DNA from: Kordia sp. TARA_039_SRF
GTDB lineage: Bacteria > Bacteroidota > Bacteroidia > Flavobacteriales > Flavobacteriaceae
Length of the DNA: 64,000 nucleotides
NCBI GenBank assembly: GCA_006383075.2
Contig: SMNH02000013.1
Span: forward strand, 1 to 64,000
Direction of reading: 5' to 3'
Shown: piece after piece, positions 1 to 64,000 of the stretch
How the letters are laid out: the number at the start of each line of letters is the position of its first letter
How positions within the stretch are numbered: the first letter of the stretch is position 1
The notes under the pieces: generated by a model
What the model was told of the DNA's origin: nothing
The model's database searches: none
What the model saw: the letters and a program-made list of their open reading frames with translations, nothing else
Program-made: the position numbers and the translations under genes

Positions 1-80
1 AAAAAAATTAAAAAAGAATCACTAATTTTAACACTCAAATGAAACGATTTTTTACACTTCATTTACACTGCTCAATTTAA
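1..80. other. Non-coding left edge, upstream of truncated PKS
   Basis: This AT-rich stretch contains stops in all three forward frames, and an in-frame stop (taa, 78-80) directly precedes the PKS reading frame. None of the frames resembles the acyltransferase sequence that should lie upstream of the PKS fragment. It may be a contig end, an assembly artefact or a real deletion junction; the sequence alone cannot decide. Confidence 0.5.
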
Positions 81-2330
81 TCCGGCACGGGTGGCTCACT
101 TTACCCGAATTTTCCAGGAAAAGAAATAACAAAAGAAGAAGCAATATCTCCTGAATATTGGGTACAACATCTCCGAAATACTGTAAAATTTGAAGAAGGA
201 ATCGGTACTATTTTAGATAAAGGCAATGTATTATGTATTGAAGTTGCTCCTGGAAGAGTACTAAGTAACTTTTCAAAACAACATACTAAGTTCTCAAACA
301 CTAGTCTTACCGTAAATATCTTGAGGCATCCTAAAGAAGAAAAAAATGATAATTTAATACTAACGAATGCGTTGGGACAACTATGGAGCAACGGTGTTAA
401 AATAAATTGGGAAGCATATTATGAAGGCGAAGAAAGAAGTAGAGTGCATGCTCCAACATACATGTTTGACACCTATAAGTTAACGTATGATGTTTCTCCT
501 TATAGTCAAATTCAAAATGTGACGACTGCGCAAAGTTCATTGAAAGCATTTGAAGAATGGTTTTATGTGCCAAATTGGAAAAAATCTGCTGTGTTAGAGT
601 CGAAAGAAACGCAGGTTCAGGCAAAGACCTATTTAATCTTTACAACAGACAACACTTTTATTTCAGCATTAGAAAACAGACTAGAAGCTAATGGTCATAC
701 ACTTATCAAAGTGATTAAGGGTGATACATTTATAAAAACGGATACTCATAAATACATCATAAATCCAGAAAATGAAGCTAGTTTTAAAAAGTTATTTGAA
801 TCAATAGAATCTGACCAGCTTACAGTAGATCAACTCATTTTTAATTGGAATATGGAAGGAAATGATCAAGAAGCTACAATTACGTCATTTATGTTGCTAC
901 AGAGGCTATGTAAAGGCATCTTACATCATTCTTCTGAATCCAAAAAGAAAATCACATTTGTATCAGATTATAGCTTTCCTGTTTTAGAAAACGAAAAAGA
1001 AAAGTTGGCAGCTAGTACCTCAATGTTTTTAGCAAATATCTTTGCTCAAGAAAATCCTAATGTATTCACAAGCTTTATAGATGTTGACGCTTCAAATGAC
1101 ATAACTAGCGAATCCTTATATGCTTCGATTCAAAACGAGTTAGATTATAATTATTCAGAAAGAAGCATTGCTTATAGAAATAATAAAAGATGGACTAAAT
1201 TTTATGAGCCAATCAAAGTTGATGACGCCAAAAAAGATACCTATGTTTCATCGGGAAAAACATATCTCATCACGGGAGGACTAGGAGAAGTAGGAAAAGT
1301 TTTTGTGAACTATTTAAGTGAAACGTACAATGCAAAAATTATCATTTTAGGACGTAGTAATGTCCCTGTTGAATCTGAATGGGAAGAATATGTAAACGCA
1401 GCGTCCGCATCGCAAAAAACAATTACTAACATACAAGAATTGCAAAAGCTTAGACATAAGAATAAAAAAATCTATTATTACAGTGCGGATACCGCAAACT
1501 TGGAAGATTTTCAGAAAGCGGTTGCTAAAATACAAAGGGAACATGGCGAGATTTCTGGAATTATACACGCGGCTGGAAATGGGGCTACTAGTACATTCAA
1601 GCCTGTAGAAAATTTAGATATTGAGATTGCAAAAGCTCAATTTGATCCAAAAATCAACGGAACCTTAAATATCTATGAAACGTTCAAGGACAAGTCTTTA
1701 GATTTTGTATGGATTACCTCAAGTTTATCTTCAATATTAGGCGGACTTACTTATGGAGCGTATGCTGTGGCAAATAAATTCATTGCAGCCTTTATAAAAT
1801 CAAAACAAGAAGAATTAAAAAACTGGTTCAGTGTAGAATTAGATGGTATTACTGAGGCTAGAATAAGTCATGAAAAACTAATTAAAGTTTTTGAATACTC
1901 CTTTTTCATACAAGACCTTCCTCAATTGGTAATCTCTGTAAAAGATCCAAATGAAGTCTTAATAGCACAAGCCAAAAAAGAAGTCATAGAAGAAATTGTT
2001 ACTGCGTCTGAAGCAATAAGTAGGCCTGTTTTAAGTGACGATTTTATAGCGCCGAGTACAGAAGTTGAGCAAAAAGTTTGCGAATTGTGGCAGTCGTTTT
2101 TCGGTTTTGAAAAACTGGGTGTTTTAGACAACTTCTTTGAATTAGGAGGCGATTCATTAAAAGCAATGACTTTACTAAAAAGAATTCACAAAATATTTGA
2201 AGTAGAAATAGGTATTGAAGATTTTTTCATGGCACCAAACATTCAATCAATTTCCAAAGAAATTGATACAGCTAGAAAAATGAAATCACTTCAAAAAGAT
2301 AAAAAGAGAAGTAACACAATTACAATTTAA
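81..2330 (+). CDS. Type I polyketide synthase fragment (AT tail-KR-ACP), 5'-truncated
   Basis: The frame is open from 81 without a plausible start; a TTG at 321 is in frame but internal to conserved sequence. Residues encoded at about 105-320 look like the end of an acyltransferase domain (PEYWVQHLRNTVKFEEGI and EVAPGRVLSNF). A ketoreductase follows: nucleotide-binding TGGLGEVG at about 1272-1295, HAAG at about 1567, and the Tyr and Asn of YGAYAVANKF at 1761 and 1773. The LDD motif of B-type KRs is absent. An ACP ends the protein, with LGGDSLKA and the phosphopantetheine Ser at 2154. KS and most of AT are missing, so this protein could not elongate alone. The next assembly-line protein begins with a docking domain and C domain, so this ACP might feed it. 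Upstream modules may lie outside the window, or the gene may be broken. Confidence 0.8.
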   Translation, partial: SGTGGSLYPNFPGKEITKEEAISPEYWVQHLRNTVKFEEGIGTILDKGNVLCIEVAPGRVLSNFSKQHTKFSNTSLTVNILRHPKEEKNDNLILTNALGQLWSNGVKINWEAYYEGEERSRVHAPTYMFDTYKLTYDVSPYSQIQNVTTAQSSLKAFEEWFYVPNWKKSAVLESKETQVQAKTYLIFTTDNTFISALENRLEANGHTLIKVIKGDTFIKTDTHKYIINPENEASFKKLFESIESDQLTVDQLIFNWNMEGNDQEATITSFMLLQRLCKGILHHSSESKKKITFVSDYSFPVLENEKEKLAASTSMFLANIFAQENPNVFTSFIDVDASNDITSESLYASIQNELDYNYSERSIAYRNNKRWTKFYEPIKVDDAKKDTYVSSGKTYLITGGLGEVGKVFVNYLSETYNAKIIILGRSNVPVESEWEEYVNAASASQKTITNIQELQKLRHKNKKIYYYSADTANLEDFQKAVAKIQREHGEISGIIHAAGNGATSTFKPVENLDIEIAKAQFDPKINGTLNIYETFKDKSLDFVWITSSLSSILGGLTYGAYAVANKFIAAFIKSKQEELKNWFSVELDGITEARISHEKLIKVFEYSFFIQDLPQLVISVKDPNEVLIAQAKKEVIEEIVTASEAISRPVLSDDFIAPSTEVEQKVCELWQSFFGFEKLGVLDNFFELGGDSLKAMTLLKRIHKIFEVEIGIEDFFMAPNIQSISKEIDTARKMKSLQKDKKRSNTITI

Positions 2331-2446
2331 TTGACTCCCTAAACAAATCACTTTTCTTCAAACATACTAGAGTCTTTATCTACAGTAGGTAAAGAGAATA
2401 GCTTATTCCTTATAGTCCAATAATTTATAAATTAACTTTTATCCAA

Positions 2447-3115
2447 ATGGTTTTAACAGAAAAAAAATTAGAAAGATTAACCAGTGAGTTCGATCGAATT
2501 GGTTATGTAAAACTCGCATCATTTTTCAGTGAAGAAGTCATCGAAAATTTACAGAAAGAAGCATTAAGATTACTCAGTAAACATGGGAAGCGCAAAGATT
2601 TTGTCATGGACGAAACAGACTTTACTTTACGAAAAATCACTACCGTTTCAGGAAATCTTATCGATGAAGAATCTACAATGATTACTGATATGTATAAAGA
2701 CGAAAAACTTATTTCTTATTTAGAAGAAATATGTGATAACAAATTGTTTTTAACGCCAGATATGGCCGATAGACATGCCATACATATGTTGCATAAAAAA
2801 GATGATGTACATGGAGGTCATTTAGACACCTATCCTTACGTACTTATCACATGCTTGGAATCTCCTGGAGTAGACGGAGGTGGCGAATTAGAATTTGTGC
2901 CATTCTCTGAAAACATGGATGACTTAGGTTCAGAAAAATCAGTATTTGATAAACTTGACGTAGGAGATAGTTACTTCATGACTGCTTCAAAAAGTATCCA
3001 TAGAGTACTTCCGCTAAAAAAAGATAAAAATAGAACAGTATTGGTATTTACTTATGCTGATGAGTTCTCTAAAGATATAGAGATATCATACTCGAGCAAC
3101 AAACTATATGATTAA
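2447..3115 (+). CDS. HalD/BesD (ArpA)-fold Fe(II)/2-oxoglutarate hydroxylase
   Basis: The 222-residue protein has the compact double-stranded beta-helix layout of non-haem Fe(II)/2OG enzymes. H125 and D127 in HLDTYPY and H185 in SIHRVLP form a full facial triad; R196 is the likely 2-oxoglutarate anchor. The GGGELEFVP segment at 144-152 resembles the BesD/HalD family acting on free amino acids. In the halogenating members the triad Asp is Gly; here Asp is kept, so hydroxylation rather than chlorination is expected. It sits 17 bp before the diaminobutyrate aminotransferase gene, which suggests it modifies an amino-acid monomer, perhaps Dab or Asp. The substrate is inferred only. One of six Fe/2OG oxygenases in the cluster. 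Confidence 0.7.
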   Translation: MVLTEKKLERLTSEFDRIGYVKLASFFSEEVIENLQKEALRLLSKHGKRKDFVMDETDFTLRKITTVSGNLIDEESTMITDMYKDEKLISYLEEICDNKLFLTPDMADRHAIHMLHKKDDVHGGHLDTYPYVLITCLESPGVDGGGELEFVPFSENMDDLGSEKSVFDKLDVGDSYFMTASKSIHRVLPLKKDKNRTVLVFTYADEFSKDIEISYSSNKLYD

Positions 3116-3132
3116 TTAAAAATACTTCATCT

Positions 3133-4401
3133 ATGAATAAAATAAAACTAAACAAAACTAGAGAGTCAAATGTAAGTGGATATTCAAAATCATTTCCAAC
3201 GACTTTCAAATATGCCAAAAATGATATTCTTATCGACGACAAGGATAAGGAATACCTAGATTTTTTTAGTGGAGCAGGAGCTCTAAATTATGGGCATAAT
3301 AATGACATTCTCAAAGAAGCAATCGTTAACTTTTTAAAGTCTGATGCACCTGTTCATTGTTTAGATATGGATAGTGTCATAAAACTAAATTTTCTAAATA
3401 AAATTACAGAAGTTATTTTAAAACCTAGAGGATTTGATTATAAAATACAATTTCCAAGTCCATCAGGAACCAACGCTGTTGAAGCTGCGATTAAATTGGC
3501 TAGAAAAGTTACTAAAAGAAAAAAAATTGTTGCTTTTACTCACTCTTTTCATGGCATGACGGCTACGTCTTTAGCTATTTCGGGAAGTCAAGAAATGCGA
3601 CATCAGGATATTCCTTCGCAGGATATTATTTTTCAACCTTTTGATGGATTCTTAGGAGAAAATACAAATACTATAGAGTATATTTCTAAGATGATTGCTA
3701 CAAACGGATCAGGCAACCAACTTCCAGCGGCAATTATTCTTGAAACAATCCAAGCAGAAGGTGGAATTAAAGTGGCCAACGAAAAATGGTTACAAGAACT
3801 GCAACACTTTGCAAATGAAAATGGAATTTTACTAATTGTTGATGATATTCAAGTAGGTTGCGGAAGAACAGGAAACTTTTTTAGTTTTGAGAGAGCAGGT
3901 ATCACACCAGATATCGTATTACTATCAAAATCTATCAGTGGATTTGGCTTACCATTATCACTAGTATTAATGAAACCTGAGTTAGATATTTGGAAACCAG
4001 GCGAACACAACGGAACATTTAGAGCAAACAATTTGTCACTTTGTGGAGCAACCAAAGCTTTAGATTATTGGGAAGATGAAACCTTTTCAAACAATGTAAA
4101 AGCTAAAGGAGAATTCATTGAAAAAGCACTCAAAAAAATTCATGAAAATTCCGAAAATGTACTAGATGTTAGAGGATTAGGAATGATTTGGGGAATAGAA
4201 TTTGTATCAGGGGAAATGGCAAAGAAAGTATCTAAAACACTTTTTGAGCAAGGAATGATTATAGAAACATGTGGTAACATGGGACAAGTTATAAAATTAC
4301 TACCTCCACTTACAATCACAAAATCAAATCTGACAAAAGGATTAGAAAAGCTCCAAAGCGTAATTCATCAAGTACGAGAAGAGGAAATTCTCACCTACTA
4401 A
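3133..4401 (+). CDS. Diaminobutyrate--2-oxoglutarate aminotransferase (EctB-like)
   Basis: Class III PLP aminotransferase, 422 residues, the usual length for EctB/Dat. It would convert aspartate 4-semialdehyde to L-2,4-diaminobutyrate. Visible motifs are SGTNAVEAA (111-119), VDDIQVGCGRTG with the PLP-contacting D237, and the Schiff-base lysine K266 in LLSKSISGFG. The N-terminal YSKSFPTTF matches the start of EctB proteins. No ectA or ectC is nearby, so ectoine synthesis is unlikely and Dab is probably an NRPS monomer. An aspartokinase gene in the same cluster (39869) would raise precursor supply, and the second A domain of the NRPS at 8295 has an Orn/Dab-like pocket. It is followed after 43 bp by the racemase gene. 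Confidence 0.85.
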   Translation: MNKIKLNKTRESNVSGYSKSFPTTFKYAKNDILIDDKDKEYLDFFSGAGALNYGHNNDILKEAIVNFLKSDAPVHCLDMDSVIKLNFLNKITEVILKPRGFDYKIQFPSPSGTNAVEAAIKLARKVTKRKKIVAFTHSFHGMTATSLAISGSQEMRHQDIPSQDIIFQPFDGFLGENTNTIEYISKMIATNGSGNQLPAAIILETIQAEGGIKVANEKWLQELQHFANENGILLIVDDIQVGCGRTGNFFSFERAGITPDIVLLSKSISGFGLPLSLVLMKPELDIWKPGEHNGTFRANNLSLCGATKALDYWEDETFSNNVKAKGEFIEKALKKIHENSENVLDVRGLGMIWGIEFVSGEMAKKVSKTLFEQGMIIETCGNMGQVIKLLPPLTITKSNLTKGLEKLQSVIHQVREEEILTY

Positions 4402-4444
4402 GCATCATTATTTACCAAACAATCAATAACTAATACTTTATTAA

Positions 4445-5194
4445 ATGCCTAGTAAAACTTTAGGAATTATTTCTGGGATGGGAACTAGAGCTGGACTGCT
4501 ATTTGTAAATAAGCTCATTGATCGGATTGAAGCACCAAAAGATCAAGACTTTCCTGAGTTTATTTTACACAACAACAGTAAAGTTCCTGATCGTACATTG
4601 TCAATTGTATATGGAGAAGAATCTCCCGAAAAGCAATTACTAAGATCTGTAGCGATGCTAAATGAGAGCAATGTTGATTTTATAGTATCCACTTGTGTTA
4701 CCTCATATTATTTCATTGATCAATTTCAGGAAAATCTTAAAAGTAATATTCTAAATCCTATTGATTTGGTGTTTTCAAGAATATTAAATGAATACCCAGC
4801 ATATGAAAAAATAGGTTTGTTAGCTACTACAGGAACTGTGAACTCTAAAATATTTCATAAAAGATTTAAAAATTCATCATTACAACTGATTACGTTAAAC
4901 TCACACGATCAAGAAGAAAAGTTTATGAAATCCGTGTACATGAAAGGAGGTTTTAAGTCTGCTCACATTATTCCCGAAGCTTACGATGCTTTTGAGGCAT
5001 CAATGGAAGCTCTTAATAATCAAGGAGCAGAATTAATTATTGGCGGTTGTACAGAAGCACAAATAGGCTATGAAAAACTAAAAGCACCAAACACTCTTTA
5101 CATAGACGTGATTGATGTACTTATTGATGAAGTTATTGAACGTCTTGGATTGGTGAAACTAAACAGAGAAGAAAATACAATTTATAATTATTAA
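4445..5194 (+). CDS. Aspartate/glutamate racemase family protein
   Basis: The 249-residue protein has the two-Cys architecture of cofactor-independent Asp/Glu racemases: N-terminal GIISGMG (7-13), first catalytic Cys C84 in FIVSTCVTSYYF, and second C202 in LIIGGCTEAQIG. In most family members the first Cys is followed by Asn-Thr; here it is Val-Thr (CVTS), which may alter carboxylate recognition and hence substrate. In a cluster with an EctB-like enzyme next door it could supply D-Asp, D-Glu or another D-amino acid, or act on a related acid. The assembly line also has its own E domains, so the racemase is not simply redundant. Family confident, substrate unknown. Confidence 0.75.
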   Translation: MPSKTLGIISGMGTRAGLLFVNKLIDRIEAPKDQDFPEFILHNNSKVPDRTLSIVYGEESPEKQLLRSVAMLNESNVDFIVSTCVTSYYFIDQFQENLKSNILNPIDLVFSRILNEYPAYEKIGLLATTGTVNSKIFHKRFKNSSLQLITLNSHDQEEKFMKSVYMKGGFKSAHIIPEAYDAFEASMEALNNQGAELIIGGCTEAQIGYEKLKAPNTLYIDVIDVLIDEVIERLGLVKLNREENTIYNY

Positions 5195-5210
5195 CCATTA
5201 ATTCTTAATC

Positions 5211-5417
5211 ATGAAAAAACAAAAAACTAATAAAATAAGACTAAACAAAAGTGTTGTTTCTAAATTTGAAGTAACTAATATTCATGGAGGTGTTGCGGAC
5301 TTACCTAACTCTATACAGCCACAAAAAAATCAACCAAAAGGAACATGTATCAAATGTTCTACAAAGGCTTGTTCAAAAAATACTTCTTGTAGCAACAATC
5401 CAATATGCAATTTGTAG
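5211..5417 (+). CDS. GG-leader Cys-rich peptide precursor (RiPP/lanthipeptide-like)
   Basis: A 68-residue peptide with a lysine-rich, Asn/Lys-containing leader ending in GG at 26-27 and a 41-residue core. The core has five Cys (46, 49, 54, 60, 66) and many Ser/Thr, as in precursors of the Bacteroidetes GG-leader natural-product family (often annotated as class I lanthipeptide). The leader length is identical to that of three peptides at 41233-41744 in this cluster. The core is longer and more Cys-rich than in those three. No LanB, LanC or C39 peptidase is visible in the window. It starts 16 bp after the racemase stop, so it probably shares that transcript. A secreted disulphide-rich peptide is the alternative reading. 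Confidence 0.7.
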   Translation: MKKQKTNKIRLNKSVVSKFEVTNIHGGVADLPNSIQPQKNQPKGTCIKCSTKACSKNTSCSNNPICNL

Positions 5418-5643
5418 TAACAATGTATTATGCGATAACAATCAAAGTATCTAATTTCACGCTTTGCAGTTTTGCATAAAATTTAATTGTCTTCATTCAT
5501 AGCGCAGGTAAGGATAATAAAAACAAAAGTGATTATTCTATTTCATCAATTGTTTAAAGATGAAGCAATGAACATCTGGGTTTAACAAAATGTATCGCAG
5601 AAGAAAGTACCATCTATAATTCGTAAACACTGAATATTTTATC

Positions 5644-6318
5644 ATGAAATCTATATTTTTTCCTAAAAAAAAGAGGCAGAAAGTCACAAAAAAAGAACTT
5701 TCTTACCAATCTTTTCAAAAATTAAAAGTTACAAATGATCTCAATGTATATATAATTTTTTCTGATACGGAAGAAGAAATATATGTAGAAACAAATGAGG
5801 ATTTACATGCGCATGTTAAATGCAATTATAAAAATGAAACCTTGTCTTTAAAGAAATCAAATAGTCGAAGTTTAAAGAAAAACGAGGCAATAAATATCTA
5901 CATAAAAACCAAGCCTTTTTACGATTTTTATGCAAATGATGATTGTATCATAACGTTACAATCGCTATTAAAGGGAGATGAGGTTTTTGTAAATCTAGAT
6001 GACGACTCAAAATTTGTTGCTACAGTAGAAGTTCCAAATATGGAACTAACAGCTGATGATGACTCTGAAGTAGAAATTAACGGAATTATTGACCGTTTAA
6101 AGCTACGTTTGAAAGAAGACAGCCTTTTTGACTGTTTTGACTTATCTGTAAACCATTTAGATGCACATTTGTCAAGTGATAGTGAAGCTAAAGTTACGGT
6201 AAATACTTCATTAAAAATGAAGCTAAATGATGATAGCGAATTAAAATACAAAGGAAACCCTACTATAGAAAAAAAAGAAGTTTGGGGAGATTCTAGTGTT
6301 GTAAATATTCCATCTTAA
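5644..6318 (+). CDS. GIN-domain (DUF2807) protein without signal peptide
   Basis: The 224-residue protein has the beta-helical repetitive pattern of the DUF2807 'head GIN' domain: short strands separated by regularly spaced acidic turns (NLDDDS, TADDDS, LKEDS, LSSDS, LNDDS). Most DUF2807 proteins in Bacteroidetes are exported; this one begins with a basic, non-hydrophobic segment (KSIFFPKKKRQK) and has no recognisable signal peptide or lipobox, so it is probably cytoplasmic. A 226-bp spacer with no recognised feature separates it from the preceding peptide gene; the next hydroxylase gene follows after 30 bp. A second, secreted GIN-domain gene sits at the other end of the cluster (58487). Its function is not known; a scaffold or partner-binding role is only a guess. 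Confidence 0.6.
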   Translation: MKSIFFPKKKRQKVTKKELSYQSFQKLKVTNDLNVYIIFSDTEEEIYVETNEDLHAHVKCNYKNETLSLKKSNSRSLKKNEAINIYIKTKPFYDFYANDDCIITLQSLLKGDEVFVNLDDDSKFVATVEVPNMELTADDDSEVEINGIIDRLKLRLKEDSLFDCFDLSVNHLDAHLSSDSEAKVTVNTSLKMKLNDDSELKYKGNPTIEKKEVWGDSSVVNIPS

Positions 6319-6348
6319 AAATACATAACCATCCTAAACAACAACAAA

Positions 6349-7242
6349 ATGAAAGTAAAAAGAGTATCAAATATAACGCAGGAAGAGTTTGTCAATGAAT
6401 ATCTAATTGCCAATCAACCAGTCATCATTACCGATGCAATGAAAGATTGGGATACAGATAAATTCAAGCCTGAATTTCTGAAAGAAGAATTCGGAGATTA
6501 TTTAGTACAGATTTATGATGACTTGTTTGACTTACAAAATGTAGATTCCTTAGAAACTTATTTTGATGAAAATTTCGGAAAAGACAAAGAGTCAAGTGAA
6601 TACATACGATGGTATACACAATTAAAAGAACTAGATTTTTTCTGGTCGGATGAATGCTTCAGTAAACTCAAACAATATTGGAGTCATCCTTACTGTATTC
6701 CGCAAAACAATTTAGCAGTTCCTCCTTGTAAAGAAGATGAAGAAAGAAATATAAATACCTATAAATATCCTTATAAAGGAATTTTTATTTCAGGGAAAGG
6801 AGCAAGAACAAGACTTCATAAAGATCCTTTTAATAGCAATGCAGTTTTATGTCAATTTTACGGAAGTAAAAAAATCTTTTTATACGGTCCAAGCAAAGAG
6901 CACATTGTAATGAATAATGGAGAATTTGTAGACTTAAAAAATATTGATGAGGAAAAGTTTCCTGAGTTTTCTTCCATCACTCCTGATTATGAAGATAGCT
7001 TACAACCAGGAGAAATAATTTTATTTCCTTCTGGCTGGTTTCACGATGTTACTTGCGAGTCTGATAGCATTTCAATTACTTGGAATTTTATTCATGCAAG
7101 CGGAACTGAAGGACTTACCAAATACTTAAAAGCAAATCCAAAAGATGATCAATTAGAAATACTAAGATACTTTCTCAAAGATAAAGTCTCTGTAGAAGCT
7201 ACAAGTGACGAGATTTTAAGTTTTTACGAAACTCAATATTAA
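6349..7242 (+). CDS. JmjC/cupin_8-type Fe(II)/2OG hydroxylase, copy 1
   Basis: The 297-residue protein has the cupin-like JmjC fold: N-terminal NQPVIITDAM (22-31), iron ligands H157 and D159 in TRLHKDP, and third ligand H232 in PSGWFHDV, followed by ITWNFIHA. These enzymes hydroxylate amino-acid side chains in proteins, free amino acids or carrier-bound residues. It is closely related to the next gene, with nearly identical motifs and length, so the pair is a tandem duplication. The location between the precursor peptide and the first NRPS does not settle whether the substrate is the peptide or the NRPS product. Confidence 0.75.
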   Translation: MKVKRVSNITQEEFVNEYLIANQPVIITDAMKDWDTDKFKPEFLKEEFGDYLVQIYDDLFDLQNVDSLETYFDENFGKDKESSEYIRWYTQLKELDFFWSDECFSKLKQYWSHPYCIPQNNLAVPPCKEDEERNINTYKYPYKGIFISGKGARTRLHKDPFNSNAVLCQFYGSKKIFLYGPSKEHIVMNNGEFVDLKNIDEEKFPEFSSITPDYEDSLQPGEIILFPSGWFHDVTCESDSISITWNFIHASGTEGLTKYLKANPKDDQLEILRYFLKDKVSVEATSDEILSFYETQY

Positions 7243-7256
7243 TTTTTAACAATTTA

Positions 7257-8162
7257 ATGATGAAAGTAAAAAGAGTATCAAATATATCAAAAGAAGAGTT
7301 TGTGAAAGATTTCCTTATTGGAAATCAGCCAGTAATCATTACTGATGCTATGGATACATGGGATGTTAAAAAGTTTACTCCATCCCATTTAAAAGAAGAA
7401 TATGGTGACTCTTTAGTGCAAATCTATAACGACCTCTTTGATATGCAAAACGTGGATACTTTAGAGACATATTTTGATGAAAACTTCATTGAAAATAAAG
7501 AGTCTAAAGAATATGTAAGGTGGTATTCTCAATTATTGGATGCAGATTTATTTTGGTCTGATGAATGTTTTGAGGGATTGAAATCATCATGGACGCATCC
7601 ATATTTTGCTCCTACAGAAGGTTTGGTTTTCCCATACAGTGAAACTGGGAAACCAAAAGACATTACGAAGCATCAATACCCATACAAAGGAATTTTTATA
7701 TCAGGAGAAGGTGCCAGAACACGTTTACATAAAGATCCTTTTGAAAGCAATGCACTATTGTGTCAATTTTATGGAACTAAAAAAATATACCTATTTCATC
7801 CTTCAAAACAAGCTAGTTTAATGAATGATGAAGACTATGTTGATATGGTAAATGTAAATCATGAAAAATTTCCTGACTATAAAAATATAACACCTGACTA
7901 TGAGGATACATTACAACCAGGAGAAATAATTTTGTTCCCTTCAGGATGGTTTCATGATGTAACAAGTGCTTCCGATAGTATTTCTATTACATGGAATTTT
8001 ATTCATGCCTCAGGGATGGATAAGCTCTACAATCACTTAAAAAACAATCCTGAGGATGGCCAGCTGAAAGTATTAAAATATTTTTTAGCAGATCAGTTAC
8101 CCGCAGAACCCACTTATGAAGATGTAATGACTTTTTATGAGCAAAATATGGTGAATTATTGA
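7257..8162 (+). CDS. JmjC/cupin_8-type Fe(II)/2OG hydroxylase, copy 2
   Basis: Paralogue of the preceding gene, 14 bp downstream. Iron ligands are H158, D160 and H233 (TRLHKDP and PSGWFHDV). Two consecutive ATGs are present at 7257 and 7260; the second aligns with the start of copy 1 (MKVKRVSNI) and may be the real start. The two proteins share long identical stretches but differ in the 110-140 region, between the helical N-terminal part and the iron site, where substrate contacts are likely. Both copies look catalytically intact, so they may hydroxylate two different positions. Confidence 0.75.
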   Translation: MMKVKRVSNISKEEFVKDFLIGNQPVIITDAMDTWDVKKFTPSHLKEEYGDSLVQIYNDLFDMQNVDTLETYFDENFIENKESKEYVRWYSQLLDADLFWSDECFEGLKSSWTHPYFAPTEGLVFPYSETGKPKDITKHQYPYKGIFISGEGARTRLHKDPFESNALLCQFYGTKKIYLFHPSKQASLMNDEDYVDMVNVNHEKFPDYKNITPDYEDTLQPGEIILFPSGWFHDVTSASDSISITWNFIHASGMDKLYNHLKNNPEDGQLKVLKYFLADQLPAEPTYEDVMTFYEQNMVNY

Positions 8163-8294
8163 ACAATACCAAAGCAACTTCGCTTCCAAAGCGCACCTTA
8201 AAGTTAAATTGGTATCACCTAACAAGTTATTCTTTCATGGGGAAAGAAAATACCATAAAAAACGCAAACACAATACCTTACAATCAATAAATAT

Positions 8295-11200
8295 ATGCTA
8301 GCTTTTTTAGAGGAACTAGAAGAAAAAAACATCAGTGTTTTTTTAAATGGAGATAATTTAGAACTTAATTTCGATAGTGAAATTGAGGAAGAAGTACTTC
8401 ATAAAATCAAACAAAACAAAGAACAGCTTGTTTCTTTTTTAAAGAAATATGACAATATTTCAATAGTTGAAGAAATTGAACCAATACCTTTTGAGGAAAA
8501 TTATAAAATTTCAAATGCACAAAGAAGACTTTGGTTATTAAATCAAATAGATGGCGGTTCAGAAGCGTACCATATACCAAGTTCTATAATTATCAATATT
8601 GATAATTTAGAACTCTTTAAGAAGGCAATTTATAAGGTGTTTGAGCGTCATGAGATTTTACGTACAGTATTCAAAGAAAACAAAGATGGAGAAATTCGTC
8701 AGTGGGTGAAATCTACAGACGATTTTGAAATAGAAATTAAAATTGAAAATTATGATGAATCAGATACTAAAATCAACAATATTCAAAGAAGAATAGATGA
8801 AGACATTTACAAACCTTTTGATTTTGAAAACGGTCCTTTAATTAGATTGATACTGTTTCCACTTGAAGAAAACAAGTATGTCTTTTACTATAACATGCAT
8901 CATATCATCAGTGATGGATGGTCTATGAATGTTTTAAATACAGATGTATTAGCTTACTACAATGCTTATCTTACCAATCAAGAAGTGAGTTTACCCGAGC
9001 TTCGTATTCAATACAAAGACTACACGTATTGGCAAATAGAGAAGTTGGCCAGTGAAGAATATAAAAAGCATCAAGCGTTTTGGTTAGATAAGCTCTCGGG
9101 CGAATTACCTGTATTAGATTTACCAAGCAACAAACTCAGACCTGAAAAATTTAGTTTTACAGGGCATAGTTTAAAAACATCTCTATCTCCTGAATTAACC
9201 ACAGCTCTAAAGACCTACTGTGCAGATCACAATGGGAGTTTATTTATGGGATTGGTATCAGTATTTAATCTCATACTCAATAAATATACAGGTCAAAAGG
9301 ATATCATTATAGGTTCTCCAGTTACGGGAAGAGATCATCCAGATTTAGAAGATCAAATAGGTTTTTATGTAAATACGTTGGTTCTTAGAAACACCATAAA
9401 CCCTGAGGATAGTTTTGATACATTCTTTTCTAGTGTAAAGGAGAATATCTTTGCTTGTTACAATCACCAAATGTATCCATTTGACGAACAGGTTGAAGCA
9501 CTTGCACTAAAAAGAGATTATAGCAGAAATATCATATTTGATGTAATGCTAACATTGCAAAATACAGAGGAAGTTGAAAAGCGAGAAGTGTTAGCCGCAG
9601 AAGAATACCTCAAAATACACGATAATGGCGCATGTGCAGCACAATTTGATTTAGAAATAGACATTCAAGATTTTGATAGTTTTTTAGAGTTTCAAATCAC
9701 ATTTTATACAGGTGTGTATGAAAAAGAAATGATAGAACGTTTGATACGTCACTTCAAAGAGCTTTTACATTCTATTTTTTGCAATACAACAGAAAAAATA
9801 AAAAACCTCGAATACTTATCTTCAAAAGAAAGACAAACGATACTGATTGATTTTAATGATACGTATTGCGATTATTCATCTAAAGGATCTTTTCTAGAGT
9901 GCTTCAAAAAACATTTAGATGCATTCCCTGAAAAAATCGCAGTAAAAGCTACAAGTAATAAGCTTACTTATAAAGATTTAGATGTGCTTTCTGATAAATT
10001 TGCGCAACACTTACAGTCTTGTTTTGCTTCAGAAAAGGGAGATCAAATTATTTTAAATATAGAGCGTAATGAATGGTTGGTAGTATCGATATTGGCTATT
10101 TTTAAATTAGGTGGCGCATATATTCCAGTAGATCCTTCGTATCCTGAAGAGCGTAAAAAATACATTTTAGAAAACAGTAATTACAAAGCGGTAATATCAT
10201 CAGATGTTTTAGCGGAATTTATCTCCAAAAAAGACACTTACTCAGATACTTTTACAGCAGTCGCTACAAATGACGAAGATTTGGCATATATCATTTACAC
10301 TTCGGGGTCTACAGGAAACCCTAAAGGAGTTATGATTCCACATCGTGGGATGTTAAATCACCTGTATGCAATGGAAGAAGAGCTAGAACTAAACACTGAT
10401 AGTATCATAGTTCAAAATGCACCTTACACTTTTGATATATCGGTATGGCAATTATTAAATGCGCTGATTGTAGGAGGAACCACCAGTATATACGAACAAG
10501 ATACTGTTTTAGATTTAGGTGAGTTTTTAAATAGAATTAAACAAGAAAAGGCTACAATATTACAAGTAGTTCCTACATACCTAAAAGAGCTTTTAGATTA
10601 CGAAACATCTAAGGGAACAAACTATTTAGGAGAATTAACCTACATCTCTTCCACAGGAGAAGCTATCAGTAAGAAATTAATTGACAGGTGGTTTTCGGTA
10701 TACGCTAACATTCCACTAGTGAACGCTTATGGACCTGCGGAAGGCTCGGACGATACTACATTAAATATATTAGTAGAACCACCAGCTGGAAGTAAAATAT
10801 CAGTGGGTAAACCTATGCAAAACATCAGCATTTATATTTTAGATGAATATCTTAAAATATGTGGATTGGGAATTGCAGGAGAAATATGTATATCTGGAGT
10901 TGGTTTAGCAAAAGGATACTTAAACAATGAAGAACTTACACGCGAAAAATTTATCCCTCATCCATTTAAATCAGGGGAGTATTTATACAAAACGGGTGAT
11001 TTAGGTGAATGGCAAGCAGATGGATCAATCATTTTCTTAGGTAGAAAAGATCATCAAGTAAAAATACGAGGACATCGTATAGAACTGGGAGAAATTGAAA
11101 ATCAACTATTAATTAACGAAGCGGTAGAATCAGTTGTCGTAATGGCAATAGACGGTAATTCCGGGCAAAAGGAGTTGGTTGCCAATGTTGTATTAAAAGA

Positions 11201-14200
11201 TGATATAGATGTGGATGAATTACGTAGTTATTTATCCCAGAAAGTTCCAGCATTTATGGTTCCTAATTATTTTATAGCATTAGAAGCCATGCCATTAAAT
11301 CCTAATGGCAAAATAGACAGAAAAGCATTAGCTGCATATAATCTATTAAACAAGAAGGCGAACACTGTATACATAGCAGGAAGAACTGAAGAAGAAAAAG
11401 TTTTATTATCTGTATGTGAAAATGTGTTGAAACGAGATAAGATAAGTATCAAAGAAAATTACTTTAATCTTGGAGGAGACTCCATAAAATCCATACAAAT
11501 TATTTCTCGCTTAAATCAAAAAGGATATAGGCTAAGAGTTAGAGAAGTTATGAGTACGCCTATCTTAGAAGATTTGGCAAAGCGTATTCAAAAGAATACA
11601 AAAGAAATTTCACAATCAGTAGTAGAAGGCAGTGTTTTATTAACTCCAATACAGCAAGGATTATTCTCCGCAACTGAAATACAAAACCCAACACACTATA
11701 ATCAATCGGTTTGTTTAAAAGCTAAAACAGCGATAAATGGTAATTTACTGAATCAATGTATAGCAGAACTAGTAAAGCATCATGATGCCTTGCGTATGAC
11801 TTACACAAAAGAAGGTGATGCATGGCAACAATTTAATAGAGGTATTGGAGATGATTGTTTTTCTATAGATTTTTATGATTTAAGGGGAGATACATCTGCA
11901 AAAAAAACAATGCAAGAGCAAGGTCAACTATTACAATCGAGTATTGACCTAGAAAATGGACCTTTATTCAAAATAGGACATTTTAGACGAGATGATGGCG
12001 ACTATTTGGCACTCATCATACATCATTTGGTAATAGATGGTATCTCTTGGAGAATCTTATTAGAGGATTTAAGTAATCTATACAATCAAGCATCACAAAA
12101 ACAATCTTTTCAATTACCACTCAAAACAGAATCTTTTCAATTATGGGCATCAATGCTTAGTAAACATGTAAGTGAAGAGCAGTTTTTAATAGAAAAGTCG
12201 TATTGGGAAGATGTGTGTAAGCAAACCATAGAAGATTTACCTACAGATATGGTTATAGAGGACAGCAGAATCCTCAGTGAAGAATTATCCATTACATTAC
12301 CTAAAGAAACCACTAAATTATTACAATCCGATATTCATGCAGCATACAACACAGAAATCAATGACATTCTACTAACTGCTTTAGGATTAGCGCTGAAAGA
12401 GAGTTTTGGTGTAGACAAGGCTATACTGAATATGGAAGGTCATGGTAGAGAAGAAATTGTGGAAGATGTTGATATTACAAGAACTGTTGGATGGTTTACC
12501 TCTGAATTTCCATTTGTATTAGATGTGCAAGGAGAAGATGTAATACATAATTTAATTCATGTAAAAGAATCACTTCGTAAAATACCTAACAAAGGAATAG
12601 GATACGGAATGTTTAAATACTTAACTGATGATTTTAATACAGATGTAAAACCTTCCGTAGAATTTAACTATTTAGGCGACTTTGGGCAATCATTAAATTC
12701 TGATTCAAGTGAAGAAGAAACACCGTTGTTTGATTATGTTTCTGAAAATATAGGTTTAGATTCAGATGCAAAAAATGGAAGTGTAAAGAAGCTAGATGTT
12801 GTAGGAGCTTTATTAAATGAAGAACTTCAAATTGCTTTTTCTTATTCGAAAAAAGAATACAAAACAGAAACCATTCAGCAATTAGCAGTAAACTACATAA
12901 ACTGTTTAGAACGACTAATCAAGTTGTTATCCGATGTAAAAGTTAGCTACTTAACTCCGTCAGATGTCACCTATAATTTGCTGAGTGTAGAGGAATTATT
13001 TGAGGTAAACAAGAACCTTGATATAGAAGATATTTATAAACTATCTCCCTTACAAGAAGGAATTTACTATCATTGGTTAGCAGATACTTCAAGTTCACTT
13101 TACTTGGAACAAATGTCTTATAGCTTAGAAGGAATCGAACTAGACAAAGAAAGTATAGAGAAAGCGTATAATCAGCTAATAGAACGTCACGGAATATTAA
13201 GGACAAGTTTTTCCGATCAGTATGGAGGCGATATCCTTCAATTTGTTTATAAAAAGGCGTTCAATAATTTTTCATATGAAAGAATAGAGAAGAAGTTTAA
13301 TGCCACAGAAAAGGCAGCATTTATAGAAAGCGTAAAGGAAGAAGATAGAGCGCATAAGTTTGATGTATCAGTACCATGTTTGATGCGTTTGAAAATCTTG
13401 GATTTTGGAGATGGATCGTATGAGTTCTTATGGAGTCATCATCATATTCTTATGGATGGCTGGTGTATGGGAATTATAGTGAATGAATTTACCGAACTTT
13501 TTGAAGCTATCTTACAAGAAAGAACACCTGTTTTAGATGCGGTTACTCCATATTCAAATTATATCAAATGGCTGGCATCAATCAATAAACAAAGTTCGCT
13601 AGACTATTGGAAGTCTTATTTAGAAGAGTACTACCAAACAGCGTCCATACCATTTAAAAACAGGAATATAGATGATAATGTGGCTTTCAATGCTGGGACA
13701 TCAGAGTTCACTGTAAGCGGAAATACATTTAAGAAAATAGAGAAAATATGTGTGGATGCAGGAGTTACGATGAATACATTTATGCAGGCAACATGGGGTT
13801 ATTTACTGGGAAGGTATAACAATGTTAATGATGTTGTGTATGGAGTTGTAGTATCAGGAAGACCACCTTACTTAGAAGGAGTAGAGAATATATTGGGGCT
13901 GTTTATCAATACGGTTCCTGTACGAATGACATACACGGAAGATGATACTCCAATAAGTATTTTACAAAAGATGCATACGCGTGATATTGATGGAGAGCCA
14001 CATCACTACTTATCGTTGGCAGAAATACAATCTGAAAGTAATTTAGGAATGGATTTGCTGGATCATATCCTAGTTTTTGAGAACTATCCGATACAGGAAA
14101 TTATAAATGAAGAACGCGAGCATAATGTTCAAGAAGAGCAATTGGCGATTACTTCTATTGATATGGTCGAACAGACCAATTACGATCTTGATGTTACTAT

Positions 14201-16205
14201 CGGACTAAGTCATAATAAATTGACAGTTGAATTAACATACGATACAAATGTGTATCAAACCACAGCCATGGAGACTATGGCTACCCACTTTCAAAATGTG
14301 ATTAATAGATTTGCAACTCAAGAAACTAAAACACTCACTGATTTTGAAATTTTATCAGAAACGGAGAGAAATGAATTATTGATTACAAACAATGATTACA
14401 ATATTACCTATCCTACAGATCAAACTATTTTAGATGTATTCACGGAACGAGTATTAGAAAATCCTAATGAAATTGCTGTAGTTTTTCAAGACACCAAGCT
14501 AACATTCAAAGAATTGGATGAAGTGTCTACTCAATTAGCAAATTATCTAATACAAAATCATGCTATCACAAAAGGCAGTCTTATTGGATTCAAATTAGAA
14601 AGAAGTGAATGGGTAATAGTCAGTATTTTTGCAATTCTAAAAACGGGAAGTGCTTACATCCCTGTAGATCCTTCTTATCCAAAAGATCGTATTGAATTTA
14701 TAGAAAACGACAGTCAATTTGAATTATGTATTGATCAAGAAATAGTAGAAAACTTCAAAAAACATCAGCCTACCATAAGTACAGAAAGACCTACTGTACT
14801 AAAGACTCCAAATGATTTGGCTTACATAATTTATACATCCGGATCAACAGGATATCCAAAAGGAGTTTTAGTAACGCACGCTTCAGTTGTTAATATATAT
14901 TACGGTTGGAAAACTGCATACAATTTAGAAGATTTTAAAGTAACACTTTTACAATTGGCTAGTTTCTCTTTTGATATGTCGGTGGCTGATTTGTGCAGGT
15001 CTATCTTAACAGGAGGAACCATGGTAATTTGTGGAAATGACAGAAAGTTAGATACAGTATCAATGTGTAATCTTATTAAAGATAACCAAGTAAGTGTGTT
15101 TGAAGGTACACCATCTTTTGTAATCCCACTAATGCGTCATATTCACAAAGAAAAAGTCAATGTAGAATCTTTAAAAATGATAATTCTTGGGGGAGAAAGC
15201 TTAGATTTAAAAGACTTTGAATTCTTAATGCTCGAGTTTGGTAATTCCACAAGGGTTATTAATAGTTATGGAGTCACGGAAGCAACAGTCGATAGCACCT
15301 ACTATGAGTGTGAAGTAGACGCTAATCATGATTTTGTAGCAAGCACACCTATTGGAATTCCTTTCCCCAATGTAAAACTATATGCGTTAGATTCTGAAAT
15401 GCGCTTGGCTCCAAAAGGCGTTATGGGAGAATTATACATAGGAGGAAAAGGTGTAGCAAACGGATATTTGAACAGACCAGAATTATCAGAAGAAAAATTC
15501 ATTGCCAATCCATTTGAAAAAGGAGCATTTCTCTATAAATCGGGCGATATGGTCAAATGGTTGTCAAATGGAGCCTTAGAATTTTGTGGAAGGCAAGATG
15601 ATCAGGTTAAAATACGAGGTTTTAGAATCGAATTAGGCGAAATTGAAAATAGCCTCAAGCAAATAGATTTTATAAATGACGCCAAAGTTTTAATAACTAC
15701 TGATGAATTAGGCGAGAAGAAATTAGTTGCATACCTAATTGCAAAAAGAGAAGTAAATATTAATGAGCTAAGAAGTCATCTTTTAGAAAAAATTCCAGCA
15801 TATATGCTGCCGGAATCTTATGTAACTGTAGATGCGTTCCCATTAACAGTTAATGGAAAAATAAATAAAAGAAAACTCTTAGCAATTGGTGGAGATAATG
15901 TATTTAGTGCAAACAAGTACATAGCTCCAAGAAATGAAGTAGAAGAAAAACTAGTTGATATTTGGGCAGATGTTTTAAAAGTTGATGCTGATAAAATTGG
16001 TGTGAATGCAAACTTTATTGAATTGGGTGGACATAGCTTAAAAGTAATTCGAGTAATAGCCAAAATACAAAAGGAATTAGAAGTGAAAATAGATATTCAG
16101 CAATTCTTTGAAGCTCCTATTTTGGAAAGTATAGCAGCGATTATTTCAAACGTAATTTCTGATAATTTTGAAGAAGATGACGAATTTGAATCTTTCAGAA
16201 TATAA
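8295..16205 (+). CDS. NRPS, two modules: dock-C-A-T-E-C-A-T
   Basis: 2636 residues. A TubC-like docking domain (about 1-50) precedes a C domain (HHIISDG at 202-208). A1 follows (YTSGSTG near 668), then T1 (GGDSIKS, Ser 1063) and an epimerisation domain (HHLVIDG from 1243, EGHGREE, FNYLGDF). A second C domain (SHHHILMDG, H1716-G1722) is probably D-to-L type, then A2 (YTSGSTG near 2180) and T2 (GGHSLK, Ser 2581). Pocket residues read by aligning to GrsA are D-I-W-Q-I-S-A-D-D for A1 (GPAEGSDD type, unassigned) and D-M-A-E-I-L-S-V-D for A2. A2 shares Glu278, Ser322 and Asp331 with Orn/Dab pockets, which fits the Dab gene upstream. The first residue should become D. There is no release domain, so the chain passes to another protein. 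Confidence 0.9.
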   Translation: MLAFLEELEEKNISVFLNGDNLELNFDSEIEEEVLHKIKQNKEQLVSFLKKYDNISIVEEIEPIPFEENYKISNAQRRLWLLNQIDGGSEAYHIPSSIIINIDNLELFKKAIYKVFERHEILRTVFKENKDGEIRQWVKSTDDFEIEIKIENYDESDTKINNIQRRIDEDIYKPFDFENGPLIRLILFPLEENKYVFYYNMHHIISDGWSMNVLNTDVLAYYNAYLTNQEVSLPELRIQYKDYTYWQIEKLASEEYKKHQAFWLDKLSGELPVLDLPSNKLRPEKFSFTGHSLKTSLSPELTTALKTYCADHNGSLFMGLVSVFNLILNKYTGQKDIIIGSPVTGRDHPDLEDQIGFYVNTLVLRNTINPEDSFDTFFSSVKENIFACYNHQMYPFDEQVEALALKRDYSRNIIFDVMLTLQNTEEVEKREVLAAEEYLKIHDNGACAAQFDLEIDIQDFDSFLEFQITFYTGVYEKEMIERLIRHFKELLHSIFCNTTEKIKNLEYLSSKERQTILIDFNDTYCDYSSKGSFLECFKKHLDAFPEKIAVKATSNKLTYKDLDVLSDKFAQHLQSCFASEKGDQIILNIERNEWLVVSILAIFKLGGAYIPVDPSYPEERKKYILENSNYKAVISSDVLAEFISKKDTYSDTFTAVATNDEDLAYIIYTSGSTGNPKGVMIPHRGMLNHLYAMEEELELNTDSIIVQNAPYTFDISVWQLLNALIVGGTTSIYEQDTVLDLGEFLNRIKQEKATILQVVPTYLKELLDYETSKGTNYLGELTYISSTGEAISKKLIDRWFSVYANIPLVNAYGPAEGSDDTTLNILVEPPAGSKISVGKPMQNISIYILDEYLKICGLGIAGEICISGVGLAKGYLNNEELTREKFIPHPFKSGEYLYKTGDLGEWQADGSIIFLGRKDHQVKIRGHRIELGEIENQLLINEAVESVVVMAIDGNSGQKELVANVVLKDDIDVDELRSYLSQKVPAFMVPNYFIALEAMPLNPNGKIDRKALAAYNLLNKKANTVYIAGRTEEEKVLLSVCENVLKRDKISIKENYFNLGGDSIKSIQIISRLNQKGYRLRVREVMSTPILEDLAKRIQKNTKEISQSVVEGSVLLTPIQQGLFSATEIQNPTHYNQSVCLKAKTAINGNLLNQCIAELVKHHDALRMTYTKEGDAWQQFNRGIGDDCFSIDFYDLRGDTSAKKTMQEQGQLLQSSIDLENGPLFKIGHFRRDDGDYLALIIHHLVIDGISWRILLEDLSNLYNQASQKQSFQLPLKTESFQLWASMLSKHVSEEQFLIEKSYWEDVCKQTIEDLPTDMVIEDSRILSEELSITLPKETTKLLQSDIHAAYNTEINDILLTALGLALKESFGVDKAILNMEGHGREEIVEDVDITRTVGWFTSEFPFVLDVQGEDVIHNLIHVKESLRKIPNKGIGYGMFKYLTDDFNTDVKPSVEFNYLGDFGQSLNSDSSEEETPLFDYVSENIGLDSDAKNGSVKKLDVVGALLNEELQIAFSYSKKEYKTETIQQLAVNYINCLERLIKLLSDVKVSYLTPSDVTYNLLSVEELFEVNKNLDIEDIYKLSPLQEGIYYHWLADTSSSLYLEQMSYSLEGIELDKESIEKAYNQLIERHGILRTSFSDQYGGDILQFVYKKAFNNFSYERIEKKFNATEKAAFIESVKEEDRAHKFDVSVPCLMRLKILDFGDGSYEFLWSHHHILMDGWCMGIIVNEFTELFEAILQERTPVLDAVTPYSNYIKWLASINKQSSLDYWKSYLEEYYQTASIPFKNRNIDDNVAFNAGTSEFTVSGNTFKKIEKICVDAGVTMNTFMQATWGYLLGRYNNVNDVVYGVVVSGRPPYLEGVENILGLFINTVPVRMTYTEDDTPISILQKMHTRDIDGEPHHYLSLAEIQSESNLGMDLLDHILVFENYPIQEIINEEREHNVQEEQLAITSIDMVEQTNYDLDVTIGLSHNKLTVELTYDTNVYQTTAMETMATHFQNVINRFATQETKTLTDFEILSETERNELLITNNDYNITYPTDQTILDVFTERVLENPNEIAVVFQDTKLTFKELDEVSTQLANYLIQNHAITKGSLIGFKLERSEWVIVSIFAILKTGSAYIPVDPSYPKDRIEFIENDSQFELCIDQEIVENFKKHQPTISTERPTVLKTPNDLAYIIYTSGSTGYPKGVLVTHASVVNIYYGWKTAYNLEDFKVTLLQLASFSFDMSVADLCRSILTGGTMVICGNDRKLDTVSMCNLIKDNQVSVFEGTPSFVIPLMRHIHKEKVNVESLKMIILGGESLDLKDFEFLMLEFGNSTRVINSYGVTEATVDSTYYECEVDANHDFVASTPIGIPFPNVKLYALDSEMRLAPKGVMGELYIGGKGVANGYLNRPELSEEKFIANPFEKGAFLYKSGDMVKWLSNGALEFCGRQDDQVKIRGFRIELGEIENSLKQIDFINDAKVLITTDELGEKKLVAYLIAKREVNINELRSHLLEKIPAYMLPESYVTVDAFPLTVNGKINKRKLLAIGGDNVFSANKYIAPRNEVEEKLVDIWADVLKVDADKIGVNANFIELGGHSLKVIRVIAKIQKELEVKIDIQQFFEAPILESIAAIISNVISDNFEEDDEFESFRI

Positions 16206-16307
16206 AAACTTTCAATTCACAGGACTGCTACTTATTTAAGTCTTTAACCAACATTAATTTTCTATTGAGACATAAGTAAAATAGAAGTAAACCATCATGA
16301 TTATAAA

Positions 16308-17909
16308 ATGGAGACCAAAGAAATTATAGAATTCTTAGAAGAAAAAAATATAAAAGTCAAGCTTGCAAATGCAACTGAACTCGACATAAAAGCACCGAAA
16401 GGTGTTGTTACGAAAGAAATCATCACCATGTTAAAAAAACACAAAGATGATTTAATTGCGCACTTTAGCATTTTTGATACCAACAATGATATTATAAAGA
16501 AAGTGATTCATGAAGACAAAGGCTATCCTTTATCATATTCGCAGAAAAAAATGTGGATATTAAGTCAAATTGAAGATCGATCATTAGCTTACACATTATC
16601 AGATGTACTATTCATTCCAAATAATATTCACAAAGATCTTTTGGAAAAAGCTATAATTGCAACTATAGAAAGACACGAAACGCTACGTACAATATTTAAA
16701 AAAGATGCTAAAGGTGAGCCGCAACAATGGATTCAACCAATTGAACGTATAAACTATACTCTGAATTATACAGATTTGAGTACTGTTTCTGATACAGAAA
16801 CCTTTATCGATAAATATGTAAAAAAAGACATGGATATAGCTTTTGATTTATCTAAAGATATACTCATAAGAACACACTTATTTCAAGTAAGCCCTACGCA
16901 GTTTGCTTTTTATTACATCTTACACCATGTAATTACAGATGGAGTTTCTATGGATATAATCATCCGAGATGTGTTGGAATATTACAGAGCTTTTGTAGAA
17001 AATAAAAACGTAAGTTTACCAGAGTTAAGAATTCAATACAAAGATTATGTAGTATGGCAATTGCAAAAAATGGAAAGCCCGGAATTTAAAAGTCACGAAG
17101 CGTTCTGGAAAAAACAACTATCAGGGAAATTACCAACCTTAGATTTGCCTAATCAAAAAAGCAGACCAAGAATATTAACGTATAACGGACGTACTTTAGG
17201 AACCTATATATCTTTAGAAGACACGTTAGCATTAAAAAAGTTTTGCCTAGCGCATGGAGGAACCATATTTATTGGAGCATTGGTAATATGGAAAATACTA
17301 TTTTACAAGTACACTAAAAATAAAGACATTATTATTGGAACTCCTATCGCAGGAAGAGAGCATGCAGACTTAGAAGATCTTATAGGTATCTTTATGAATT
17401 TACTTCCTTTGCGAAGTGTGTTAAATGAAAATGCAAATTTTATAGATACATTCAAGCAAATAAAAGATATCTCATTTGAAAGTTCAAAACATCAGGCATT
17501 TCCAATAGATAAGCTATTTGAAGACATGAATATTCAATACGATCCAAGTAGAAATCCCTTATATGATGTGATGTTATCTTTTCATAATACATCAGAGAAC
17601 TTGGCTTCTAACTTCCACCCGTCAAAAAATGAATTAGATGATGTTTTTATTGAGGACGATGAGAATTCTAAACTAGACATGCTTATCAATACTGGTGAAA
17701 TAGGAGAATATCTATATTTCAATATAAATTATAATACAGATATATATGACGAAGTATTAATTAGGCAAGTCATGAAAAATTACAAACTAATATTAAAAGA
17801 ATTATTAAATAATCCTTCGACACAAATAAAAAACCTAGACTTAGACTCGGAAGTCAAAAATTCAATTCGAGAAAAAAACAAGACAAAATTCAAAATGAAA
17901 ATAAAATAA
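16308..17909 (+). CDS. Stand-alone NRPS protein: docking domain plus C domain
   Basis: 533 residues: a TubC-like docking segment (about 1-50, MLKKHKDDLIAHF at its end) and one complete condensation domain with HHVITDG (H206, H207, D211, G212). Translation then stops a short linker after the C domain. No A or T domain follows and the next 550 bp is not coding, so this is a single-domain protein and not a frameshift of a larger gene. It begins 102 bp after the two-module NRPS. It could condense a freestanding or carrier-bound amine, or bridge two assembly-line proteins through its docking domain. The catalytic His is intact. Confidence 0.85.
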   Translation: METKEIIEFLEEKNIKVKLANATELDIKAPKGVVTKEIITMLKKHKDDLIAHFSIFDTNNDIIKKVIHEDKGYPLSYSQKKMWILSQIEDRSLAYTLSDVLFIPNNIHKDLLEKAIIATIERHETLRTIFKKDAKGEPQQWIQPIERINYTLNYTDLSTVSDTETFIDKYVKKDMDIAFDLSKDILIRTHLFQVSPTQFAFYYILHHVITDGVSMDIIIRDVLEYYRAFVENKNVSLPELRIQYKDYVVWQLQKMESPEFKSHEAFWKKQLSGKLPTLDLPNQKSRPRILTYNGRTLGTYISLEDTLALKKFCLAHGGTIFIGALVIWKILFYKYTKNKDIIIGTPIAGREHADLEDLIGIFMNLLPLRSVLNENANFIDTFKQIKDISFESSKHQAFPIDKLFEDMNIQYDPSRNPLYDVMLSFHNTSENLASNFHPSKNELDDVFIEDDENSKLDMLINTGEIGEYLYFNINYNTDIYDEVLIRQVMKNYKLILKELLNNPSTQIKNLDLDSEVKNSIREKNKTKFKMKIK

Positions 17910-18459
17910 AGATTATTTAGTATGACAAAAATTGGGAATTCTAACTTTAATTTTTATATTAGCAATGTTATTCAAGCAACTGAAAAATTATAATTCTGTA
18001 ACTCAGAGTAGCGTAGCTGTATAGCTACTTATAATATCTTCAAAAAAAAGTTAATTTATTTTCTCAAAACAATTAATCCCCAAGGATTTTAAAAAATTAA
18101 CAACTTTCCCCCTCATTAATTAAAATTGTATAAAAATTATTTTTAACCATTTAGTGTAAGCAAATTCAAAAATACCTAAATAACAGATTGGCTTTGTCTA
18201 ATTCAGTTATAGCAAATAAATGATTCACTTCTATAAATTTCTTATACCAGTTATTATTTGAAATTACTGTAGAAGAAAACGATTTAGCATTCTTTTAAGC
18301 AAACTAAGAAATCGAAAATTCAAGAATCTTTATTTAACAAATTGGGAATCCAGTTGAAAAGTAAAATTATTGATACCAAAAACTAATAATAAATCAATCT
18401 AATTCTTTATCGATTGATTGTTATCATTCACTAAAAAATATTAAAAATATCATATTAAA
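17910..18459. other. Long AT-rich intergenic region
   Basis: This is the longest gene-free stretch inside the cluster. No frame shows remnants of an A or T domain after the lone C domain. It holds a short inverted repeat at 18007-18029 (agtagc/gctact, possible weak terminator) and a perfect 8-bp inverted repeat nearer the next gene, listed separately. It is the best candidate for an internal promoter dividing the cluster into two transcripts, although no clear Bacteroidota -7 element (TAnnTTTG) was found. Confidence 0.5.
18392..18419. promoter_or_regulatory. Inverted repeat upstream of aminotransferase gene (possible operator)
   Basis: Perfect 8-bp arms, aatcaatc and gattgatt, are separated by 12 bp and end 40 bp before the ATG at 18460. 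Position and symmetry suit a repressor site or a transcript hairpin. AT-rich DNA yields such repeats by chance, so the assignment is weak. Confidence 0.25.
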
Positions 18460-19872
18460 ATGATAGAATCATCAAAGCATTCTACGGGTCTGTACACTGA
18501 AATACAAAGTACATATCCGAGAATAACTTATGGGAAAGGGGTATATCTCTATGATACATCTGGAAAAAAATATTTAGATGCCAGCGCTGGTTCAGTAGCT
18601 GTGTCTACTATAGGTCATGGTATAGAAGAATTAGCTAAAATTATTAAAAAACAAACACAAAAAGCATCTATTTTACCTGCACATGCAGTTACCAATAAAG
18701 TAGTAGAAAAATACTTAAAAAGGCTGGTTCAGTTTGCTCCAAGCGGATTCAAGCAAGCACTGACAATGACGAGTGGAACTGAAGCCGTTGAAAAAGCACT
18801 AAAAATTGTATTACAATACCATCAACTGCTTGGAAATACAAACCGTTGTAAGATTGTATCAAGATGGTTTAGCCATCACGAAAGTTCAATCTTTACTCTA
18901 AATGTCGGGGAAGCTGAAGGTAATCATAAAACCTATGAACAATGGAAGCATAATTTTCCACGTGTTCAGCCAACATATAAATATAGATACGGAAATAAAC
19001 TATCAGAAGACGAATATTGTGATTACTGCGTAGATGAATTCAAAAAAACAATTGAAAAAAACAATCCAGAAACCATTGCCGCTTTTATTGCAGAACCCGT
19101 AGTCGGGACAACATTGGGAGCCGTAACACCACCCAAAAACTACTTTTCAAGGATAAAAAAAATATGTGAACATTTCGGAATTTTGTTTATATCGGATGAA
19201 TTAACAACAGGATTCGGACGTTTAGGAACAAATTTTGGAATCGAAGAATTTCAAATAACACCTGATATTATCGTAGCAGGAAAAGGAATGAGTGGAGGAT
19301 ATTTTCCGCTAGCTGCAGTATTAATAAATAAAAAAATCGCCTCAATCTTTGAAGAAAATCAAGTAACTCTCAAAACAAATTGTACTCATGTAAACAATCC
19401 TGTTGGTGCAGCAGTTGGTAGTTATGTGCTCGACTATATAGAAAAAAATAAAATCCTCGAAAATGTCTCACAAAGAGGTGTAGAACTCAAGAAACGCTTA
19501 GAAGAATTAAAAGTGTCTCCTATAATAGGAGAAATAAGAGGAAAAGGACTTTTGCTAGGAGTAGAATTTGTGATAAATAAAAAAAGTAAAACGCCATTTC
19601 CAGCAGAAATGAACATTAGCGAAAGAATTTTTCAAAAGACCTTGGAGAAAGGAGTTATTGTATACCCAAGAAAAGGTTCTTCAGATGGTGTGCAAGGTGA
19701 TCACATACTTGTATGTCCTCCTTTAACTATTACTGCTAAAGAAGTAGACTTTTTAGCCGATAAGTTGATTGAAGCCGTGGCAGAAATTCAAAAAGAAATT
19801 ATAACAACAGTAACATCTTTCCAAAGTCGCCGTAATAGTAAAATTCAGTTAACGGCATTGGTAGAAAAATAA
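18460..19872 (+). CDS. Class III PLP-dependent aminotransferase
   Basis: 470 residues with the fold-type I class III signature: DTSGKKYLDASAG near the N-terminus, MTSGTEAVEKAL for phosphate binding, SDELTTGFGRLG with the PLP aspartate, and the Schiff-base Lys K275 in VAGKGMSGGYFPL. It is a different subfamily from the EctB-like gene. Insertions around 145-200 (Cys/Tyr-rich, DEYCDYCVDEF) are not typical of ornithine or acetylornithine aminotransferases. Its place next to the NRPS genes and a PKS fragment would allow amination of a beta-keto or aldehyde intermediate, or synthesis of an unusual amino-acid monomer. The substrate cannot be read from sequence. It is the first gene after the 550-bp gap and so may head a transcript. 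Confidence 0.8.
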   Translation: MIESSKHSTGLYTEIQSTYPRITYGKGVYLYDTSGKKYLDASAGSVAVSTIGHGIEELAKIIKKQTQKASILPAHAVTNKVVEKYLKRLVQFAPSGFKQALTMTSGTEAVEKALKIVLQYHQLLGNTNRCKIVSRWFSHHESSIFTLNVGEAEGNHKTYEQWKHNFPRVQPTYKYRYGNKLSEDEYCDYCVDEFKKTIEKNNPETIAAFIAEPVVGTTLGAVTPPKNYFSRIKKICEHFGILFISDELTTGFGRLGTNFGIEEFQITPDIIVAGKGMSGGYFPLAAVLINKKIASIFEENQVTLKTNCTHVNNPVGAAVGSYVLDYIEKNKILENVSQRGVELKKRLEELKVSPIIGEIRGKGLLLGVEFVINKKSKTPFPAEMNISERIFQKTLEKGVIVYPRKGSSDGVQGDHILVCPPLTITAKEVDFLADKLIEAVAEIQKEIITTVTSFQSRRNSKIQLTALVEK

Positions 19873-19965
19873 AAATGACACTCTTAAATAATAAAAATCA
19901 TAGGGTGAACTACAAAAGCATAAAAAATTAAAACTAAATAGCATAACCATTAAATCCTTAGTATT

Positions 19966-20958
19966 ATGGTAAGTCGAATAAATAAATTATTAAATACTAA
20001 TGTCGATAGTATAGAAAACACAACTACGGTTGATTTTTCCAAGATGTCTTCAACTTTAAATTTTCCATTATTGGCGAAGGCATCAAAGTCAGGAATAGAT
20101 CTTAAAGCGTGGATTGATGAAAATAATGATGAATTTAAGCATAAACTTAAAACGAACGGAGCAATTCTATTTCGCGGTTTTGCAATTAATACAGTTCAAA
20201 AGTTTCAAAACTTAGTAACACTATTCGCAGAAAAACCTCTAGAGTATAAAATGAGATCTTCACCGCGTTACGCTGTGGGAAATAATGTATACCACACAAC
20301 TACCTATCCGAATGAATATAGTATAAATATGCACAGCGAAAGCTCCTATGATCCGGACCATCCTAATCATATCGTTTTTTGTTGTATTCAACCTGCAGAA
20401 GAAAGAGGCGAAACTCCAATTGCAGATAATAGATTGGTACTAAGTGGTCTGACAGAAGCTACCAGAGAGAAGTTTTTGCAAAAAGGAATACAATATGTGA
20501 GAAACCTAACCAGCTCTTTAGGATTGCCGTGGAGAGAAGTATTTCAAACTCAAGACAAAACTGAGGTAGAAGCCATCTGTAAAGAAAAAGGAATTACTTG
20601 TACATGGCAAAATGATGACAAGCTTACCCTAACATGGAATAAAAAGGCCATTTGGAAACATCCATACTCAAACGATGATGTTTGGTTCAATCATGGATTC
20701 TTTTTCAATAAATATGCATTAGACGAAGACTTCTTATCTCTAATCGATTCTGATGATGACTTACCAAACAATACATCTTATGGTGATGGAACCGAGATTT
20801 CAAAAGAAGAAATTGAAGAAATAAAAGAAGCCTATGCAAAAGCAACTTTCGAATTCCCATGGGAAACAGGAGATGTACTCTTCTTAGATAATATGTTGAT
20901 GTCGCATGGTCGAAATCCATATAAAGGTGATAGAAACATCATAGTGTCCATTTTTTAA
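19966..20958 (+). CDS. TauD/SyrP-like Fe(II)/2OG oxygenase, copy 1
   Basis: 330 residues of the TauD/TfdA family, SyrP branch. H123 and E125 in NMHSESSY form an HxE variant of the HxD motif seen in SyrP-like enzymes; H314 in MSHGRNP completes the iron site, and R323 (GDRN) or R316 should bind 2-oxoglutarate. SyrP-type enzymes beta-hydroxylate aspartate, or occasionally other residues, while they are tethered to an NRPS carrier. The gene lies 13 bp before the NRPS whose A domain reads as Asn, so beta-hydroxylation of Asn or Asp on that carrier is a reasonable inference. A paralogue is at 36234. Confidence 0.8.
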   Translation: MVSRINKLLNTNVDSIENTTTVDFSKMSSTLNFPLLAKASKSGIDLKAWIDENNDEFKHKLKTNGAILFRGFAINTVQKFQNLVTLFAEKPLEYKMRSSPRYAVGNNVYHTTTYPNEYSINMHSESSYDPDHPNHIVFCCIQPAEERGETPIADNRLVLSGLTEATREKFLQKGIQYVRNLTSSLGLPWREVFQTQDKTEVEAICKEKGITCTWQNDDKLTLTWNKKAIWKHPYSNDDVWFNHGFFFNKYALDEDFLSLIDSDDDLPNNTSYGDGTEISKEEIEEIKEAYAKATFEFPWETGDVLFLDNMLMSHGRNPYKGDRNIIVSIF

Positions 20959-20971
20959 ACTTAACAAAATC

Positions 20972-23900
20972 ATGAAAGAAAATATAATCTCAGAAACTAG
21001 CAGTTACGAACTTTCCGTAAATCAAAAAAATCAATGGTATGTAGATGATAGTGAAACGTCAGTGTTTTACAATCAAATAGTAATACAACTCGATAGTAGT
21101 GTAGAACTACCTAAACTTAAAGAAGCAATACGTGCTGTCATTGAAAAAAATGAAACATTACTATTCAAAACGTTAAAGGTTACAAACTTGGTATACCCGA
21201 AACAATTTATGGATACAACACAAACGCTAGAGTTATCTTCCATAAGCATTACAGAAAGTGAATCAAAAACTGCCTTGGTTGAAAAAGAGCTAGGATACAA
21301 GTATGATATCTCAAAAAATGAACCGATACGATTTTGTTATGTAGCGACTGAGACCTCAAAAGAATTACATGTACGTATGTATTCATTTTGGGCAGATACT
21401 TACAGTACTTTCATGTTTTGTGAAGATTTGGAAAAGGCACTAACAGACATTGAAACTTATAAGAATACAGAAAGACAAGTAGTAGAATACCAAAACTTTT
21501 CTGCTTGGCAAAATGAATTATTCCAAAATCCAGAAATGGAAGGAGTTGAGTTTTGGAAAAATTATGATTATAACTTAGGAAAAAGTAGCATTCCTTTCAT
21601 CAATGATGTATCAAGTGTATTTGCACCGATGAAAAAACAAATTGCTAAACTTTCAGGTGCAGAATATGAATCTCTTGTCGCTGAAGCCAGTAAAGAACAC
21701 AGTTCGGTTGAGCTAGTTTTATTTGCTAGATTGGTAAAGTATTTAAAACAATTTACGCAAGAAAAAATAACGATTGGATATACACCTTTTACAAGATCAT
21801 ACGAAGAATTAAATAACACTTTTGGGACTGTCAATAAAGCGTTGCCAATTGTCATAGATAAAGCTGATCATAAAAATGATTACAAAAGCATTATCAAAGA
21901 AAATCTTAGCAATATAGATGTTTGGGCAGATTACTTCTACATCAACAGAGAAAAAAGTAACAATTCAAAGCAGGAGTATTTCAATTACAATTTTGAATAT
22001 ATAAATACTGCTAAGCAACAATCTAATACACAAGCGGTAATTACAGATTTTTATGCTGTAAATGATCTTTTTGACTTTAAAGTTTCTTGTGTAGATAATG
22101 GAAAAGAAATTTCCATAAATCTGTATTACAATACTGACAAAATACTTGAACCTGCAAGAACTGTATTATTGGCGCAATTAACTTCAGCATTTAAAGCAGA
22201 AACAGGAATTACAGAAGTTGCTTCTGAAACTATTGCAAAAGCAAATACTACCGCTATGCAATTTTCTCCATCAAATTCTGTAGTAGAAATGTTTGCGGCC
22301 AGAGCATTAGAAACACCGAATGCTACTGCTATTGTTTATGGTGATACCAAGATTTCATACAACGAGTTGGATAAAAAATCCAACCAATTTGCAAACTATA
22401 TCCGTGCGCAATATAAAATCTCCGAGGGAGATGCTGTAGCAGTATTGCTAGATCGTTCGGAGTGGTTTGTAATAGCAATGTTAGGGATATTAAAAACAGG
22501 TGCTTTTTATATTCCAGTTGATACAAATTATCCGAAGGAAAGAATTCAATTTATAGTAAAGGATAGTACAGCAAAATTATTAGTAACAAGCAATATTCAA
22601 TTAGATAAGCATGTGTTTTCAGACCAGAATGTATTAATTGCTTCTGATGAAGACATTTATAAAAATACTACAGTAAGTTTTGATTCAACTTCTATAACCT
22701 CATCAACTATCGCTTATTGTATATACACTTCAGGATCAACAGGAACTCCTAAAGGATGCAAAATAACACACGGAAACCTATTGAATTATATTGCTTGGGC
22801 AAATCAGTATTATTTTTCTGAAGACTCAGGAAATTGGGGATTAATAACATCGCTTTCTTTTGATCTTACGGTGACAGCTCTGTATACAAGTTTAACACGA
22901 GGTAAAAAATTATACTTGGGCGATTCTGCGAAAGATGTATCACAATTATTAAAAGAGTCTTTTGCAAACAAAGAAATAGATACTTTAAAACTCACACCTA
23001 CACATATAAGTATTCTAAAAGATGTAGCAATAGAATCAACTTCAATCAAGACAATCATTTGTGGAGGAGAAGCATTACACACAAGCCATGTAGAAATCAT
23101 TCACAATATAGATCCAACAATAAAAGTATATAATGAATACGGACCTACAGAAACAACTGTTGGTTGTACCGTAAAAGAAATATTACGCGAAGAAAAAAGG
23201 ATAACAATAGGTAAGCCTATTGCAAATACGCAAATAAAAATACTCAACGCCGCTCATGAAGAAGTAGGCATAGGAATGCAAGGAGAAATTTATGTAAGCG
23301 GATTTGGAGTTACAGAAGGGTATATAGCAAGACCAGAATTAACTTCAGAAAGGTTTATCGATATGTCTGGCGTTAGAAGTTATAAAACAGGCGATATCGG
23401 AATGTGGCTTCCAGATGGAAATATACAATATATCTCCAGAATTGATGATCAAGTAAAAATAAGAGGGTACAGAATTGAACTAGGAGAAATTGAAAAAATG
23501 CTTACCAATCTTGAAGGTGTCAAACAAGCAATTGTAATTGTTCATGAAGAGGAGGACACAAAAGATTTAGCAGCATTCTTAATTTCAGAAAATGCAATTC
23601 AGCAAGAAGGGCTGAGAAATGAGTTACTCAAAAGCTTCCCTGAATATATGATTCCATCAACATTTACTCAAATTACAGAAGTCCCTGTAACAACTCATGG
23701 TAAAGTAGACAGAAAAGAACTGCTTAAAATAAGAGAAGAACAAGTATTAAAAGCAGTAGAATACATTGCTCCTAGAACTGAATTGGAAGAAAAAATAGCA
23801 ACTATTTGGGAGAAGTTATTTAAAAAAGATAAAGTAGGGATAAAAGATGACTTTTTCTTCCTTGGCGGACATAGTATTAAGTTGATAAAATTGATAAATC

Positions 23901-25432
23901 ATTATCAAACGGTTTTTGATGTTAAATTAGAGCTGAATCAATTCTTTCTCAATACAACTGTAGAGGCACAGGCAAATATCATTAGTGCATCTATGAATAC
24001 TGCCATTGAAAAAATTGAAAAAGCAGATGAAGCAGACAATTATCCATTATCTTTAATGCAAAGACGCTTATGGCTATTGAGCCAGAATAAAGAACGTTCA
24101 GTAGCTTACAACATGTATTCATACAATGAATTAGTTGAAGTTGATGAAGAATGCTTTAGAAAAGCAATAGATGCTATCATAGAACGTCACGAATCGCTGC
24201 GTACTGTATTCAAGAAAGATGAAAACGGAGACGTAAGATTATGGGTTATTACTCCAGAAGAATTAGATTTTAACGTAGAAACTTTAGATCTCAGTCAATC
24301 TAAAAACTACAATCAAGCTTTAGAAGAATATATAAGAAAAGACTCTCAAACAGCTTTCGATTTAGAAAACGGGCCGCTTATAAAAGTTACCCTAATTAAA
24401 AAATCAGACACTGAATATGTATTCTATAAAAATATGCATCACATCATGGCTGATAATTGGTCTTTAGATGTATTGTCAAAAGAGTTTGAAGCATTTTACA
24501 TGCAATACAGGTTTGGTATAGAGGCGAATTTAGAAGAATTGCCAATCCAGTACAAAGATTACGCAGTGTGGCAAACAGAAAGAAAATCTTCGGAAGCATT
24601 TACAAAGAAAAAAGAATATTGGCTCAATAAATTTAATGACACAGTTCCAAAAATGAATCTTTTATTTACCAAGGAGCGTCCACCTATAAAAACATATAAC
24701 GGAGTGGAATTTGGAAATAAAATCAACGACCCTGCAATTAGTGAATTCTTTAACATAACACAAAGCGAAAAAGGAATCACTCCTTTTATGAAAGCACTTG
24801 CGGTTTTTAATATACTATTATATAACAACTCTTTTCAAACGGATATCGTAGTAGGAAGCCCAGTAGCGGGACGAGACAATCCACAGTTGAAAAATCAAAT
24901 AGGACTTTACATTAATACAGTACCATTTCGAAGTAAAATAAATGTAAACGATGATTTTAATACCTTATTAGAAAACATTAAATCAGATGTAATAGGCGCG
25001 TATAAAAATCATGATTATCCTTTTGATTTAATGGTGGAAGACTTGAAAGTTCAAGTTGATTTATCTCGAAGCCCTTTATTTGATGTAATGCTTGTAGTGA
25101 CGCATGAAACAGAAAATAATCTTGAAACTACGGAAGAGGAATTAGAAAAAATAGATTTTGACACTAGCACCTCAAAATTTGACTTCTCATTCTATGTAGA
25201 GCTAAGAGGTAATAGTGAAATAGAATACAGAATTAATTACAACACAGATTTGTTTGACGAGGAGTCTATGCAATTGTTTACTTCTCAATTTGCAAAACTA
25301 GTACAGCTTTTAGCAGAAGATAGTACCAAAACAATTCAGGAGTACTGTGAAGAAATCAAAGACGAAAAAACTAAAAATGAGCACCAAAAATTTCTTCAAA
25401 ACTTTTCTACAAACCTAGAAGAAGATTTTTAG
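20972..25432 (+). CDS. NRPS: degenerate C-A(Asn-like)-T-C
   Basis: 1486 residues. The N-terminal condensation-like domain (about 1-430) has YSFWADT (137-143) where HHxxxDG should be, so the catalytic His is missing and the domain is probably inactive or structural. The A domain (YTSGSTG from 585) has a hand-read pocket of D-L-T-K-I-C-E-V-G, very close to the classical Asn code (DLTKLGEVG). T has its Ser at 968 (GGHSIK). A final C domain has HHIMADN (H1156, H1157, D1161), retaining the His but with Asn for Gly. The protein ends straight after this C domain; its A partner is probably the N-terminus of the next protein, so the module is split across two genes. Loading of Asn without an active upstream C suggests an initiating or specially acylated module. 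Confidence 0.88.
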   Translation: MKENIISETSSYELSVNQKNQWYVDDSETSVFYNQIVIQLDSSVELPKLKEAIRAVIEKNETLLFKTLKVTNLVYPKQFMDTTQTLELSSISITESESKTALVEKELGYKYDISKNEPIRFCYVATETSKELHVRMYSFWADTYSTFMFCEDLEKALTDIETYKNTERQVVEYQNFSAWQNELFQNPEMEGVEFWKNYDYNLGKSSIPFINDVSSVFAPMKKQIAKLSGAEYESLVAEASKEHSSVELVLFARLVKYLKQFTQEKITIGYTPFTRSYEELNNTFGTVNKALPIVIDKADHKNDYKSIIKENLSNIDVWADYFYINREKSNNSKQEYFNYNFEYINTAKQQSNTQAVITDFYAVNDLFDFKVSCVDNGKEISINLYYNTDKILEPARTVLLAQLTSAFKAETGITEVASETIAKANTTAMQFSPSNSVVEMFAARALETPNATAIVYGDTKISYNELDKKSNQFANYIRAQYKISEGDAVAVLLDRSEWFVIAMLGILKTGAFYIPVDTNYPKERIQFIVKDSTAKLLVTSNIQLDKHVFSDQNVLIASDEDIYKNTTVSFDSTSITSSTIAYCIYTSGSTGTPKGCKITHGNLLNYIAWANQYYFSEDSGNWGLITSLSFDLTVTALYTSLTRGKKLYLGDSAKDVSQLLKESFANKEIDTLKLTPTHISILKDVAIESTSIKTIICGGEALHTSHVEIIHNIDPTIKVYNEYGPTETTVGCTVKEILREEKRITIGKPIANTQIKILNAAHEEVGIGMQGEIYVSGFGVTEGYIARPELTSERFIDMSGVRSYKTGDIGMWLPDGNIQYISRIDDQVKIRGYRIELGEIEKMLTNLEGVKQAIVIVHEEEDTKDLAAFLISENAIQQEGLRNELLKSFPEYMIPSTFTQITEVPVTTHGKVDRKELLKIREEQVLKAVEYIAPRTELEEKIATIWEKLFKKDKVGIKDDFFFLGGHSIKLIKLINHYQTVFDVKLELNQFFLNTTVEAQANIISASMNTAIEKIEKADEADNYPLSLMQRRLWLLSQNKERSVAYNMYSYNELVEVDEECFRKAIDAIIERHESLRTVFKKDENGDVRLWVITPEELDFNVETLDLSQSKNYNQALEEYIRKDSQTAFDLENGPLIKVTLIKKSDTEYVFYKNMHHIMADNWSLDVLSKEFEAFYMQYRFGIEANLEELPIQYKDYAVWQTERKSSEAFTKKKEYWLNKFNDTVPKMNLLFTKERPPIKTYNGVEFGNKINDPAISEFFNITQSEKGITPFMKALAVFNILLYNNSFQTDIVVGSPVAGRDNPQLKNQIGLYINTVPFRSKINVNDDFNTLLENIKSDVIGAYKNHDYPFDLMVEDLKVQVDLSRSPLFDVMLVVTHETENNLETTEEELEKIDFDTSTSKFDFSFYVELRGNSEIEYRINYNTDLFDEESMQLFTSQFAKLVQLLAEDSTKTIQEYCEEIKDEKTKNEHQKFLQNFSTNLEEDF

Positions 25433-25550
25433 AAAGCTCAATACCAACACACAACCAGTTACCAATACCATTTACGAACTCATTTTTAATGTGTAATGCC
25501 ATTTCAAATGGAGTAAATACCCTTTTGCATACCAAAAATTAAAAGTAATC

Positions 25551-28500
25551 ATGAACAAAAAAGTTATACATACAGTTTTCGAAAACATTGTGGCAAAAAT
25601 GCCAGATAATATTGCTATCGAAACTAGTTCAAACCTAATAACATATGCACAATTTAATGCCAAAGCAAACCAAATAGCACATGTGCTTTCTGAGCTAAGT
25701 AAGAATAGAGAAGATATTGTATGTTCTTTCTTTGAAGATAAATTGACACAATTATACGCGCTTTTAGGAACATTTAAAGCCGGTAAAATTTACTTGCCCT
25801 TAGATGAAAAATATAAAGGGAATCACTGGAGTGTTTTATATGAAAACATTTGTCCAAAAGTAGTATTAACTCATGAAGAAACTATCGAGAAAATTGAGTC
25901 CTATAATGAAAGTTTTGAGTATGCAATTCCGCAATTAGTATGCATTACAGAAACCAATGGGGAATTAGGAATTAAAGTATATAAATTACTTGATGGGAAA
26001 TATGAAGAAGCATACACAGTTACAGATGGAAATACTGAGAATCCAGAAATAAATATTCAAGGAGACGATGCCAATTATATATTCTTCACTTCCGGATCTA
26101 GTGGAAGACCAAAAGCTGTGCTAGGAAACCATAAAAGCTTGAGTCATTTTGTACATTGGGAAACTAAAGAGTTGCAGATTACTGAAAACGATAGAATAGG
26201 TCAGTTAACTTCATTATCATTCGATGCATCTTTACGAGATATCTTTCTTCCATTAATGAATGGTGCAACTATTTGTATTCCTTCAGAAGAAATAAAGAAA
26301 GATGTAAAAAAACTAAAAGTATGGCTAAAAGAGAATAAAATTTCAATTCTGCATACCATTCCTACAATGATGCGCTTGCTGATGCAGGATAAAAACTTTA
26401 GGTCTATAGATGGTAACTATTTTACGGAATTAAAATACTTACTCCTTGCAGGTGAAAAATTATTCAATAAAGACATTACAGAATGGAGAGCATTATTTGG
26501 CGATAATACATGCATCATAAACCTATATGGAACTACTGAAACAACACTAATTAAAACGTTTTACAGGGTTCCGAAAGAATTAAAAGGTGAAGCCACAAAT
26601 GGAATCTGCGTAGGGAAACCTATTTCAAATTGTAACATTTTGGTGCTCAATGAAAAAAATCAAATTTGTGGTATAGGTGAAGAAGGAGAAGTATACATAC
26701 AAACACCCTTTTTGACGAACGGATATTACAAAGAAGAACAATTAAATAGACAAAAATTTGTACCAAATCCTATCGGGAATTTTAATGATGTTATCTATAA
26801 AACAGGAGATTACGGTAAGTATGATGAAGACCGGAACTTAATCATCCTTGGTAGAAAAGATGGAGTCATTAAACTAAATGGAGTTCGATGTGATGTAAAC
26901 TCAATAGAAAGAAATATTCTTGAATTAGAGGAGATAAAAATGCTAAAATGTATTCCTCATACAGTTGAAGGCACTGTACAGGCATTAGTCTGTTTCTATT
27001 CCTCTGAAGAACAGATGACAGCAGCAGTTAAAGAGCATTGCATGAAGTTCTTATCTAGCTACGAATTATTAAGCCTGCATTTCATTCACCTGAAAGATTT
27101 TCCTGTAAATTCAAATGGAAAAGTAGATACGATTGAACTGAAAGAAAAGGTGAAGCAATTTTTTCAAAAAAGCGACACTATAGAATTACCAATTAACGAA
27201 ACTGAACAACAATTAGTATCTATTTGGAAAGAAGTGCTTGACATTGACAGAATTAGTGTAAAAGACAATATATTTTTATTAGGAGGAAATAGTATTCACT
27301 TAATTCAATTGACAACACGTATTCATTCTGTTTTTGGAGTAGAACTCAGTATTTTTGATCTTTTCAATCTTCCGGTTTTAAAAGATCAAGCCACTAAGAT
27401 TGCAACGTCAAACAAATCATCACATCAAAAAATTCCTAACGCTGAAGTTCAGGAAAACTATCCTCTATCATCTGCTCAATACAGAATTTGGGTAGTTTCG
27501 CAGGATGAAGAATCCTCTAAGGCATACAATACAGCAAAATCAATCGAAGTACATGATTATTTAGACGCAGCGATTCTTAAAAATGCAATATTGGCTGTTA
27601 TTGAACGACATGAGATTCTTAGAACCGTATACAAAACAAATGACAACGGTGAAATAAGGCAATGGATTTTGCCAATGGAATCCGTAGACTTTAAGCTCGA
27701 TTATGTTGATTACAGAGGTGTAGAAGATGCAGTTGAAAAAATAGATCGTCAAATTGATGAAAATGAATTGAGACCTTTCAATTTGGCAACAGGTCCTTTA
27801 TTTAGAACTACACTATATCAAATATCTGATAATCATTTCATGCTCGCTTATGAAATGCATCATATAATATGCGATGGTTGGTCTATGGGAGTTTTTCTAA
27901 GAGACCTATTAACATGTTACAATGCTGTAAAACAAGGAAAAGAAATTGAATTACCTGAGTTAGGAATTCAGTACAAAGACTATGCATGTTGGGATGAAGC
28001 AAAATTTAAAGACAACTCTCATGATGAAAGCCTTAACTTTTGGAAAGAAGAGTTATCGGGAGAATTACCATTATTAAACTTACCAACTCGAAAAAATCGT
28101 CCTTCTGTTAAAACACATAATGGAAAACAATTGCGAACGTATTTTTCTAAGGAATTTTCAAAAGAAATCAAGCTTTTCTGTAATGAAAGAGAAACCAGTT
28201 TATTTATTGGTTTATATACTGCATTCAATATTTTACTACACAAATACACGCGCGAAACAGATTTTATAGTAGGAACTCCCATAGCCGGAAGAAATCATAT
28301 AGATTTAGAAAACCAAATAGGAGTCTATGTAAATACAATTCCTTTACGAACGAAAATTCAGCCAGAAGAAATAATTGAAGATCTTTTTGATAGAGTCAAG
28401 AAAAACGTACTCGAAACGTATAAGCATCAAGAGTATCCTTTTGATCATTTAGTAGAAAAACTAAAAATTAAGACAGATATCTCAAGAAGCCCGGTTTTTG

Positions 28501-31500
28501 ATGCTTCTTTTAGACTTCATAATGTTGGAATTCAAAAGTCGGATGATGAAATCACCGCTGAAATGATTCAAGAAATTTCCGATCAAGGATATGTAAGAAC
28601 TAAAGCTGATATTGACTTTTCTCTAGAAGAAATTGGAGACTATATAGATTTCAATGTAATTTATAATACAGATATCTATGAAAGAGAGATGATAGAAGGA
28701 TTCATGGTACATTTCAAAGAACTATTGAAATATATTATAGAAAATACGGATAAAACAATCAGTGAAGCTGAGTATATCACCGAGGCAGAAAAGGAGAAAA
28801 TCTTAGTTGATTTTAACGATAATGATAAAGATTTTTCAGAAAAAAATATACTTGAATCATTTGCACAACATGTAGAAGCTACTCCAAATGCAATCGCACT
28901 TATTTTTGAAGATAAAGAGCTAACGTATGAGCAGTTAGATAAATTATCTAACCAATTTGCAAATTATTTACTAAGCTTAAACGTTACGAAAGAAGAACTT
29001 ATCCCTATATGTTTAGAACGTTCTGTAGAAATGGTTGTTAGTGTCTTAGGTGTTTTAAAATCGGGAGGAGCTTATGTACCTATTGATGCAGCATATCCAG
29101 AAGAACGAAAAAACTATACTGTAAAGGATTCTAAAGCCAGATTGGTAGTTACTCAAAAATCATTACTAGACTCTTTTACATTAGGAGCTAATGTTTCTCT
29201 AATAGATATTCAAGAAGAAGCATATAAAAATCATCCAACTACTGCTGTAGATGTTGACATTCAAATGGATCAATTGGCAAATGTAATTTACACTTCTGGT
29301 ACTACTGGAAAGCCAAAAGGAACTATGATTGAATACAAAGGAATAGTCAATCTAATATACAACCAAGTAGCAGTATCAGACTTCCAACAAGGAGATCGAT
29401 TATTGCAATTCTCTTCATTTGCTTTTGATGCTTTCAGTTCAGAATTATACATGGCAATTACTACAGGATCAACTTTAGTAATGCCAACGCAAGAAGTAAT
29501 AGGACATACGGATGACTTAGTAGCGTTAATGAATGATAAAGGTGTAACCTTAACCTTGTTGCCGCCATCGTACAAAACACTGCTTAAAAACTACGAATTT
29601 ACTACTCTAAAAACCATCGTTTCTGGAGGAGAAGCACTCATTGCTGAGGAAGCATTACACTTTTTCAAAAAAGGAATCAGAATTATCAATGCCTACGGTC
29701 CTACGGAAAATATGGTAAATTCGACCATGACAAGAGGTCATTTTATCAATTCTGAAAAAGTTTCTATTGGGAAAACTTTAGCCAATGTAAAAGCCTATAT
29801 TCTTGATGAATCTCTGAGAATTTGCCCAATTGGAGTTGTTGGAGAACTCTGTGTAGCAGGAATTCAAGTGGCGAGAGGTTACTTAAACAGACCTGAACTA
29901 ACGAATGAAAAATTTGTACAAAATCCTTTCAGTGACAATACTGAATCCAAATTATACAAGACAGGAGATTTATGTAAATGGTTCCCTAATGGAGAAATTG
30001 AATACATAAGTAGAAAAGACAATCAAGTTAAAATAAGAGGAAATAGAGTAGAACTTGGAGAAGTTGAGTCTTGGTTGCAAAAACACGAAGATATCAACAT
30101 GGTAGTTGTTACCTTTAAAACAAATCCTGTAAAAGAGTTGGTAGCGTATGTGGTATCTGATAAAACGTTAGATGTGGATGAGTTAAGGTACTATTTAATG
30201 AAAAGAGTACCTACATACATGATTCCTAATTATTTTGTGCAAATAGACAAGATTCCATTGAATCACAATGGAAAAATGGACAAGTCAAAACTGCCTGAAG
30301 TAACTGTTGAAAACCAAGCAAGCGGCAAAATAGTTCCGCCAAAAACAGACGAAGAAAAAATACTAATCAAACTCTGTAAGCAAATTTTAGGCGTTGATAC
30401 TATCGGAATCAATAACAACTTTTACAATCTAGGAGGAGACTCCATAAAATTGATTTTACTGTTATCTAAATTAAAGAAAGAAGGCTTATTCTTAAAAACG
30501 AAAGCCGCTTTATATTCGGCAAACTTTGCTGAAATGGCAAGTAAAATGTCAAATGAAATGCTTCAAATTGATCAGCAAGAAGTTGAAGGACTAGTAGAAT
30601 TATTGCCAATTCAAGATATGTTTTTCAATACCTTGAAAATCAATAATAAAAATCATTTCAATCAATCAATTGTATTAGCTTCAGATAAGCGATTAGATAA
30701 AAAGGCGTTGACGCATAGTATTATGAAAATAGTGCAACACCATGATGCCTTACGTATGAAATACTACAAAAACGAACAAGGACAATGGGAGCAGTATAAT
30801 GACAAGTACGATGAAGAAAATATACCTATTCAATTTTTTGATTTAACTGATAGCGAAGATCCAATAGCCCGTATGGCACACATTGGGGATGAGATGCAAG
30901 CCTCTATAAATCTTGAAAAAGGTGAGATATTTAAAGTCATTCATTTTAAATTAAAAGACTCAGATCGAATAGCTCTTATTGCACATCACCTTGTCGTTGA
31001 TGGTATTTCTTGGAGAATAATAGTAGAAGACTTAAAAAGTGCTTATTATCAATATGTAGACAGCAAAGAAAGTTCACTTCCATTAAAAACACATGCTTTT
31101 AAACATTGGACTTCACAATTAAAGCTATATGCTGAAAAACTAGCCGAAACTGAAGAAAAAGATTATTGGAACAATATCGCAATTCAGGAGATTCCAAGCC
31201 TATTAAAAAAAGATTCTAATACTTACACGATTATTGACAATGAAGTAAATTTTGTATTACAAAAAGAGTACACGGAATTGTTGAATACTAGAATACACGA
31301 AGTTTACAATACTCAGATTAATGATATTCTTCTCACAGCACTGGGAATTACACTAAACGAAGTACTTGAAGCAGACACAACACTTCTTCGAATGGAAGGA
31401 CATGGAAGAGAAGAAATTTTTGACAATGTCGATATATCAAGAACCGTAGGTTGGTTTACAACGATGTTCCCGTTTGTTCTTAGCACAACTACTGACAAAA

Positions 31501-33200
31501 ATGTAATTGAAAATTTAATAGCAGTAAAAAAAGCTCTAAGAAATATTCCAAACAAAGGAATAGGATTTGGAATTTTAGATGTTTACACAAATGCAATAGA
31601 AAAACAAGTAAAGCCTAGTGTGTCGTTCAATTATTTAGGAGAATTTAAGGATGACGATCAAGATGATTCAATAGAAGAAACTGAAAACTCAGAAATCAAA
31701 TTTTCTTCTGAGTATATAGGAAGTGAAATAGGAGAGCATATTCCTGAAGAAGTTTCACTAAAAGTGTCAGGAAAAATCTATTCAGGACAATTAGAAATGT
31801 CAATACAGTTTTCAGATGAAGAATTTGATGTACAAACAATGCAAAAATTCACGGAGACTTACAAAAATACGTTAAAAGGTATTATAAATAATATTCTGAA
31901 TACCACCGAAGAGGATGTATATAAAAATTCTGAAGAGTTCTCCATTAGAAATGAATACCTATATAAAACATATAAAGTTTCTAGTAATCAGAATAGTATG
32001 CTAAAGATGAAGGAAAAAATTGGAATCAATGAATTTTATATTTCTGAATATGATGAAAATATTTTTAATCAAAAATTTAGGAAATTTCTTTCTCATTACC
32101 CATTTTTGTGTGTTAAAATAATAAAAGAGCATGGAGTTGTGGTTCAAGAGCACATTTCTCATGAAGAAGTTAAGGTAGCTGTTCAGAAATATGATTTGTC
32201 AATTACCGAAAGAAATGAAGTTGAGAAAAAAATGGAAGCGTTTTTCATGAAACCTTTCGAAGTTTTCTCTGAAGAGTTAATTCGTGTTTTTGTAATTACG
32301 GATAAAGAAAATAGAAAAGGAGCTCTTGTCAATGTAGGAATACATCATGGAATTACAGACGCATATACGAACGATTTTTTAATGAATATGATGCAACGCT
32401 ATTTTAATGGACAAGAAATAGAAACATCGCAATTTTCTAACTTTGAGTTTGCTGTAGAACAAGAAAACTTTATAGCATCCGTAGAAGGAAAATCGCAAAG
32501 AAAATATTGGACAGGACTTTATGAAAACCTTTTGCTTGAAACTGAAAATTTACATGATGAATTGTATACGCGTAATTTTGTAAAGCAAACGTTAACTATT
32601 CATGGAGAAGAGTTCGATTATTTAAAGAAAATCGCTTTAGATATTAAAGTACCAATAAATAGTTTATTAATGGCACTTCACCAGCATCTAATTGCTAAAT
32701 TTAATCCAGGAGCGGTGGTTCAAAATATAGTTTCTAACGGGCGCGAACAATCTACAGAAGAACATGTAACAATGCTAGGAGTAATGAGTAACATGTTACC
32801 AGTACCTCTTGTAGACAAAAAAGTTAAAAATGCTTTTAATTCTTCTTATGTAAAACTCATTTATGAAAAATATATAAATGTTCGTCTGCACCAAGAAATT
32901 CCTTTTGAAATAATCAAAGAAGATGTGTACAATAGTCGAAAAATAGACATTGAAAAAATCGCTGGCGGAAACTTTAATTACTTAGTTGCTGGTGAAAAAA
33001 TATCCCAAGGAAAAGAATTAGAAGTCAATTCATTAAACAGAGAAGATACCGTAGGAATTCATATGTATTGTGTTGAATATTCAAATGGAATTGAAATCAA
33101 TCTTACTTGTAGTGAATCCTTATACCAAGAAAAACAAGAGTTCTTAAATTTAAATACAATTATTAACAACAATCTACTTATTAAAAGAGAAATTAATTAA
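25551..33200 (+). CDS. NRPS: A(Hpg-like)-T-C-A-T-E-terminal C-like domain
   Basis: 2549 residues starting directly with an A domain (FTSGSSG near 180); there is no C domain at the N-terminus. Its pocket reads D-A-R-H-L-L-L-L-I, sharing D, A, H278, L299, L322 and L330 with 4-hydroxyphenylglycine codes such as DAYHLGLLC. T (GGNSIH, Ser 581), C (HHIICDG from 770), A5 (YTSGTTG from 1247; pocket D-A-S-L-I-S-A-V-N, unassigned), T (GGDSIK, Ser 1631) and E (HHLVVDG from 1812, EGHGREE, FNYLGEF) follow. The last about 420 residues form a condensation-superfamily domain with HHGITDA (2265-2271). No thioesterase is fused. This terminal domain may release or cyclise the chain, so this is probably the last assembly-line protein. 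The E domain implies a D-residue at the end. Confidence 0.88.
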   Translation: MNKKVIHTVFENIVAKMPDNIAIETSSNLITYAQFNAKANQIAHVLSELSKNREDIVCSFFEDKLTQLYALLGTFKAGKIYLPLDEKYKGNHWSVLYENICPKVVLTHEETIEKIESYNESFEYAIPQLVCITETNGELGIKVYKLLDGKYEEAYTVTDGNTENPEINIQGDDANYIFFTSGSSGRPKAVLGNHKSLSHFVHWETKELQITENDRIGQLTSLSFDASLRDIFLPLMNGATICIPSEEIKKDVKKLKVWLKENKISILHTIPTMMRLLMQDKNFRSIDGNYFTELKYLLLAGEKLFNKDITEWRALFGDNTCIINLYGTTETTLIKTFYRVPKELKGEATNGICVGKPISNCNILVLNEKNQICGIGEEGEVYIQTPFLTNGYYKEEQLNRQKFVPNPIGNFNDVIYKTGDYGKYDEDRNLIILGRKDGVIKLNGVRCDVNSIERNILELEEIKMLKCIPHTVEGTVQALVCFYSSEEQMTAAVKEHCMKFLSSYELLSLHFIHLKDFPVNSNGKVDTIELKEKVKQFFQKSDTIELPINETEQQLVSIWKEVLDIDRISVKDNIFLLGGNSIHLIQLTTRIHSVFGVELSIFDLFNLPVLKDQATKIATSNKSSHQKIPNAEVQENYPLSSAQYRIWVVSQDEESSKAYNTAKSIEVHDYLDAAILKNAILAVIERHEILRTVYKTNDNGEIRQWILPMESVDFKLDYVDYRGVEDAVEKIDRQIDENELRPFNLATGPLFRTTLYQISDNHFMLAYEMHHIICDGWSMGVFLRDLLTCYNAVKQGKEIELPELGIQYKDYACWDEAKFKDNSHDESLNFWKEELSGELPLLNLPTRKNRPSVKTHNGKQLRTYFSKEFSKEIKLFCNERETSLFIGLYTAFNILLHKYTRETDFIVGTPIAGRNHIDLENQIGVYVNTIPLRTKIQPEEIIEDLFDRVKKNVLETYKHQEYPFDHLVEKLKIKTDISRSPVFDASFRLHNVGIQKSDDEITAEMIQEISDQGYVRTKADIDFSLEEIGDYIDFNVIYNTDIYEREMIEGFMVHFKELLKYIIENTDKTISEAEYITEAEKEKILVDFNDNDKDFSEKNILESFAQHVEATPNAIALIFEDKELTYEQLDKLSNQFANYLLSLNVTKEELIPICLERSVEMVVSVLGVLKSGGAYVPIDAAYPEERKNYTVKDSKARLVVTQKSLLDSFTLGANVSLIDIQEEAYKNHPTTAVDVDIQMDQLANVIYTSGTTGKPKGTMIEYKGIVNLIYNQVAVSDFQQGDRLLQFSSFAFDAFSSELYMAITTGSTLVMPTQEVIGHTDDLVALMNDKGVTLTLLPPSYKTLLKNYEFTTLKTIVSGGEALIAEEALHFFKKGIRIINAYGPTENMVNSTMTRGHFINSEKVSIGKTLANVKAYILDESLRICPIGVVGELCVAGIQVARGYLNRPELTNEKFVQNPFSDNTESKLYKTGDLCKWFPNGEIEYISRKDNQVKIRGNRVELGEVESWLQKHEDINMVVVTFKTNPVKELVAYVVSDKTLDVDELRYYLMKRVPTYMIPNYFVQIDKIPLNHNGKMDKSKLPEVTVENQASGKIVPPKTDEEKILIKLCKQILGVDTIGINNNFYNLGGDSIKLILLLSKLKKEGLFLKTKAALYSANFAEMASKMSNEMLQIDQQEVEGLVELLPIQDMFFNTLKINNKNHFNQSIVLASDKRLDKKALTHSIMKIVQHHDALRMKYYKNEQGQWEQYNDKYDEENIPIQFFDLTDSEDPIARMAHIGDEMQASINLEKGEIFKVIHFKLKDSDRIALIAHHLVVDGISWRIIVEDLKSAYYQYVDSKESSLPLKTHAFKHWTSQLKLYAEKLAETEEKDYWNNIAIQEIPSLLKKDSNTYTIIDNEVNFVLQKEYTELLNTRIHEVYNTQINDILLTALGITLNEVLEADTTLLRMEGHGREEIFDNVDISRTVGWFTTMFPFVLSTTTDKNVIENLIAVKKALRNIPNKGIGFGILDVYTNAIEKQVKPSVSFNYLGEFKDDDQDDSIEETENSEIKFSSEYIGSEIGEHIPEEVSLKVSGKIYSGQLEMSIQFSDEEFDVQTMQKFTETYKNTLKGIINNILNTTEEDVYKNSEEFSIRNEYLYKTYKVSSNQNSMLKMKEKIGINEFYISEYDENIFNQKFRKFLSHYPFLCVKIIKEHGVVVQEHISHEEVKVAVQKYDLSITERNEVEKKMEAFFMKPFEVFSEELIRVFVITDKENRKGALVNVGIHHGITDAYTNDFLMNMMQRYFNGQEIETSQFSNFEFAVEQENFIASVEGKSQRKYWTGLYENLLLETENLHDELYTRNFVKQTLTIHGEEFDYLKKIALDIKVPINSLLMALHQHLIAKFNPGAVVQNIVSNGREQSTEEHVTMLGVMSNMLPVPLVDKKVKNAFNSSYVKLIYEKYINVRLHQEIPFEIIKEDVYNSRKIDIEKIAGGNFNYLVAGEKISQGKELEVNSLNREDTVGIHMYCVEYSNGIEINLTCSESLYQEKQEFLNLNTIINNNLLIKREIN

Positions 33201-33205
33201 ATCTT

Positions 33206-35578
33206 ATGAAAATAATACACCTACAAATAGTACTCTTACTATTACCCTTTTATGTCTTGGGGCAATCACAAATTAAGGGAAAAGTGACGGATGGAAAAGA
33301 ACCAATGGCTTTTGCAAATGTTTATTTATCAGATGAAGATAATAATTTAATTAAAGGAGTTATAACAAGTGAAGATGGAACATTTGAGATAACATCTGAT
33401 AATGGAACATACACATTAAATGTTAGTTTTTTAGGATATAAAAACTGGAAAAAAACACTCGATATTACTGGAGATTTAGATTTAGGAGAAATTGTAATTG
33501 AATTAGATACAGAACTTGACACAGTTGTCATTGTGGCAAAAAAGAAAATATTTGAACGTAAAGTAGACCGCATGGTTTTTAATGTAGAAAACAGCTTGTC
33601 TGCTACAGGTGGTGACGCCATTGATGCATTACGTGTATCTCCTGGGTTATTCGTCAAAGACAATCAAATCACCATGATTGGAAAAGACGGCATGCAATTA
33701 ATGATCAATGGAAGAATAATGCCGCTCGCAGGAGATGATCTTATCAATTTCTTAAGAACAATACCTGCAGATGATATTAAATCTATTGAAATTATTACAA
33801 ATCCACCAGCAAAATATGATGCAGCAGGAAATAGTGGTATTATCAATGTAGTATTAAAAAAAGGAAAATTAAATTCGTGGAATAACTCTACTTCCTATTC
33901 GTACACACAAGCAATTTATGCAGCACATGTACTAAGAAACAATTTCTCTTTGAAGGAAGATAAATATCAAATGTTAGTCAGCTTATCAGGAGGTTTAGGG
34001 GCAGAATTAAACGATATAGAATCTACAACATTCTTTACCGAAAGCACTTGGGATGCAGATACAGATAGAAAACACGAACAAGACTTTTTCTCTTCTCGTT
34101 TAGTATTTGATTACAATCTTACGGAAAAATTATCGATAGGGACACAATATCTTTTTAACTACAATGCTCCAGATTATAGCGATAGAACAGATACGAGAAT
34201 ACTTAACTTGGACAATACATTAGATTTAAAGCGAATAAATACAGGATTTAACGATAGAGAAACAAAATATCATAATATCAACGCTCACATGCTATATAAA
34301 GTTGATACGCTTGATAGAGAAATTTCTGTAGATTTAGATTACTTAACATACAGATCTGATACAGACAGACGCTTCCAAACCAACGAATTTGATGCAAATG
34401 GAAACTTCTTAAGTACTATTGGAGAGGCAGATAACTTTGGAAACTTGGAGGTAAATAGTTTGAGTGCTAGAGTAGATGTAGAGCATCCTTTTGAAAAAAT
34501 AAACTTAAGCTACGGAGGTAAGTTAAGTTATATTGAAAACAATAGTGATACTCGTTTCTTCGATACTTCTTCAGGAGTTCCAGTTTTAGATCCCAATCAA
34601 ACAGATGAATTTGAATATGAAGAAACCATTCAAGCTTTATACATAAGTGCAACTACTTCGCTAGGAGAAAAATGGAGTGCTCAAGTAGGATTGCGATATG
34701 AGGCAATTGATATTGAAAACTTTTCGAAAGTGTTAAATCAGAGAAATAAAATCGATTACGACGAATTCTTCCCAACGCTATACTTACAGTATGATATTGA
34801 TGATGATAATTCTCTATATGCCAATTACGGAAGGAGAATTGATAGACCTTCGTATTCTGCTTTAAATCCATTTCGCTTTTATTATGATAGTAACAAGTAT
34901 AGTGAAGGAAATCCTTTCTTAAGACCTTCGTTTACAAATAATGTAGAAATTGGATATGGAGGAAATCACTTAAATGCTAATATTTTTTATTCGAATCTAA
35001 AGGATGGAATGGGACCAGTTTCCATAATGATTGATGATGAAAACTTTACTATCATCTCACAAGAAAATTATTATAAGACTGATACTTATGGTTTTCAAAT
35101 AACCTCTAGCTATGACTTCTACGATTGGTGGGAAAATTACAACGTAATTTCATACACGAATTTTAAGCCAGAGCTTACCAATAATAACATTGACGCTATA
35201 TTAAACGGAGATGATGTATACCTTTTTGCTACAAGTAATGCATTTACAATTAGTGAAAAGTTCAATGCAGGGATGACTTTTTATTATCAAACTCCTTTTA
35301 GTGATGATATATTTCGTTACGGCGAAAGTTATAATTTGAGTTTTTCATTTAGATACAGAATGTTAGACAAAAAGTTAAACTTATCCGTTAATATAAATGA
35401 TGTATTCAACAGAGATCCTAGCCGAATAAAATCTATCACTAACGGAATTTTAAATAGTTACCTACAAAACAATAGCTCTAGAAGAATACGATTCTCTATC
35501 TCTTACAACTTTGGAAACAAAGACAAGAAGGTAAATAGTAGAGATTCAGGAAACGAAGACGAAAGAGACAGGTTATAA
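33206..35578 (+). CDS. TonB-dependent receptor (CarboxypepD_reg-like, OMP beta-barrel)
   Basis: 790 residues. A signal peptide (about 1-19, ending LGQS) is followed by a carboxypeptidase-regulatory-like beta-sandwich (IKGKVTDG onward), a plug region (DALRVSPGLFVKD, IEIITNPPAKYDAAGNSGIINVVLKK split around 165-195) and a long beta-barrel with the aromatic C-terminal FSISYNF. This is the outer-membrane beta-barrel subgroup of SusC/TonB-type proteins common in Flavobacteriia. It begins 5 bp after the NRPS stop, so it is surely co-transcribed with it. It may take up the product (siderophore-like use), take part in its passage across the outer membrane, or act in self-immunity. No iron-regulatory site was recognised, so siderophore uptake remains a hypothesis. 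Confidence 0.8.
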   Translation: MKIIHLQIVLLLLPFYVLGQSQIKGKVTDGKEPMAFANVYLSDEDNNLIKGVITSEDGTFEITSDNGTYTLNVSFLGYKNWKKTLDITGDLDLGEIVIELDTELDTVVIVAKKKIFERKVDRMVFNVENSLSATGGDAIDALRVSPGLFVKDNQITMIGKDGMQLMINGRIMPLAGDDLINFLRTIPADDIKSIEIITNPPAKYDAAGNSGIINVVLKKGKLNSWNNSTSYSYTQAIYAAHVLRNNFSLKEDKYQMLVSLSGGLGAELNDIESTTFFTESTWDADTDRKHEQDFFSSRLVFDYNLTEKLSIGTQYLFNYNAPDYSDRTDTRILNLDNTLDLKRINTGFNDRETKYHNINAHMLYKVDTLDREISVDLDYLTYRSDTDRRFQTNEFDANGNFLSTIGEADNFGNLEVNSLSARVDVEHPFEKINLSYGGKLSYIENNSDTRFFDTSSGVPVLDPNQTDEFEYEETIQALYISATTSLGEKWSAQVGLRYEAIDIENFSKVLNQRNKIDYDEFFPTLYLQYDIDDDNSLYANYGRRIDRPSYSALNPFRFYYDSNKYSEGNPFLRPSFTNNVEIGYGGNHLNANIFYSNLKDGMGPVSIMIDDENFTIISQENYYKTDTYGFQITSSYDFYDWWENYNVISYTNFKPELTNNNIDAILNGDDVYLFATSNAFTISEKFNAGMTFYYQTPFSDDIFRYGESYNLSFSFRYRMLDKKLNLSVNINDVFNRDPSRIKSITNGILNSYLQNNSSRRIRFSISYNFGNKDKKVNSRDSGNEDERDRL

Positions 35579-35640
35579 TAATATCTTATAAGTATAACCA
35601 TCGAAATAAAGGGAAAAAAGTATAAACCAAAACCAAAACA

Positions 35641-36195
35641 ATGAAAATTAAAGAAATGGCTTTAGATAATAAGTCAATTTACATAATTGACGATTTTTTG
35701 CCTAAAGAAAAAATTGACCAATTTTATGAGCATGTGAAAACATTGCCATTTACAAGGTTTGAAACTGATGATGAACATGACGAATATCCAATTTTTAGTG
35801 TAGATTTTAAACCAGACACACTTTTGGGAAGTTATGTGGGAGAAAAAGTAGAAGAATTGTTATCAGAATTAAAAATAAATGACAATTTAATACTAAGACG
35901 ATCCTACGTAAATATGTCTCATTATGGAGACATGGGATTTCCTCATTACGACTGCGGCCAAGATGAAACAGATATTACCGTTCTTTATTATGTAAATAAT
36001 GAATGGGATTATACGTGGGGAGGAGAAACATTCTTTTATGTAGATAAAGACCCTCAAGCTGTCGTACTTCCAAAACCAGGAAGAGTAGTTGTATTTCCAG
36101 GAAATATTGAACACCTAGGAGGAATACCTTCTAGAGTATGTAAAGTTTCTAGATTCAGTCTTGCTTTGAAATATATGCACGGATTAGAATTATAA
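35641..36195 (+). CDS. Small prolyl-4-hydroxylase-like Fe(II)/2OG oxygenase
   Basis: 184 residues of the 2OG-FeII_Oxy_3 type. Iron ligands are H102 and D104 in FPHYDCG and H158 in PGNIEHLGG; R171 in SRFSLAL is the probable 2-oxoglutarate anchor. The WGGETFFY strand between them is typical of this fold. The short length fits enzymes that hydroxylate free or carrier-bound small substrates. It lies between the receptor gene and the second SyrP-like gene, so these two oxygenases may act in sequence. No substrate can be assigned. Confidence 0.72.
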   Translation: MKIKEMALDNKSIYIIDDFLPKEKIDQFYEHVKTLPFTRFETDDEHDEYPIFSVDFKPDTLLGSYVGEKVEELLSELKINDNLILRRSYVNMSHYGDMGFPHYDCGQDETDITVLYYVNNEWDYTWGGETFFYVDKDPQAVVLPKPGRVVVFPGNIEHLGGIPSRVCKVSRFSLALKYMHGLEL

Positions 36196-36233
36196 CATGA
36201 AGAATTCTATTTCAATCATAAATAACAATCAAG

Positions 36234-37205
36234 ATGAATCATAATAAAGAACTTAAGGCAACACATGTAGAAACATTGAATGGTTTTCCATATCATATAA
36301 ATCTAGACAATATTTCAGTTGAAAACTTTGTAGCTTACTATAAAGAGAATGAAAGTACGATAAATGAAAAGCTAGAGCAAAATGGAGCGATTAAATTTCG
36401 AGGAATACAAATAGACTCTCCAAGCTCTTTTCAAAGTATAATTAATGATATCTTTGATGAGTTTTCAAGTTATGTAGATGGTAATTCTCCACGAATAAAG
36501 GTAAAAGACAATGTGTATACGTCTACAGAATATCCTCATACACAAAAAATTACAATGCATAATGAATTGTCCTACTCGGGTAATTGGCCTAACAAACTCA
36601 TATTTTGCTGCATTATAGCTGCACAGAAACAAGGAGAAACACTTATTGCTGATGGAAGAAAGGTTTTAAACACAATGGATGCTTCTTTTGTGGAAGAAAT
36701 AAAAGAAAAGGGCATTACATACATTAGAAACTTACACAGTGGTATGGGACTTGGACCATCGTGGAAAGATACCTTTGAAACTGAGGACAAATCAGAAGTA
36801 AATAAACACTGTGAGCGATTGAATATTGAATATGAATGGAAAAGCGACGATAGTATTCGATTAATACAAAGGAGAAAAGGTACATTACTACATAAAAGTA
36901 CTGGCGAAGAAGTTTGGTTCAATCAAATAGACCAATTTCATCCATTACACTTAGGTGAAAAACTTTATAAAAATCTACGAAGATTATACAAGAACACTCA
37001 TGATTTACCAATGTTCGTAGAATTTGGTGACGGAACTGAAATCACCGAAGATAGAATTAAACATATCCTTGATACAATGGAGGCAGTTACGATTGCTCCA
37101 ACATGGAATCAAGGCGATTTACTACTTATTGACAACGAATTGGTTTGCCATGGAAGAAATCCATTTGAAGGCGAGAGAAAAGTTCTAGTCTCTATGATTA
37201 AATAG
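36234..37205 (+). CDS. TauD/SyrP-like Fe(II)/2OG oxygenase, copy 2
   Basis: 323 residues, paralogue of the gene at 19966. It keeps the HxE variant (H109, E111 in TMHNELSY), H306 in VCHGRNP and the arginine of GERKVLVS. The central region (about 165-235) differs most from copy 1, consistent with a different residue or carrier being hydroxylated. It starts 38 bp after the P4H-like gene. Family assignment is firm; the target is inferred to be a carrier-bound amino acid by analogy with SyrP. Confidence 0.78.
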   Translation: MNHNKELKATHVETLNGFPYHINLDNISVENFVAYYKENESTINEKLEQNGAIKFRGIQIDSPSSFQSIINDIFDEFSSYVDGNSPRIKVKDNVYTSTEYPHTQKITMHNELSYSGNWPNKLIFCCIIAAQKQGETLIADGRKVLNTMDASFVEEIKEKGITYIRNLHSGMGLGPSWKDTFETEDKSEVNKHCERLNIEYEWKSDDSIRLIQRRKGTLLHKSTGEEVWFNQIDQFHPLHLGEKLYKNLRRLYKNTHDLPMFVEFGDGTEITEDRIKHILDTMEAVTIAPTWNQGDLLLIDNELVCHGRNPFEGERKVLVSMIK

Positions 37206-37247
37206 GTTTCTATTACCTGTAATTAAGTATCTTATCAACAACACATA

Positions 37248-37949
37248 ATGTACAGTTATATCAAAAAACAACTTTTCCTGTTGCATTTTGCAGGAGGAAA
37301 TAGCTATTCTTATAATTTTTTAAAAGAATCTCTATCCAATAGTTTTGAGTTTATTCCTTTGGAATTACCTGGAAGAGGAAAGCGATTTCAAGAAGAATTG
37401 TTAACAACAAAAGACGAGGCTGTCAATGATTATGTACATCAAATTCAAATGCATCGTAACAATCAGCCTTTTATTATTTTTGGACACAGTATGGGCGCAA
37501 CTTTAGGTTTGTCTGTAACCAAAAAGTTAGAGGAAATCAATGACTCTCCAGAATGCTTAATAGTTTCAGGAAACTCAGGTCCTCAAAAAAGAGATGAAGA
37601 GGCTACAGTTCGCTACACACTCAACGACAAAGACTTCAAAGAAGAACTCCGAGATTTAGGAGGTGTTCCAGAAGAAATTTTAACAAATGAAGAACTCTAT
37701 GAGTTTTTTAGTCCAATTATCCGTTCCGATTTTGAAATTCTAGAGAAAGATGTTTTTTCAGAGAAAGGTGTCATCATAAAAACACCCATAGTAGCTATTA
37801 TGGGATATGAAGAAGATACAAGCGATGAAATCGAAAATTGGAGAAAATTTACATCAGGGACATTCACATTCCAACGAATGACAGGGAATCACTTTTTTAT
37901 CTACAACCATGTAGACACTATTTCGACAATAGTCAAACAAATACATTAA
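37248..37949 (+). CDS. Type II thioesterase (external editing)
   Basis: 233 residues with the alpha/beta-hydrolase layout of TEII proteins: LLHFAGGNSYSY at the N-terminus, the LELPGRGKR motif (38-46), nucleophile Ser81 in FGHSMGA, an Asp candidate at D190 and the catalytic His H215 in MTGNHFF. Such enzymes free misprimed or stalled carrier domains. Because no thioesterase is fused to any NRPS here, it could also help in release, but TEII sequence features favour editing. Confidence 0.85.
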   Translation: MYSYIKKQLFLLHFAGGNSYSYNFLKESLSNSFEFIPLELPGRGKRFQEELLTTKDEAVNDYVHQIQMHRNNQPFIIFGHSMGATLGLSVTKKLEEINDSPECLIVSGNSGPQKRDEEATVRYTLNDKDFKEELRDLGGVPEEILTNEELYEFFSPIIRSDFEILEKDVFSEKGVIIKTPIVAIMGYEEDTSDEIENWRKFTSGTFTFQRMTGNHFFIYNHVDTISTIVKQIH

Positions 37950-37985
37950 CAAGTACTGTAAACATAGATACAATCCATTATTTAT

Positions 37986-38009
37986 TGAATACGAGCCTGC
38001 TTGTATTCA
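37986..38009 (+). terminator. Strong hairpin downstream of thioesterase gene
   Basis: The arms gaatacgag and cttgtattc, extended by an outer T-A pair, form a stem of about ten pairs (one G-U) around a four-base loop. No T-run follows, so this may attenuate rather than fully terminate, or stabilise the upstream mRNA. It lies in the 198-bp gap before the transporter gene. Confidence 0.35.
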
Positions 38010-38147
38010 GTAAAATCTTATTCCAATTTATAAGCTATCAAAATGTGTTACGCTAATACCTATTTATGGTTTTGGTAAAGATACCTTGGCGCGTAGTTTA
38101 TACATACAACGTACAATTTAGAAATCAATCAATTAATACTCTTAAAA

Positions 38148-39788
38148 ATGTTAAAATTAAATTTTAAGGACATTATCTACTTACTACTATACGCTATACC
38201 CAATACGGTATTAAGCTTTGCGATAGTTCATATTATAAATAATGTATTATCTGGAAACGAAAACTTTTTAAAAGGACATATGATTATTGTGTTTTTGGCT
38301 ACAATTTTCTACACATACCTTTTAAATGTAATTTTTCAAAAAAAGCTTAACAAGTATACGTTCAAAATTTTATATAAAAATGAGAAAAAATTGTTTGACG
38401 AAATTCTGAAAGCACCATTAAAAACAATTGAAAAATTTGGAACAGAACGATTTTATACAGCTATGGATGATTTGCGCTTATTTTCAGATTTACCTTTCAC
38501 GGTAACGCACACCGTTAGTTCTGTGTTAATGCTGGTACTAGGAGTTATTTATATGTATACACTATCAGTAATTTCTGCAACTATCGTGGTTATACTTATT
38601 GTGCTAGTTGCTGCACTTTATTTCATAGTTATGAACTCTATGTCGTCACAAGTTGCTAAGCTTAGAGAATATAATGATCATTATTATGGTCTTGTAGACG
38701 ACCTCATCTCTGGTTTTAAAGAACTTAAATTAAGTTCCATAAGAAGAAGAAATATTATGAAAAAATATTTAGGTCCCAATAGAGATAAATCGGAAGGATT
38801 AGACTTTAAAATCAATTATATTTTCTTGTCAATCAATATGATTAGTCAATATGGCTTATACTTTGTGATTGCTGCAATCATTTTTGTGTTACCCGCTATG
38901 GGAGTTTTAGAGAGAGAAGATGTAATCGCTTATGTAGTTGTTATCTTATTTATTTCAGGGCCTATCAATAATTTAATCAATTTACAACAAGCCTACACTA
39001 GATTTATGGTAGCTCATGCTAGAATTAAAAGATTTAGAAAAGATTTTCAAATAAATGAAGCTGATACAATAAAAAATGAAACTCCTAAAACAACTCAATT
39101 TGAATCTTTAAGATTTGAAGACATTCACTTTGATTATGAAAATAAAAACAATGAAAAAGTTTTTGGATTGGGACCAGTTAATTTTGAAATCAAAAAAGGA
39201 GAAGTATTATTTATTGTAGGAGGAAACGGCTCAGGAAAAAGTACCTTTATAAATGTACTTACAGGTCTTTACAAGCCAAGTAAAGGTCAAATTTATATTA
39301 ATGGTACTGTTACTGAAAATCTCAACGAAGACCTTGAAGAGTCTTATGCAGCAGTCTTTACAAATAATTACAGATTTGAAAATAATTACGACGATTATGT
39401 CCTTGAAGGAAATGAAGAATATATGGATTTATTAAAAACCATGGAGCTTCATAAAATAGTAACAGATGATAAAGATGAATCGGCACGTAGAAACTTCTCA
39501 AAGGGACAAGGAAAACGAATGTCAATGATATTTGCTCTATTAGAGAAAAAACCGATTCTAATTTTAGATGAATGGGCAGCAGATCAAGATCCACACTTTA
39601 GAAAGTATTTCTATGAAGTATTAATTCCTAGACTCAAAAGTGAAGGAAAGACAATTATAGCAGTGACACATGATGATGCTTATTTCCATGAGGCTGACAG
39701 AATTATAAAGTTTGACTATGGTAAAGTTGTCAAAGACGTTCATGTAACTAAGAGCTTAAACTTAGCGCAAAGTTTATGGGCAGAATAG
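38148..39788 (+). CDS. SyrD/PvdE-type cyclic-peptide export ABC transporter
   Basis: 546 residues: an N-terminal membrane domain with about six hydrophobic segments (e.g. 10-33, 44-63, 119-139, 142-163, 230-250, 257-275) fused to one ATPase domain. Walker A GGNGSGKST is at 358-366, the signature is NFSKGQGKR (449-457) and Walker B runs into DEWAADQDP (474-482), a run typical of SyrD/PvdE half-transporters that export NRPS lipopeptides or siderophore precursors. The protein should dimerise in the inner membrane. Its presence supports an exported non-ribosomal product. It lacks a C39 peptidase domain, so it is not an obvious exporter for the GG-leader peptides. Confidence 0.87.
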   Translation: MLKLNFKDIIYLLLYAIPNTVLSFAIVHIINNVLSGNENFLKGHMIIVFLATIFYTYLLNVIFQKKLNKYTFKILYKNEKKLFDEILKAPLKTIEKFGTERFYTAMDDLRLFSDLPFTVTHTVSSVLMLVLGVIYMYTLSVISATIVVILIVLVAALYFIVMNSMSSQVAKLREYNDHYYGLVDDLISGFKELKLSSIRRRNIMKKYLGPNRDKSEGLDFKINYIFLSINMISQYGLYFVIAAIIFVLPAMGVLEREDVIAYVVVILFISGPINNLINLQQAYTRFMVAHARIKRFRKDFQINEADTIKNETPKTTQFESLRFEDIHFDYENKNNEKVFGLGPVNFEIKKGEVLFIVGGNGSGKSTFINVLTGLYKPSKGQIYINGTVTENLNEDLEESYAAVFTNNYRFENNYDDYVLEGNEEYMDLLKTMELHKIVTDDKDESARRNFSKGQGKRMSMIFALLEKKPILILDEWAADQDPHFRKYFYEVLIPRLKSEGKTIIAVTHDDAYFHEADRIIKFDYGKVVKDVHVTKSLNLAQSLWAE

Positions 39789-39868
39789 TGTTTTGTATAA
39801 CTATACTAACACAAGAAAAAATATCTCAAACAACTTTCTAAACTTCTTAGAAAACCAAAGCGATTGAT

Positions 39869-41197
39869 ATGAAAATATTAAAATTTGGAGGCACATCTGT
39901 GGGATCTGTGAAAGGCTTACTGAAGATAAGTGAAATCATTTCTCAGACTTCTGGTCGTAAAATTATAGTTTGTTCTGCGATGTCAGGCGTCACAGATATC
40001 TTATTGAACTTAACCAAGCATGTAAAGGCACGTGATGAATTGTCTATTTCAAGATGTATAGATACATTAAGACAAAGGCATTTATCGGTCATACAATCGT
40101 TGTTTAGTCAAGAAGATGTAAAGTTACAAATGAAAGATTTTATTTCAGAGTCTCTCAATTGTATTCTAAAACTATCTAAGCAAACATATTCAGAAGATAT
40201 AGAGTGTGAAATTATAACGTATGGAGAGCGCTTATTAACTCAAATTTATACCACATACTTAAATTCAATAGGAATAAAGAATGTACTACTTGATGTTAGA
40301 GAATTCATGCAAGTAGACAAAGTTCATGCGCCCGATATAGCTATTATATCTGAAAAACTCATATCTATTTTAGAAAAAAATAAGGAAGTTGATTTATTCA
40401 TTACACAAGGCTTTATTCGTATGACCAGTAATGGAGAATTACGACATTTGCAACGAGGTGGCAGTGATTATAGTGCTACTTTAATTGGTGCTGCCTTAGG
40501 AGTAGAAGAAGTGCAAATATGGTCCGACGTAGATGGCTTTCACAATTGCGACCCTAGAACAGTAAGTAGTTCTTTTCCAATTCCTTGCTTGTCATATGAT
40601 GAAGCAGCTGAATTAGCTTATTTCGGAGCGAAAATATTGCATCCTAGAACCGTGTTTCCTGTTAAGAAGCTTAAAATTCCGTTGCGGTTAAAGGATACTT
40701 ACAAAAGTGAACTTCAAGGCACAACTATTTCTAATAAGGTTATATTTTCTGGAAGAAAAGCAATTGCTATTAAAGATAATTTATTAGTGTTAAGAATGAC
40801 TTTTGCAACAAGCGATTCAATGAAGAATATGACAGCTAAAGTCTTTGATGAATTAAAAAAGAAACATATTGCTATATACTTTTCTCATACAGAAGACAAC
40901 TTCATAGAAGTAGTTGTTCCGCAAGCATCTCGTATTTACGAAACATTAGATGTATTGGAAACAATGGCAAGTATCAATTTTAAAAAAGATGTAAGTATTG
41001 TATGTGTGGTAGGCTACGATCAAGATTATAGTAAAATATCAAATCAAAAGGAAATACATAGCAAATGCTACATAAACAATGTAATTAGAAGTGAACATGA
41101 TATGCTGAGCACGAGGTTATTAATCAATTCGGCTGATAAAGAAAAAATGTTGTTCCAATTGAATGAATTTCTATTCCCAGAAAAAATCACTTTATAA
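39869..41197 (+). CDS. Aspartokinase (cluster-dedicated copy)
   Basis: 442 residues. KFGGTSVGS at 5-13 and the RGGSDYSATLIG motif mark an aspartate kinase; the region after about 300 has two diverged ACT-like repeats. It phosphorylates aspartate on the way to aspartate 4-semialdehyde, the substrate of the EctB-like aminotransferase at 3133. A monofunctional kinase in an NRPS cluster suggests a feedback-resistant supply for Dab, similar to the dedicated aspartokinase in some ectoine operons. Aspartate-semialdehyde dehydrogenase is not in the window and would be supplied by the housekeeping enzyme. Regulatory properties are inferred. Confidence 0.85.
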   Translation: MKILKFGGTSVGSVKGLLKISEIISQTSGRKIIVCSAMSGVTDILLNLTKHVKARDELSISRCIDTLRQRHLSVIQSLFSQEDVKLQMKDFISESLNCILKLSKQTYSEDIECEIITYGERLLTQIYTTYLNSIGIKNVLLDVREFMQVDKVHAPDIAIISEKLISILEKNKEVDLFITQGFIRMTSNGELRHLQRGGSDYSATLIGAALGVEEVQIWSDVDGFHNCDPRTVSSSFPIPCLSYDEAAELAYFGAKILHPRTVFPVKKLKIPLRLKDTYKSELQGTTISNKVIFSGRKAIAIKDNLLVLRMTFATSDSMKNMTAKVFDELKKKHIAIYFSHTEDNFIEVVVPQASRIYETLDVLETMASINFKKDVSIVCVVGYDQDYSKISNQKEIHSKCYINNVIRSEHDMLSTRLLINSADKEKMLFQLNEFLFPEKITL

Positions 41198-41232
41198 AAA
41201 TTAAATCCATAATCAATTAAACTTTATAAACC

Positions 41233-41394
41233 ATGAAAAAAAGTAGAAAAACAAAATTAAGTTTTGCAAAACAAGTTGTTTCAAAATTTACTACGGACAA
41301 CGTAAAAGGAGGAGCAACGCAGAGTGACCAGCAAGCAACGGGATGTAACACAAACTGCCCGAACAGTGAAAAATGTCAAATACGTAATGAATAA
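41233..41394 (+). CDS. GG-leader Cys-containing peptide precursor 1 of tandem trio
   Basis: 53 residues: leader of 27 residues ending in KGG (25-27), with the FAKQVVSKF helix-like segment, then a 26-residue core with Cys at 38, 42 and 48 and several Thr/Ser/Asn. It starts 36 bp after the aspartokinase stop. The leader is nearly identical in pattern to the two following peptides and to the peptide at 5211. It matches the Bacteroidetes GG-leader natural-product precursor type. A weak point is that no modification enzyme or dedicated peptidase is recognised nearby. Confidence 0.68.
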   Translation: MKKSRKTKLSFAKQVVSKFTTDNVKGGATQSDQQATGCNTNCPNSEKCQIRNE

Positions 41395-41405
41395 TTTTTG
41401 CACTC

Positions 41406-41567
41406 ATGAAAACAAATAAAAAGGCAAATCTAAAGTTTGCAAAACAAACCATTTCATCATTTACAACAAACAATGTAAAAGGTGGTGCAGCAGCAGGCAC
41501 TCAAAGTAATCAACAAAAAACGGGTTGCCAAACAAATTGTACCGCTTGGAAAACAACAAGAAACTAA
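41406..41567 (+). CDS. GG-leader Cys-containing peptide precursor 2 of tandem trio
   Basis: 53 residues, 11 bp after the first peptide. The leader closely repeats copy 1 (FAKQTISSF, NNVKGG at 22-27) while the core differs; Cys at 41 and 45 in the TGCQTNC motif correspond to TGCNTNC of copy 1. The conserved leader with a diversified core is the usual signature of a multi-precursor RiPP set. Confidence 0.68.
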   Translation: MKTNKKANLKFAKQTISSFTTNNVKGGAAAGTQSNQQKTGCQTNCTAWKTTRN

Positions 41568-41579
41568 GATTATATTATC

Positions 41580-41744
41580 ATGAAGACAAACAAAAAAGCA
41601 ATATTAGTGATTAATAAAAAAGTAATCTCAAAATTACAACAAGGACAAATAAATGGAGGAGCAAAAGCACCTATAAACCCTTTAAAGACAAAGGTCTGTG
41701 CTTCTCGTGCCAAAACTAATTGTGATAGCTGTCTTATACATTAA
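41580..41744 (+). CDS. GG-leader Cys-containing peptide precursor 3 of tandem trio
   Basis: 54 residues, 12 bp after the second peptide. The leader is more diverged (INKKVISKL, INGG at 24-27) but again exactly 27 residues. The core has Cys at 40, 48 and 51 and a C-terminal CLIH. The first six residues (MKTNKK) equal those of copy 2. An 83-bp gap separates it from the next NRPS gene. Confidence 0.65.
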   Translation: MKTNKKAILVINKKVISKLQQGQINGGAKAPINPLKTKVCASRAKTNCDSCLIH

Positions 41745-41827
41745 TTTAGAGTATTGTAATATTTAATCAACTATTTTATCCTTGCTTTGTTTTTTATATT
41801 CATTTATTCGGCATTAGTTATAAACTT

Positions 41828-44800
41828 ATGAAACTAACACTTCCTCAACAAGACATATATTTCGAACAATTGTTGTACACAGAAGATCCTATTTACAATA
41901 TTGGAGCAGCTATTTCAATTAAAGGAAATATATCATATGATATTCTCAATAAGGCTTACACTGCGTTGATAGACCAACATGATGCTTATAGAAGTATTGT
42001 GGTAACAAACACGCAAGGGGCTACCATTGAAATGTTGCACGAGCATACTTCGCAATTGGGTTATGAAGATTTTTCAGCTGAAACTTCTCCAAAAGAGAAA
42101 GCAGCAGCGTTTATGAAGCATACTTTTCAACAGGTATTTCGTTTTGAAGATAAAACGCTCTTGCACAAATTTATTTTGATTAAAGTTGAGGAATCATTCC
42201 ATTATTTATTCTCTATGTACCATCATATTATCACCGATGGTTGGGGAACTTCTTTAATGTTTCAGCGTTTAGTAAAAAATTATAATGAACTAGCTAACGA
42301 AGAAAAAATTAGTTCAGAATATCCTTATTCCTATCAAGACTTTGCAATTGATGATGAGAAATATGTAACATCGGAAGATTTTCAAAAGGATAAATTATAC
42401 TGGAAAGAAAAGTTTAAAAATCTGCCAGACCGCTTCTTACATACCATAAAATATGATGGTAAAAAAAACAAGAGCAGCAGAAAAGAATTGCTCATTAAAC
42501 GCTCAATGTATAATGAATTAGAGCAATTGGCGAAAGAAACTAGAAGTTCTACATTTCACATTATTTTAGCCGTATTATATCTGTATTTCGGTAGAAAACA
42601 TCAAGTTAATGAACTGGCAATAGGATTACCCGTATTGAATAGAAGCAAGTCCATTTTTAAAAAGACAGTAGGATTGTTCATGGGGGTTTCACCATTGCGA
42701 ATTGAATTGGATTTTGAAACAGCATTTACGGATTTAATTCTACAAATAAAACAACAACTTCGTCAAGACTACCGTCATCAACGTTTTCCTCTAGGGAAAT
42801 TAATTCACGAATTAGAACTTTTTGAAGATAAAGATAGACTCTTTAATATTACGCTTTCGTATGAAAAACAAAACTATGCAGACCATTTTAAGGATACGGT
42901 AACCAAAGTGGTTCCAATGACGCATGAATCTGAACGCGTTGCATTGGCATTATACATTAGAGAGTTTGACACTACGGAAGATGTAAAAATAGATTTTGAT
43001 TATAATCTTAACTATTTCGATGCTGATAGTATTGAAAAAGTAGTACAACATTTTGAATTACTACTGCATGAAGTTGCAAAAGATCACACAAAAAAGTTAA
43101 AAACATATACATACATAACTCCTGCAGAGCAAAAGAAACTTCTTGAAACGTTCAATCAAACAAAATTTGAAATTCCTAAAAAAACGGTATGTGCTTTATA
43201 TGAAGAACAAGCAAATAACAACGCAAACCAATTTGCTGTAATTGATCAGCATAAAGCTTATACTTACAAGGCATTACAAGAAAAGTCGAATCAAATTGCC
43301 AATTATATACGAGAACATTTTTCTAAAGTTTCAAAATCACCAATTGCAGTATTAATGAATCGTTCTGCAGATTTAATAGCAGTATTACTGGGAATATTGA
43401 AGAGTGGTCATTCTTACATTCCGTTAGATCCTACGTTTCCTGTGGAGCGTTTACAATATATAATGCAGCATAGTGAAGTTTCTTTCTTGTTTGGAGATGC
43501 TGTTTATAAAAATCTTTTGAACAACCATAGCGGATTTGTAAATGTTTCAGAAGTGGTTGCGAATGAAGCTTTATCTACTCAAGATGTGGATAATTCAACT
43601 CAAGAGTCTGATGCGTATATTATTTATACTTCAGGATCAACAGGAAATCCAAAAGGAGTGAAAATAGCGCACAATTCATTAGTAAACTTTCTTAAAAGTA
43701 TTCAACACAAACAAAAAATAACCTCTGAAGATATCCTATATTCAGTCACAACACAATCTTTTGATATTTCTATTCTTGAATTTTTCTTACCAATTACTGT
43801 GGGAGGTTCTGTGTACATAGCTAACAAGAAGACGCTTTCTGATCCTTTCAAAACCATAGAGGAAATTGAAAAGATGAAACCAACAGTGATGCAGGCTACA
43901 CCTAGTTTTTATCAAATGTTGTTCAATGCTGGTTGGAAAGGAGATAAGAAACTTAAAATATTGTGTGGAGGTGATTTGTTGAATCAAGCATTAGCATCAC
44001 AGCTGTTAGAAAACTCTAAAGAAGTTTGGAATATGTACGGTCCAACAGAAACAACAATATGGTCTAGCACTAAACAAATAAAAACTCCAAAAGACGCTTC
44101 AAATATTGGAAGTCCAATCTTTAATACACAATTATACGTATTAGATCGGTATAAAAAATTAGTACCGCAAGGCGTACAAGGAGATATTTACATAAGTGGA
44201 GATGGATTAGCCACAGGATACTTAAAAGATTTGGACTTAACCAATCGTAAATTCACAAAGCATCCATTTCTAAAAAATAAAAAAATATATCATACAGGCG
44301 ATATTGGAAAGTGGAATGAAAATGGAGAGATTTTATTTTTAGGTAGAAACGATTATCAGGTGAAAATTAGAGGATATCGCATTGAACTTGGAGAAATTGA
44401 AGCAGCACTTAATGCATGTGATGAGATAAAAACAAGCACTGTAATTGCTAAAAAAGAAGAAGTGCAAGAAGCATTTTTAATAGCGTATGTTATACCAGAA
44501 CACGAAGCAATAGACACACATAAAATAATGGAAGAATTGCATACAAAACTTCCGCAATACATGATTCCAAACTTTATAGAAACTTTGGAAGCTTTTCCTT
44601 TAACTCCAAATAAAAAAATTGATAGAAAAAAACTATCAGAAATGAATATTCATACACTTTCCAGTACGGATACGTTTGAAAAGCCACTTACAAATATAGA
44701 AATTAAGATAAGTGACTTATTTAAAAATGTATTGGCTATAGAAAAAGAAATAAGTAATACGGATAATTTCTTTGCTCTAGGAGGACATTCGCTAAATGCT

Positions 44801-46267
44801 GTACGGCTTATAAGCCTAATTGAACGTGAGTTCTATTGCCGTCTTTCTCTAAAAAATATTTTTGAAGCGCCAAGTGTAAAAGCTTTAGCTACATTATTAG
44901 AAAGTGGGAAAATTGAAAAAACAAAACCAATAGTTCCGATAGCAGAACAATCAGATTATCCAATTACGGCATCACAATATGCCTTGTGGCTTGCTGCTTT
45001 AAGCCCTGAGAAATCCATTGCATATAATATGTTTGCGGCTTTTAAAATAACTGGCGTAGTTCAAAGAGAATTATTAGAAAAGGCATTAGTCAAAATTATT
45101 AATCGTCATGAAATTCTTAGAACAAATTTCCTTGAAGTTGATGGATTACCAAGACAAAAAATCACTCATAAAGCAATCAATACATTCCATCTTGACGAAT
45201 TAGAAGTTGAAGATGAAAATATTGAAGATGCTATTGTAGCATACGCTTGTCGCGAGTTCGACTTAGCAAATGAACTCTTAGTAAGGTTAGGAGTGCTTAA
45301 AACTACAAGTGGCGATTCATATATGGTTTTTTCAACACATCATATCATTATGGATGGATGGTCTTTAGAGGTACTTATAAATGAACTGGCTAAGTATTAC
45401 AAAGCTCTAACTGTAAACGGAAACTCTAAAGAAGAAAAGTTGCCATTTCAATTTAAAGATTATGTGACTTGGTTAGCAGAGGAAGAGCGAGTAAACACAA
45501 AATCAAACCAAGAATTTTGGAGCACATATTTACAATCGTATCAATGGAAGAACCTCATTAAATTTGACACGATAGAGGAAGAACAATCTCAAACTGTGGC
45601 CATGTACTATTTCGCTTGGGATACAATAGTTTTAAACGATTTAATTGCTTGTGGAGTTCGACATAATACAACACTACATACTTTGCTAATTACAGCCTTC
45701 AATGTGTTAATCCATAAAATGTATCAACATGAAGATATCTGTATTGCAACAGTAAACTCAGGGAGAAATTTCTCAGATTCACATTCGCAAATGGGAATGT
45801 TTGTAAAAACGTTGCCATTACGTTCCAAGATTTCAGGATCGCAAACATTTTTAGACATCGTACATGCAACACATCAAAATTTACTATTGCTGGATACACA
45901 TCAAAATATGCCAGCTGAGGTACATAATAAATTACGATTTGAAATATTGATGGTTTTACAAAATACTAAGTTCAATTACGATACTATTGACTTGCATGAA
46001 GAATTACAACTCAATGCACATCCAATAAAGTCTACCTACAATAGACTTCCTTTACTTATAGATTTCCATAAAAAGCATACTGAGTTATCAGGTACTGTAA
46101 ATTATGATACTAGTAAATACGAAAAAGAAACGCTTGAATTGATATTTACGAAATACAAAAAAGTAATTGATCAAATTATAGAGCAACCAACAATTCAAAT
46201 AAACGCTATTGATATTGATTTGCCTTTTGAGAAGGAAGAAGCAATAGAAATAGATTTTAACTTTTAA
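41828..46267 (+). CDS. NRPS: C-A(Gly-like)-T-C
   Basis: 1479 residues. The N-terminal C domain starts almost at residue 1 without a docking segment and has HHIITDG (132-138). The A domain (YTSGSTG from 600) has a hand-read pocket D-I-L-Q-I-C-M-I-W, close to glycine codes (DILQLGLIW). T has Ser988 in GGHSLN. A final C domain has HHIIMDG (1171-1177), and the protein stops after it. Like the protein at 20972 it ends in a C domain and therefore needs an A-T partner in trans; the only NRPS here that begins with an A domain is the one at 25551. Its place after the peptide genes separates it from the other NRPS genes by about 8.6 kb. Confidence 0.88.
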   Translation: MKLTLPQQDIYFEQLLYTEDPIYNIGAAISIKGNISYDILNKAYTALIDQHDAYRSIVVTNTQGATIEMLHEHTSQLGYEDFSAETSPKEKAAAFMKHTFQQVFRFEDKTLLHKFILIKVEESFHYLFSMYHHIITDGWGTSLMFQRLVKNYNELANEEKISSEYPYSYQDFAIDDEKYVTSEDFQKDKLYWKEKFKNLPDRFLHTIKYDGKKNKSSRKELLIKRSMYNELEQLAKETRSSTFHIILAVLYLYFGRKHQVNELAIGLPVLNRSKSIFKKTVGLFMGVSPLRIELDFETAFTDLILQIKQQLRQDYRHQRFPLGKLIHELELFEDKDRLFNITLSYEKQNYADHFKDTVTKVVPMTHESERVALALYIREFDTTEDVKIDFDYNLNYFDADSIEKVVQHFELLLHEVAKDHTKKLKTYTYITPAEQKKLLETFNQTKFEIPKKTVCALYEEQANNNANQFAVIDQHKAYTYKALQEKSNQIANYIREHFSKVSKSPIAVLMNRSADLIAVLLGILKSGHSYIPLDPTFPVERLQYIMQHSEVSFLFGDAVYKNLLNNHSGFVNVSEVVANEALSTQDVDNSTQESDAYIIYTSGSTGNPKGVKIAHNSLVNFLKSIQHKQKITSEDILYSVTTQSFDISILEFFLPITVGGSVYIANKKTLSDPFKTIEEIEKMKPTVMQATPSFYQMLFNAGWKGDKKLKILCGGDLLNQALASQLLENSKEVWNMYGPTETTIWSSTKQIKTPKDASNIGSPIFNTQLYVLDRYKKLVPQGVQGDIYISGDGLATGYLKDLDLTNRKFTKHPFLKNKKIYHTGDIGKWNENGEILFLGRNDYQVKIRGYRIELGEIEAALNACDEIKTSTVIAKKEEVQEAFLIAYVIPEHEAIDTHKIMEELHTKLPQYMIPNFIETLEAFPLTPNKKIDRKKLSEMNIHTLSSTDTFEKPLTNIEIKISDLFKNVLAIEKEISNTDNFFALGGHSLNAVRLISLIEREFYCRLSLKNIFEAPSVKALATLLESGKIEKTKPIVPIAEQSDYPITASQYALWLAALSPEKSIAYNMFAAFKITGVVQRELLEKALVKIINRHEILRTNFLEVDGLPRQKITHKAINTFHLDELEVEDENIEDAIVAYACREFDLANELLVRLGVLKTTSGDSYMVFSTHHIIMDGWSLEVLINELAKYYKALTVNGNSKEEKLPFQFKDYVTWLAEEERVNTKSNQEFWSTYLQSYQWKNLIKFDTIEEEQSQTVAMYYFAWDTIVLNDLIACGVRHNTTLHTLLITAFNVLIHKMYQHEDICIATVNSGRNFSDSHSQMGMFVKTLPLRSKISGSQTFLDIVHATHQNLLLLDTHQNMPAEVHNKLRFEILMVLQNTKFNYDTIDLHEELQLNAHPIKSTYNRLPLLIDFHKKHTELSGTVNYDTSKYEKETLELIFTKYKKVIDQIIEQPTIQINAIDIDLPFEKEEAIEIDFNF

Positions 46268-46309
46268 AACATCAATTAAAAACAATTTAATCTTATTAAT
46301 CTTAGAATT

Positions 46310-48253
46310 ATGAATTTGTATTCTAAAACACTCTTACCGCTGATAGTCTTTTTCATGTTTTCTTTTTTAGGAAAGGTATGGGCGCAAAATGTAAAATTTG
46401 AAGAAGAAGAATCTTTTTTCCCTAATGCAGAAGTCTTAAAAGAAGAAAAAATTAATTGGGGATATCTTACAGTCCCGGAAAATTGGGAACATCCTGAAAA
46501 AAGAAAAATAAAGATTGCTGTTAGTGTATTAAAAAACCGATCCAATAAGGAAAACGCAGACGCGACAGTATTTATTCAAGGTGGTCCAGGCGCAAGTGGT
46601 GTTATGAATATTTTGAATTGGTTAAATCATCCTATAAGAGAATCAAATGACATTGTTTTAGTAGATATAAGAGGAACTGGACTTTCAGAGCCAAGACTTT
46701 GCCCTGATTTAGGAGATGAGTTTTTAGAAATACTAGCAAAGAATCAATCGCCTCTTGAAGATGAAAAACAAAAAACGGCAGCAGCAATGCTTTGTAAGCA
46801 AGAATTGTTAAATAGAGGAGTAGATGTTGATGCATATCATAGTACATCAATTGCCAATGACTTACATGCATTGAAAGATGCTTTAAAATACAAACATTGG
46901 AACGTGTACGGCGTATCTTATGGGACATATGTGGCACAGGTATATGCTAATAACTATCCTGATGACGTAAAAAGCTTAATATTAGATTCAGTGATAGATA
47001 ATATTACTAACTATTACACGGAAAATACATCAAACTACATACAAAGTTTATCTAAAGTATTTAAGGAATGTGAAAATGATCCTGAATGTAATTCGAGTTA
47101 TCCAGAATTGGAAAAAATATACTATGAAACAATAGCGAAACTAGAAAAAGAACCAATTACTGTTAAAGTAGATTCATATTTAATTGACTCTGGTGAGTTT
47201 ACCTACAATGCGGAAGATTTTAAAGTAGCTGTGCAACAAGGATTATACAACAAGCAATTGGTAGAAATAATTCCGCTATTAATCTACCAAACATACAATC
47301 GAAATGAAGGTGCCTTAAGCAATCTTGTTGAAGCATTTTCTTCCTTACTAAACATGGATTATGGAGTATATTATTGTGTAAGTTGTAATGAAGCTTTACC
47401 GAGAAATGAATATGCTTCATATGAAAAGAATGCAGCACAATTTGAAAAACTCAAAGGAGGAATATCATTTTATAAATCAGATTTTAAAGTTTGTGAGCAA
47501 TGGAATGCCACAAAAGATTCAGTAGCCGTAATATCTGTTGAAAGCTTACAAAATGCATCTTATCCAGTATTAATATTATCAGGAGGTTACGATCCGATAA
47601 CTCCAGAAGATAATGGTCACAATCTGGTGCGTAAGTTAACAAATAGTAAAATAGTAGTAGCGCCTACCTACGGACACACACCTGGATTTACAGATATTGG
47701 AAATGAAGTTACCAAAAACTTTATCGAAGCACCCTCAAAAGTAGATGTTAACGCATATAGTGAAGCTGAAAAGGTAAGTTTTGTAAGTAATATTGAGATG
47801 AATGCTGGAATTTCAGAAATGGGAACCAGTCTAAGTCAATTAGATCCGTTTTTTATTGGGCCACTAGCTATAGCTGTTTTTGTAATGATAGCATTTGTAT
47901 TCATATATACATTCAATTTTATAAAGAAGAAATACAATACAATGCCAGATAAAGTGATTCGTATCCTTAGTACAATTACTTCCGTTATAGGGATATTTTT
48001 GATTGCTAACTTTGTTTTAGCTGTGTTAAAAGTTTCTGAAATAAATTATTTCATTCTCGCTTTTGGTTTGCCGACAACCTATAACTACTTATTTACCACA
48101 ATAATTATATTCAGTATATTTTTAATACTTACATTTCTATATTTCATTCTAAAAATTAAAAAAATTGATGAAAGAAGTATCATCTTTTCAGTAATATTCT
48201 CTAACATCTTATTGTTAATCTACATGACTTATTGGGGAGTTGTTGTAATCTAA
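46310..48253 (+). CDS. Periplasmic alpha/beta-hydrolase (S33 peptidase-like) with C-terminal membrane anchor
   Basis: 647 residues. A signal peptide (about 1-25, ending VWAQ) leads to a hydrolase domain of the tripeptidyl aminopeptidase/prolyl iminopeptidase type: oxyanion IQGGPGASG (89-97), nucleophile S203 in GVSYGT, D428 in SGGYDPITP and H456 in YGHTPGF, plus several Cys that may form disulphides. After about residue 513 come roughly four hydrophobic membrane segments (514-536, 551-574, 592-614, 622-645). Soluble relatives lack this anchor. An inner-membrane-bound periplasmic peptidase inside an NRPS cluster suggests maturation of an exported precursor, or processing of the GG-leader peptides or a resistance role. 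Confidence 0.75.
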   Translation: MNLYSKTLLPLIVFFMFSFLGKVWAQNVKFEEEESFFPNAEVLKEEKINWGYLTVPENWEHPEKRKIKIAVSVLKNRSNKENADATVFIQGGPGASGVMNILNWLNHPIRESNDIVLVDIRGTGLSEPRLCPDLGDEFLEILAKNQSPLEDEKQKTAAAMLCKQELLNRGVDVDAYHSTSIANDLHALKDALKYKHWNVYGVSYGTYVAQVYANNYPDDVKSLILDSVIDNITNYYTENTSNYIQSLSKVFKECENDPECNSSYPELEKIYYETIAKLEKEPITVKVDSYLIDSGEFTYNAEDFKVAVQQGLYNKQLVEIIPLLIYQTYNRNEGALSNLVEAFSSLLNMDYGVYYCVSCNEALPRNEYASYEKNAAQFEKLKGGISFYKSDFKVCEQWNATKDSVAVISVESLQNASYPVLILSGGYDPITPEDNGHNLVRKLTNSKIVVAPTYGHTPGFTDIGNEVTKNFIEAPSKVDVNAYSEAEKVSFVSNIEMNAGISEMGTSLSQLDPFFIGPLAIAVFVMIAFVFIYTFNFIKKKYNTMPDKVIRILSTITSVIGIFLIANFVLAVLKVSEINYFILAFGLPTTYNYLFTTIIIFSIFLILTFLYFILKIKKIDERSIIFSVIFSNILLLIYMTYWGVVVI

Positions 48254-48295
48254 ATTAATAACAGCGATTATCTATAATTCAACAAAAACCATTCT

Positions 48296-48336
48296 AAGTA
48301 TTTAAAATACTTTATAAAATCGCTCTTTGGAGAGCG
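48296..48336 (+). terminator. Paired hairpins between hydrolase and aminotransferase genes
   Basis: An AT palindrome (aagtatttaaaatactt, 48296-48312) is followed by a perfect 6-bp stem with a ttgg loop (cgctct/agagcg, 48321-48336). This could end the upstream transcript before the phenylglycine-type genes start at 48365. No T-run follows the second stem, so it may instead be a processing or regulatory element. Confidence 0.35.
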
Positions 48337-48364
48337 TACACATTTGTGGTAAAAAATATTCATA

Positions 48365-49654
48365 ATGAACCAAAAAACTATAAAAACACTTACGTATAAT
48401 GCATCTCTTGAAAAAATTGAAGAAGATGTGATGGCATTCTTAAGTGAAGTACAATTAAATTTCCCCGATGCCATATCAATGGCTTCTGGTAGGCCAGATG
48501 AATCCTTTTTTGATTTAGAAAACACACAAAAATACATTGATACGTTTGTAAACTATAGAGCAAAACAGAATCAGGTAGAAGTCAGCGAGTATCTAGGAAG
48601 TCTAGGACAATACAATAGAGCAAAGGGAATAGTCAATGATTTGGCAGTTGAGTATTTAAAGAAAGATTATAATATACAATGTATTCCAGATGATTTAATT
48701 ATAACCGTAGGTTCTCAAGAGGGAATGATGCTTTCATTACTTACTTTAATGAATCAAGAAGTAGATACTATTTGTATTGAAGATCCAACATATATCGGAA
48801 TCAGTTATTTTTCACTAATTAATAATTACAATATAAAAAGTATTCCGGTAAAAGAAGATGGAATTTGTCTTGAAACATTGGAAGAGGTAGTACGTAAAAA
48901 ATCTATATTAGGAAAGCCAGTGAAGCTGGTATATGTAATTCCAGATTTTCAAAATCCTACAGGAGGCAGAATGCCTATTGAGAATAGAAAAAAACTCATC
49001 AGACTTGCGGTAGAATACAATTTTATCATTATTGAAGACAATGCTTATGGAGATTTTACTTTTGACAAGCAACAATATCCAACACTTAAATCGCTAGATA
49101 GCCATGGAGTAGTGGTATATCTACATTCTTTTTCAAAAATTTTACATCCATCATTGAGAATAGGAATTATGGTGGCTAATAGAAAAATGAATGAAAAACA
49201 AAAATTAAGTCATTTAATTGCTAAAGTTAAAGGTTACACAACTGTAAATACACCAGCTTTACCACAGGCTGTTTTGGGAGGAATTCTTCTTGATCAAAAA
49301 TTTTCTCTAAAGGCTTACAATGAAAAAAAGCTAGCAAATCTAAAATCGAAAAGAGACAAAGTGTTAGAGATGTTAGATGTAAACTTTAAAAAGTCATCAT
49401 CTGAAACATTACACAAAATATGCTGGAATACTCCAAAAGGAGGTTATTTTTTAACGCTTACGTTGCCATTTTCAATCGGAAAAGAAGATGTTGTAGAATG
49501 CGCAAGTACTTACAAAGTAATTTTCACTCCAATGTCATTTTTCTATCTAGGGAATGGTGGAGAAAATCAAATACGAATTGCTTACAGTTATATGCAAACT
49601 CATCAAATAGAAAAAGCAATCAAAAACTTAGCAGCTTTCCTAGCGACTAAATAG
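48365..49654 (+). CDS. PLP aminotransferase, HpgT/LysN-like
   Basis: 429 residues, fold-type I aminotransferase of the 2-aminoadipate/MocR-catalytic group without a GNTR DNA-binding domain. Visible motifs are ASGRPDESFF, EDPTYIGISY, PDFQNPTGGRMP, EDNAYGDF and the Schiff-base Lys K258 in HSFSKILHPSLRIG; the substrate-carboxylate Arg lies near the C-terminus (QIRIAYS). HpgT enzymes of glycopeptide clusters belong to this broad group and aminate 4-hydroxyphenylglyoxylate. The next two genes can provide that keto acid, so a role in 4-hydroxyphenylglycine formation is the best inference. A generic aromatic or branched-chain aminotransferase is the alternative. Confidence 0.78.
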   Translation: MNQKTIKTLTYNASLEKIEEDVMAFLSEVQLNFPDAISMASGRPDESFFDLENTQKYIDTFVNYRAKQNQVEVSEYLGSLGQYNRAKGIVNDLAVEYLKKDYNIQCIPDDLIITVGSQEGMMLSLLTLMNQEVDTICIEDPTYIGISYFSLINNYNIKSIPVKEDGICLETLEEVVRKKSILGKPVKLVYVIPDFQNPTGGRMPIENRKKLIRLAVEYNFIIIEDNAYGDFTFDKQQYPTLKSLDSHGVVVYLHSFSKILHPSLRIGIMVANRKMNEKQKLSHLIAKVKGYTTVNTPALPQAVLGGILLDQKFSLKAYNEKKLANLKSKRDKVLEMLDVNFKKSSSETLHKICWNTPKGGYFLTLTLPFSIGKEDVVECASTYKVIFTPMSFFYLGNGGENQIRIAYSYMQTHQIEKAIKNLAAFLATK

Positions 49655-49684
49655 TTCTTTTTTACAGTCAAAAAATACAGCAAG

Positions 49685-49712
49685 CTCAGACATACACAAG
49701 ATATGCTCTGAG
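49685..49712 (+). other. Hairpin in the aminotransferase-dioxygenase gap
   Basis: Arms ctcagacata and tatgctctgag pair with one bulged C around a seven-base loop. It lies midway in the 98-bp gap. There is no T-run; it may modulate read-through or mRNA stability. Confidence 0.3.
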
Positions 49713-49752
49713 TGAAACAAAATTATAACCAAATATCTAATAAATAGAAATC

Positions 49753-50862
49753 ATGAATGAAAAGTTAATAGAATCAGACTTCTTAAAAGTCGAGTACGAC
49801 TTCATTGAGTACTATGTCGGTATGGCAAAAATGGTCGTATATTGGCATGTTAAAGCACTAGGATTCAAAGTTGTTGCGTATTGTGGGCAAGAAACTGGAA
49901 ATCCTGATAAGTGTTCATATTACCTTGAGAAAAATAATATAAAACTTGTCATTACAGCGGCGTCAAGTCCTAGATCGCATAAAATTGTCTCTTTTGTAGA
50001 TTTACATGGAAATGGGATTAAAAAAATTGGGGTTAAAACAAAAGGGATCAAAAAGTTTTTTGAAAATGCTATGGAAAAAGGCGCAGTACCTATAAATTTT
50101 CCGCACACGCTTTCGGATAGTCATGGTACGGTAGATTTAGCATCTCTAAAAATATTTGATGATAACGAAATTGTATTGATTGACTATGATAATTATGATG
50201 GCGTTTTCATGCCAGGATATGAACCTGTTTCTGATGAGGAGTGGAGTTTCGAAAAAGAAGAATCATACCTAGAAGATATTGATCACATTGCAAGTGCATT
50301 AAGGATTAATGAAATTAAAATCTGGGAAACCTACTTCAATAATATTTTTTCTTCAAAAACAGTATCATGTTTTGATGAGAGACAAAAAGAAGGCGAAAAA
50401 AAGATAGGAATGTACCTGAAAGTGTTACAAACCAACGATAAACAAATGAACAATGTTTTGGTAGAGCCTGATCAGCATAAAAGTACACAAGTACAACTCT
50501 TTTTGGATGAACATTACGGTTCAGGAATCCAGCACATAGCATTCTCTTCATCAAATTTCTTTAAATCGGTTGAAATTCTTAGGAAAAATGGCGTGAAGTT
50601 TATTTCTTTTCCTGACTCTTATTATAATAATTTGCGTAGAAAATATCCAAACCTAGATGTTGATCCCATACAAAAACATGGTGTTTTATGTGATGTGGTA
50701 GATGATACCCTTTTATTTCAAGTATTTACAGCACCTATTGGAGATAGAGCAACTTTTTTCTATGAAATAGTACAACGTGTCAACTATTATGAAGGTTTTG
50801 GACTCGATAATATTTACACCCTTTTCGAGGCTATGGAAGAGGAAGTAATGATGAATAAATAA
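49753..50862 (+). CDS. HPPD-family dioxygenase, probable 4-hydroxymandelate synthase
   Basis: 369 residues, two vicinal-oxygen-chelate halves. Iron ligands are H178 (IDHIAS), H261 (GIQHIAF) and E338 (FYEIVQR), so it is a working HPPD/HmaS-type enzyme. Features lean to HmaS: LVEPD at 235-239 resembles the LLQPD of HmaS rather than the PLNEP of HPPD, and the C-terminal GFGLDNIYTLFEA has Ile354 where HPPDs have a conserved Phe and HmaS has Ile. HmaS turns 4-hydroxyphenylpyruvate into 4-hydroxymandelate instead of homogentisate. Flanking aminotransferase and hydroxy-acid oxidase genes are exactly the partners needed for 4-hydroxyphenylglycine. No homogentisate pathway gene is near. Confidence 0.8.
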   Translation: MNEKLIESDFLKVEYDFIEYYVGMAKMVVYWHVKALGFKVVAYCGQETGNPDKCSYYLEKNNIKLVITAASSPRSHKIVSFVDLHGNGIKKIGVKTKGIKKFFENAMEKGAVPINFPHTLSDSHGTVDLASLKIFDDNEIVLIDYDNYDGVFMPGYEPVSDEEWSFEKEESYLEDIDHIASALRINEIKIWETYFNNIFSSKTVSCFDERQKEGEKKIGMYLKVLQTNDKQMNNVLVEPDQHKSTQVQLFLDEHYGSGIQHIAFSSSNFFKSVEILRKNGVKFISFPDSYYNNLRRKYPNLDVDPIQKHGVLCDVVDDTLLFQVFTAPIGDRATFFYEIVQRVNYYEGFGLDNIYTLFEAMEEEVMMNK

Positions 50863-50868
50863 TAACTT

Positions 50869-52263
50869 ATGGAAGCATCTACTTTTGTAGAAAATCTAAT
50901 ATCAATTGTAGGTGAATATTATGTCCTTACAAACACTAATGATTTTTACACGTATGTAACAGATCATAGTACAGGCACAAAGGGAACTCCTTTATGTGTT
51001 GTTCGTCCTAGCTCAACTGCAGAAATTTCCATGATAGCCAAATTATGCAATGAACATACTGTTGGAATTGCTATAAGAGCAGGCGGAAGCGGAGTAAGCG
51101 GAGGTTTTTTATCTGGAAATGATTCTATCCTAATTTCTCTTGATCGACTAGATCGTATTATTGAAATTAATGAAATAGATAGGTACATAATAGCAGAAGC
51201 TGGCGTAGTAACACAAAACCTACAGGATGCTTTACACAATAAGGGATTGTGTTTTCCTCAAAATATTAGTAGTGCAAAATTAAGTTGCATTGGAGGAAAT
51301 GTAGCAGTTTCTAGTGGAAGCCCAAAATCTTTAAAATATGGAAGTACTAAAAAATATGTCTTAAACCTAGAAGTAGTATTGCCCAATGGAGAAGTGATTT
51401 GGACAGGGAAAAATATCAAAAAAAATGCTACAGGATATAATTTGACACAACTTTTCGTGGGTAGTGAAGGAACACTAGGTATAATTACAAAAGTAGTATT
51501 AGAAATTGTTCCTCTAAAAAAAGAAGCATTAATACTAGCTCCTTTTAAAAGTTCTGAAGAAATATTCTCTTTTGTAAAAGCCTTTTTTATGCATGGTTTT
51601 GATGCTTCAAGCCTAGAATTCCTTGATAAGAATGCTGCTGAACTAGTGTTCAATTACCTAAATAAAAAAATAACAGAAGAATCTATAGAAGGAATGATTT
51701 GGGTAGAGTTTGAATCTAGTCATGAACAAGATAACATGGTAAAGATGGAAGCACTCTATGAACTCATAAAATCATATACTCCGTATGAAATGCTAATAGG
51801 TCAAAATCCGAAAGAAAATGAAAAACTGTGGAGATATCGAAAAAAAATTGGAGAAGCTGCTATCAATAAAGGTTTTTTTCATGATTTAGATTTGGTGGTG
51901 CAACGATCAAAAGGTGCTGAAATATATAAAAAAATCGAATACGTCTGTAACTCTTTAGACTTAGAATTCATTGTAGTAGGTCACATAGGAGACGGAAACT
52001 TTCATGTAAATATTTTTAGAGATCCCAATATGAGTGATAATCGCTGGCAAGCTAATATTAAATTATGTGTTTCAACGCTACTAAAAGAAACGGTTAAACT
52101 AGGAGGAGAGATTTCGGGAGAACACGGAATAGGAAGCTACAATAAAACTTATTTTGAAGAGTTCACAGCGGAACAAAACATAAAAATTATGAAGGGCATT
52201 AAAAAGGTTTTTGATCCAAAACACCTATTAAACACAAATAATATTTTTATTAAAAAGCCCTAA
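50869..52263 (+). CDS. FAD-linked 2-hydroxyacid oxidase/dehydrogenase (GlcD-like), probable 4-hydroxymandelate oxidase
   Basis: 464 residues of the FAD_binding_4/FAD-oxidase_C family (GlcD, D-lactate dehydrogenase). It shows VVRPSSTAEIS, the FAD-contacting RAGGSGVSGG (about 63-72), GSEGTLGIIT, GHIGDGNFHV and SGEHGIG. It starts 6 bp after the dioxygenase stop and is clearly co-transcribed with it, which predicts oxidation of 4-hydroxymandelate to 4-hydroxyphenylglyoxylate. Known pathways use an unrelated FMN enzyme (Hmo, glycolate-oxidase fold) for this step, so this would be a non-orthologous replacement. GlcD-type enzymes usually take D-2-hydroxy acids. Confidence 0.8.
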   Translation: MEASTFVENLISIVGEYYVLTNTNDFYTYVTDHSTGTKGTPLCVVRPSSTAEISMIAKLCNEHTVGIAIRAGGSGVSGGFLSGNDSILISLDRLDRIIEINEIDRYIIAEAGVVTQNLQDALHNKGLCFPQNISSAKLSCIGGNVAVSSGSPKSLKYGSTKKYVLNLEVVLPNGEVIWTGKNIKKNATGYNLTQLFVGSEGTLGIITKVVLEIVPLKKEALILAPFKSSEEIFSFVKAFFMHGFDASSLEFLDKNAAELVFNYLNKKITEESIEGMIWVEFESSHEQDNMVKMEALYELIKSYTPYEMLIGQNPKENEKLWRYRKKIGEAAINKGFFHDLDLVVQRSKGAEIYKKIEYVCNSLDLEFIVVGHIGDGNFHVNIFRDPNMSDNRWQANIKLCVSTLLKETVKLGGEISGEHGIGSYNKTYFEEFTAEQNIKIMKGIKKVFDPKHLLNTNNIFIKKP

Positions 52264-52357
52264 ACATAGTTCACTACTCATGAAGGAGAGTTCTATATCT
52301 AATAGAAAATAATAACTATTTGTCCCCTAATTTTTTAATACAAAATTATTTTATTGA

Positions 52358-53371
52358 ATGAACAGACAAGTACGAAAAGAGATGATGAAAATGATATATG
52401 GATATTATGTGTCATTTTCAATTGGACTCTGCGCCAAACTAGAAATTCCAGAATTACTTCAAAACAAAGCTCAAACAATAGAAGAGCTAAGTCAAAAAAC
52501 GGAAATGAATAAGGAAGCATTATTAAAAATGATGCGTTTATTGGTCGCAAATAATATTTTCACCGAAATTTCAGCTGAGAGTTTTAAGAATAATGAAATG
52601 TCAAAAACCTTAATTTCAGAACTCAAATACTTATCTCAATTACATGTATCACAAGTTTTTCAAGAGTCTTGGCGAAATCTTGAATATAGTATAAAAAATG
52701 AAAAATCGGCTACAAAATATGTAACAGGAAATTCATTTTATAATTATTTAAACCTTGATAAAAATCAAGAAATCAGAGATATATTTGATAAAGCCATGGT
52801 TGAAATTCAAAGTGAGGACGGCAGGGTAATCCATGACTACTATGATTTTTCGATTTACAAAAAGATATATGACATAGGCGGTGGTTCAGGGAAATTTTTA
52901 TCATCAATTAAAAGAAAATACGAACATATTTCTGCGACATTATTTGATACAGAAAAAGTTATCAATAAAATAAATCCAAACTCCATAGCGGATATTTCAT
53001 TATTAAAAGGAGATTTTTTTGAAAGCATTCCTAATGACGGAGATTTATATATTTTAAGGCATATTATTCACAATTGGGGTGATAATGAAGCTGTCCAAAT
53101 CTTAGAAGAATGTGTTAGTGAAACCTCTCATGAAGCTAGATTTTTAGTTATTGAAATGGTATTAGACACAGATAGCGAAAAGAAACAAACGAAAGAAGAA
53201 ATTACTATTTATAGAGATATACACATGTTAGTAGCTTTAGAAGGAAAACAAAGAACCTTAAAAGAATTTGAAGGTATTTTTTCTAGCGCTTCTCTAGAAA
53301 TAGAAGACATCATTTTGCTACCATCAGGAATGAATATTTTTAAATTAAAAAAACTAAAACATAAAAATTAG
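52358..53371 (+). CDS. SAM-dependent O-methyltransferase
   Basis: 337 residues. A helical, winged-helix-like N-terminal half for dimerisation (about 1-110) and a Rossmann half with the SAM motif YDIGGGSG (171-178) and LRHIIHNW with catalytic-type H238 identify the caffeate/acetylserotonin O-methyltransferase family (Methyltransf_2). Its location after the phenylglycine genes makes a phenolic hydroxyl (4-hydroxyphenylglycine or the peptide) or one of the hydroxyls placed by the oxygenases a likely target. Some family members demethylate or hydroxylate instead, but nothing here suggests that. Confidence 0.75.
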   Translation: MNRQVRKEMMKMIYGYYVSFSIGLCAKLEIPELLQNKAQTIEELSQKTEMNKEALLKMMRLLVANNIFTEISAESFKNNEMSKTLISELKYLSQLHVSQVFQESWRNLEYSIKNEKSATKYVTGNSFYNYLNLDKNQEIRDIFDKAMVEIQSEDGRVIHDYYDFSIYKKIYDIGGGSGKFLSSIKRKYEHISATLFDTEKVINKINPNSIADISLLKGDFFESIPNDGDLYILRHIIHNWGDNEAVQILEECVSETSHEARFLVIEMVLDTDSEKKQTKEEITIYRDIHMLVALEGKQRTLKEFEGIFSSASLEIEDIILLPSGMNIFKLKKLKHKN

Positions 53372-53426
53372 TTCCGAAATATAATTAGCAATACTTGTAT
53401 GTTTTTAAGATAAATTAGATATACCA

Positions 53427-54833
53427 ATGGAAAAAAAAGAAAACACAATTCTTTCTGATAAATATGATGATTTTGTTAAGGATAAAAGTTCAATTTCTAG
53501 TCAATTAGATACTTATGATGAATTAGTGCCAGATGTATATAAAGGATTAAAAGCACCCGTTTCATCTTGGCCTGTCATTATAAATCAAAATAAAAAAGAA
53601 GTTTTAAAAAAACTATGTATTACAATTCCAAAACTTCTTCATAAAATTCCTGAATTATACTTCAATAATAATTTAAAAAAAATATCAGAATTCTACTTTG
53701 GAGGAGATACTGATAAGGGGCAATTTTCTTTACTCTGTCATAACAAACAGGAAGAAGTAAGTTCTAGGCTTGACCTTATAGATACAGAAGATGGGTTTAA
53801 AATTTTAGAAGTGAATATGGGATCTTCTCTTGGTGGAATGGAGTTTCAAAACTTTGAACGTTTAATGTCAAAATTACATCCCATACTATCACCAGATAAT
53901 AAAAAATTTATTCACAGAAAATCACAAACTATATACGTAGAGTTTTTAATAAATAAAATAGAAGAATATGTATCTTCAAGTGATCGTGAATTGGGAATAT
54001 TTTTTATAGATGGTACACCTGGAGAATATGAAGCTAGAAATCTTGTAAAAAAATTTTTCAATGACTTATTGGAAAAAGAATTGAGTAAGCGAGGTAAAAC
54101 AGGGATGACTTATATGGATGAAGTTTCTAATCTCAAATACATTAATGATGGATTGTTCTATAAAGGAAAAAGAATTCATGCAATTTTAGCAATAGATTAT
54201 TCTGCAAATGACCTCTCACTAGATGTGTTCAGAGCTTTATTAGCTAATAAAATTTATTTTCCAGACCATCTTGGGACGATGTTCATGAGAGACAAACGAA
54301 ATTTGGTTTTACTAAGAAAATTGGCCATTGCAAACAAATTCTCAGAAGAAGATAATGAAACCATTCTTAAATACATTCCTTGGACAGAAATAATAACAGA
54401 TGATATTATACAATATAAGGGTAAAGATTATAGCATGCCAGCACTTTTGGCTGATAAAAGAGAAGATTTTGTAATTAAAATTGCTGATGGTCTACAAGGT
54501 GATGATGTGTACGTAGGGAGATTTCATGAGCAAGATGCTTGGGAAAAAATCATACAAGAAGTTATAAAGAAAAAAATATTCGTAGTACAGGAGTTTTTAG
54601 AATCAATTAATGTTTATGCGCCTGACATACGTAATGAATGGGTAAACCATGAATTAGTTTGGGGCTCTTTTGGATTTGGAAAAAACTATGGAGGCTCATG
54701 GATAAGAATGGTGTCTCAGGAAAAAAACTTAGGAGTAATTAATTCAGCCAAAGGAGCTGTTGGAGCCCTCGTCTATGAAGCTTTACCCCAAAAAATTGCT
54801 CCCCAAAAACGATTCTCTATTACTAAAAAATAA
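53427..54833 (+). CDS. Circularly permuted ATP-grasp-like ligase, copy A
   Basis: 468 residues. FKILEVNMGSSLGG (124-137) resembles the metal/substrate loop of circularly permuted ATP-grasp proteins. FVIKIADGLQGDDVYVG (348-364), with Lys351, and FVVQEF (385-390) resemble their nucleotide-binding LKPxxxxGGxGV and VxQExI strands. Relatives include glutathionylspermidine-synthase-like peptide ligases. No signal peptide or membrane segment is seen. It is the most diverged of three paralogues in a row. A role in adding amino acids or amines to a peptide is inferred from the fold; the family call is by motif only. Confidence 0.55.
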   Translation: MEKKENTILSDKYDDFVKDKSSISSQLDTYDELVPDVYKGLKAPVSSWPVIINQNKKEVLKKLCITIPKLLHKIPELYFNNNLKKISEFYFGGDTDKGQFSLLCHNKQEEVSSRLDLIDTEDGFKILEVNMGSSLGGMEFQNFERLMSKLHPILSPDNKKFIHRKSQTIYVEFLINKIEEYVSSSDRELGIFFIDGTPGEYEARNLVKKFFNDLLEKELSKRGKTGMTYMDEVSNLKYINDGLFYKGKRIHAILAIDYSANDLSLDVFRALLANKIYFPDHLGTMFMRDKRNLVLLRKLAIANKFSEEDNETILKYIPWTEIITDDIIQYKGKDYSMPALLADKREDFVIKIADGLQGDDVYVGRFHEQDAWEKIIQEVIKKKIFVVQEFLESINVYAPDIRNEWVNHELVWGSFGFGKNYGGSWIRMVSQEKNLGVINSAKGAVGALVYEALPQKIAPQKRFSITKK

Positions 54834-54851
54834 AAAGTCTTGTCATTAAAA

Positions 54852-54960
54852 AGGAGCTAAAATTTAGGTGCTCGATAATCGAGATTTATAATGCTCCTGC
54901 GCTTACTTCGAAATGTTTTAATAGTTTCTACGGAATACTTTGTGGGCTTGCCCCGAAGTA
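54852..54960. other. Structured intergenic segment with nested inverted repeats
   Basis: Arms aggagc (54852-54857) and gctcct (54893-54898) enclose an inner hairpin ctcgataatcgag (54871-54883). A second pair tacttcg (54904-54910) and cgaagta (54954-54960) encloses about 43 bases. This density of symmetry is unusual for this DNA. It could be a terminator set, a small structured RNA or a remnant repeat element; no coding frame was seen. Confidence 0.35.
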
Positions 54961-55010
54961 GTTGACTGTAAACTAATAATCCCATATACAAACATTACAA
55001 AATTATAGAT

Positions 55011-56363
55011 ATGGAAAACACAATACTTTCTGAAAAGTATTCCGATTTTGTGAATACTAAATCAGAAAAAATAGCAGCATTAATTGATACAAATGCTCCA
55101 GATGTTCCAAAATTATTTAGAGGATATTTATATCCAGTTAGCTCATGGCCTGTTATTATAAACAAAGAACAATCAACGACTCTAAATAAATTAAGCAAAA
55201 GAATTTTAAAATTAATTATGCAAATTCCTTCATTATATTTTAATAATGATGAGCAAAAAATAGCAGCGCATTATTTTGAAGGAGATACAATGTTGGCACA
55301 ACTTGCCATGATGTCTCATAACAAAAATAATCTGTCTTCCAGCCGTTTAGATTTAACTTATACAAAAGATGGGTTTAAAATTTTAGAAGTCAATATTGGT
55401 TCCAAAATTGGAGGATGGCAAGTACAAAGCTTCATTGAAATTATCAATGACAAACATCCTCTATTAAAAGAAAACTATAAAACCATCAATACACAAATCA
55501 AATATTATGAGTTTATAGTAGAAAATACATTAAAACAAGCGCGTGACATTGATAAAGAATTGAATATTTTCATTTCTATGGAAGAGATAGACGATGAAAT
55601 ACAAAAGGAAAATATTATTAATTTTTTAAACAAACAGTTAACGATAACCCTTCAACGGAAAGGATTACAGGGAAAAATATATGTAGGAAACTTAACAGAA
55701 TTAAATCTAGTAAACAATTCTCTTTACTTGGGCGACAAAAGAATACACACTGTCCTGAATAAAAGCGGAGAAGAAACTACTCCAGACATATTCAGAGCTT
55801 TTTTGATGAATGCAATTTATTTTCCAGATCACTTAGGCATCATCATGTATAAAGACAAAGGAAATCTTGAATTATTAAGAGAATTAGCAGAAAATAAAAA
55901 ATTCAGTTCAGAGGATAATGAAATGATTTTAAAGGCTATTCCTTGGACAAAAAAAATAAAGGAAAAAGAAGTGGTATTTAATTCAGAAACTCACAATCTC
56001 GTGACTTTATTGAGAAACCATAAAGATAATTTTGTTATAAAAGCCGCGTATGGATATCAAGGAAAAGATGTCTTCATCGGTAAATTCTGTACAGATAAAC
56101 AATGGGAAGAAGCAATTCAACTATCTCTAAGAGAAGAAAAATTTATTGCACAAGAATTTAGCGATTCTATAAACTTTATGGCACCCGATGTTGATAATGT
56201 TTGGGCAGAACACAAACTTATATGGGGATCTTTTGGTTTTGGAGAATTGTATGGAGGTGTTTGGGTAAGAATGTCAGCATTAAAAACAGATGTAGGAGTA
56301 ATAAACTCGGCTACCGGAGCTGTAGAGGCTATAGTTTATGAAACTAACTCTGAAAACAACTAA
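55011..56363 (+). CDS. Circularly permuted ATP-grasp-like ligase, copy B
   Basis: 450 residues, aligned over its whole length with copies A and C. Motifs are YPVSSWPVI, FKILEVNIGSKIGGW, YFPDHLGI, AIPWT, FVIKAAYGYQGKDVFIG and FIAQEF. Closer to copy C than to copy A (shared IPSLYFNNDEQKIA and SINFMAPD/SINFSAPN). The nucleotide-binding motif is intact, so it should be active. It is separated from copy A by the structured 177-bp gap and from copy C by 22 bp. Confidence 0.55.
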   Translation: MENTILSEKYSDFVNTKSEKIAALIDTNAPDVPKLFRGYLYPVSSWPVIINKEQSTTLNKLSKRILKLIMQIPSLYFNNDEQKIAAHYFEGDTMLAQLAMMSHNKNNLSSSRLDLTYTKDGFKILEVNIGSKIGGWQVQSFIEIINDKHPLLKENYKTINTQIKYYEFIVENTLKQARDIDKELNIFISMEEIDDEIQKENIINFLNKQLTITLQRKGLQGKIYVGNLTELNLVNNSLYLGDKRIHTVLNKSGEETTPDIFRAFLMNAIYFPDHLGIIMYKDKGNLELLRELAENKKFSSEDNEMILKAIPWTKKIKEKEVVFNSETHNLVTLLRNHKDNFVIKAAYGYQGKDVFIGKFCTDKQWEEAIQLSLREEKFIAQEFSDSINFMAPDVDNVWAEHKLIWGSFGFGELYGGVWVRMSALKTDVGVINSATGAVEAIVYETNSENN

Positions 56364-56385
56364 TGAGATTTAAAAATTAGTAGAT

Positions 56386-57729
56386 ATGAAAAATTCAATA
56401 CTTGATAAAGAACATATTAGTTATACTGATGCTTCAAAAGAAATACCTACATGGATTCAAACTAATGTTCCCGAAGTTCCAGATATATTTAAAGAGTTTG
56501 CATATCATATAAGTTCTTGGCCAGTAATTTTAGACGAAAAAAAGGCAAAAGATTTGAAAGAATTAAGCTCAAAGGTCTTTAAGATGATTCGGGGTATTCC
56601 ATCATTATATTTTGATAATGACGAACAAAAAATTGCAGACTATTATTTTGAAGGTAACTCTATGTTGGGACAATTCGCCATGATTTCCCATAATAAAGTA
56701 AGTAGCGAATCTTGTTGTCGAATAGATTTAACCTACACAAATGAAGGCTTTAAAGTTTTAGAAGCCAATATAGGGTCATCTATCGGAGGTTGGCAATTAC
56801 AAAGCTTCACAGAAATTATAAATAAAACACATCCTCAGTTACAACAAAACTATCAATCTGTAAACACTCAATACATATACTTTGAATTCTTAGTAAAAAA
56901 CATAATAAAATATGTACACTCTATAGAAGGAGAGATCAATATTTTTATCTCAATGGATGATGTGCAAGAAGGACAGCAACATACATATTTGGTTGAATTC
57001 TTAAATGAGTTATTATCTAAAACATTATCAGATAAAAACTTAAAAGGCAAAGTTTTCATAGGAAGTTTGTCAAAACTAAAACTTAGTAATACCATATTAC
57101 ATTTAGGTGGAGAAAGAATTCATGCTGTTTTAAATATGAGTAGTGAGGAAATTACAATTGAATTAATGCGTGCTTTTATGATGGATGCTATCTATTTTCC
57201 AGATCACTTGGGCGTAACAATGTATAGGAAAAAAAGCAATCTAGAATTACTAAGAGAATTGGCAGAAAACAAAAAATTTAGTCAAGAAGATAATGATTTC
57301 ATTCTAAAAGTTATTCCATGGACTGCTATAATAAAAGAAGGAAAAGAAGTTGTGTTCCAAGGAAACCGTAAAAATATTAGTACGCTTTTAAAAGAACACA
57401 AAAATCAATTGGTGATAAAGGACAATTACGGTGAACAAGGAAAAGATGTATTTATAGGTAAATTTTTGTCAACATCAGCATGGGAAGAAGCGATTAAACT
57501 AGCATTAAAAGAAAAAAAATTTATTGCGCAAGAATTTAGTGAATCTATAAATTTTAGTGCGCCAAATCCAAATAATGATTGGACAGATCATAAAATCGTA
57601 TGGGGATCATTCGGTTTCGGAGAAGTGTATGGAGGTGTATTTGTAAGAATGTCTGAAGTTAAAACAGATACAGGAATCATAAATGCCGCACGAGGAGCTG
57701 TAGAGGCAATAGTTTACGAACCTATATAA
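56386..57729 (+). CDS. Circularly permuted ATP-grasp-like ligase, copy C
   Basis: 447 residues. It keeps FKVLEANIGSSIGGW, IPWTAIIKEGK, LVIKDNYGEQGKDVFIG and FIAQEF. Asn in LEAN and the Lys of VIK are preserved in all three copies; the segment after Lys differs (ADGLQG, AYGYQG, NYGEQG). Tight spacing to copy B and to the downstream phosphopantetheinyl transferase puts it in one operon. Three intact diverged copies suggest three ligation events or three acceptors and not simple dosage. Confidence 0.55.
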   Translation: MKNSILDKEHISYTDASKEIPTWIQTNVPEVPDIFKEFAYHISSWPVILDEKKAKDLKELSSKVFKMIRGIPSLYFDNDEQKIADYYFEGNSMLGQFAMISHNKVSSESCCRIDLTYTNEGFKVLEANIGSSIGGWQLQSFTEIINKTHPQLQQNYQSVNTQYIYFEFLVKNIIKYVHSIEGEINIFISMDDVQEGQQHTYLVEFLNELLSKTLSDKNLKGKVFIGSLSKLKLSNTILHLGGERIHAVLNMSSEEITIELMRAFMMDAIYFPDHLGVTMYRKKSNLELLRELAENKKFSQEDNDFILKVIPWTAIIKEGKEVVFQGNRKNISTLLKEHKNQLVIKDNYGEQGKDVFIGKFLSTSAWEEAIKLALKEKKFIAQEFSESINFSAPNPNNDWTDHKIVWGSFGFGEVYGGVFVRMSEVKTDTGIINAARGAVEAIVYEPI

Positions 57730-57745
57730 ATTGCCATACACATTT

Positions 57746-58390
57746 ATGACCTATTTACTATATACCTATGCCTCTGAGAGGAATCATAAAACACTAATAG
57801 ATAGATTTTTACCTGATTTCCCAGAAGATTTTCAAAACAATATATTATGTTATAGAAGGTGGCAAGATGCCCAATTAACCATCTTAGGAAGACTTCTACT
57901 TAAACAAGGACTAAAAAACTTTGGTGAAGAATACGACGAAAATGATATTATTTATACAGAATACGGAAAACCTAAATTCAAAAATGATAAAATAAAGTTT
58001 AATATTTCTCACTCTGGTACGATTGTGGTAAGCATACTTACGGATGTTAAAGAAGTAGGAATAGATATAGAAAAAATACACGACATTAACGTAAAAGATT
58101 TTGAACCTCAAATGTCCCACAATGAAATTTATAAGATTCAAAATGCAGTCAATGTTCAAGAAGCTTTTTTTAGTTATTGGACCCAAAAAGAAGCTGTTAT
58201 AAAAGCAAATGGTAAAGGTTTATACATTCCATTAAGTGCCTTTGAAATAATAGGCAATAAAACAAAAATAGCAGGTGACGACTTTTATTTAAAGAAGATA
58301 GAGATTGATGAAGAATATAAATGTTGTGTAGCTTTTAAAAATATAAATTTCACAGAAAAAATCAATCCGAAGAGAATTCGATTTTTTTAA
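57746..58390 (+). CDS. Sfp-type 4'-phosphopantetheinyl transferase
   Basis: 214 residues from ATG 57746; a TTG at 57731, right after the upstream stop, gives a longer frame but is a less likely start. It activates the carrier domains by attaching phosphopantetheine to the Ser of GGxS. Motifs are FNISHSG, VGIDIEKI with metal-binding Asp/Glu (D107, E109), and FFSYWTQKEAVIKANGKGL with W145, K148, E149 and K153. It ends the biosynthetic part of the cluster and should serve all seven carrier domains seen here. Confidence 0.88.
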   Translation: MTYLLYTYASERNHKTLIDRFLPDFPEDFQNNILCYRRWQDAQLTILGRLLLKQGLKNFGEEYDENDIIYTEYGKPKFKNDKIKFNISHSGTIVVSILTDVKEVGIDIEKIHDINVKDFEPQMSHNEIYKIQNAVNVQEAFFSYWTQKEAVIKANGKGLYIPLSAFEIIGNKTKIAGDDFYLKKIEIDEEYKCCVAFKNINFTEKINPKRIRFF

Positions 58391-58486
58391 AAGGTAAATA
58401 TGTAAAAAATGGAAGGTAAAAGTATAACCCTTATTAAAATGTTACCGCTATTTTTAAACAATAAATTAAACTAAAAAAAAGAACTC

Positions 58487-59251
58487 ATGAAAAAAAGTAA
58501 AATCAATAAGTTATCATACCTATCCATATTTATATTATCAATTACTATGGGAACAGCGACCTTAAAAGCACAATCTGAAACACATAAAGTAGACAGTTTT
58601 GATGAAGTAACTATAAGCCCTTATATAGAAGTTACCTTCAAAAAAGGAGATACTGAATCTGTGATTATAGAAGAGACAGATTTACCGATGGATAAACTCA
58701 ATATTGAAGTAAAGAGTGGAAAGCTTCATTTATTTATAGATGATACAAAAATTACATCTCCAACAAAAAAAGTAAAAAAGAATGGAGGTACTATGAAAGT
58801 TCCTATTTATACAAAAACCATGGTGAAAGCTACTATTATTTATAAAGATGTGGATGTGTTTTCTTTACGTGGTGAAGAAAAATTTAATTTCAAAAGCCCG
58901 ATTAAGAAAAACAAAATAAAATTTAATATTTACGGAGAATCTCAGACATTTATTGATGAGGTTGATATCAATGATTTAAAAGTAACCATATACGGAGAAA
59001 GTTACTTGGAAATCAAAAAAGGGACAATCAAAAAACAACGATTCACAGCGTACGGAGAAAGTCAAGTAAACACGCTAGGATCTACTAGTGAAACTACAAA
59101 AATTACAGCTTACGGAGAAGGAAGTTACAAATTTAACACCTCAGAATTGCTCAAAGTAACTGCGTATGGAGAAGCATATGTAGGATACAAAGGTAAGCCG
59201 AAAGTTAGAAAAGGATTAATTTTTGGTGGTACGGTTAGAAAAATTGATTAA
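58487..59251 (+). CDS. Secreted GIN-domain (DUF2807) protein with YGE repeats
   Basis: 254 residues. A signal peptide (about 1-28, ending LKAQ) is followed by a beta-helical DUF2807 'head GIN' domain. Its second half carries five spaced YGE repeats (NIYGES, TIYGES, TAYGES, TAYGEG, TAYGEA), each probably at one turn of the helix. No lipobox or membrane anchor is seen, so it should be periplasmic or surface-exposed. The related signal-less protein at 5644 uses acidic D/S turns instead. Function unknown. It lies 97 bp after the PPTase gene and is the last + strand gene before ssrA. Confidence 0.7.
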   Translation: MKKSKINKLSYLSIFILSITMGTATLKAQSETHKVDSFDEVTISPYIEVTFKKGDTESVIIEETDLPMDKLNIEVKSGKLHLFIDDTKITSPTKKVKKNGGTMKVPIYTKTMVKATIIYKDVDVFSLRGEEKFNFKSPIKKNKIKFNIYGESQTFIDEVDINDLKVTIYGESYLEIKKGTIKKQRFTAYGESQVNTLGSTSETTKITAYGEGSYKFNTSELLKVTAYGEAYVGYKGKPKVRKGLIFGGTVRKID

Positions 59252-59375
59252 TTCTCCTCATCGTGTTCTATGATAAAAAGCAAATAAAAATCTATATTTT
59301 TTCTAGCTGATGCTGATTGCTTAGTAATTAGCAAATATCCTCAGCAATCTCAAGTATATCAAGGAATTTGAGCGG

Positions 59376-59417
59376 AAATAAAAAAGAGAACTACCATAAA
59401 AATTATGATAATTCTCT
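59376..59417 (-). terminator. Rho-independent terminator of ssrA
   Basis: Read on the - strand, a 13-bp stem (arms at 59405-59417 and 59385-59397, two G-U pairs) is followed by a T-rich run. It begins 6 bp beyond the tmRNA 3' end, the expected place for ending ssrA transcription. Confidence 0.75.
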
Positions 59418-59422
59418 TGAAG

Positions 59423-59817
59423 TGGAGTCGGAGAGAATCGAACTCTCGTCCAAACAAGCAATTCAAATGCTTTCTACACGCTTAGTCTTTGTTTCATTGT
59501 CGACAAATAGCTGACCAAAAACCGCCCACTATTTGCTTAGCTTTTTTAGTTGAAAAACTGTGGCAAAGCTACACAGTTTCGATGTTGATTTTTATGGTAT
59601 CTCTAAATCGGTCGCCATCAACAAGGGCTACCGGGAGATATTTAGCTTTTCCGTCTTACGGAAACTAAGGCAAATCTTACTATGATTCAGATTACGCAGC
59701 TAAAGCGTAGTTATTCTCGCCATTTAAAAAGTGTGAAATATGAGATTTACGAGCTGTATCCCAGCGCTCGACGTGCTTACACTTCAATTCGACTCGCTGT
59801 CAAAACCAGTCGACCCC
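59423..59817 (-). ncRNA. ssrA: tmRNA (10Sa RNA)
   Basis: The - strand holds a full tmRNA of about 395 nt. The 5' GGGGTCG pairs with CGACTCC at the 3' end (one G-U) as the acceptor stem with discriminator A; CCA is not encoded. TGGTTTTGACAGCG near the 5' end and the GTTCGATTCTC T-arm near the 3' end are diagnostic. The tag frame at 59721-59692 reads GENNYALAA then stop, a typical Bacteroidota tag whose ALAA end is a protease degron. It rescues stalled ribosomes. Its 3' end faces the biosynthetic cluster. Confidence 0.96.
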
Positions 59818-59858
59818 AAAATGTTTCAGAACTTTTACGTTAAATCGAAAAAGGATGA

Positions 59859-59866
59859 CAAAAATA
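59859..59866 (-). promoter_or_regulatory. Possible -7 element of ssrA
   Basis: TATTTTTG on the - strand fits the Bacteroidota TAnnTTTG consensus and lies about 42 bp upstream of the mature tmRNA 5' end, leaving room for a processed leader. No convincing -33 TTTG at the usual spacing was found. A TAGTTTTG on the + strand (59880-59887) could likewise serve the dehydrogenase gene. Confidence 0.35.
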
Positions 59867-59979
59867 ACACAAATTTTAATAGTTTTGTGTGTTTTGTTCC
59901 AAATACTATATATGTGGTGCAAAAAATATACCAAACTATCTCATGTCAGTCCTTAGTATAACTGATGTTTTAAAGAAAA

Positions 59980-61191
59980 ATGCCCATGAAATTTGCCATC
60001 ATTAAAGAACGTAAAAATCCACCAGATAGACGTGTCGTTTTCTCTCCTGAAAAATTAGTAGAAGCGAAAACGCAATTTCCAGAAGCTACTTTTAAAGTGG
60101 AAAGCTCCGATATTCGTGTGTTTGCCGATAACGCTTACGCAGAAAAAGGATTTGAAGTCACTGATGATGTATCTGATTGCGATGTGATGATTGGCGTAAA
60201 AGAAGTGCCAATTGAAAACCTAATTCCGAATAAAAAGTACTTTTTCTTTTCGCATACCATCAAAAAACAACCGTACAATCGCAAGTTGTTACAAGCTATG
60301 TTGGCAAAAAATATCGAAATGTACGACCATGAAGTCATTACCAAAGCCAATGGAGGTCGTTTGATTGGTTTCGGGCGTTATGCAGGCTTAGTTGGTGCAT
60401 ACAACGGTTTTCGTGCGCTCGGATTGCGTGACGGATTGTTCAATCTGCCAAAAGTAGAAACACTTGCCGATTTAGAAGCAGTGAAAAAAGAACTAGATAA
60501 AATTACCATTCCCAACATTAAAATTGTCCTTTCAGGAACTGGGAAAGTAGCCTACGGAGCCAAAGAAATTTTAGACCATCTAGGCATCAAAGAAGTAAGC
60601 GATGCTGTGTATTTGACTGCAGAATTTTCAGAGCCAGTATACTGTATGATTGACGTGATGGAATACAACGTACGAGAAGATGGAAAAGTAGGCGATAAGT
60701 ATGCTTTTTACAAAGATCCTTCGGGCTATAAAAGTAACTTTATGACGTATGCCAAAGTGTCTGACTTTTTTATTGCAGGACATTTTTATGGCGATGGCGC
60801 TCCATATTTATTCACAAGAGAAGATGCCAAACATCCTGATTTTAAAATCAACTTAGTGGCTGATATTTCTTGCGATATTGATGGTCCAGTAGCAAGTACC
60901 ATTCGCCCTTCCACAATCGCGGAACCTTTTTATGGATACAACCCAAAAACAGAAAGCGAAGTAGCTTTTGATGCCGAAAACGCTATCACAGTCATGGCGG
61001 TTGACAACTTACCTTGCGAATTGCCCAAAGATGCTAGTGAAGGTTTTGGAGATATGTTTTTAAAATATGTAATTCCAGCATTTTATAACGATGATAAAGA
61101 CCGAATCTTAGCACGTGCAAAAATGACAACAGCCGATGGCAAACTCACCAAACGCTATGCATACTTACAAGATTATGTAGATGGGAAATAG
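59980..61191 (+). CDS. Saccharopine/alanine dehydrogenase-like NAD(P)-dependent oxidoreductase
   Basis: 403 residues. The N-terminal half shows the AlaDH/PNT pattern (IIKERKNPPDRRVVFSPE, IGVKEVP, FFFSHTIKKQ) with lysine and histidine contacts, and the middle shows a Rossmann segment (IVLSGTGKVAYGAKEIL). The C-terminal half (DISCDIDGPVASTIRPST) resembles LYS1-type saccharopine dehydrogenases. ATGs at 59980 and 59986 are both possible starts. It lies beyond ssrA and its base composition looks less AT-rich than the cluster genes, so it is probably core metabolism and not part of the cluster. Confidence 0.72.
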   Translation: MPMKFAIIKERKNPPDRRVVFSPEKLVEAKTQFPEATFKVESSDIRVFADNAYAEKGFEVTDDVSDCDVMIGVKEVPIENLIPNKKYFFFSHTIKKQPYNRKLLQAMLAKNIEMYDHEVITKANGGRLIGFGRYAGLVGAYNGFRALGLRDGLFNLPKVETLADLEAVKKELDKITIPNIKIVLSGTGKVAYGAKEILDHLGIKEVSDAVYLTAEFSEPVYCMIDVMEYNVREDGKVGDKYAFYKDPSGYKSNFMTYAKVSDFFIAGHFYGDGAPYLFTREDAKHPDFKINLVADISCDIDGPVASTIRPSTIAEPFYGYNPKTESEVAFDAENAITVMAVDNLPCELPKDASEGFGDMFLKYVIPAFYNDDKDRILARAKMTTADGKLTKRYAYLQDYVDGK

Positions 61192-61287
61192 TCTTTTTTA
61201 CTGAAAATCAGGAAGAAATACTAAAAGAAAAGTAGGAAATTCATCGGTTGAATTGTTATCTTTATAAACCAACCATTCAAAAAGCCG

Positions 61288-64000
61288 ATGAAAAAATCAA
61301 TTCTATTTCTTTTATGTGCACTTGTATTGTGTACATTTTCTTGTGAAAATGATGATAATATTATTCCACAACAAGCTGCTGAAGAAGAGCAACCCGTAAT
61401 CCCGATTAACTTTGAAGAAAACTTTGGAACTTCCGTTACAGCGCGTTTTTTAGGTCGTGTTGTAGACGAAGACAACATTCCAGTTGCTGGTGCTACCATC
61501 AAAATTGGAACGACCACAACGACAACAGACTTATTCGGTATGTTTTCCGCTTCAAGTTCGGAAGTGTTTGAAAAATTTGCCTATCTCACCGTAGAAAAAA
61601 CAGGATTTATAAAAGGCTCCAGAGCTTTAATTCCATCCACAACCGATGTCAATCGTGTAGAAATCATGTTACTCAAAGAAGATGTGATTGCGACAATTGC
61701 TTCTGGCGAAACTGCAATGGTCAATCTCAGCAATGGTACAGAAGTATCGTTTAGCGGAAATTACATGCGCGAAGATGGCTCTACGTACAACGGACAAGTA
61801 GAAGTTGTCTTAAAACATCTAAGTCCAGACGATGCTAATATGGAAGCCATGATGCCAGGAATGCTATTTGCACAAGATGTCAGTGGCGAAGCTGTAACCT
61901 TAGAAACCTACGGTATGATTGCTGTAGAATTGATGGGAAGTACAGGTGAAAGGTTGCAACTATCTGATGGAAGTTCGTCTCAAATTACCATGCCAATTCC
62001 AGCTAATACTATCAATCCGCCAGCAACGATTCCGTTATGGCATTTTGATGAAACTTTAGGATATTGGGTAGAAGAAGGCGAAGCAACACTGCAAGGAAAC
62101 ATGTATGTAGGCGAAGTAAATCACTTTTCTTTTTGGAATTATGACTATCCGTATCCATCAGTTTTACTATGTATAAAATTGATTGACGAACTCGGAAGAC
62201 CTTTAGCGTACACGCCACTAGATTTATATTCTTCTTTACTAAATAATACAGGAACGTATGGATTTACAAATGCAAACGGTGAAGAATGTGGTTTGGTGCC
62301 TGCGGACGAAGAATTAACGGTTACCGTACCGAATCCGTTGTGTCCGGGAGAGCCGTTTACAACAACGGTTGGGCCTTTTACAACAGATACAGACATAACA
62401 CTTACTGTGCCAGCAGGTCAAAATACCTCAACCATTCAAGGAACATTTGTTAATTGTAATGGTGAAAATGTGACGGATGGATATATTCAGTTATTCATCA
62501 ACGGAAACTCTGAAATCATTCCTGTAACGGATGGAACTATTGACTATACAATTACGTACTGTGACGATATTGACTATTCTTTAAAAGGTGTAGATATTAT
62601 CAATAATCAAATCACGGATATTATCACAGGAACGCTAGATGGTACAGAAATCATTGACTTGGGTACGCTAAGTTCGTGTACAGGGTTTGAAGATACAGAT
62701 GGCGATGGTGTTTTTGATACATTTGAAGATGTAAACGGCGATAACAATCTTGAAAACGATGATACAGATGATGATGGCATTCCAAATTATCAAGATGCTG
62801 ATGATGATGGCGATGGTGTCAATACTGCCGATGAAGATTATGATGGCGATAACGACCCAACAAACGAAGATAGTGATGGTGACGGAACGCCCGACTATTT
62901 AGATGCAGAAGATGTAGTGGCGTTTTCAACAGAAGCGCTGGGAACAGGTTGCGACCCAATCGAATTTGATTTGGACGAAATAGCAACAACCAACGGAAAT
63001 AATTTACATACCTACGCTTTTTACCTTACAGAGGCAGATGCTTTGGCAGAATCGAATCCGTTAAGTTCTCCGTTTGGAGTTTCTATTGCCGATTTAACCA
63101 GCAATACACAACAAATATATGTGGTGGCAACCAATGTTACTTCTGGGCAAACCGCTGTAGGCGAAGTATATTTATATTGGAGTTATGAAGACTCTGATGG
63201 TGACGGATTGACCGATTGCGAAGAAATTACAGGAGTTGACAATCCAAGCACGAGTTTAGTACCAAATGGTACTAGTGATCCAAACGACCCGAATGATCCA
63301 AATCCGCAACCTGTAGCTACATTGAGTATCAACAGCGTTACAGTTAATGAAGGCGACGGAACCGCAACAGTTCCTGTAACATTAGACGTGCCAAGCGATG
63401 TTGATACGGTTGTAGGTGTTTCCACTTCTGGCGGAACAGCCACACAAAATTTAGATTACACAACAACAGTACAATCATTGACAATTCCTGCAGGACAGAT
63501 TTCAGCATCTTTTACCGTACCAATCATAGACGATTTTGATGTTGAACAAACTGAAACTATCAATATTTTCGGAACTATTTCTTCTGGAAATGTATTAAAT
63601 CCACCTGGGCAAACACTTTCAGCAACTATTTCTATCGTTGACAATGATAATGGCGTTAATTTTACACTACAAAGTATCAGTGTTACAGAAGATAATGGTG
63701 TCGCGGTAGTTCCTGTCACGTTAGGGAATCCGTCAGATGTAGACACTGTTATTAGTATTTCAACTTCTGGCGGAACTGCTTCAGAGAATTTGGATTACAC
63801 CGCAACCGTACAAACCTTGACAATTCCTGCGGGACAAGTTTCAGGAAGTATAACCATATCAATTATTGACGATTCAGAAAGTGAAGGCGACGAAACAATT
63901 ATTGTTATCGGAAATGCAGCATCCACAAACGTAACTAATCAGCAATCGCAAGCAACGGTTACTATTATTGATAATGAACAAAGCACGGTACCATCCACAG
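61288..64000 (+). CDS. Large surface lipoprotein with TSP3-like and Calx-beta repeats (3' end outside window)
   Basis: Open for 904 codons to the window end. Start MKKSILFLLCALVLCTFSC has a type II signal with lipobox Cys19. A carboxypeptidase-regulatory-like domain (FLGRVVDEDNIPVAGA) comes next, then a region of mixed beta domains. An Asp-rich block of DxDGDG repeats (about residues 469-545) resembles calcium-binding thrombospondin type 3 repeats, and at least two Calx-beta repeats follow from about 676. Such proteins sit on the outer surface in Bacteroidota and act in adhesion or in cell-surface structure. A T9SS sorting domain may follow beyond the window. No link to the biosynthetic cluster is seen. 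Confidence 0.8.
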   Translation, partial: MKKSILFLLCALVLCTFSCENDDNIIPQQAAEEEQPVIPINFEENFGTSVTARFLGRVVDEDNIPVAGATIKIGTTTTTTDLFGMFSASSSEVFEKFAYLTVEKTGFIKGSRALIPSTTDVNRVEIMLLKEDVIATIASGETAMVNLSNGTEVSFSGNYMREDGSTYNGQVEVVLKHLSPDDANMEAMMPGMLFAQDVSGEAVTLETYGMIAVELMGSTGERLQLSDGSSSQITMPIPANTINPPATIPLWHFDETLGYWVEEGEATLQGNMYVGEVNHFSFWNYDYPYPSVLLCIKLIDELGRPLAYTPLDLYSSLLNNTGTYGFTNANGEECGLVPADEELTVTVPNPLCPGEPFTTTVGPFTTDTDITLTVPAGQNTSTIQGTFVNCNGENVTDGYIQLFINGNSEIIPVTDGTIDYTITYCDDIDYSLKGVDIINNQITDIITGTLDGTEIIDLGTLSSCTGFEDTDGDGVFDTFEDVNGDNNLENDDTDDDGIPNYQDADDDGDGVNTADEDYDGDNDPTNEDSDGDGTPDYLDAEDVVAFSTEALGTGCDPIEFDLDEIATTNGNNLHTYAFYLTEADALAESNPLSSPFGVSIADLTSNTQQIYVVATNVTSGQTAVGEVYLYWSYEDSDGDGLTDCEEITGVDNPSTSLVPNGTSDPNDPNDPNPQPVATLSINSVTVNEGDGTATVPVTLDVPSDVDTVVGVSTSGGTATQNLDYTTTVQSLTIPAGQISASFTVPIIDDFDVEQTETINIFGTISSGNVLNPPGQTLSATISIVDNDNGVNFTLQSISVTEDNGVAVVPVTLGNPSDVDTVISISTSGGTASENLDYTATVQTLTIPAGQVSGSITISIIDDSESEGDETIIVIGNAASTNVTNQQSQATVTIIDNEQSTVPST
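63319..63985 (+). repeat. Tandem Calx-beta coding repeats
   Basis: Two units of about 335 bp encode near-parallel sequences. Each contains NPSDVDTV-like, ISTSGGTA, NLDYT and LTIPAGQ segments followed by IIDD. The spacing repeats closely, so the DNA is partly repetitive and further units probably continue past 64000. Confidence 0.7.

Follow-up and report, generated by a model that had tools for sequence, protein, structure and literature searches.

The window, a stretch of 64,000 nt from the genome of the marine bacterium Kordia sp. TARA_039_SRF, harbours an NRPS cluster in which three intact ORFs follow each other on one strand in the order aminotransferase, HPPD-fold dioxygenase and FAD-linked 2-hydroxyacid oxidase (Table 1). 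The encoded proteins comprise 429, 369 and 464 aa, respectively, and the genes are separated by intergenic gaps of 98 and 6 nt. The first-pass annotation had placed these three enzyme types side by side, which was borne out by intact reading frames and matching protein families. Of the NRPS codes in Table 1, DLTKIGEVG and DILQLGMIW are presumably Asn-like and Gly-like, respectively, and the last C domain of the NRPS encoded at 20972..25432 would serve the next A domain. Three homologous genes at 53427–57729 gave uninformative results in family searches, as did one of them in a search against the PDB. A relative (24 %) of the O-methyltransferase adjoining the cassette is encoded approximately 1.9 kb from HmaS in a Streptomyces locus (L084).

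Table 1 Features of the cassette and of the surrounding NRPS cluster (positions in the window)
Feature	Position	Strand	Basis or remark
NRPS, 3 C and 2 A domains	8295..16205	+	codes DIWQSTADD, DMAEIGSVD
NRPS C-A-PCP-C	20972..25432	+	code DLTKIGEVG
NRPS starting with A domain; 2 A, 3 C, 2 PCP	25551..33200	+	domain matches
First A domain of the 2549-aa NRPS	25551..27170	+	pocket D-A-R-H-L-A-L-L-I; among the A domains found in this genome the best candidate for Hpg activation
NRPS C-A-PCP-C	41828..46267	+	code DILQLGMIW
PLP aminotransferase, HpgT-like (inferred function)	48365..49654	+	PF00155; similarity to and clade with aminotransferases near HmaS
HPPD-fold dioxygenase, predicted 4-hydroxymandelate synthase of apparently separate origin	49753..50862	+	TIGR01263, residue table, tree, AU test
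Leu222 codon	50416..50418	+	aligns with AtHPPD Ser267
Val235-Leu236-Val237 codons	50455..50463	+	Val235 and Val237 at the positions of AtHPPD Pro280 and Asn282, respectively
Ile354 codon	50812..50814	+	at the position of AtHPPD Phe424, numbered F337 for the published F337I mutant
FAD-linked D-2-hydroxyacid oxidase/dehydrogenase, GlcD type	50869..52263	+	PF01565 and PF02913, TIGR00387, motifs
O-methyltransferase adjoining the cassette	52358..53371	+	PF00891 and PF08100
4'-phosphopantetheinyl transferase	57731..58390	+	PF01648

Against the HPPD family model TIGR01263 the window dioxygenase reached 267.6 bits, i.e., less than the curated cut-off of 277. A search for a separate housekeeping HPPD, proposed by the first-pass annotation, retrieved one with 447.7 bits elsewhere in the same genome (G000:C1:200561-201625), so that the window dioxygenase is not the sole copy. 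The two enzymes have fold, iron ligands and glutamines in common, but are only 32 % identical and differ at four positions, where the housekeeping enzyme carries S, P, N and F. These residues were compared across 25 rows of the dioxygenase family (24 distinct sequences), 35 HPPD rows and 10 rows of actinobacterial HmaS. The iron ligands of the window enzyme (H178, H261 and E338) are two His and one Glu as in HPPD; together with the equivalents of Gln293, Gln307, Gln379 and Asn423 they are kept in 25/25 family rows. The HPPD-specific residues Ser267, Pro280, Asn282 and Phe424 (AtHPPD), found as S, P, N and F in 35/35 HPPD rows, are all replaced in the window enzyme (L, V, V and I), with Leu/Met, Val, Val and Ile/Val, respectively, in 25/25 family rows (Ile in 21 and Val in 4 at the Phe424 position). 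Ile/Val at the latter position and an aliphatic residue at that of Asn282 likewise occur in 10/10 actinobacterial HmaS; the HmaS-like residues noticed earlier thus proved genuine, "LVEPD" corresponding to residues 236–240 and Ile354 aligning with the HPPD phenylalanine. The Pro280 position is occupied by Thr in 10/10 actinobacterial rows versus Val in the window enzyme, and the position of Ser267, which we take to be Ser201 in the numbering of A. orientalis HmaS, by Ser in 7/10 versus Leu. According to the accessible part of PMC3739788, the F337I exchange cost a bacterial HPPD about 98 % of its activity, hydroxymandelate being formed besides homogentisate, and that of PMC6750108 gives about 160-fold and 12-fold lower efficiencies for AtHPPD N282A and S267A, respectively. 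By function, the window dioxygenase is predicted to be a 4-hydroxymandelate synthase.

The phylogenetic comparison with HPPD and HmaS references, likewise proposed earlier, placed the window family in a clade of its own next to Bacteroidota HPPDs, nearer to HPPDs than to actinobacterial HmaS and with an HPPD-type clade as its neighbour; a grouping with actinobacterial HmaS was not obtained. A single HmaS origin, i.e., union with actinobacterial HmaS, was rejected by the AU test (lnL 60.6 lower, p = 0.0004). Horizontal gain of an actinobacterial HmaS is rejected on the tree and the AU test, and the dioxygenase, the key enzyme, apparently evolved on its own. PDB entry 7YVV, described in the database as "4-hydroxyphenylpyruvate dioxygenase", is presumably the (R)-4-hydroxymandelate synthase AcmP1.

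The aminotransferase shares 32–36 % identity (234–280 bits) with those encoded near HmaS in six Streptomyces plasmid loci; its next best match in its own genome reached 43.5 bits. A single clade (support 97/94) unites 11 cassette rows with six actinobacterial rows, the HpgT label of the latter being derived from their neighbour genes. We infer an HpgT-like enzyme, predicted to convert 4-hydroxybenzoylformate to 4-hydroxyphenylglycine (Hpg) and Tyr to 4-hydroxyphenylpyruvate (HPP).

The oxidase is composed of PF01565 (FAD_binding_4) and PF02913 (FAD-oxidase_C) and best matches the NCBIfam model glcD (TIGR00387) with 301.9 bits, which is below the equivalog cut-off of 567.9; it is therefore not GlcD itself. 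Its best solved relatives are LctD, glycolate oxidase and the dehydrogenases of D-lactate and D-2-hydroxyglutarate, and it contains the metal-site motifs GHxGDGNxH and SGEHGxG. Instead of the FMN_dh/LldD-type fold of Hmo, it displays the GlcD/D-lactate-dehydrogenase type. A profile search of the Kordia genome retrieved no full-length FMN_dh protein, the two matches (33.9 and 26.7 bits; cut-off 24.9) extending over 86 and 75, respectively, of the 350 positions. The oxidase is predicted to convert 4-hydroxymandelate to 4-hydroxybenzoylformate, and its type, GlcD instead of FMN-dependent Hmo, suggests a route through (R)-4-hydroxymandelate. In the GlcD tree the cassette oxidases do not form one resolved clade, those of two loci (L071 and L072) falling on the background side (86/99). 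Common descent with the oxidases of the FAD-type Streptomyces loci L080 and L081 is unsupported, since the latter group with background GlcD.

The first-pass annotation had linked Hpg supply to its use via a pocket D-A-R-H-L-L-L-L-I in the A domain with which the 25551 protein begins. All positions were confirmed except 301, which is Ala instead of Leu. Compared with the Hpg code D-[IAL]-[FL]-H-L-G-L-L-C of the dbv Hpg modules, DARHLALLI agrees at 6/9 positions, while unrelated codes reach 5/9, rendering the link within the window only moderate. The domain is divergent (28–29 % identity to the best relatives among the loci compared), but by eye its code is the most Hpg-like of 16 read from the 17 A-domain matches (E <= 1e-30) of this genome; a DIFH-type A domain was not among these 16. 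The candidate A domains keep Asp235, which we take to be the usual amino-group contact. The first A domain of the 25551 protein is thus a candidate for the one using Hpg.

The cassette also occurs in Flavobacterium, Chitinophaga, Hymenobacter and others, and since the same gene order is found again in other genera, it is not due to chance. Within the close dioxygenase family, the aminotransferase adjoins the dioxygenase in 17/17 copies and GlcD in 13 of the 16 whose contigs allow a view, the close relatives L059, L060 and L061 lacking an adjoining GlcD. Among seven distant members, none has an adjoining aminotransferase of the HpgT clade (four without match, three on another branch). All five Flavobacterium cassette genomes encode A domains with the Hpg-like code DIFHFGLIF/VF. 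In a comparison of 398 sampled genomes with three candidates scored per genome, no genome other than these five of one genus exceeded 343 bits, and the DIFH code occurred in 0/25 best matches of other genomes (25 of 36 with a match). Both K. periserrulae clusters also contain a DIFH-type domain (the second code read by eye). Overall, it was found in 10/17 close copies and was absent from the present window, the own-genome codes read and the examined stretches of six other close copies. The relatives' codes, DIFH[FY]G[LF][IV][FV], agree with the dbv Hpg codes at 5 to 6 of 9 positions and keep His278.

Taken together, the three Kordia genes very probably supply the surrounding NRPS cluster with Hpg for its peptide. 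HPP would be decarboxylated by the dioxygenase and hydroxylated at the benzylic carbon rather than on the ring, yielding 4-hydroxymandelate, which the FAD-linked GlcD-type enzyme would oxidize to 4-hydroxybenzoylformate; the HpgT-like aminotransferase, with Tyr as donor, would then form Hpg and regenerate HPP. The neighbouring O-methyltransferase might, at a guess, act on the Hpg phenol. The sequence-level basis consists of gene order and its recurrence, HmaS-type residue changes, trees including the HpgT-like aminotransferase clade, a separate housekeeping HPPD and co-occurring Hpg-like A-domain codes in the relatives' cassette clusters; all catalytic steps, the stereochemistry and Hpg use by the first A domain are predicted from it. 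The Hpg pathway proposed by the first-pass annotation is accordingly the best-supported reading as to function, but not in every detail: the dioxygenase falls outside the actinobacterial HmaS clade, the oxidase is of GlcD rather than Hmo type, and the A-domain link in the window is moderate. On dioxygenase origin and oxidase type, the predicted route differs from the textbook pathway. A broader proposal is put forward tentatively, at somewhat less than even chances: a second assembly of the Hpg pathway, in which a Bacteroidota-centred lineage derived an (R)-selective HmaS from HPPD, independently of the actinobacterial one, and combined it with a D-hydroxyacid-type FAD oxidase, only the aminotransferase lineage being common with actinobacteria. 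The pairing rule would be Ser201 with an FMN oxidase and (S)-hydroxymandelate, and Thr, Ile, Leu or Met with an FAD oxidase and (R)-hydroxymandelate; among the loci examined, the pairing of position 201 and oxidase holds for 6/6 FMN-paired and 2/2 FAD-paired actinobacterial enzymes, as well as for all members of the Bacteroidota family with an adjoining GlcD.

The same three steps acting on phenylpyruvate would supply phenylglycine or another arylglycine instead of Hpg. S. coelicolor Hms also uses phenylpyruvate, the accessible part of PMC3720870 giving a kcat of 0.88 versus 4.5 per second for HPP, and the window A-domain pocket is not a standard Hpg code. Against this, the residue equivalent to Asn423, by which AtHPPD binds the 4-hydroxyl group of HPP (PMC6750108, accessible part), is Asn in 25/25 family rows, and the relatives' DIFH codes with their His278 resemble Hpg codes, making an arylglycine other than Hpg improbable.

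A second HPPD forming homogentisate (for pigment, quinone or tyrosine breakdown) beside an unrelated aminotransferase and oxidase would accord with the fold, the near-cut-off family score and the adjoining HPPD-type clade. It is the least probable alternative, with scarcely any likelihood left, and is rejected on the replacement of four HPPD-specific residues in every family row, the full-scoring HPPD elsewhere in the genome and the HpgT-like aminotransferase; moreover, the window ORFs scanned contain no homogentisate-pathway family. It is also very unlikely that 4-hydroxymandelate or 4-hydroxybenzoylformate itself is the building block, or is degraded to 4-hydroxybenzoate, with the aminotransferase only converting Tyr to HPP. 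In mammals, the 4-hydroxymandelate formed by HPDL from HPP is an intermediate of coenzyme Q synthesis (PMC13111500, accessible part), and products of this type therefore have other uses; moreover, L059–L061 lack an adjacent oxidase. However, the aminotransferase groups with enzymes encoded near actinobacterial HmaS, and Asp235 is retained in the candidate A domains.

Hpg, known mainly from actinobacteria, is a unit that defines vancomycin-type and related antibiotics, and its D-form is used industrially as a side chain of semisynthetic beta-lactams. A Bacteroidota route of separate evolutionary origin, if true, would widen the range in which to seek Hpg peptides, with the clusters of Kordia, Flavobacterium, Hymenobacter and Chitinophaga as testable candidates. 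With it, nature would have repeated the switch from HPPD to HmaS, allowing needed residues to be separated from lineage history, and it may provide a hydroxymandelate synthase of (R)-selectivity together with an FAD oxidase to match.

Among known systems, we know of no NRPS or aminotransferase context for mammalian HPDL. This HPPD relative is likened to the window enzyme by description rather than sequence, as the accessible part of PMC13111500 reports it to turn HPP into 4-hydroxymandelate. Two Streptomyces plasmid loci, L080 (NBC_00887) and L081 (S. finlayi), resemble the window in that an HmaS-type dioxygenase with a non-Ser residue at position 201 (Ile and Thr, respectively) is encoded near a GlcD-type FAD oxidase. 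Their dioxygenases, however, belong to the actinobacterial clade and their oxidases to another branch of the GlcD tree than those of the cassette; both loci have an Asp/Glu racemase gene nearby, and no aminotransferase match was found in the L081 stretch examined. For the actinobacterial Hpg pathway (HmaS, Hmo and HpgT; dbv of Nonomuraea gerenzanensis and Streptomyces plasmid loci), the same three reactions are predicted as for the Kordia cassette. The systems have in common the Phe-to-Ile/Val and Asn-to-aliphatic changes of the dioxygenase, related aminotransferases and, in relatives of the window, Hpg-like A-domain codes. They differ in the oxidase, FMN-dependent Hmo versus a GlcD-type FAD enzyme, and in the dioxygenase, where Ser201 and Thr at the Pro280 position of actinobacterial HmaS stand against Leu/Met and Val in the window family, which appears to be of separate origin.

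Genome contig G000:C13 of the Kordia host comprises 109,501 bases, of which the window (GC content of 32 %; Bacteroidota) represents the first 64,000. Genes for an aminotransferase, a dioxygenase and an oxidase do lie in a row, as the first-pass annotation had stated: the three ORFs of this cassette, predicted to supply 4-hydroxyphenylglycine (Hpg), are intact and co-directional, are separated by gaps of 98 and 6 bases and are embedded in a large NRPS cluster. Since the window begins at the contig end, the left side of this cluster may be missing.

Features of the cassette and the surrounding NRPS cluster (positions refer to the window)
Feature	Position	Details
Polyketide-type protein with KR/ACP (first ORF)	1–2330	TTG start; perhaps cut; cluster reaches contig end
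Relative of BesD-like amino-acid halogenase	2447–3115	PF23169 HalD, 155.6 bits; BesD model, 110.3 bits (cut-off 450)
Diaminobutyrate transaminase and aspartokinase	3133–4401 and 39869–41197	EctB model, 568.1 bits (cut-off 552.2); both within cluster
Racemase	4445–5194	PF01177; in cluster
NRPS genes	starts 8295, 20972, 25551, 41828	
Stand-alone condensation protein	start 16308	
FlmC-family 2OG-Fe(II) oxygenase	35641–36195	257.7 bits (cut-off 240); one among several cluster oxygenases
Cassette aminotransferase	48365–49654	
Cassette dioxygenase	49753–50862	
Cassette FAD oxidase	50869–52263	
Three tandem homologues	53427–57729	each ~450 aa
Further cluster genes		tailoring oxygenases, TonB-type receptor, thioesterase, ABC transporter, phosphopantetheinyl transferase

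The halogenase relative may be a halogenase that acts on a different free amino acid. The EctB-type transaminase and the aspartokinase may, together with an A domain of the code DIWQSTADD, which we take to be Dab-like, form a second supply-to-use pair in the cluster. The three tandem homologues matched neither Pfam nor NCBIfam at 0.001, and their PHROGs matches were no better than E 0.02; the one compared with the PDB (55011–56363) had no match there; a single relative (43–51 %) occurs in the K. periserrulae cluster (L046, 14851–16242).

The cassette dioxygenase scores 267.6 bits against the model of 4-hydroxyphenylpyruvate dioxygenase (HPPD), slightly below the cut-off of 277. It is not the only copy in the genome: the separate housekeeping HPPD proposed for a check is present with a full score (C1:200561–201625, 447.7 bits), and a third match is short (34.9 bits) and contains an internal stop. 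Active-site residues (AtHPPD numbering) were compared in an alignment of 25 rows (24 distinct) of the family formed by the window dioxygenase and its Bacteroidota-centred relatives, 10 actinobacterial 4-hydroxymandelate synthases (HmaS; 2R5V and 7YVV included), 35 HPPD (29 from Bacteroidota, i.e. the host's own and the 28 best non-family matches having loci, plus 4 plasmid records and 2 solved enzymes) and one outlier. The iron ligands and the equivalents of Gln293, Gln307, Gln379 and Asn423 are retained in every family row. All four HPPD-specific positions, occupied by Ser267, Pro280, Asn282 and Phe424 in 35 of 35 HPPD rows, are changed, bearing out the earlier assignment of HmaS-like residues: Ser267 to Leu or Met, Pro280 to Val and Asn282 to Val (25/25 each), and Phe424 to Ile (21/25) or Val (4/25). 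The Phe and Asn positions are as in actinobacterial HmaS, which carry Ile/Val and I/V/L there (10/10 each), Thr at the Pro position (10/10) and a retained Ser in 7 of 10. These changes agree with published mutant data: F337I in a bacterial HPPD was reported to abolish ~98 % of activity, with hydroxymandelate produced besides homogentisate (PMC3739788, citing Gunsior 2004), and efficiency of AtHPPD to drop ~160-fold in N282A and ~12-fold in S267A (PMC6750108).

A maximum-likelihood tree was calculated from 54 of 71 rows, 17 being dropped by hand as similar to rows retained, and was rooted at midpoint for drawing only. The 18 family rows form one clade (support 100/100) neighbouring a group (94/80) made up of 8 enzymes of HPPD type, drawn from two families of Bacteroidota, and a branch of 100/99 separates both from all 28 other rows. 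Actinobacterial HmaS constitute a different clade (100/99) on the far side of the tree. Forcing the family and actinobacterial HmaS together worsened the likelihood by 60.6 log units, and a single origin of the two was rejected (AU p = 0.0004); this rejection is conservative, because the shared residues stayed in the alignment and pull the opposite way. The tree contains some long branches, odd composition in actinobacterial rows and a modest HPPD sample, and HPDL is absent. The phylogeny called for by the first-pass annotation thus places the dioxygenase apart from actinobacterial HmaS, but also in a clade of its own beside, not within, the HPPD-type group.

A plasmid of Candidatus Bandiella numerosa (Rickettsiales; L175, 15378–16415) encodes an 'hppD' with the HmaS-type residues Ser, Val, Ile and Ile, placed on a long branch beside actinobacterial HmaS (93/98). 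Its neighbours are SbnA/SbnB, MbtH, an SDR enzyme, a phosphopantetheinyl transferase and an aminotransferase that falls outside the HpgT-like clade; this intracellular symbiont perhaps possesses an Hpg-like pathway.

The predicted 2-hydroxyacid oxidase is indeed present as an FAD-type enzyme, but is a GlcD/D-lactate-dehydrogenase-type protein; this family membership excludes it from being the FMN-dependent 4-hydroxymandelate oxidase (Hmo) of the textbook pathway. It carries the motifs GHxGDGNxH and SGEHGxG, and its best solved relatives are, by name, lactate, glycolate, D-lactate and D-2-hydroxyglutarate enzymes. Genes of the GlcD type are common, with matches at E ≤ 1e-25 in 12 of the 61 genomes sampled, the host's among them. 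For FMN_dh, the host genome contains two partial matches alone (33.9 and 26.7 bits, cut-off 24.9), covering 86 and 75 of 350 positions.

The window aminotransferase shares 32–36 % identity (234–280 bits) with those encoded close to HmaS on Streptomyces plasmids (six loci), which would be HpgT judging from neighbouring genes; its best non-cassette match among the tree set reaches 142 bits, and the next best in its own genome 43.5 bits, scored by another program. In a tree of 46 rows, from which three weak own-genome matches were left out as they gave no usable row, 11 cassette and the 6 actinobacterial aminotransferases form one clade (97/94).

HPPD-family matches (E ≤ 1e-20) were found in 210 of 395 genomes sampled across the phylum, only 2 of which, the host included, contain relatives of the window dioxygenase at >45 % identity; such relatives occur in 3 of 397 genomes of the host's family (again including the host) and in 5 of 398 Flavobacterium genomes. 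A scan that started from two short peptide patterns yielded 22 loci. The close family (≥65 % identity) comprises 17 copies in 16 genomes: the window Kordia, K. periserrulae (two copies), two Flavobacteriaceae assemblies, six Flavobacterium, two Hymenobacter, one Chitinophaga, one Chitinophagaceae and two other Bacteroidetes assemblies. All 17 copies have the aminotransferase next to the dioxygenase, and in 13 the GlcD-type oxidase also adjoins it; the L068 stretch ends too early to tell, and no GlcD match lies beside the dioxygenase in Hymenobacter lucidus, H. rubripertinctus and L061, the next ORF being an NRPS in H. lucidus and L061. K. periserrulae harbours the whole cassette twice on separate contigs (L055, L056), and each of the two clusters includes an A domain of the code DIFHYGFVF. 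Seven more distant members (L070–L076, 37–49 % identity) all have an adjoining GlcD match; near the dioxygenase, no aminotransferase match was detected in L070, L071, L072 and L075, while that of L073, L074 and L076 belongs to another branch. L073–L076, from assemblies labelled Flavobacteriales, Bacteroidota or Saprospira, represent a diverged version (37–40 % identity) with Val at the Phe and Met at the Ser position and a weak (117–144 bits) GlcD-type match.

Pocket codes of A domains were read off an alignment including the dbv NRPS of Nonomuraea gerenzanensis, three domains of which (DIFHLGLLC, DALHLGLLC, DAFHLGLLC) are presumably Hpg modules. Domains of the type DIFH[FY]G[LF][IV][FV] accompany 10 of the 17 close copies: they lie no more than ~20 kb from the cassette in both K. 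periserrulae clusters (immediately upstream in one of them), L057, L058, L063, L064 (genome G867), L065 (G1013) and F. tructae, and likewise in genomes G827 and G1134. None was found in the window, nor in the stretches examined, often short, of L059, L060, L061, L062, L067 and L068. Among 398 genomes of the F. tructae genus (three candidates scored per genome), the five cassette genomes alone contain a match of >343 bits to the F. tructae domain, and none of 25 best matches from other genomes (those with a locus, of 36 with a match) has a DIFH-type code. The best candidate in the window is the A domain that opens the 25551 protein; its pocket had been described as close to Hpg codes. Its code, DARHLALLI, agrees with dbv Hpg codes at 6 of 9 positions and is by eye the most Hpg-like of 16 read from 17 A-domain matches in the genome; this agreement is not decisive alone, as the domain is divergent and unrelated codes, including that of one dbv Dpg-type domain and those of domains assumed to be Val-like and Gly-like, reach up to 5/9. 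As the 20972 protein has a C domain at its end and this A domain stands first in the 25551 protein, the two would work one after the other.

All three reactions of the proposed route would be catalyzed by products of the window cluster: the dioxygenase would convert 4-hydroxyphenylpyruvate (HPP) and O2 to 4-hydroxymandelate and CO2, the FAD oxidase would form 4-hydroxybenzoylformate, and the aminotransferase would reversibly convert the latter and Tyr, a reported amino donor for HpgT (PMC9321520), to Hpg and HPP. HmaS is described as (S)-selective, the Streptomyces coelicolor enzyme yielding 99.6 % S with phenylpyruvate, the substrate for which this value was measured (PMC3720870). Among the loci examined, 6 of 6 dioxygenases with an FMN oxidase next to them retain Ser201 (Amycolatopsis orientalis HmaS), and those with a GlcD-type neighbour have another residue there. 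The corresponding residue is Thr in 7YVV, which we take to be an (R)-specific enzyme. This pattern, drawn from a small set of loci and the assumed specificity of one enzyme, suggests that the cassette may run via an (R)-route.

Formadicins, compounds resembling nocardicin, are known from a bacterium assigned at the time to Flexibacter, so Hpg compounds are perhaps not entirely without precedent in gliding bacteria. Among the paper titles listed in searches of literature short on subscription journals, none points to Hpg biosynthesis in Bacteroidota. The main text of a genome-mining paper on Bacteroidetes, which puts the average of three Kordia genomes at 10 BGCs, does not contain 'Hpg', 'phenylglycine' or 'mandelate' (PMC9248904). 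Compared with the known actinobacterial pathway, the chemistry would be unchanged and the aminotransferase is related, but the dioxygenase belongs to a separate clade, apparently derived independently, and a GlcD-type oxidase stands in place of the FMN enzyme Hmo. On the Streptomyces plasmids L080 and L081, the HmaS is annotated as HPPD and an Asp/Glu racemase lies nearby, a PF01177 racemase being present in the window cluster too. HmaS is likewise paired there with a GlcD-type FAD oxidase, but these oxidases are placed on other branches of the GlcD tree, which suggests that they and that of the cassette were recruited separately.
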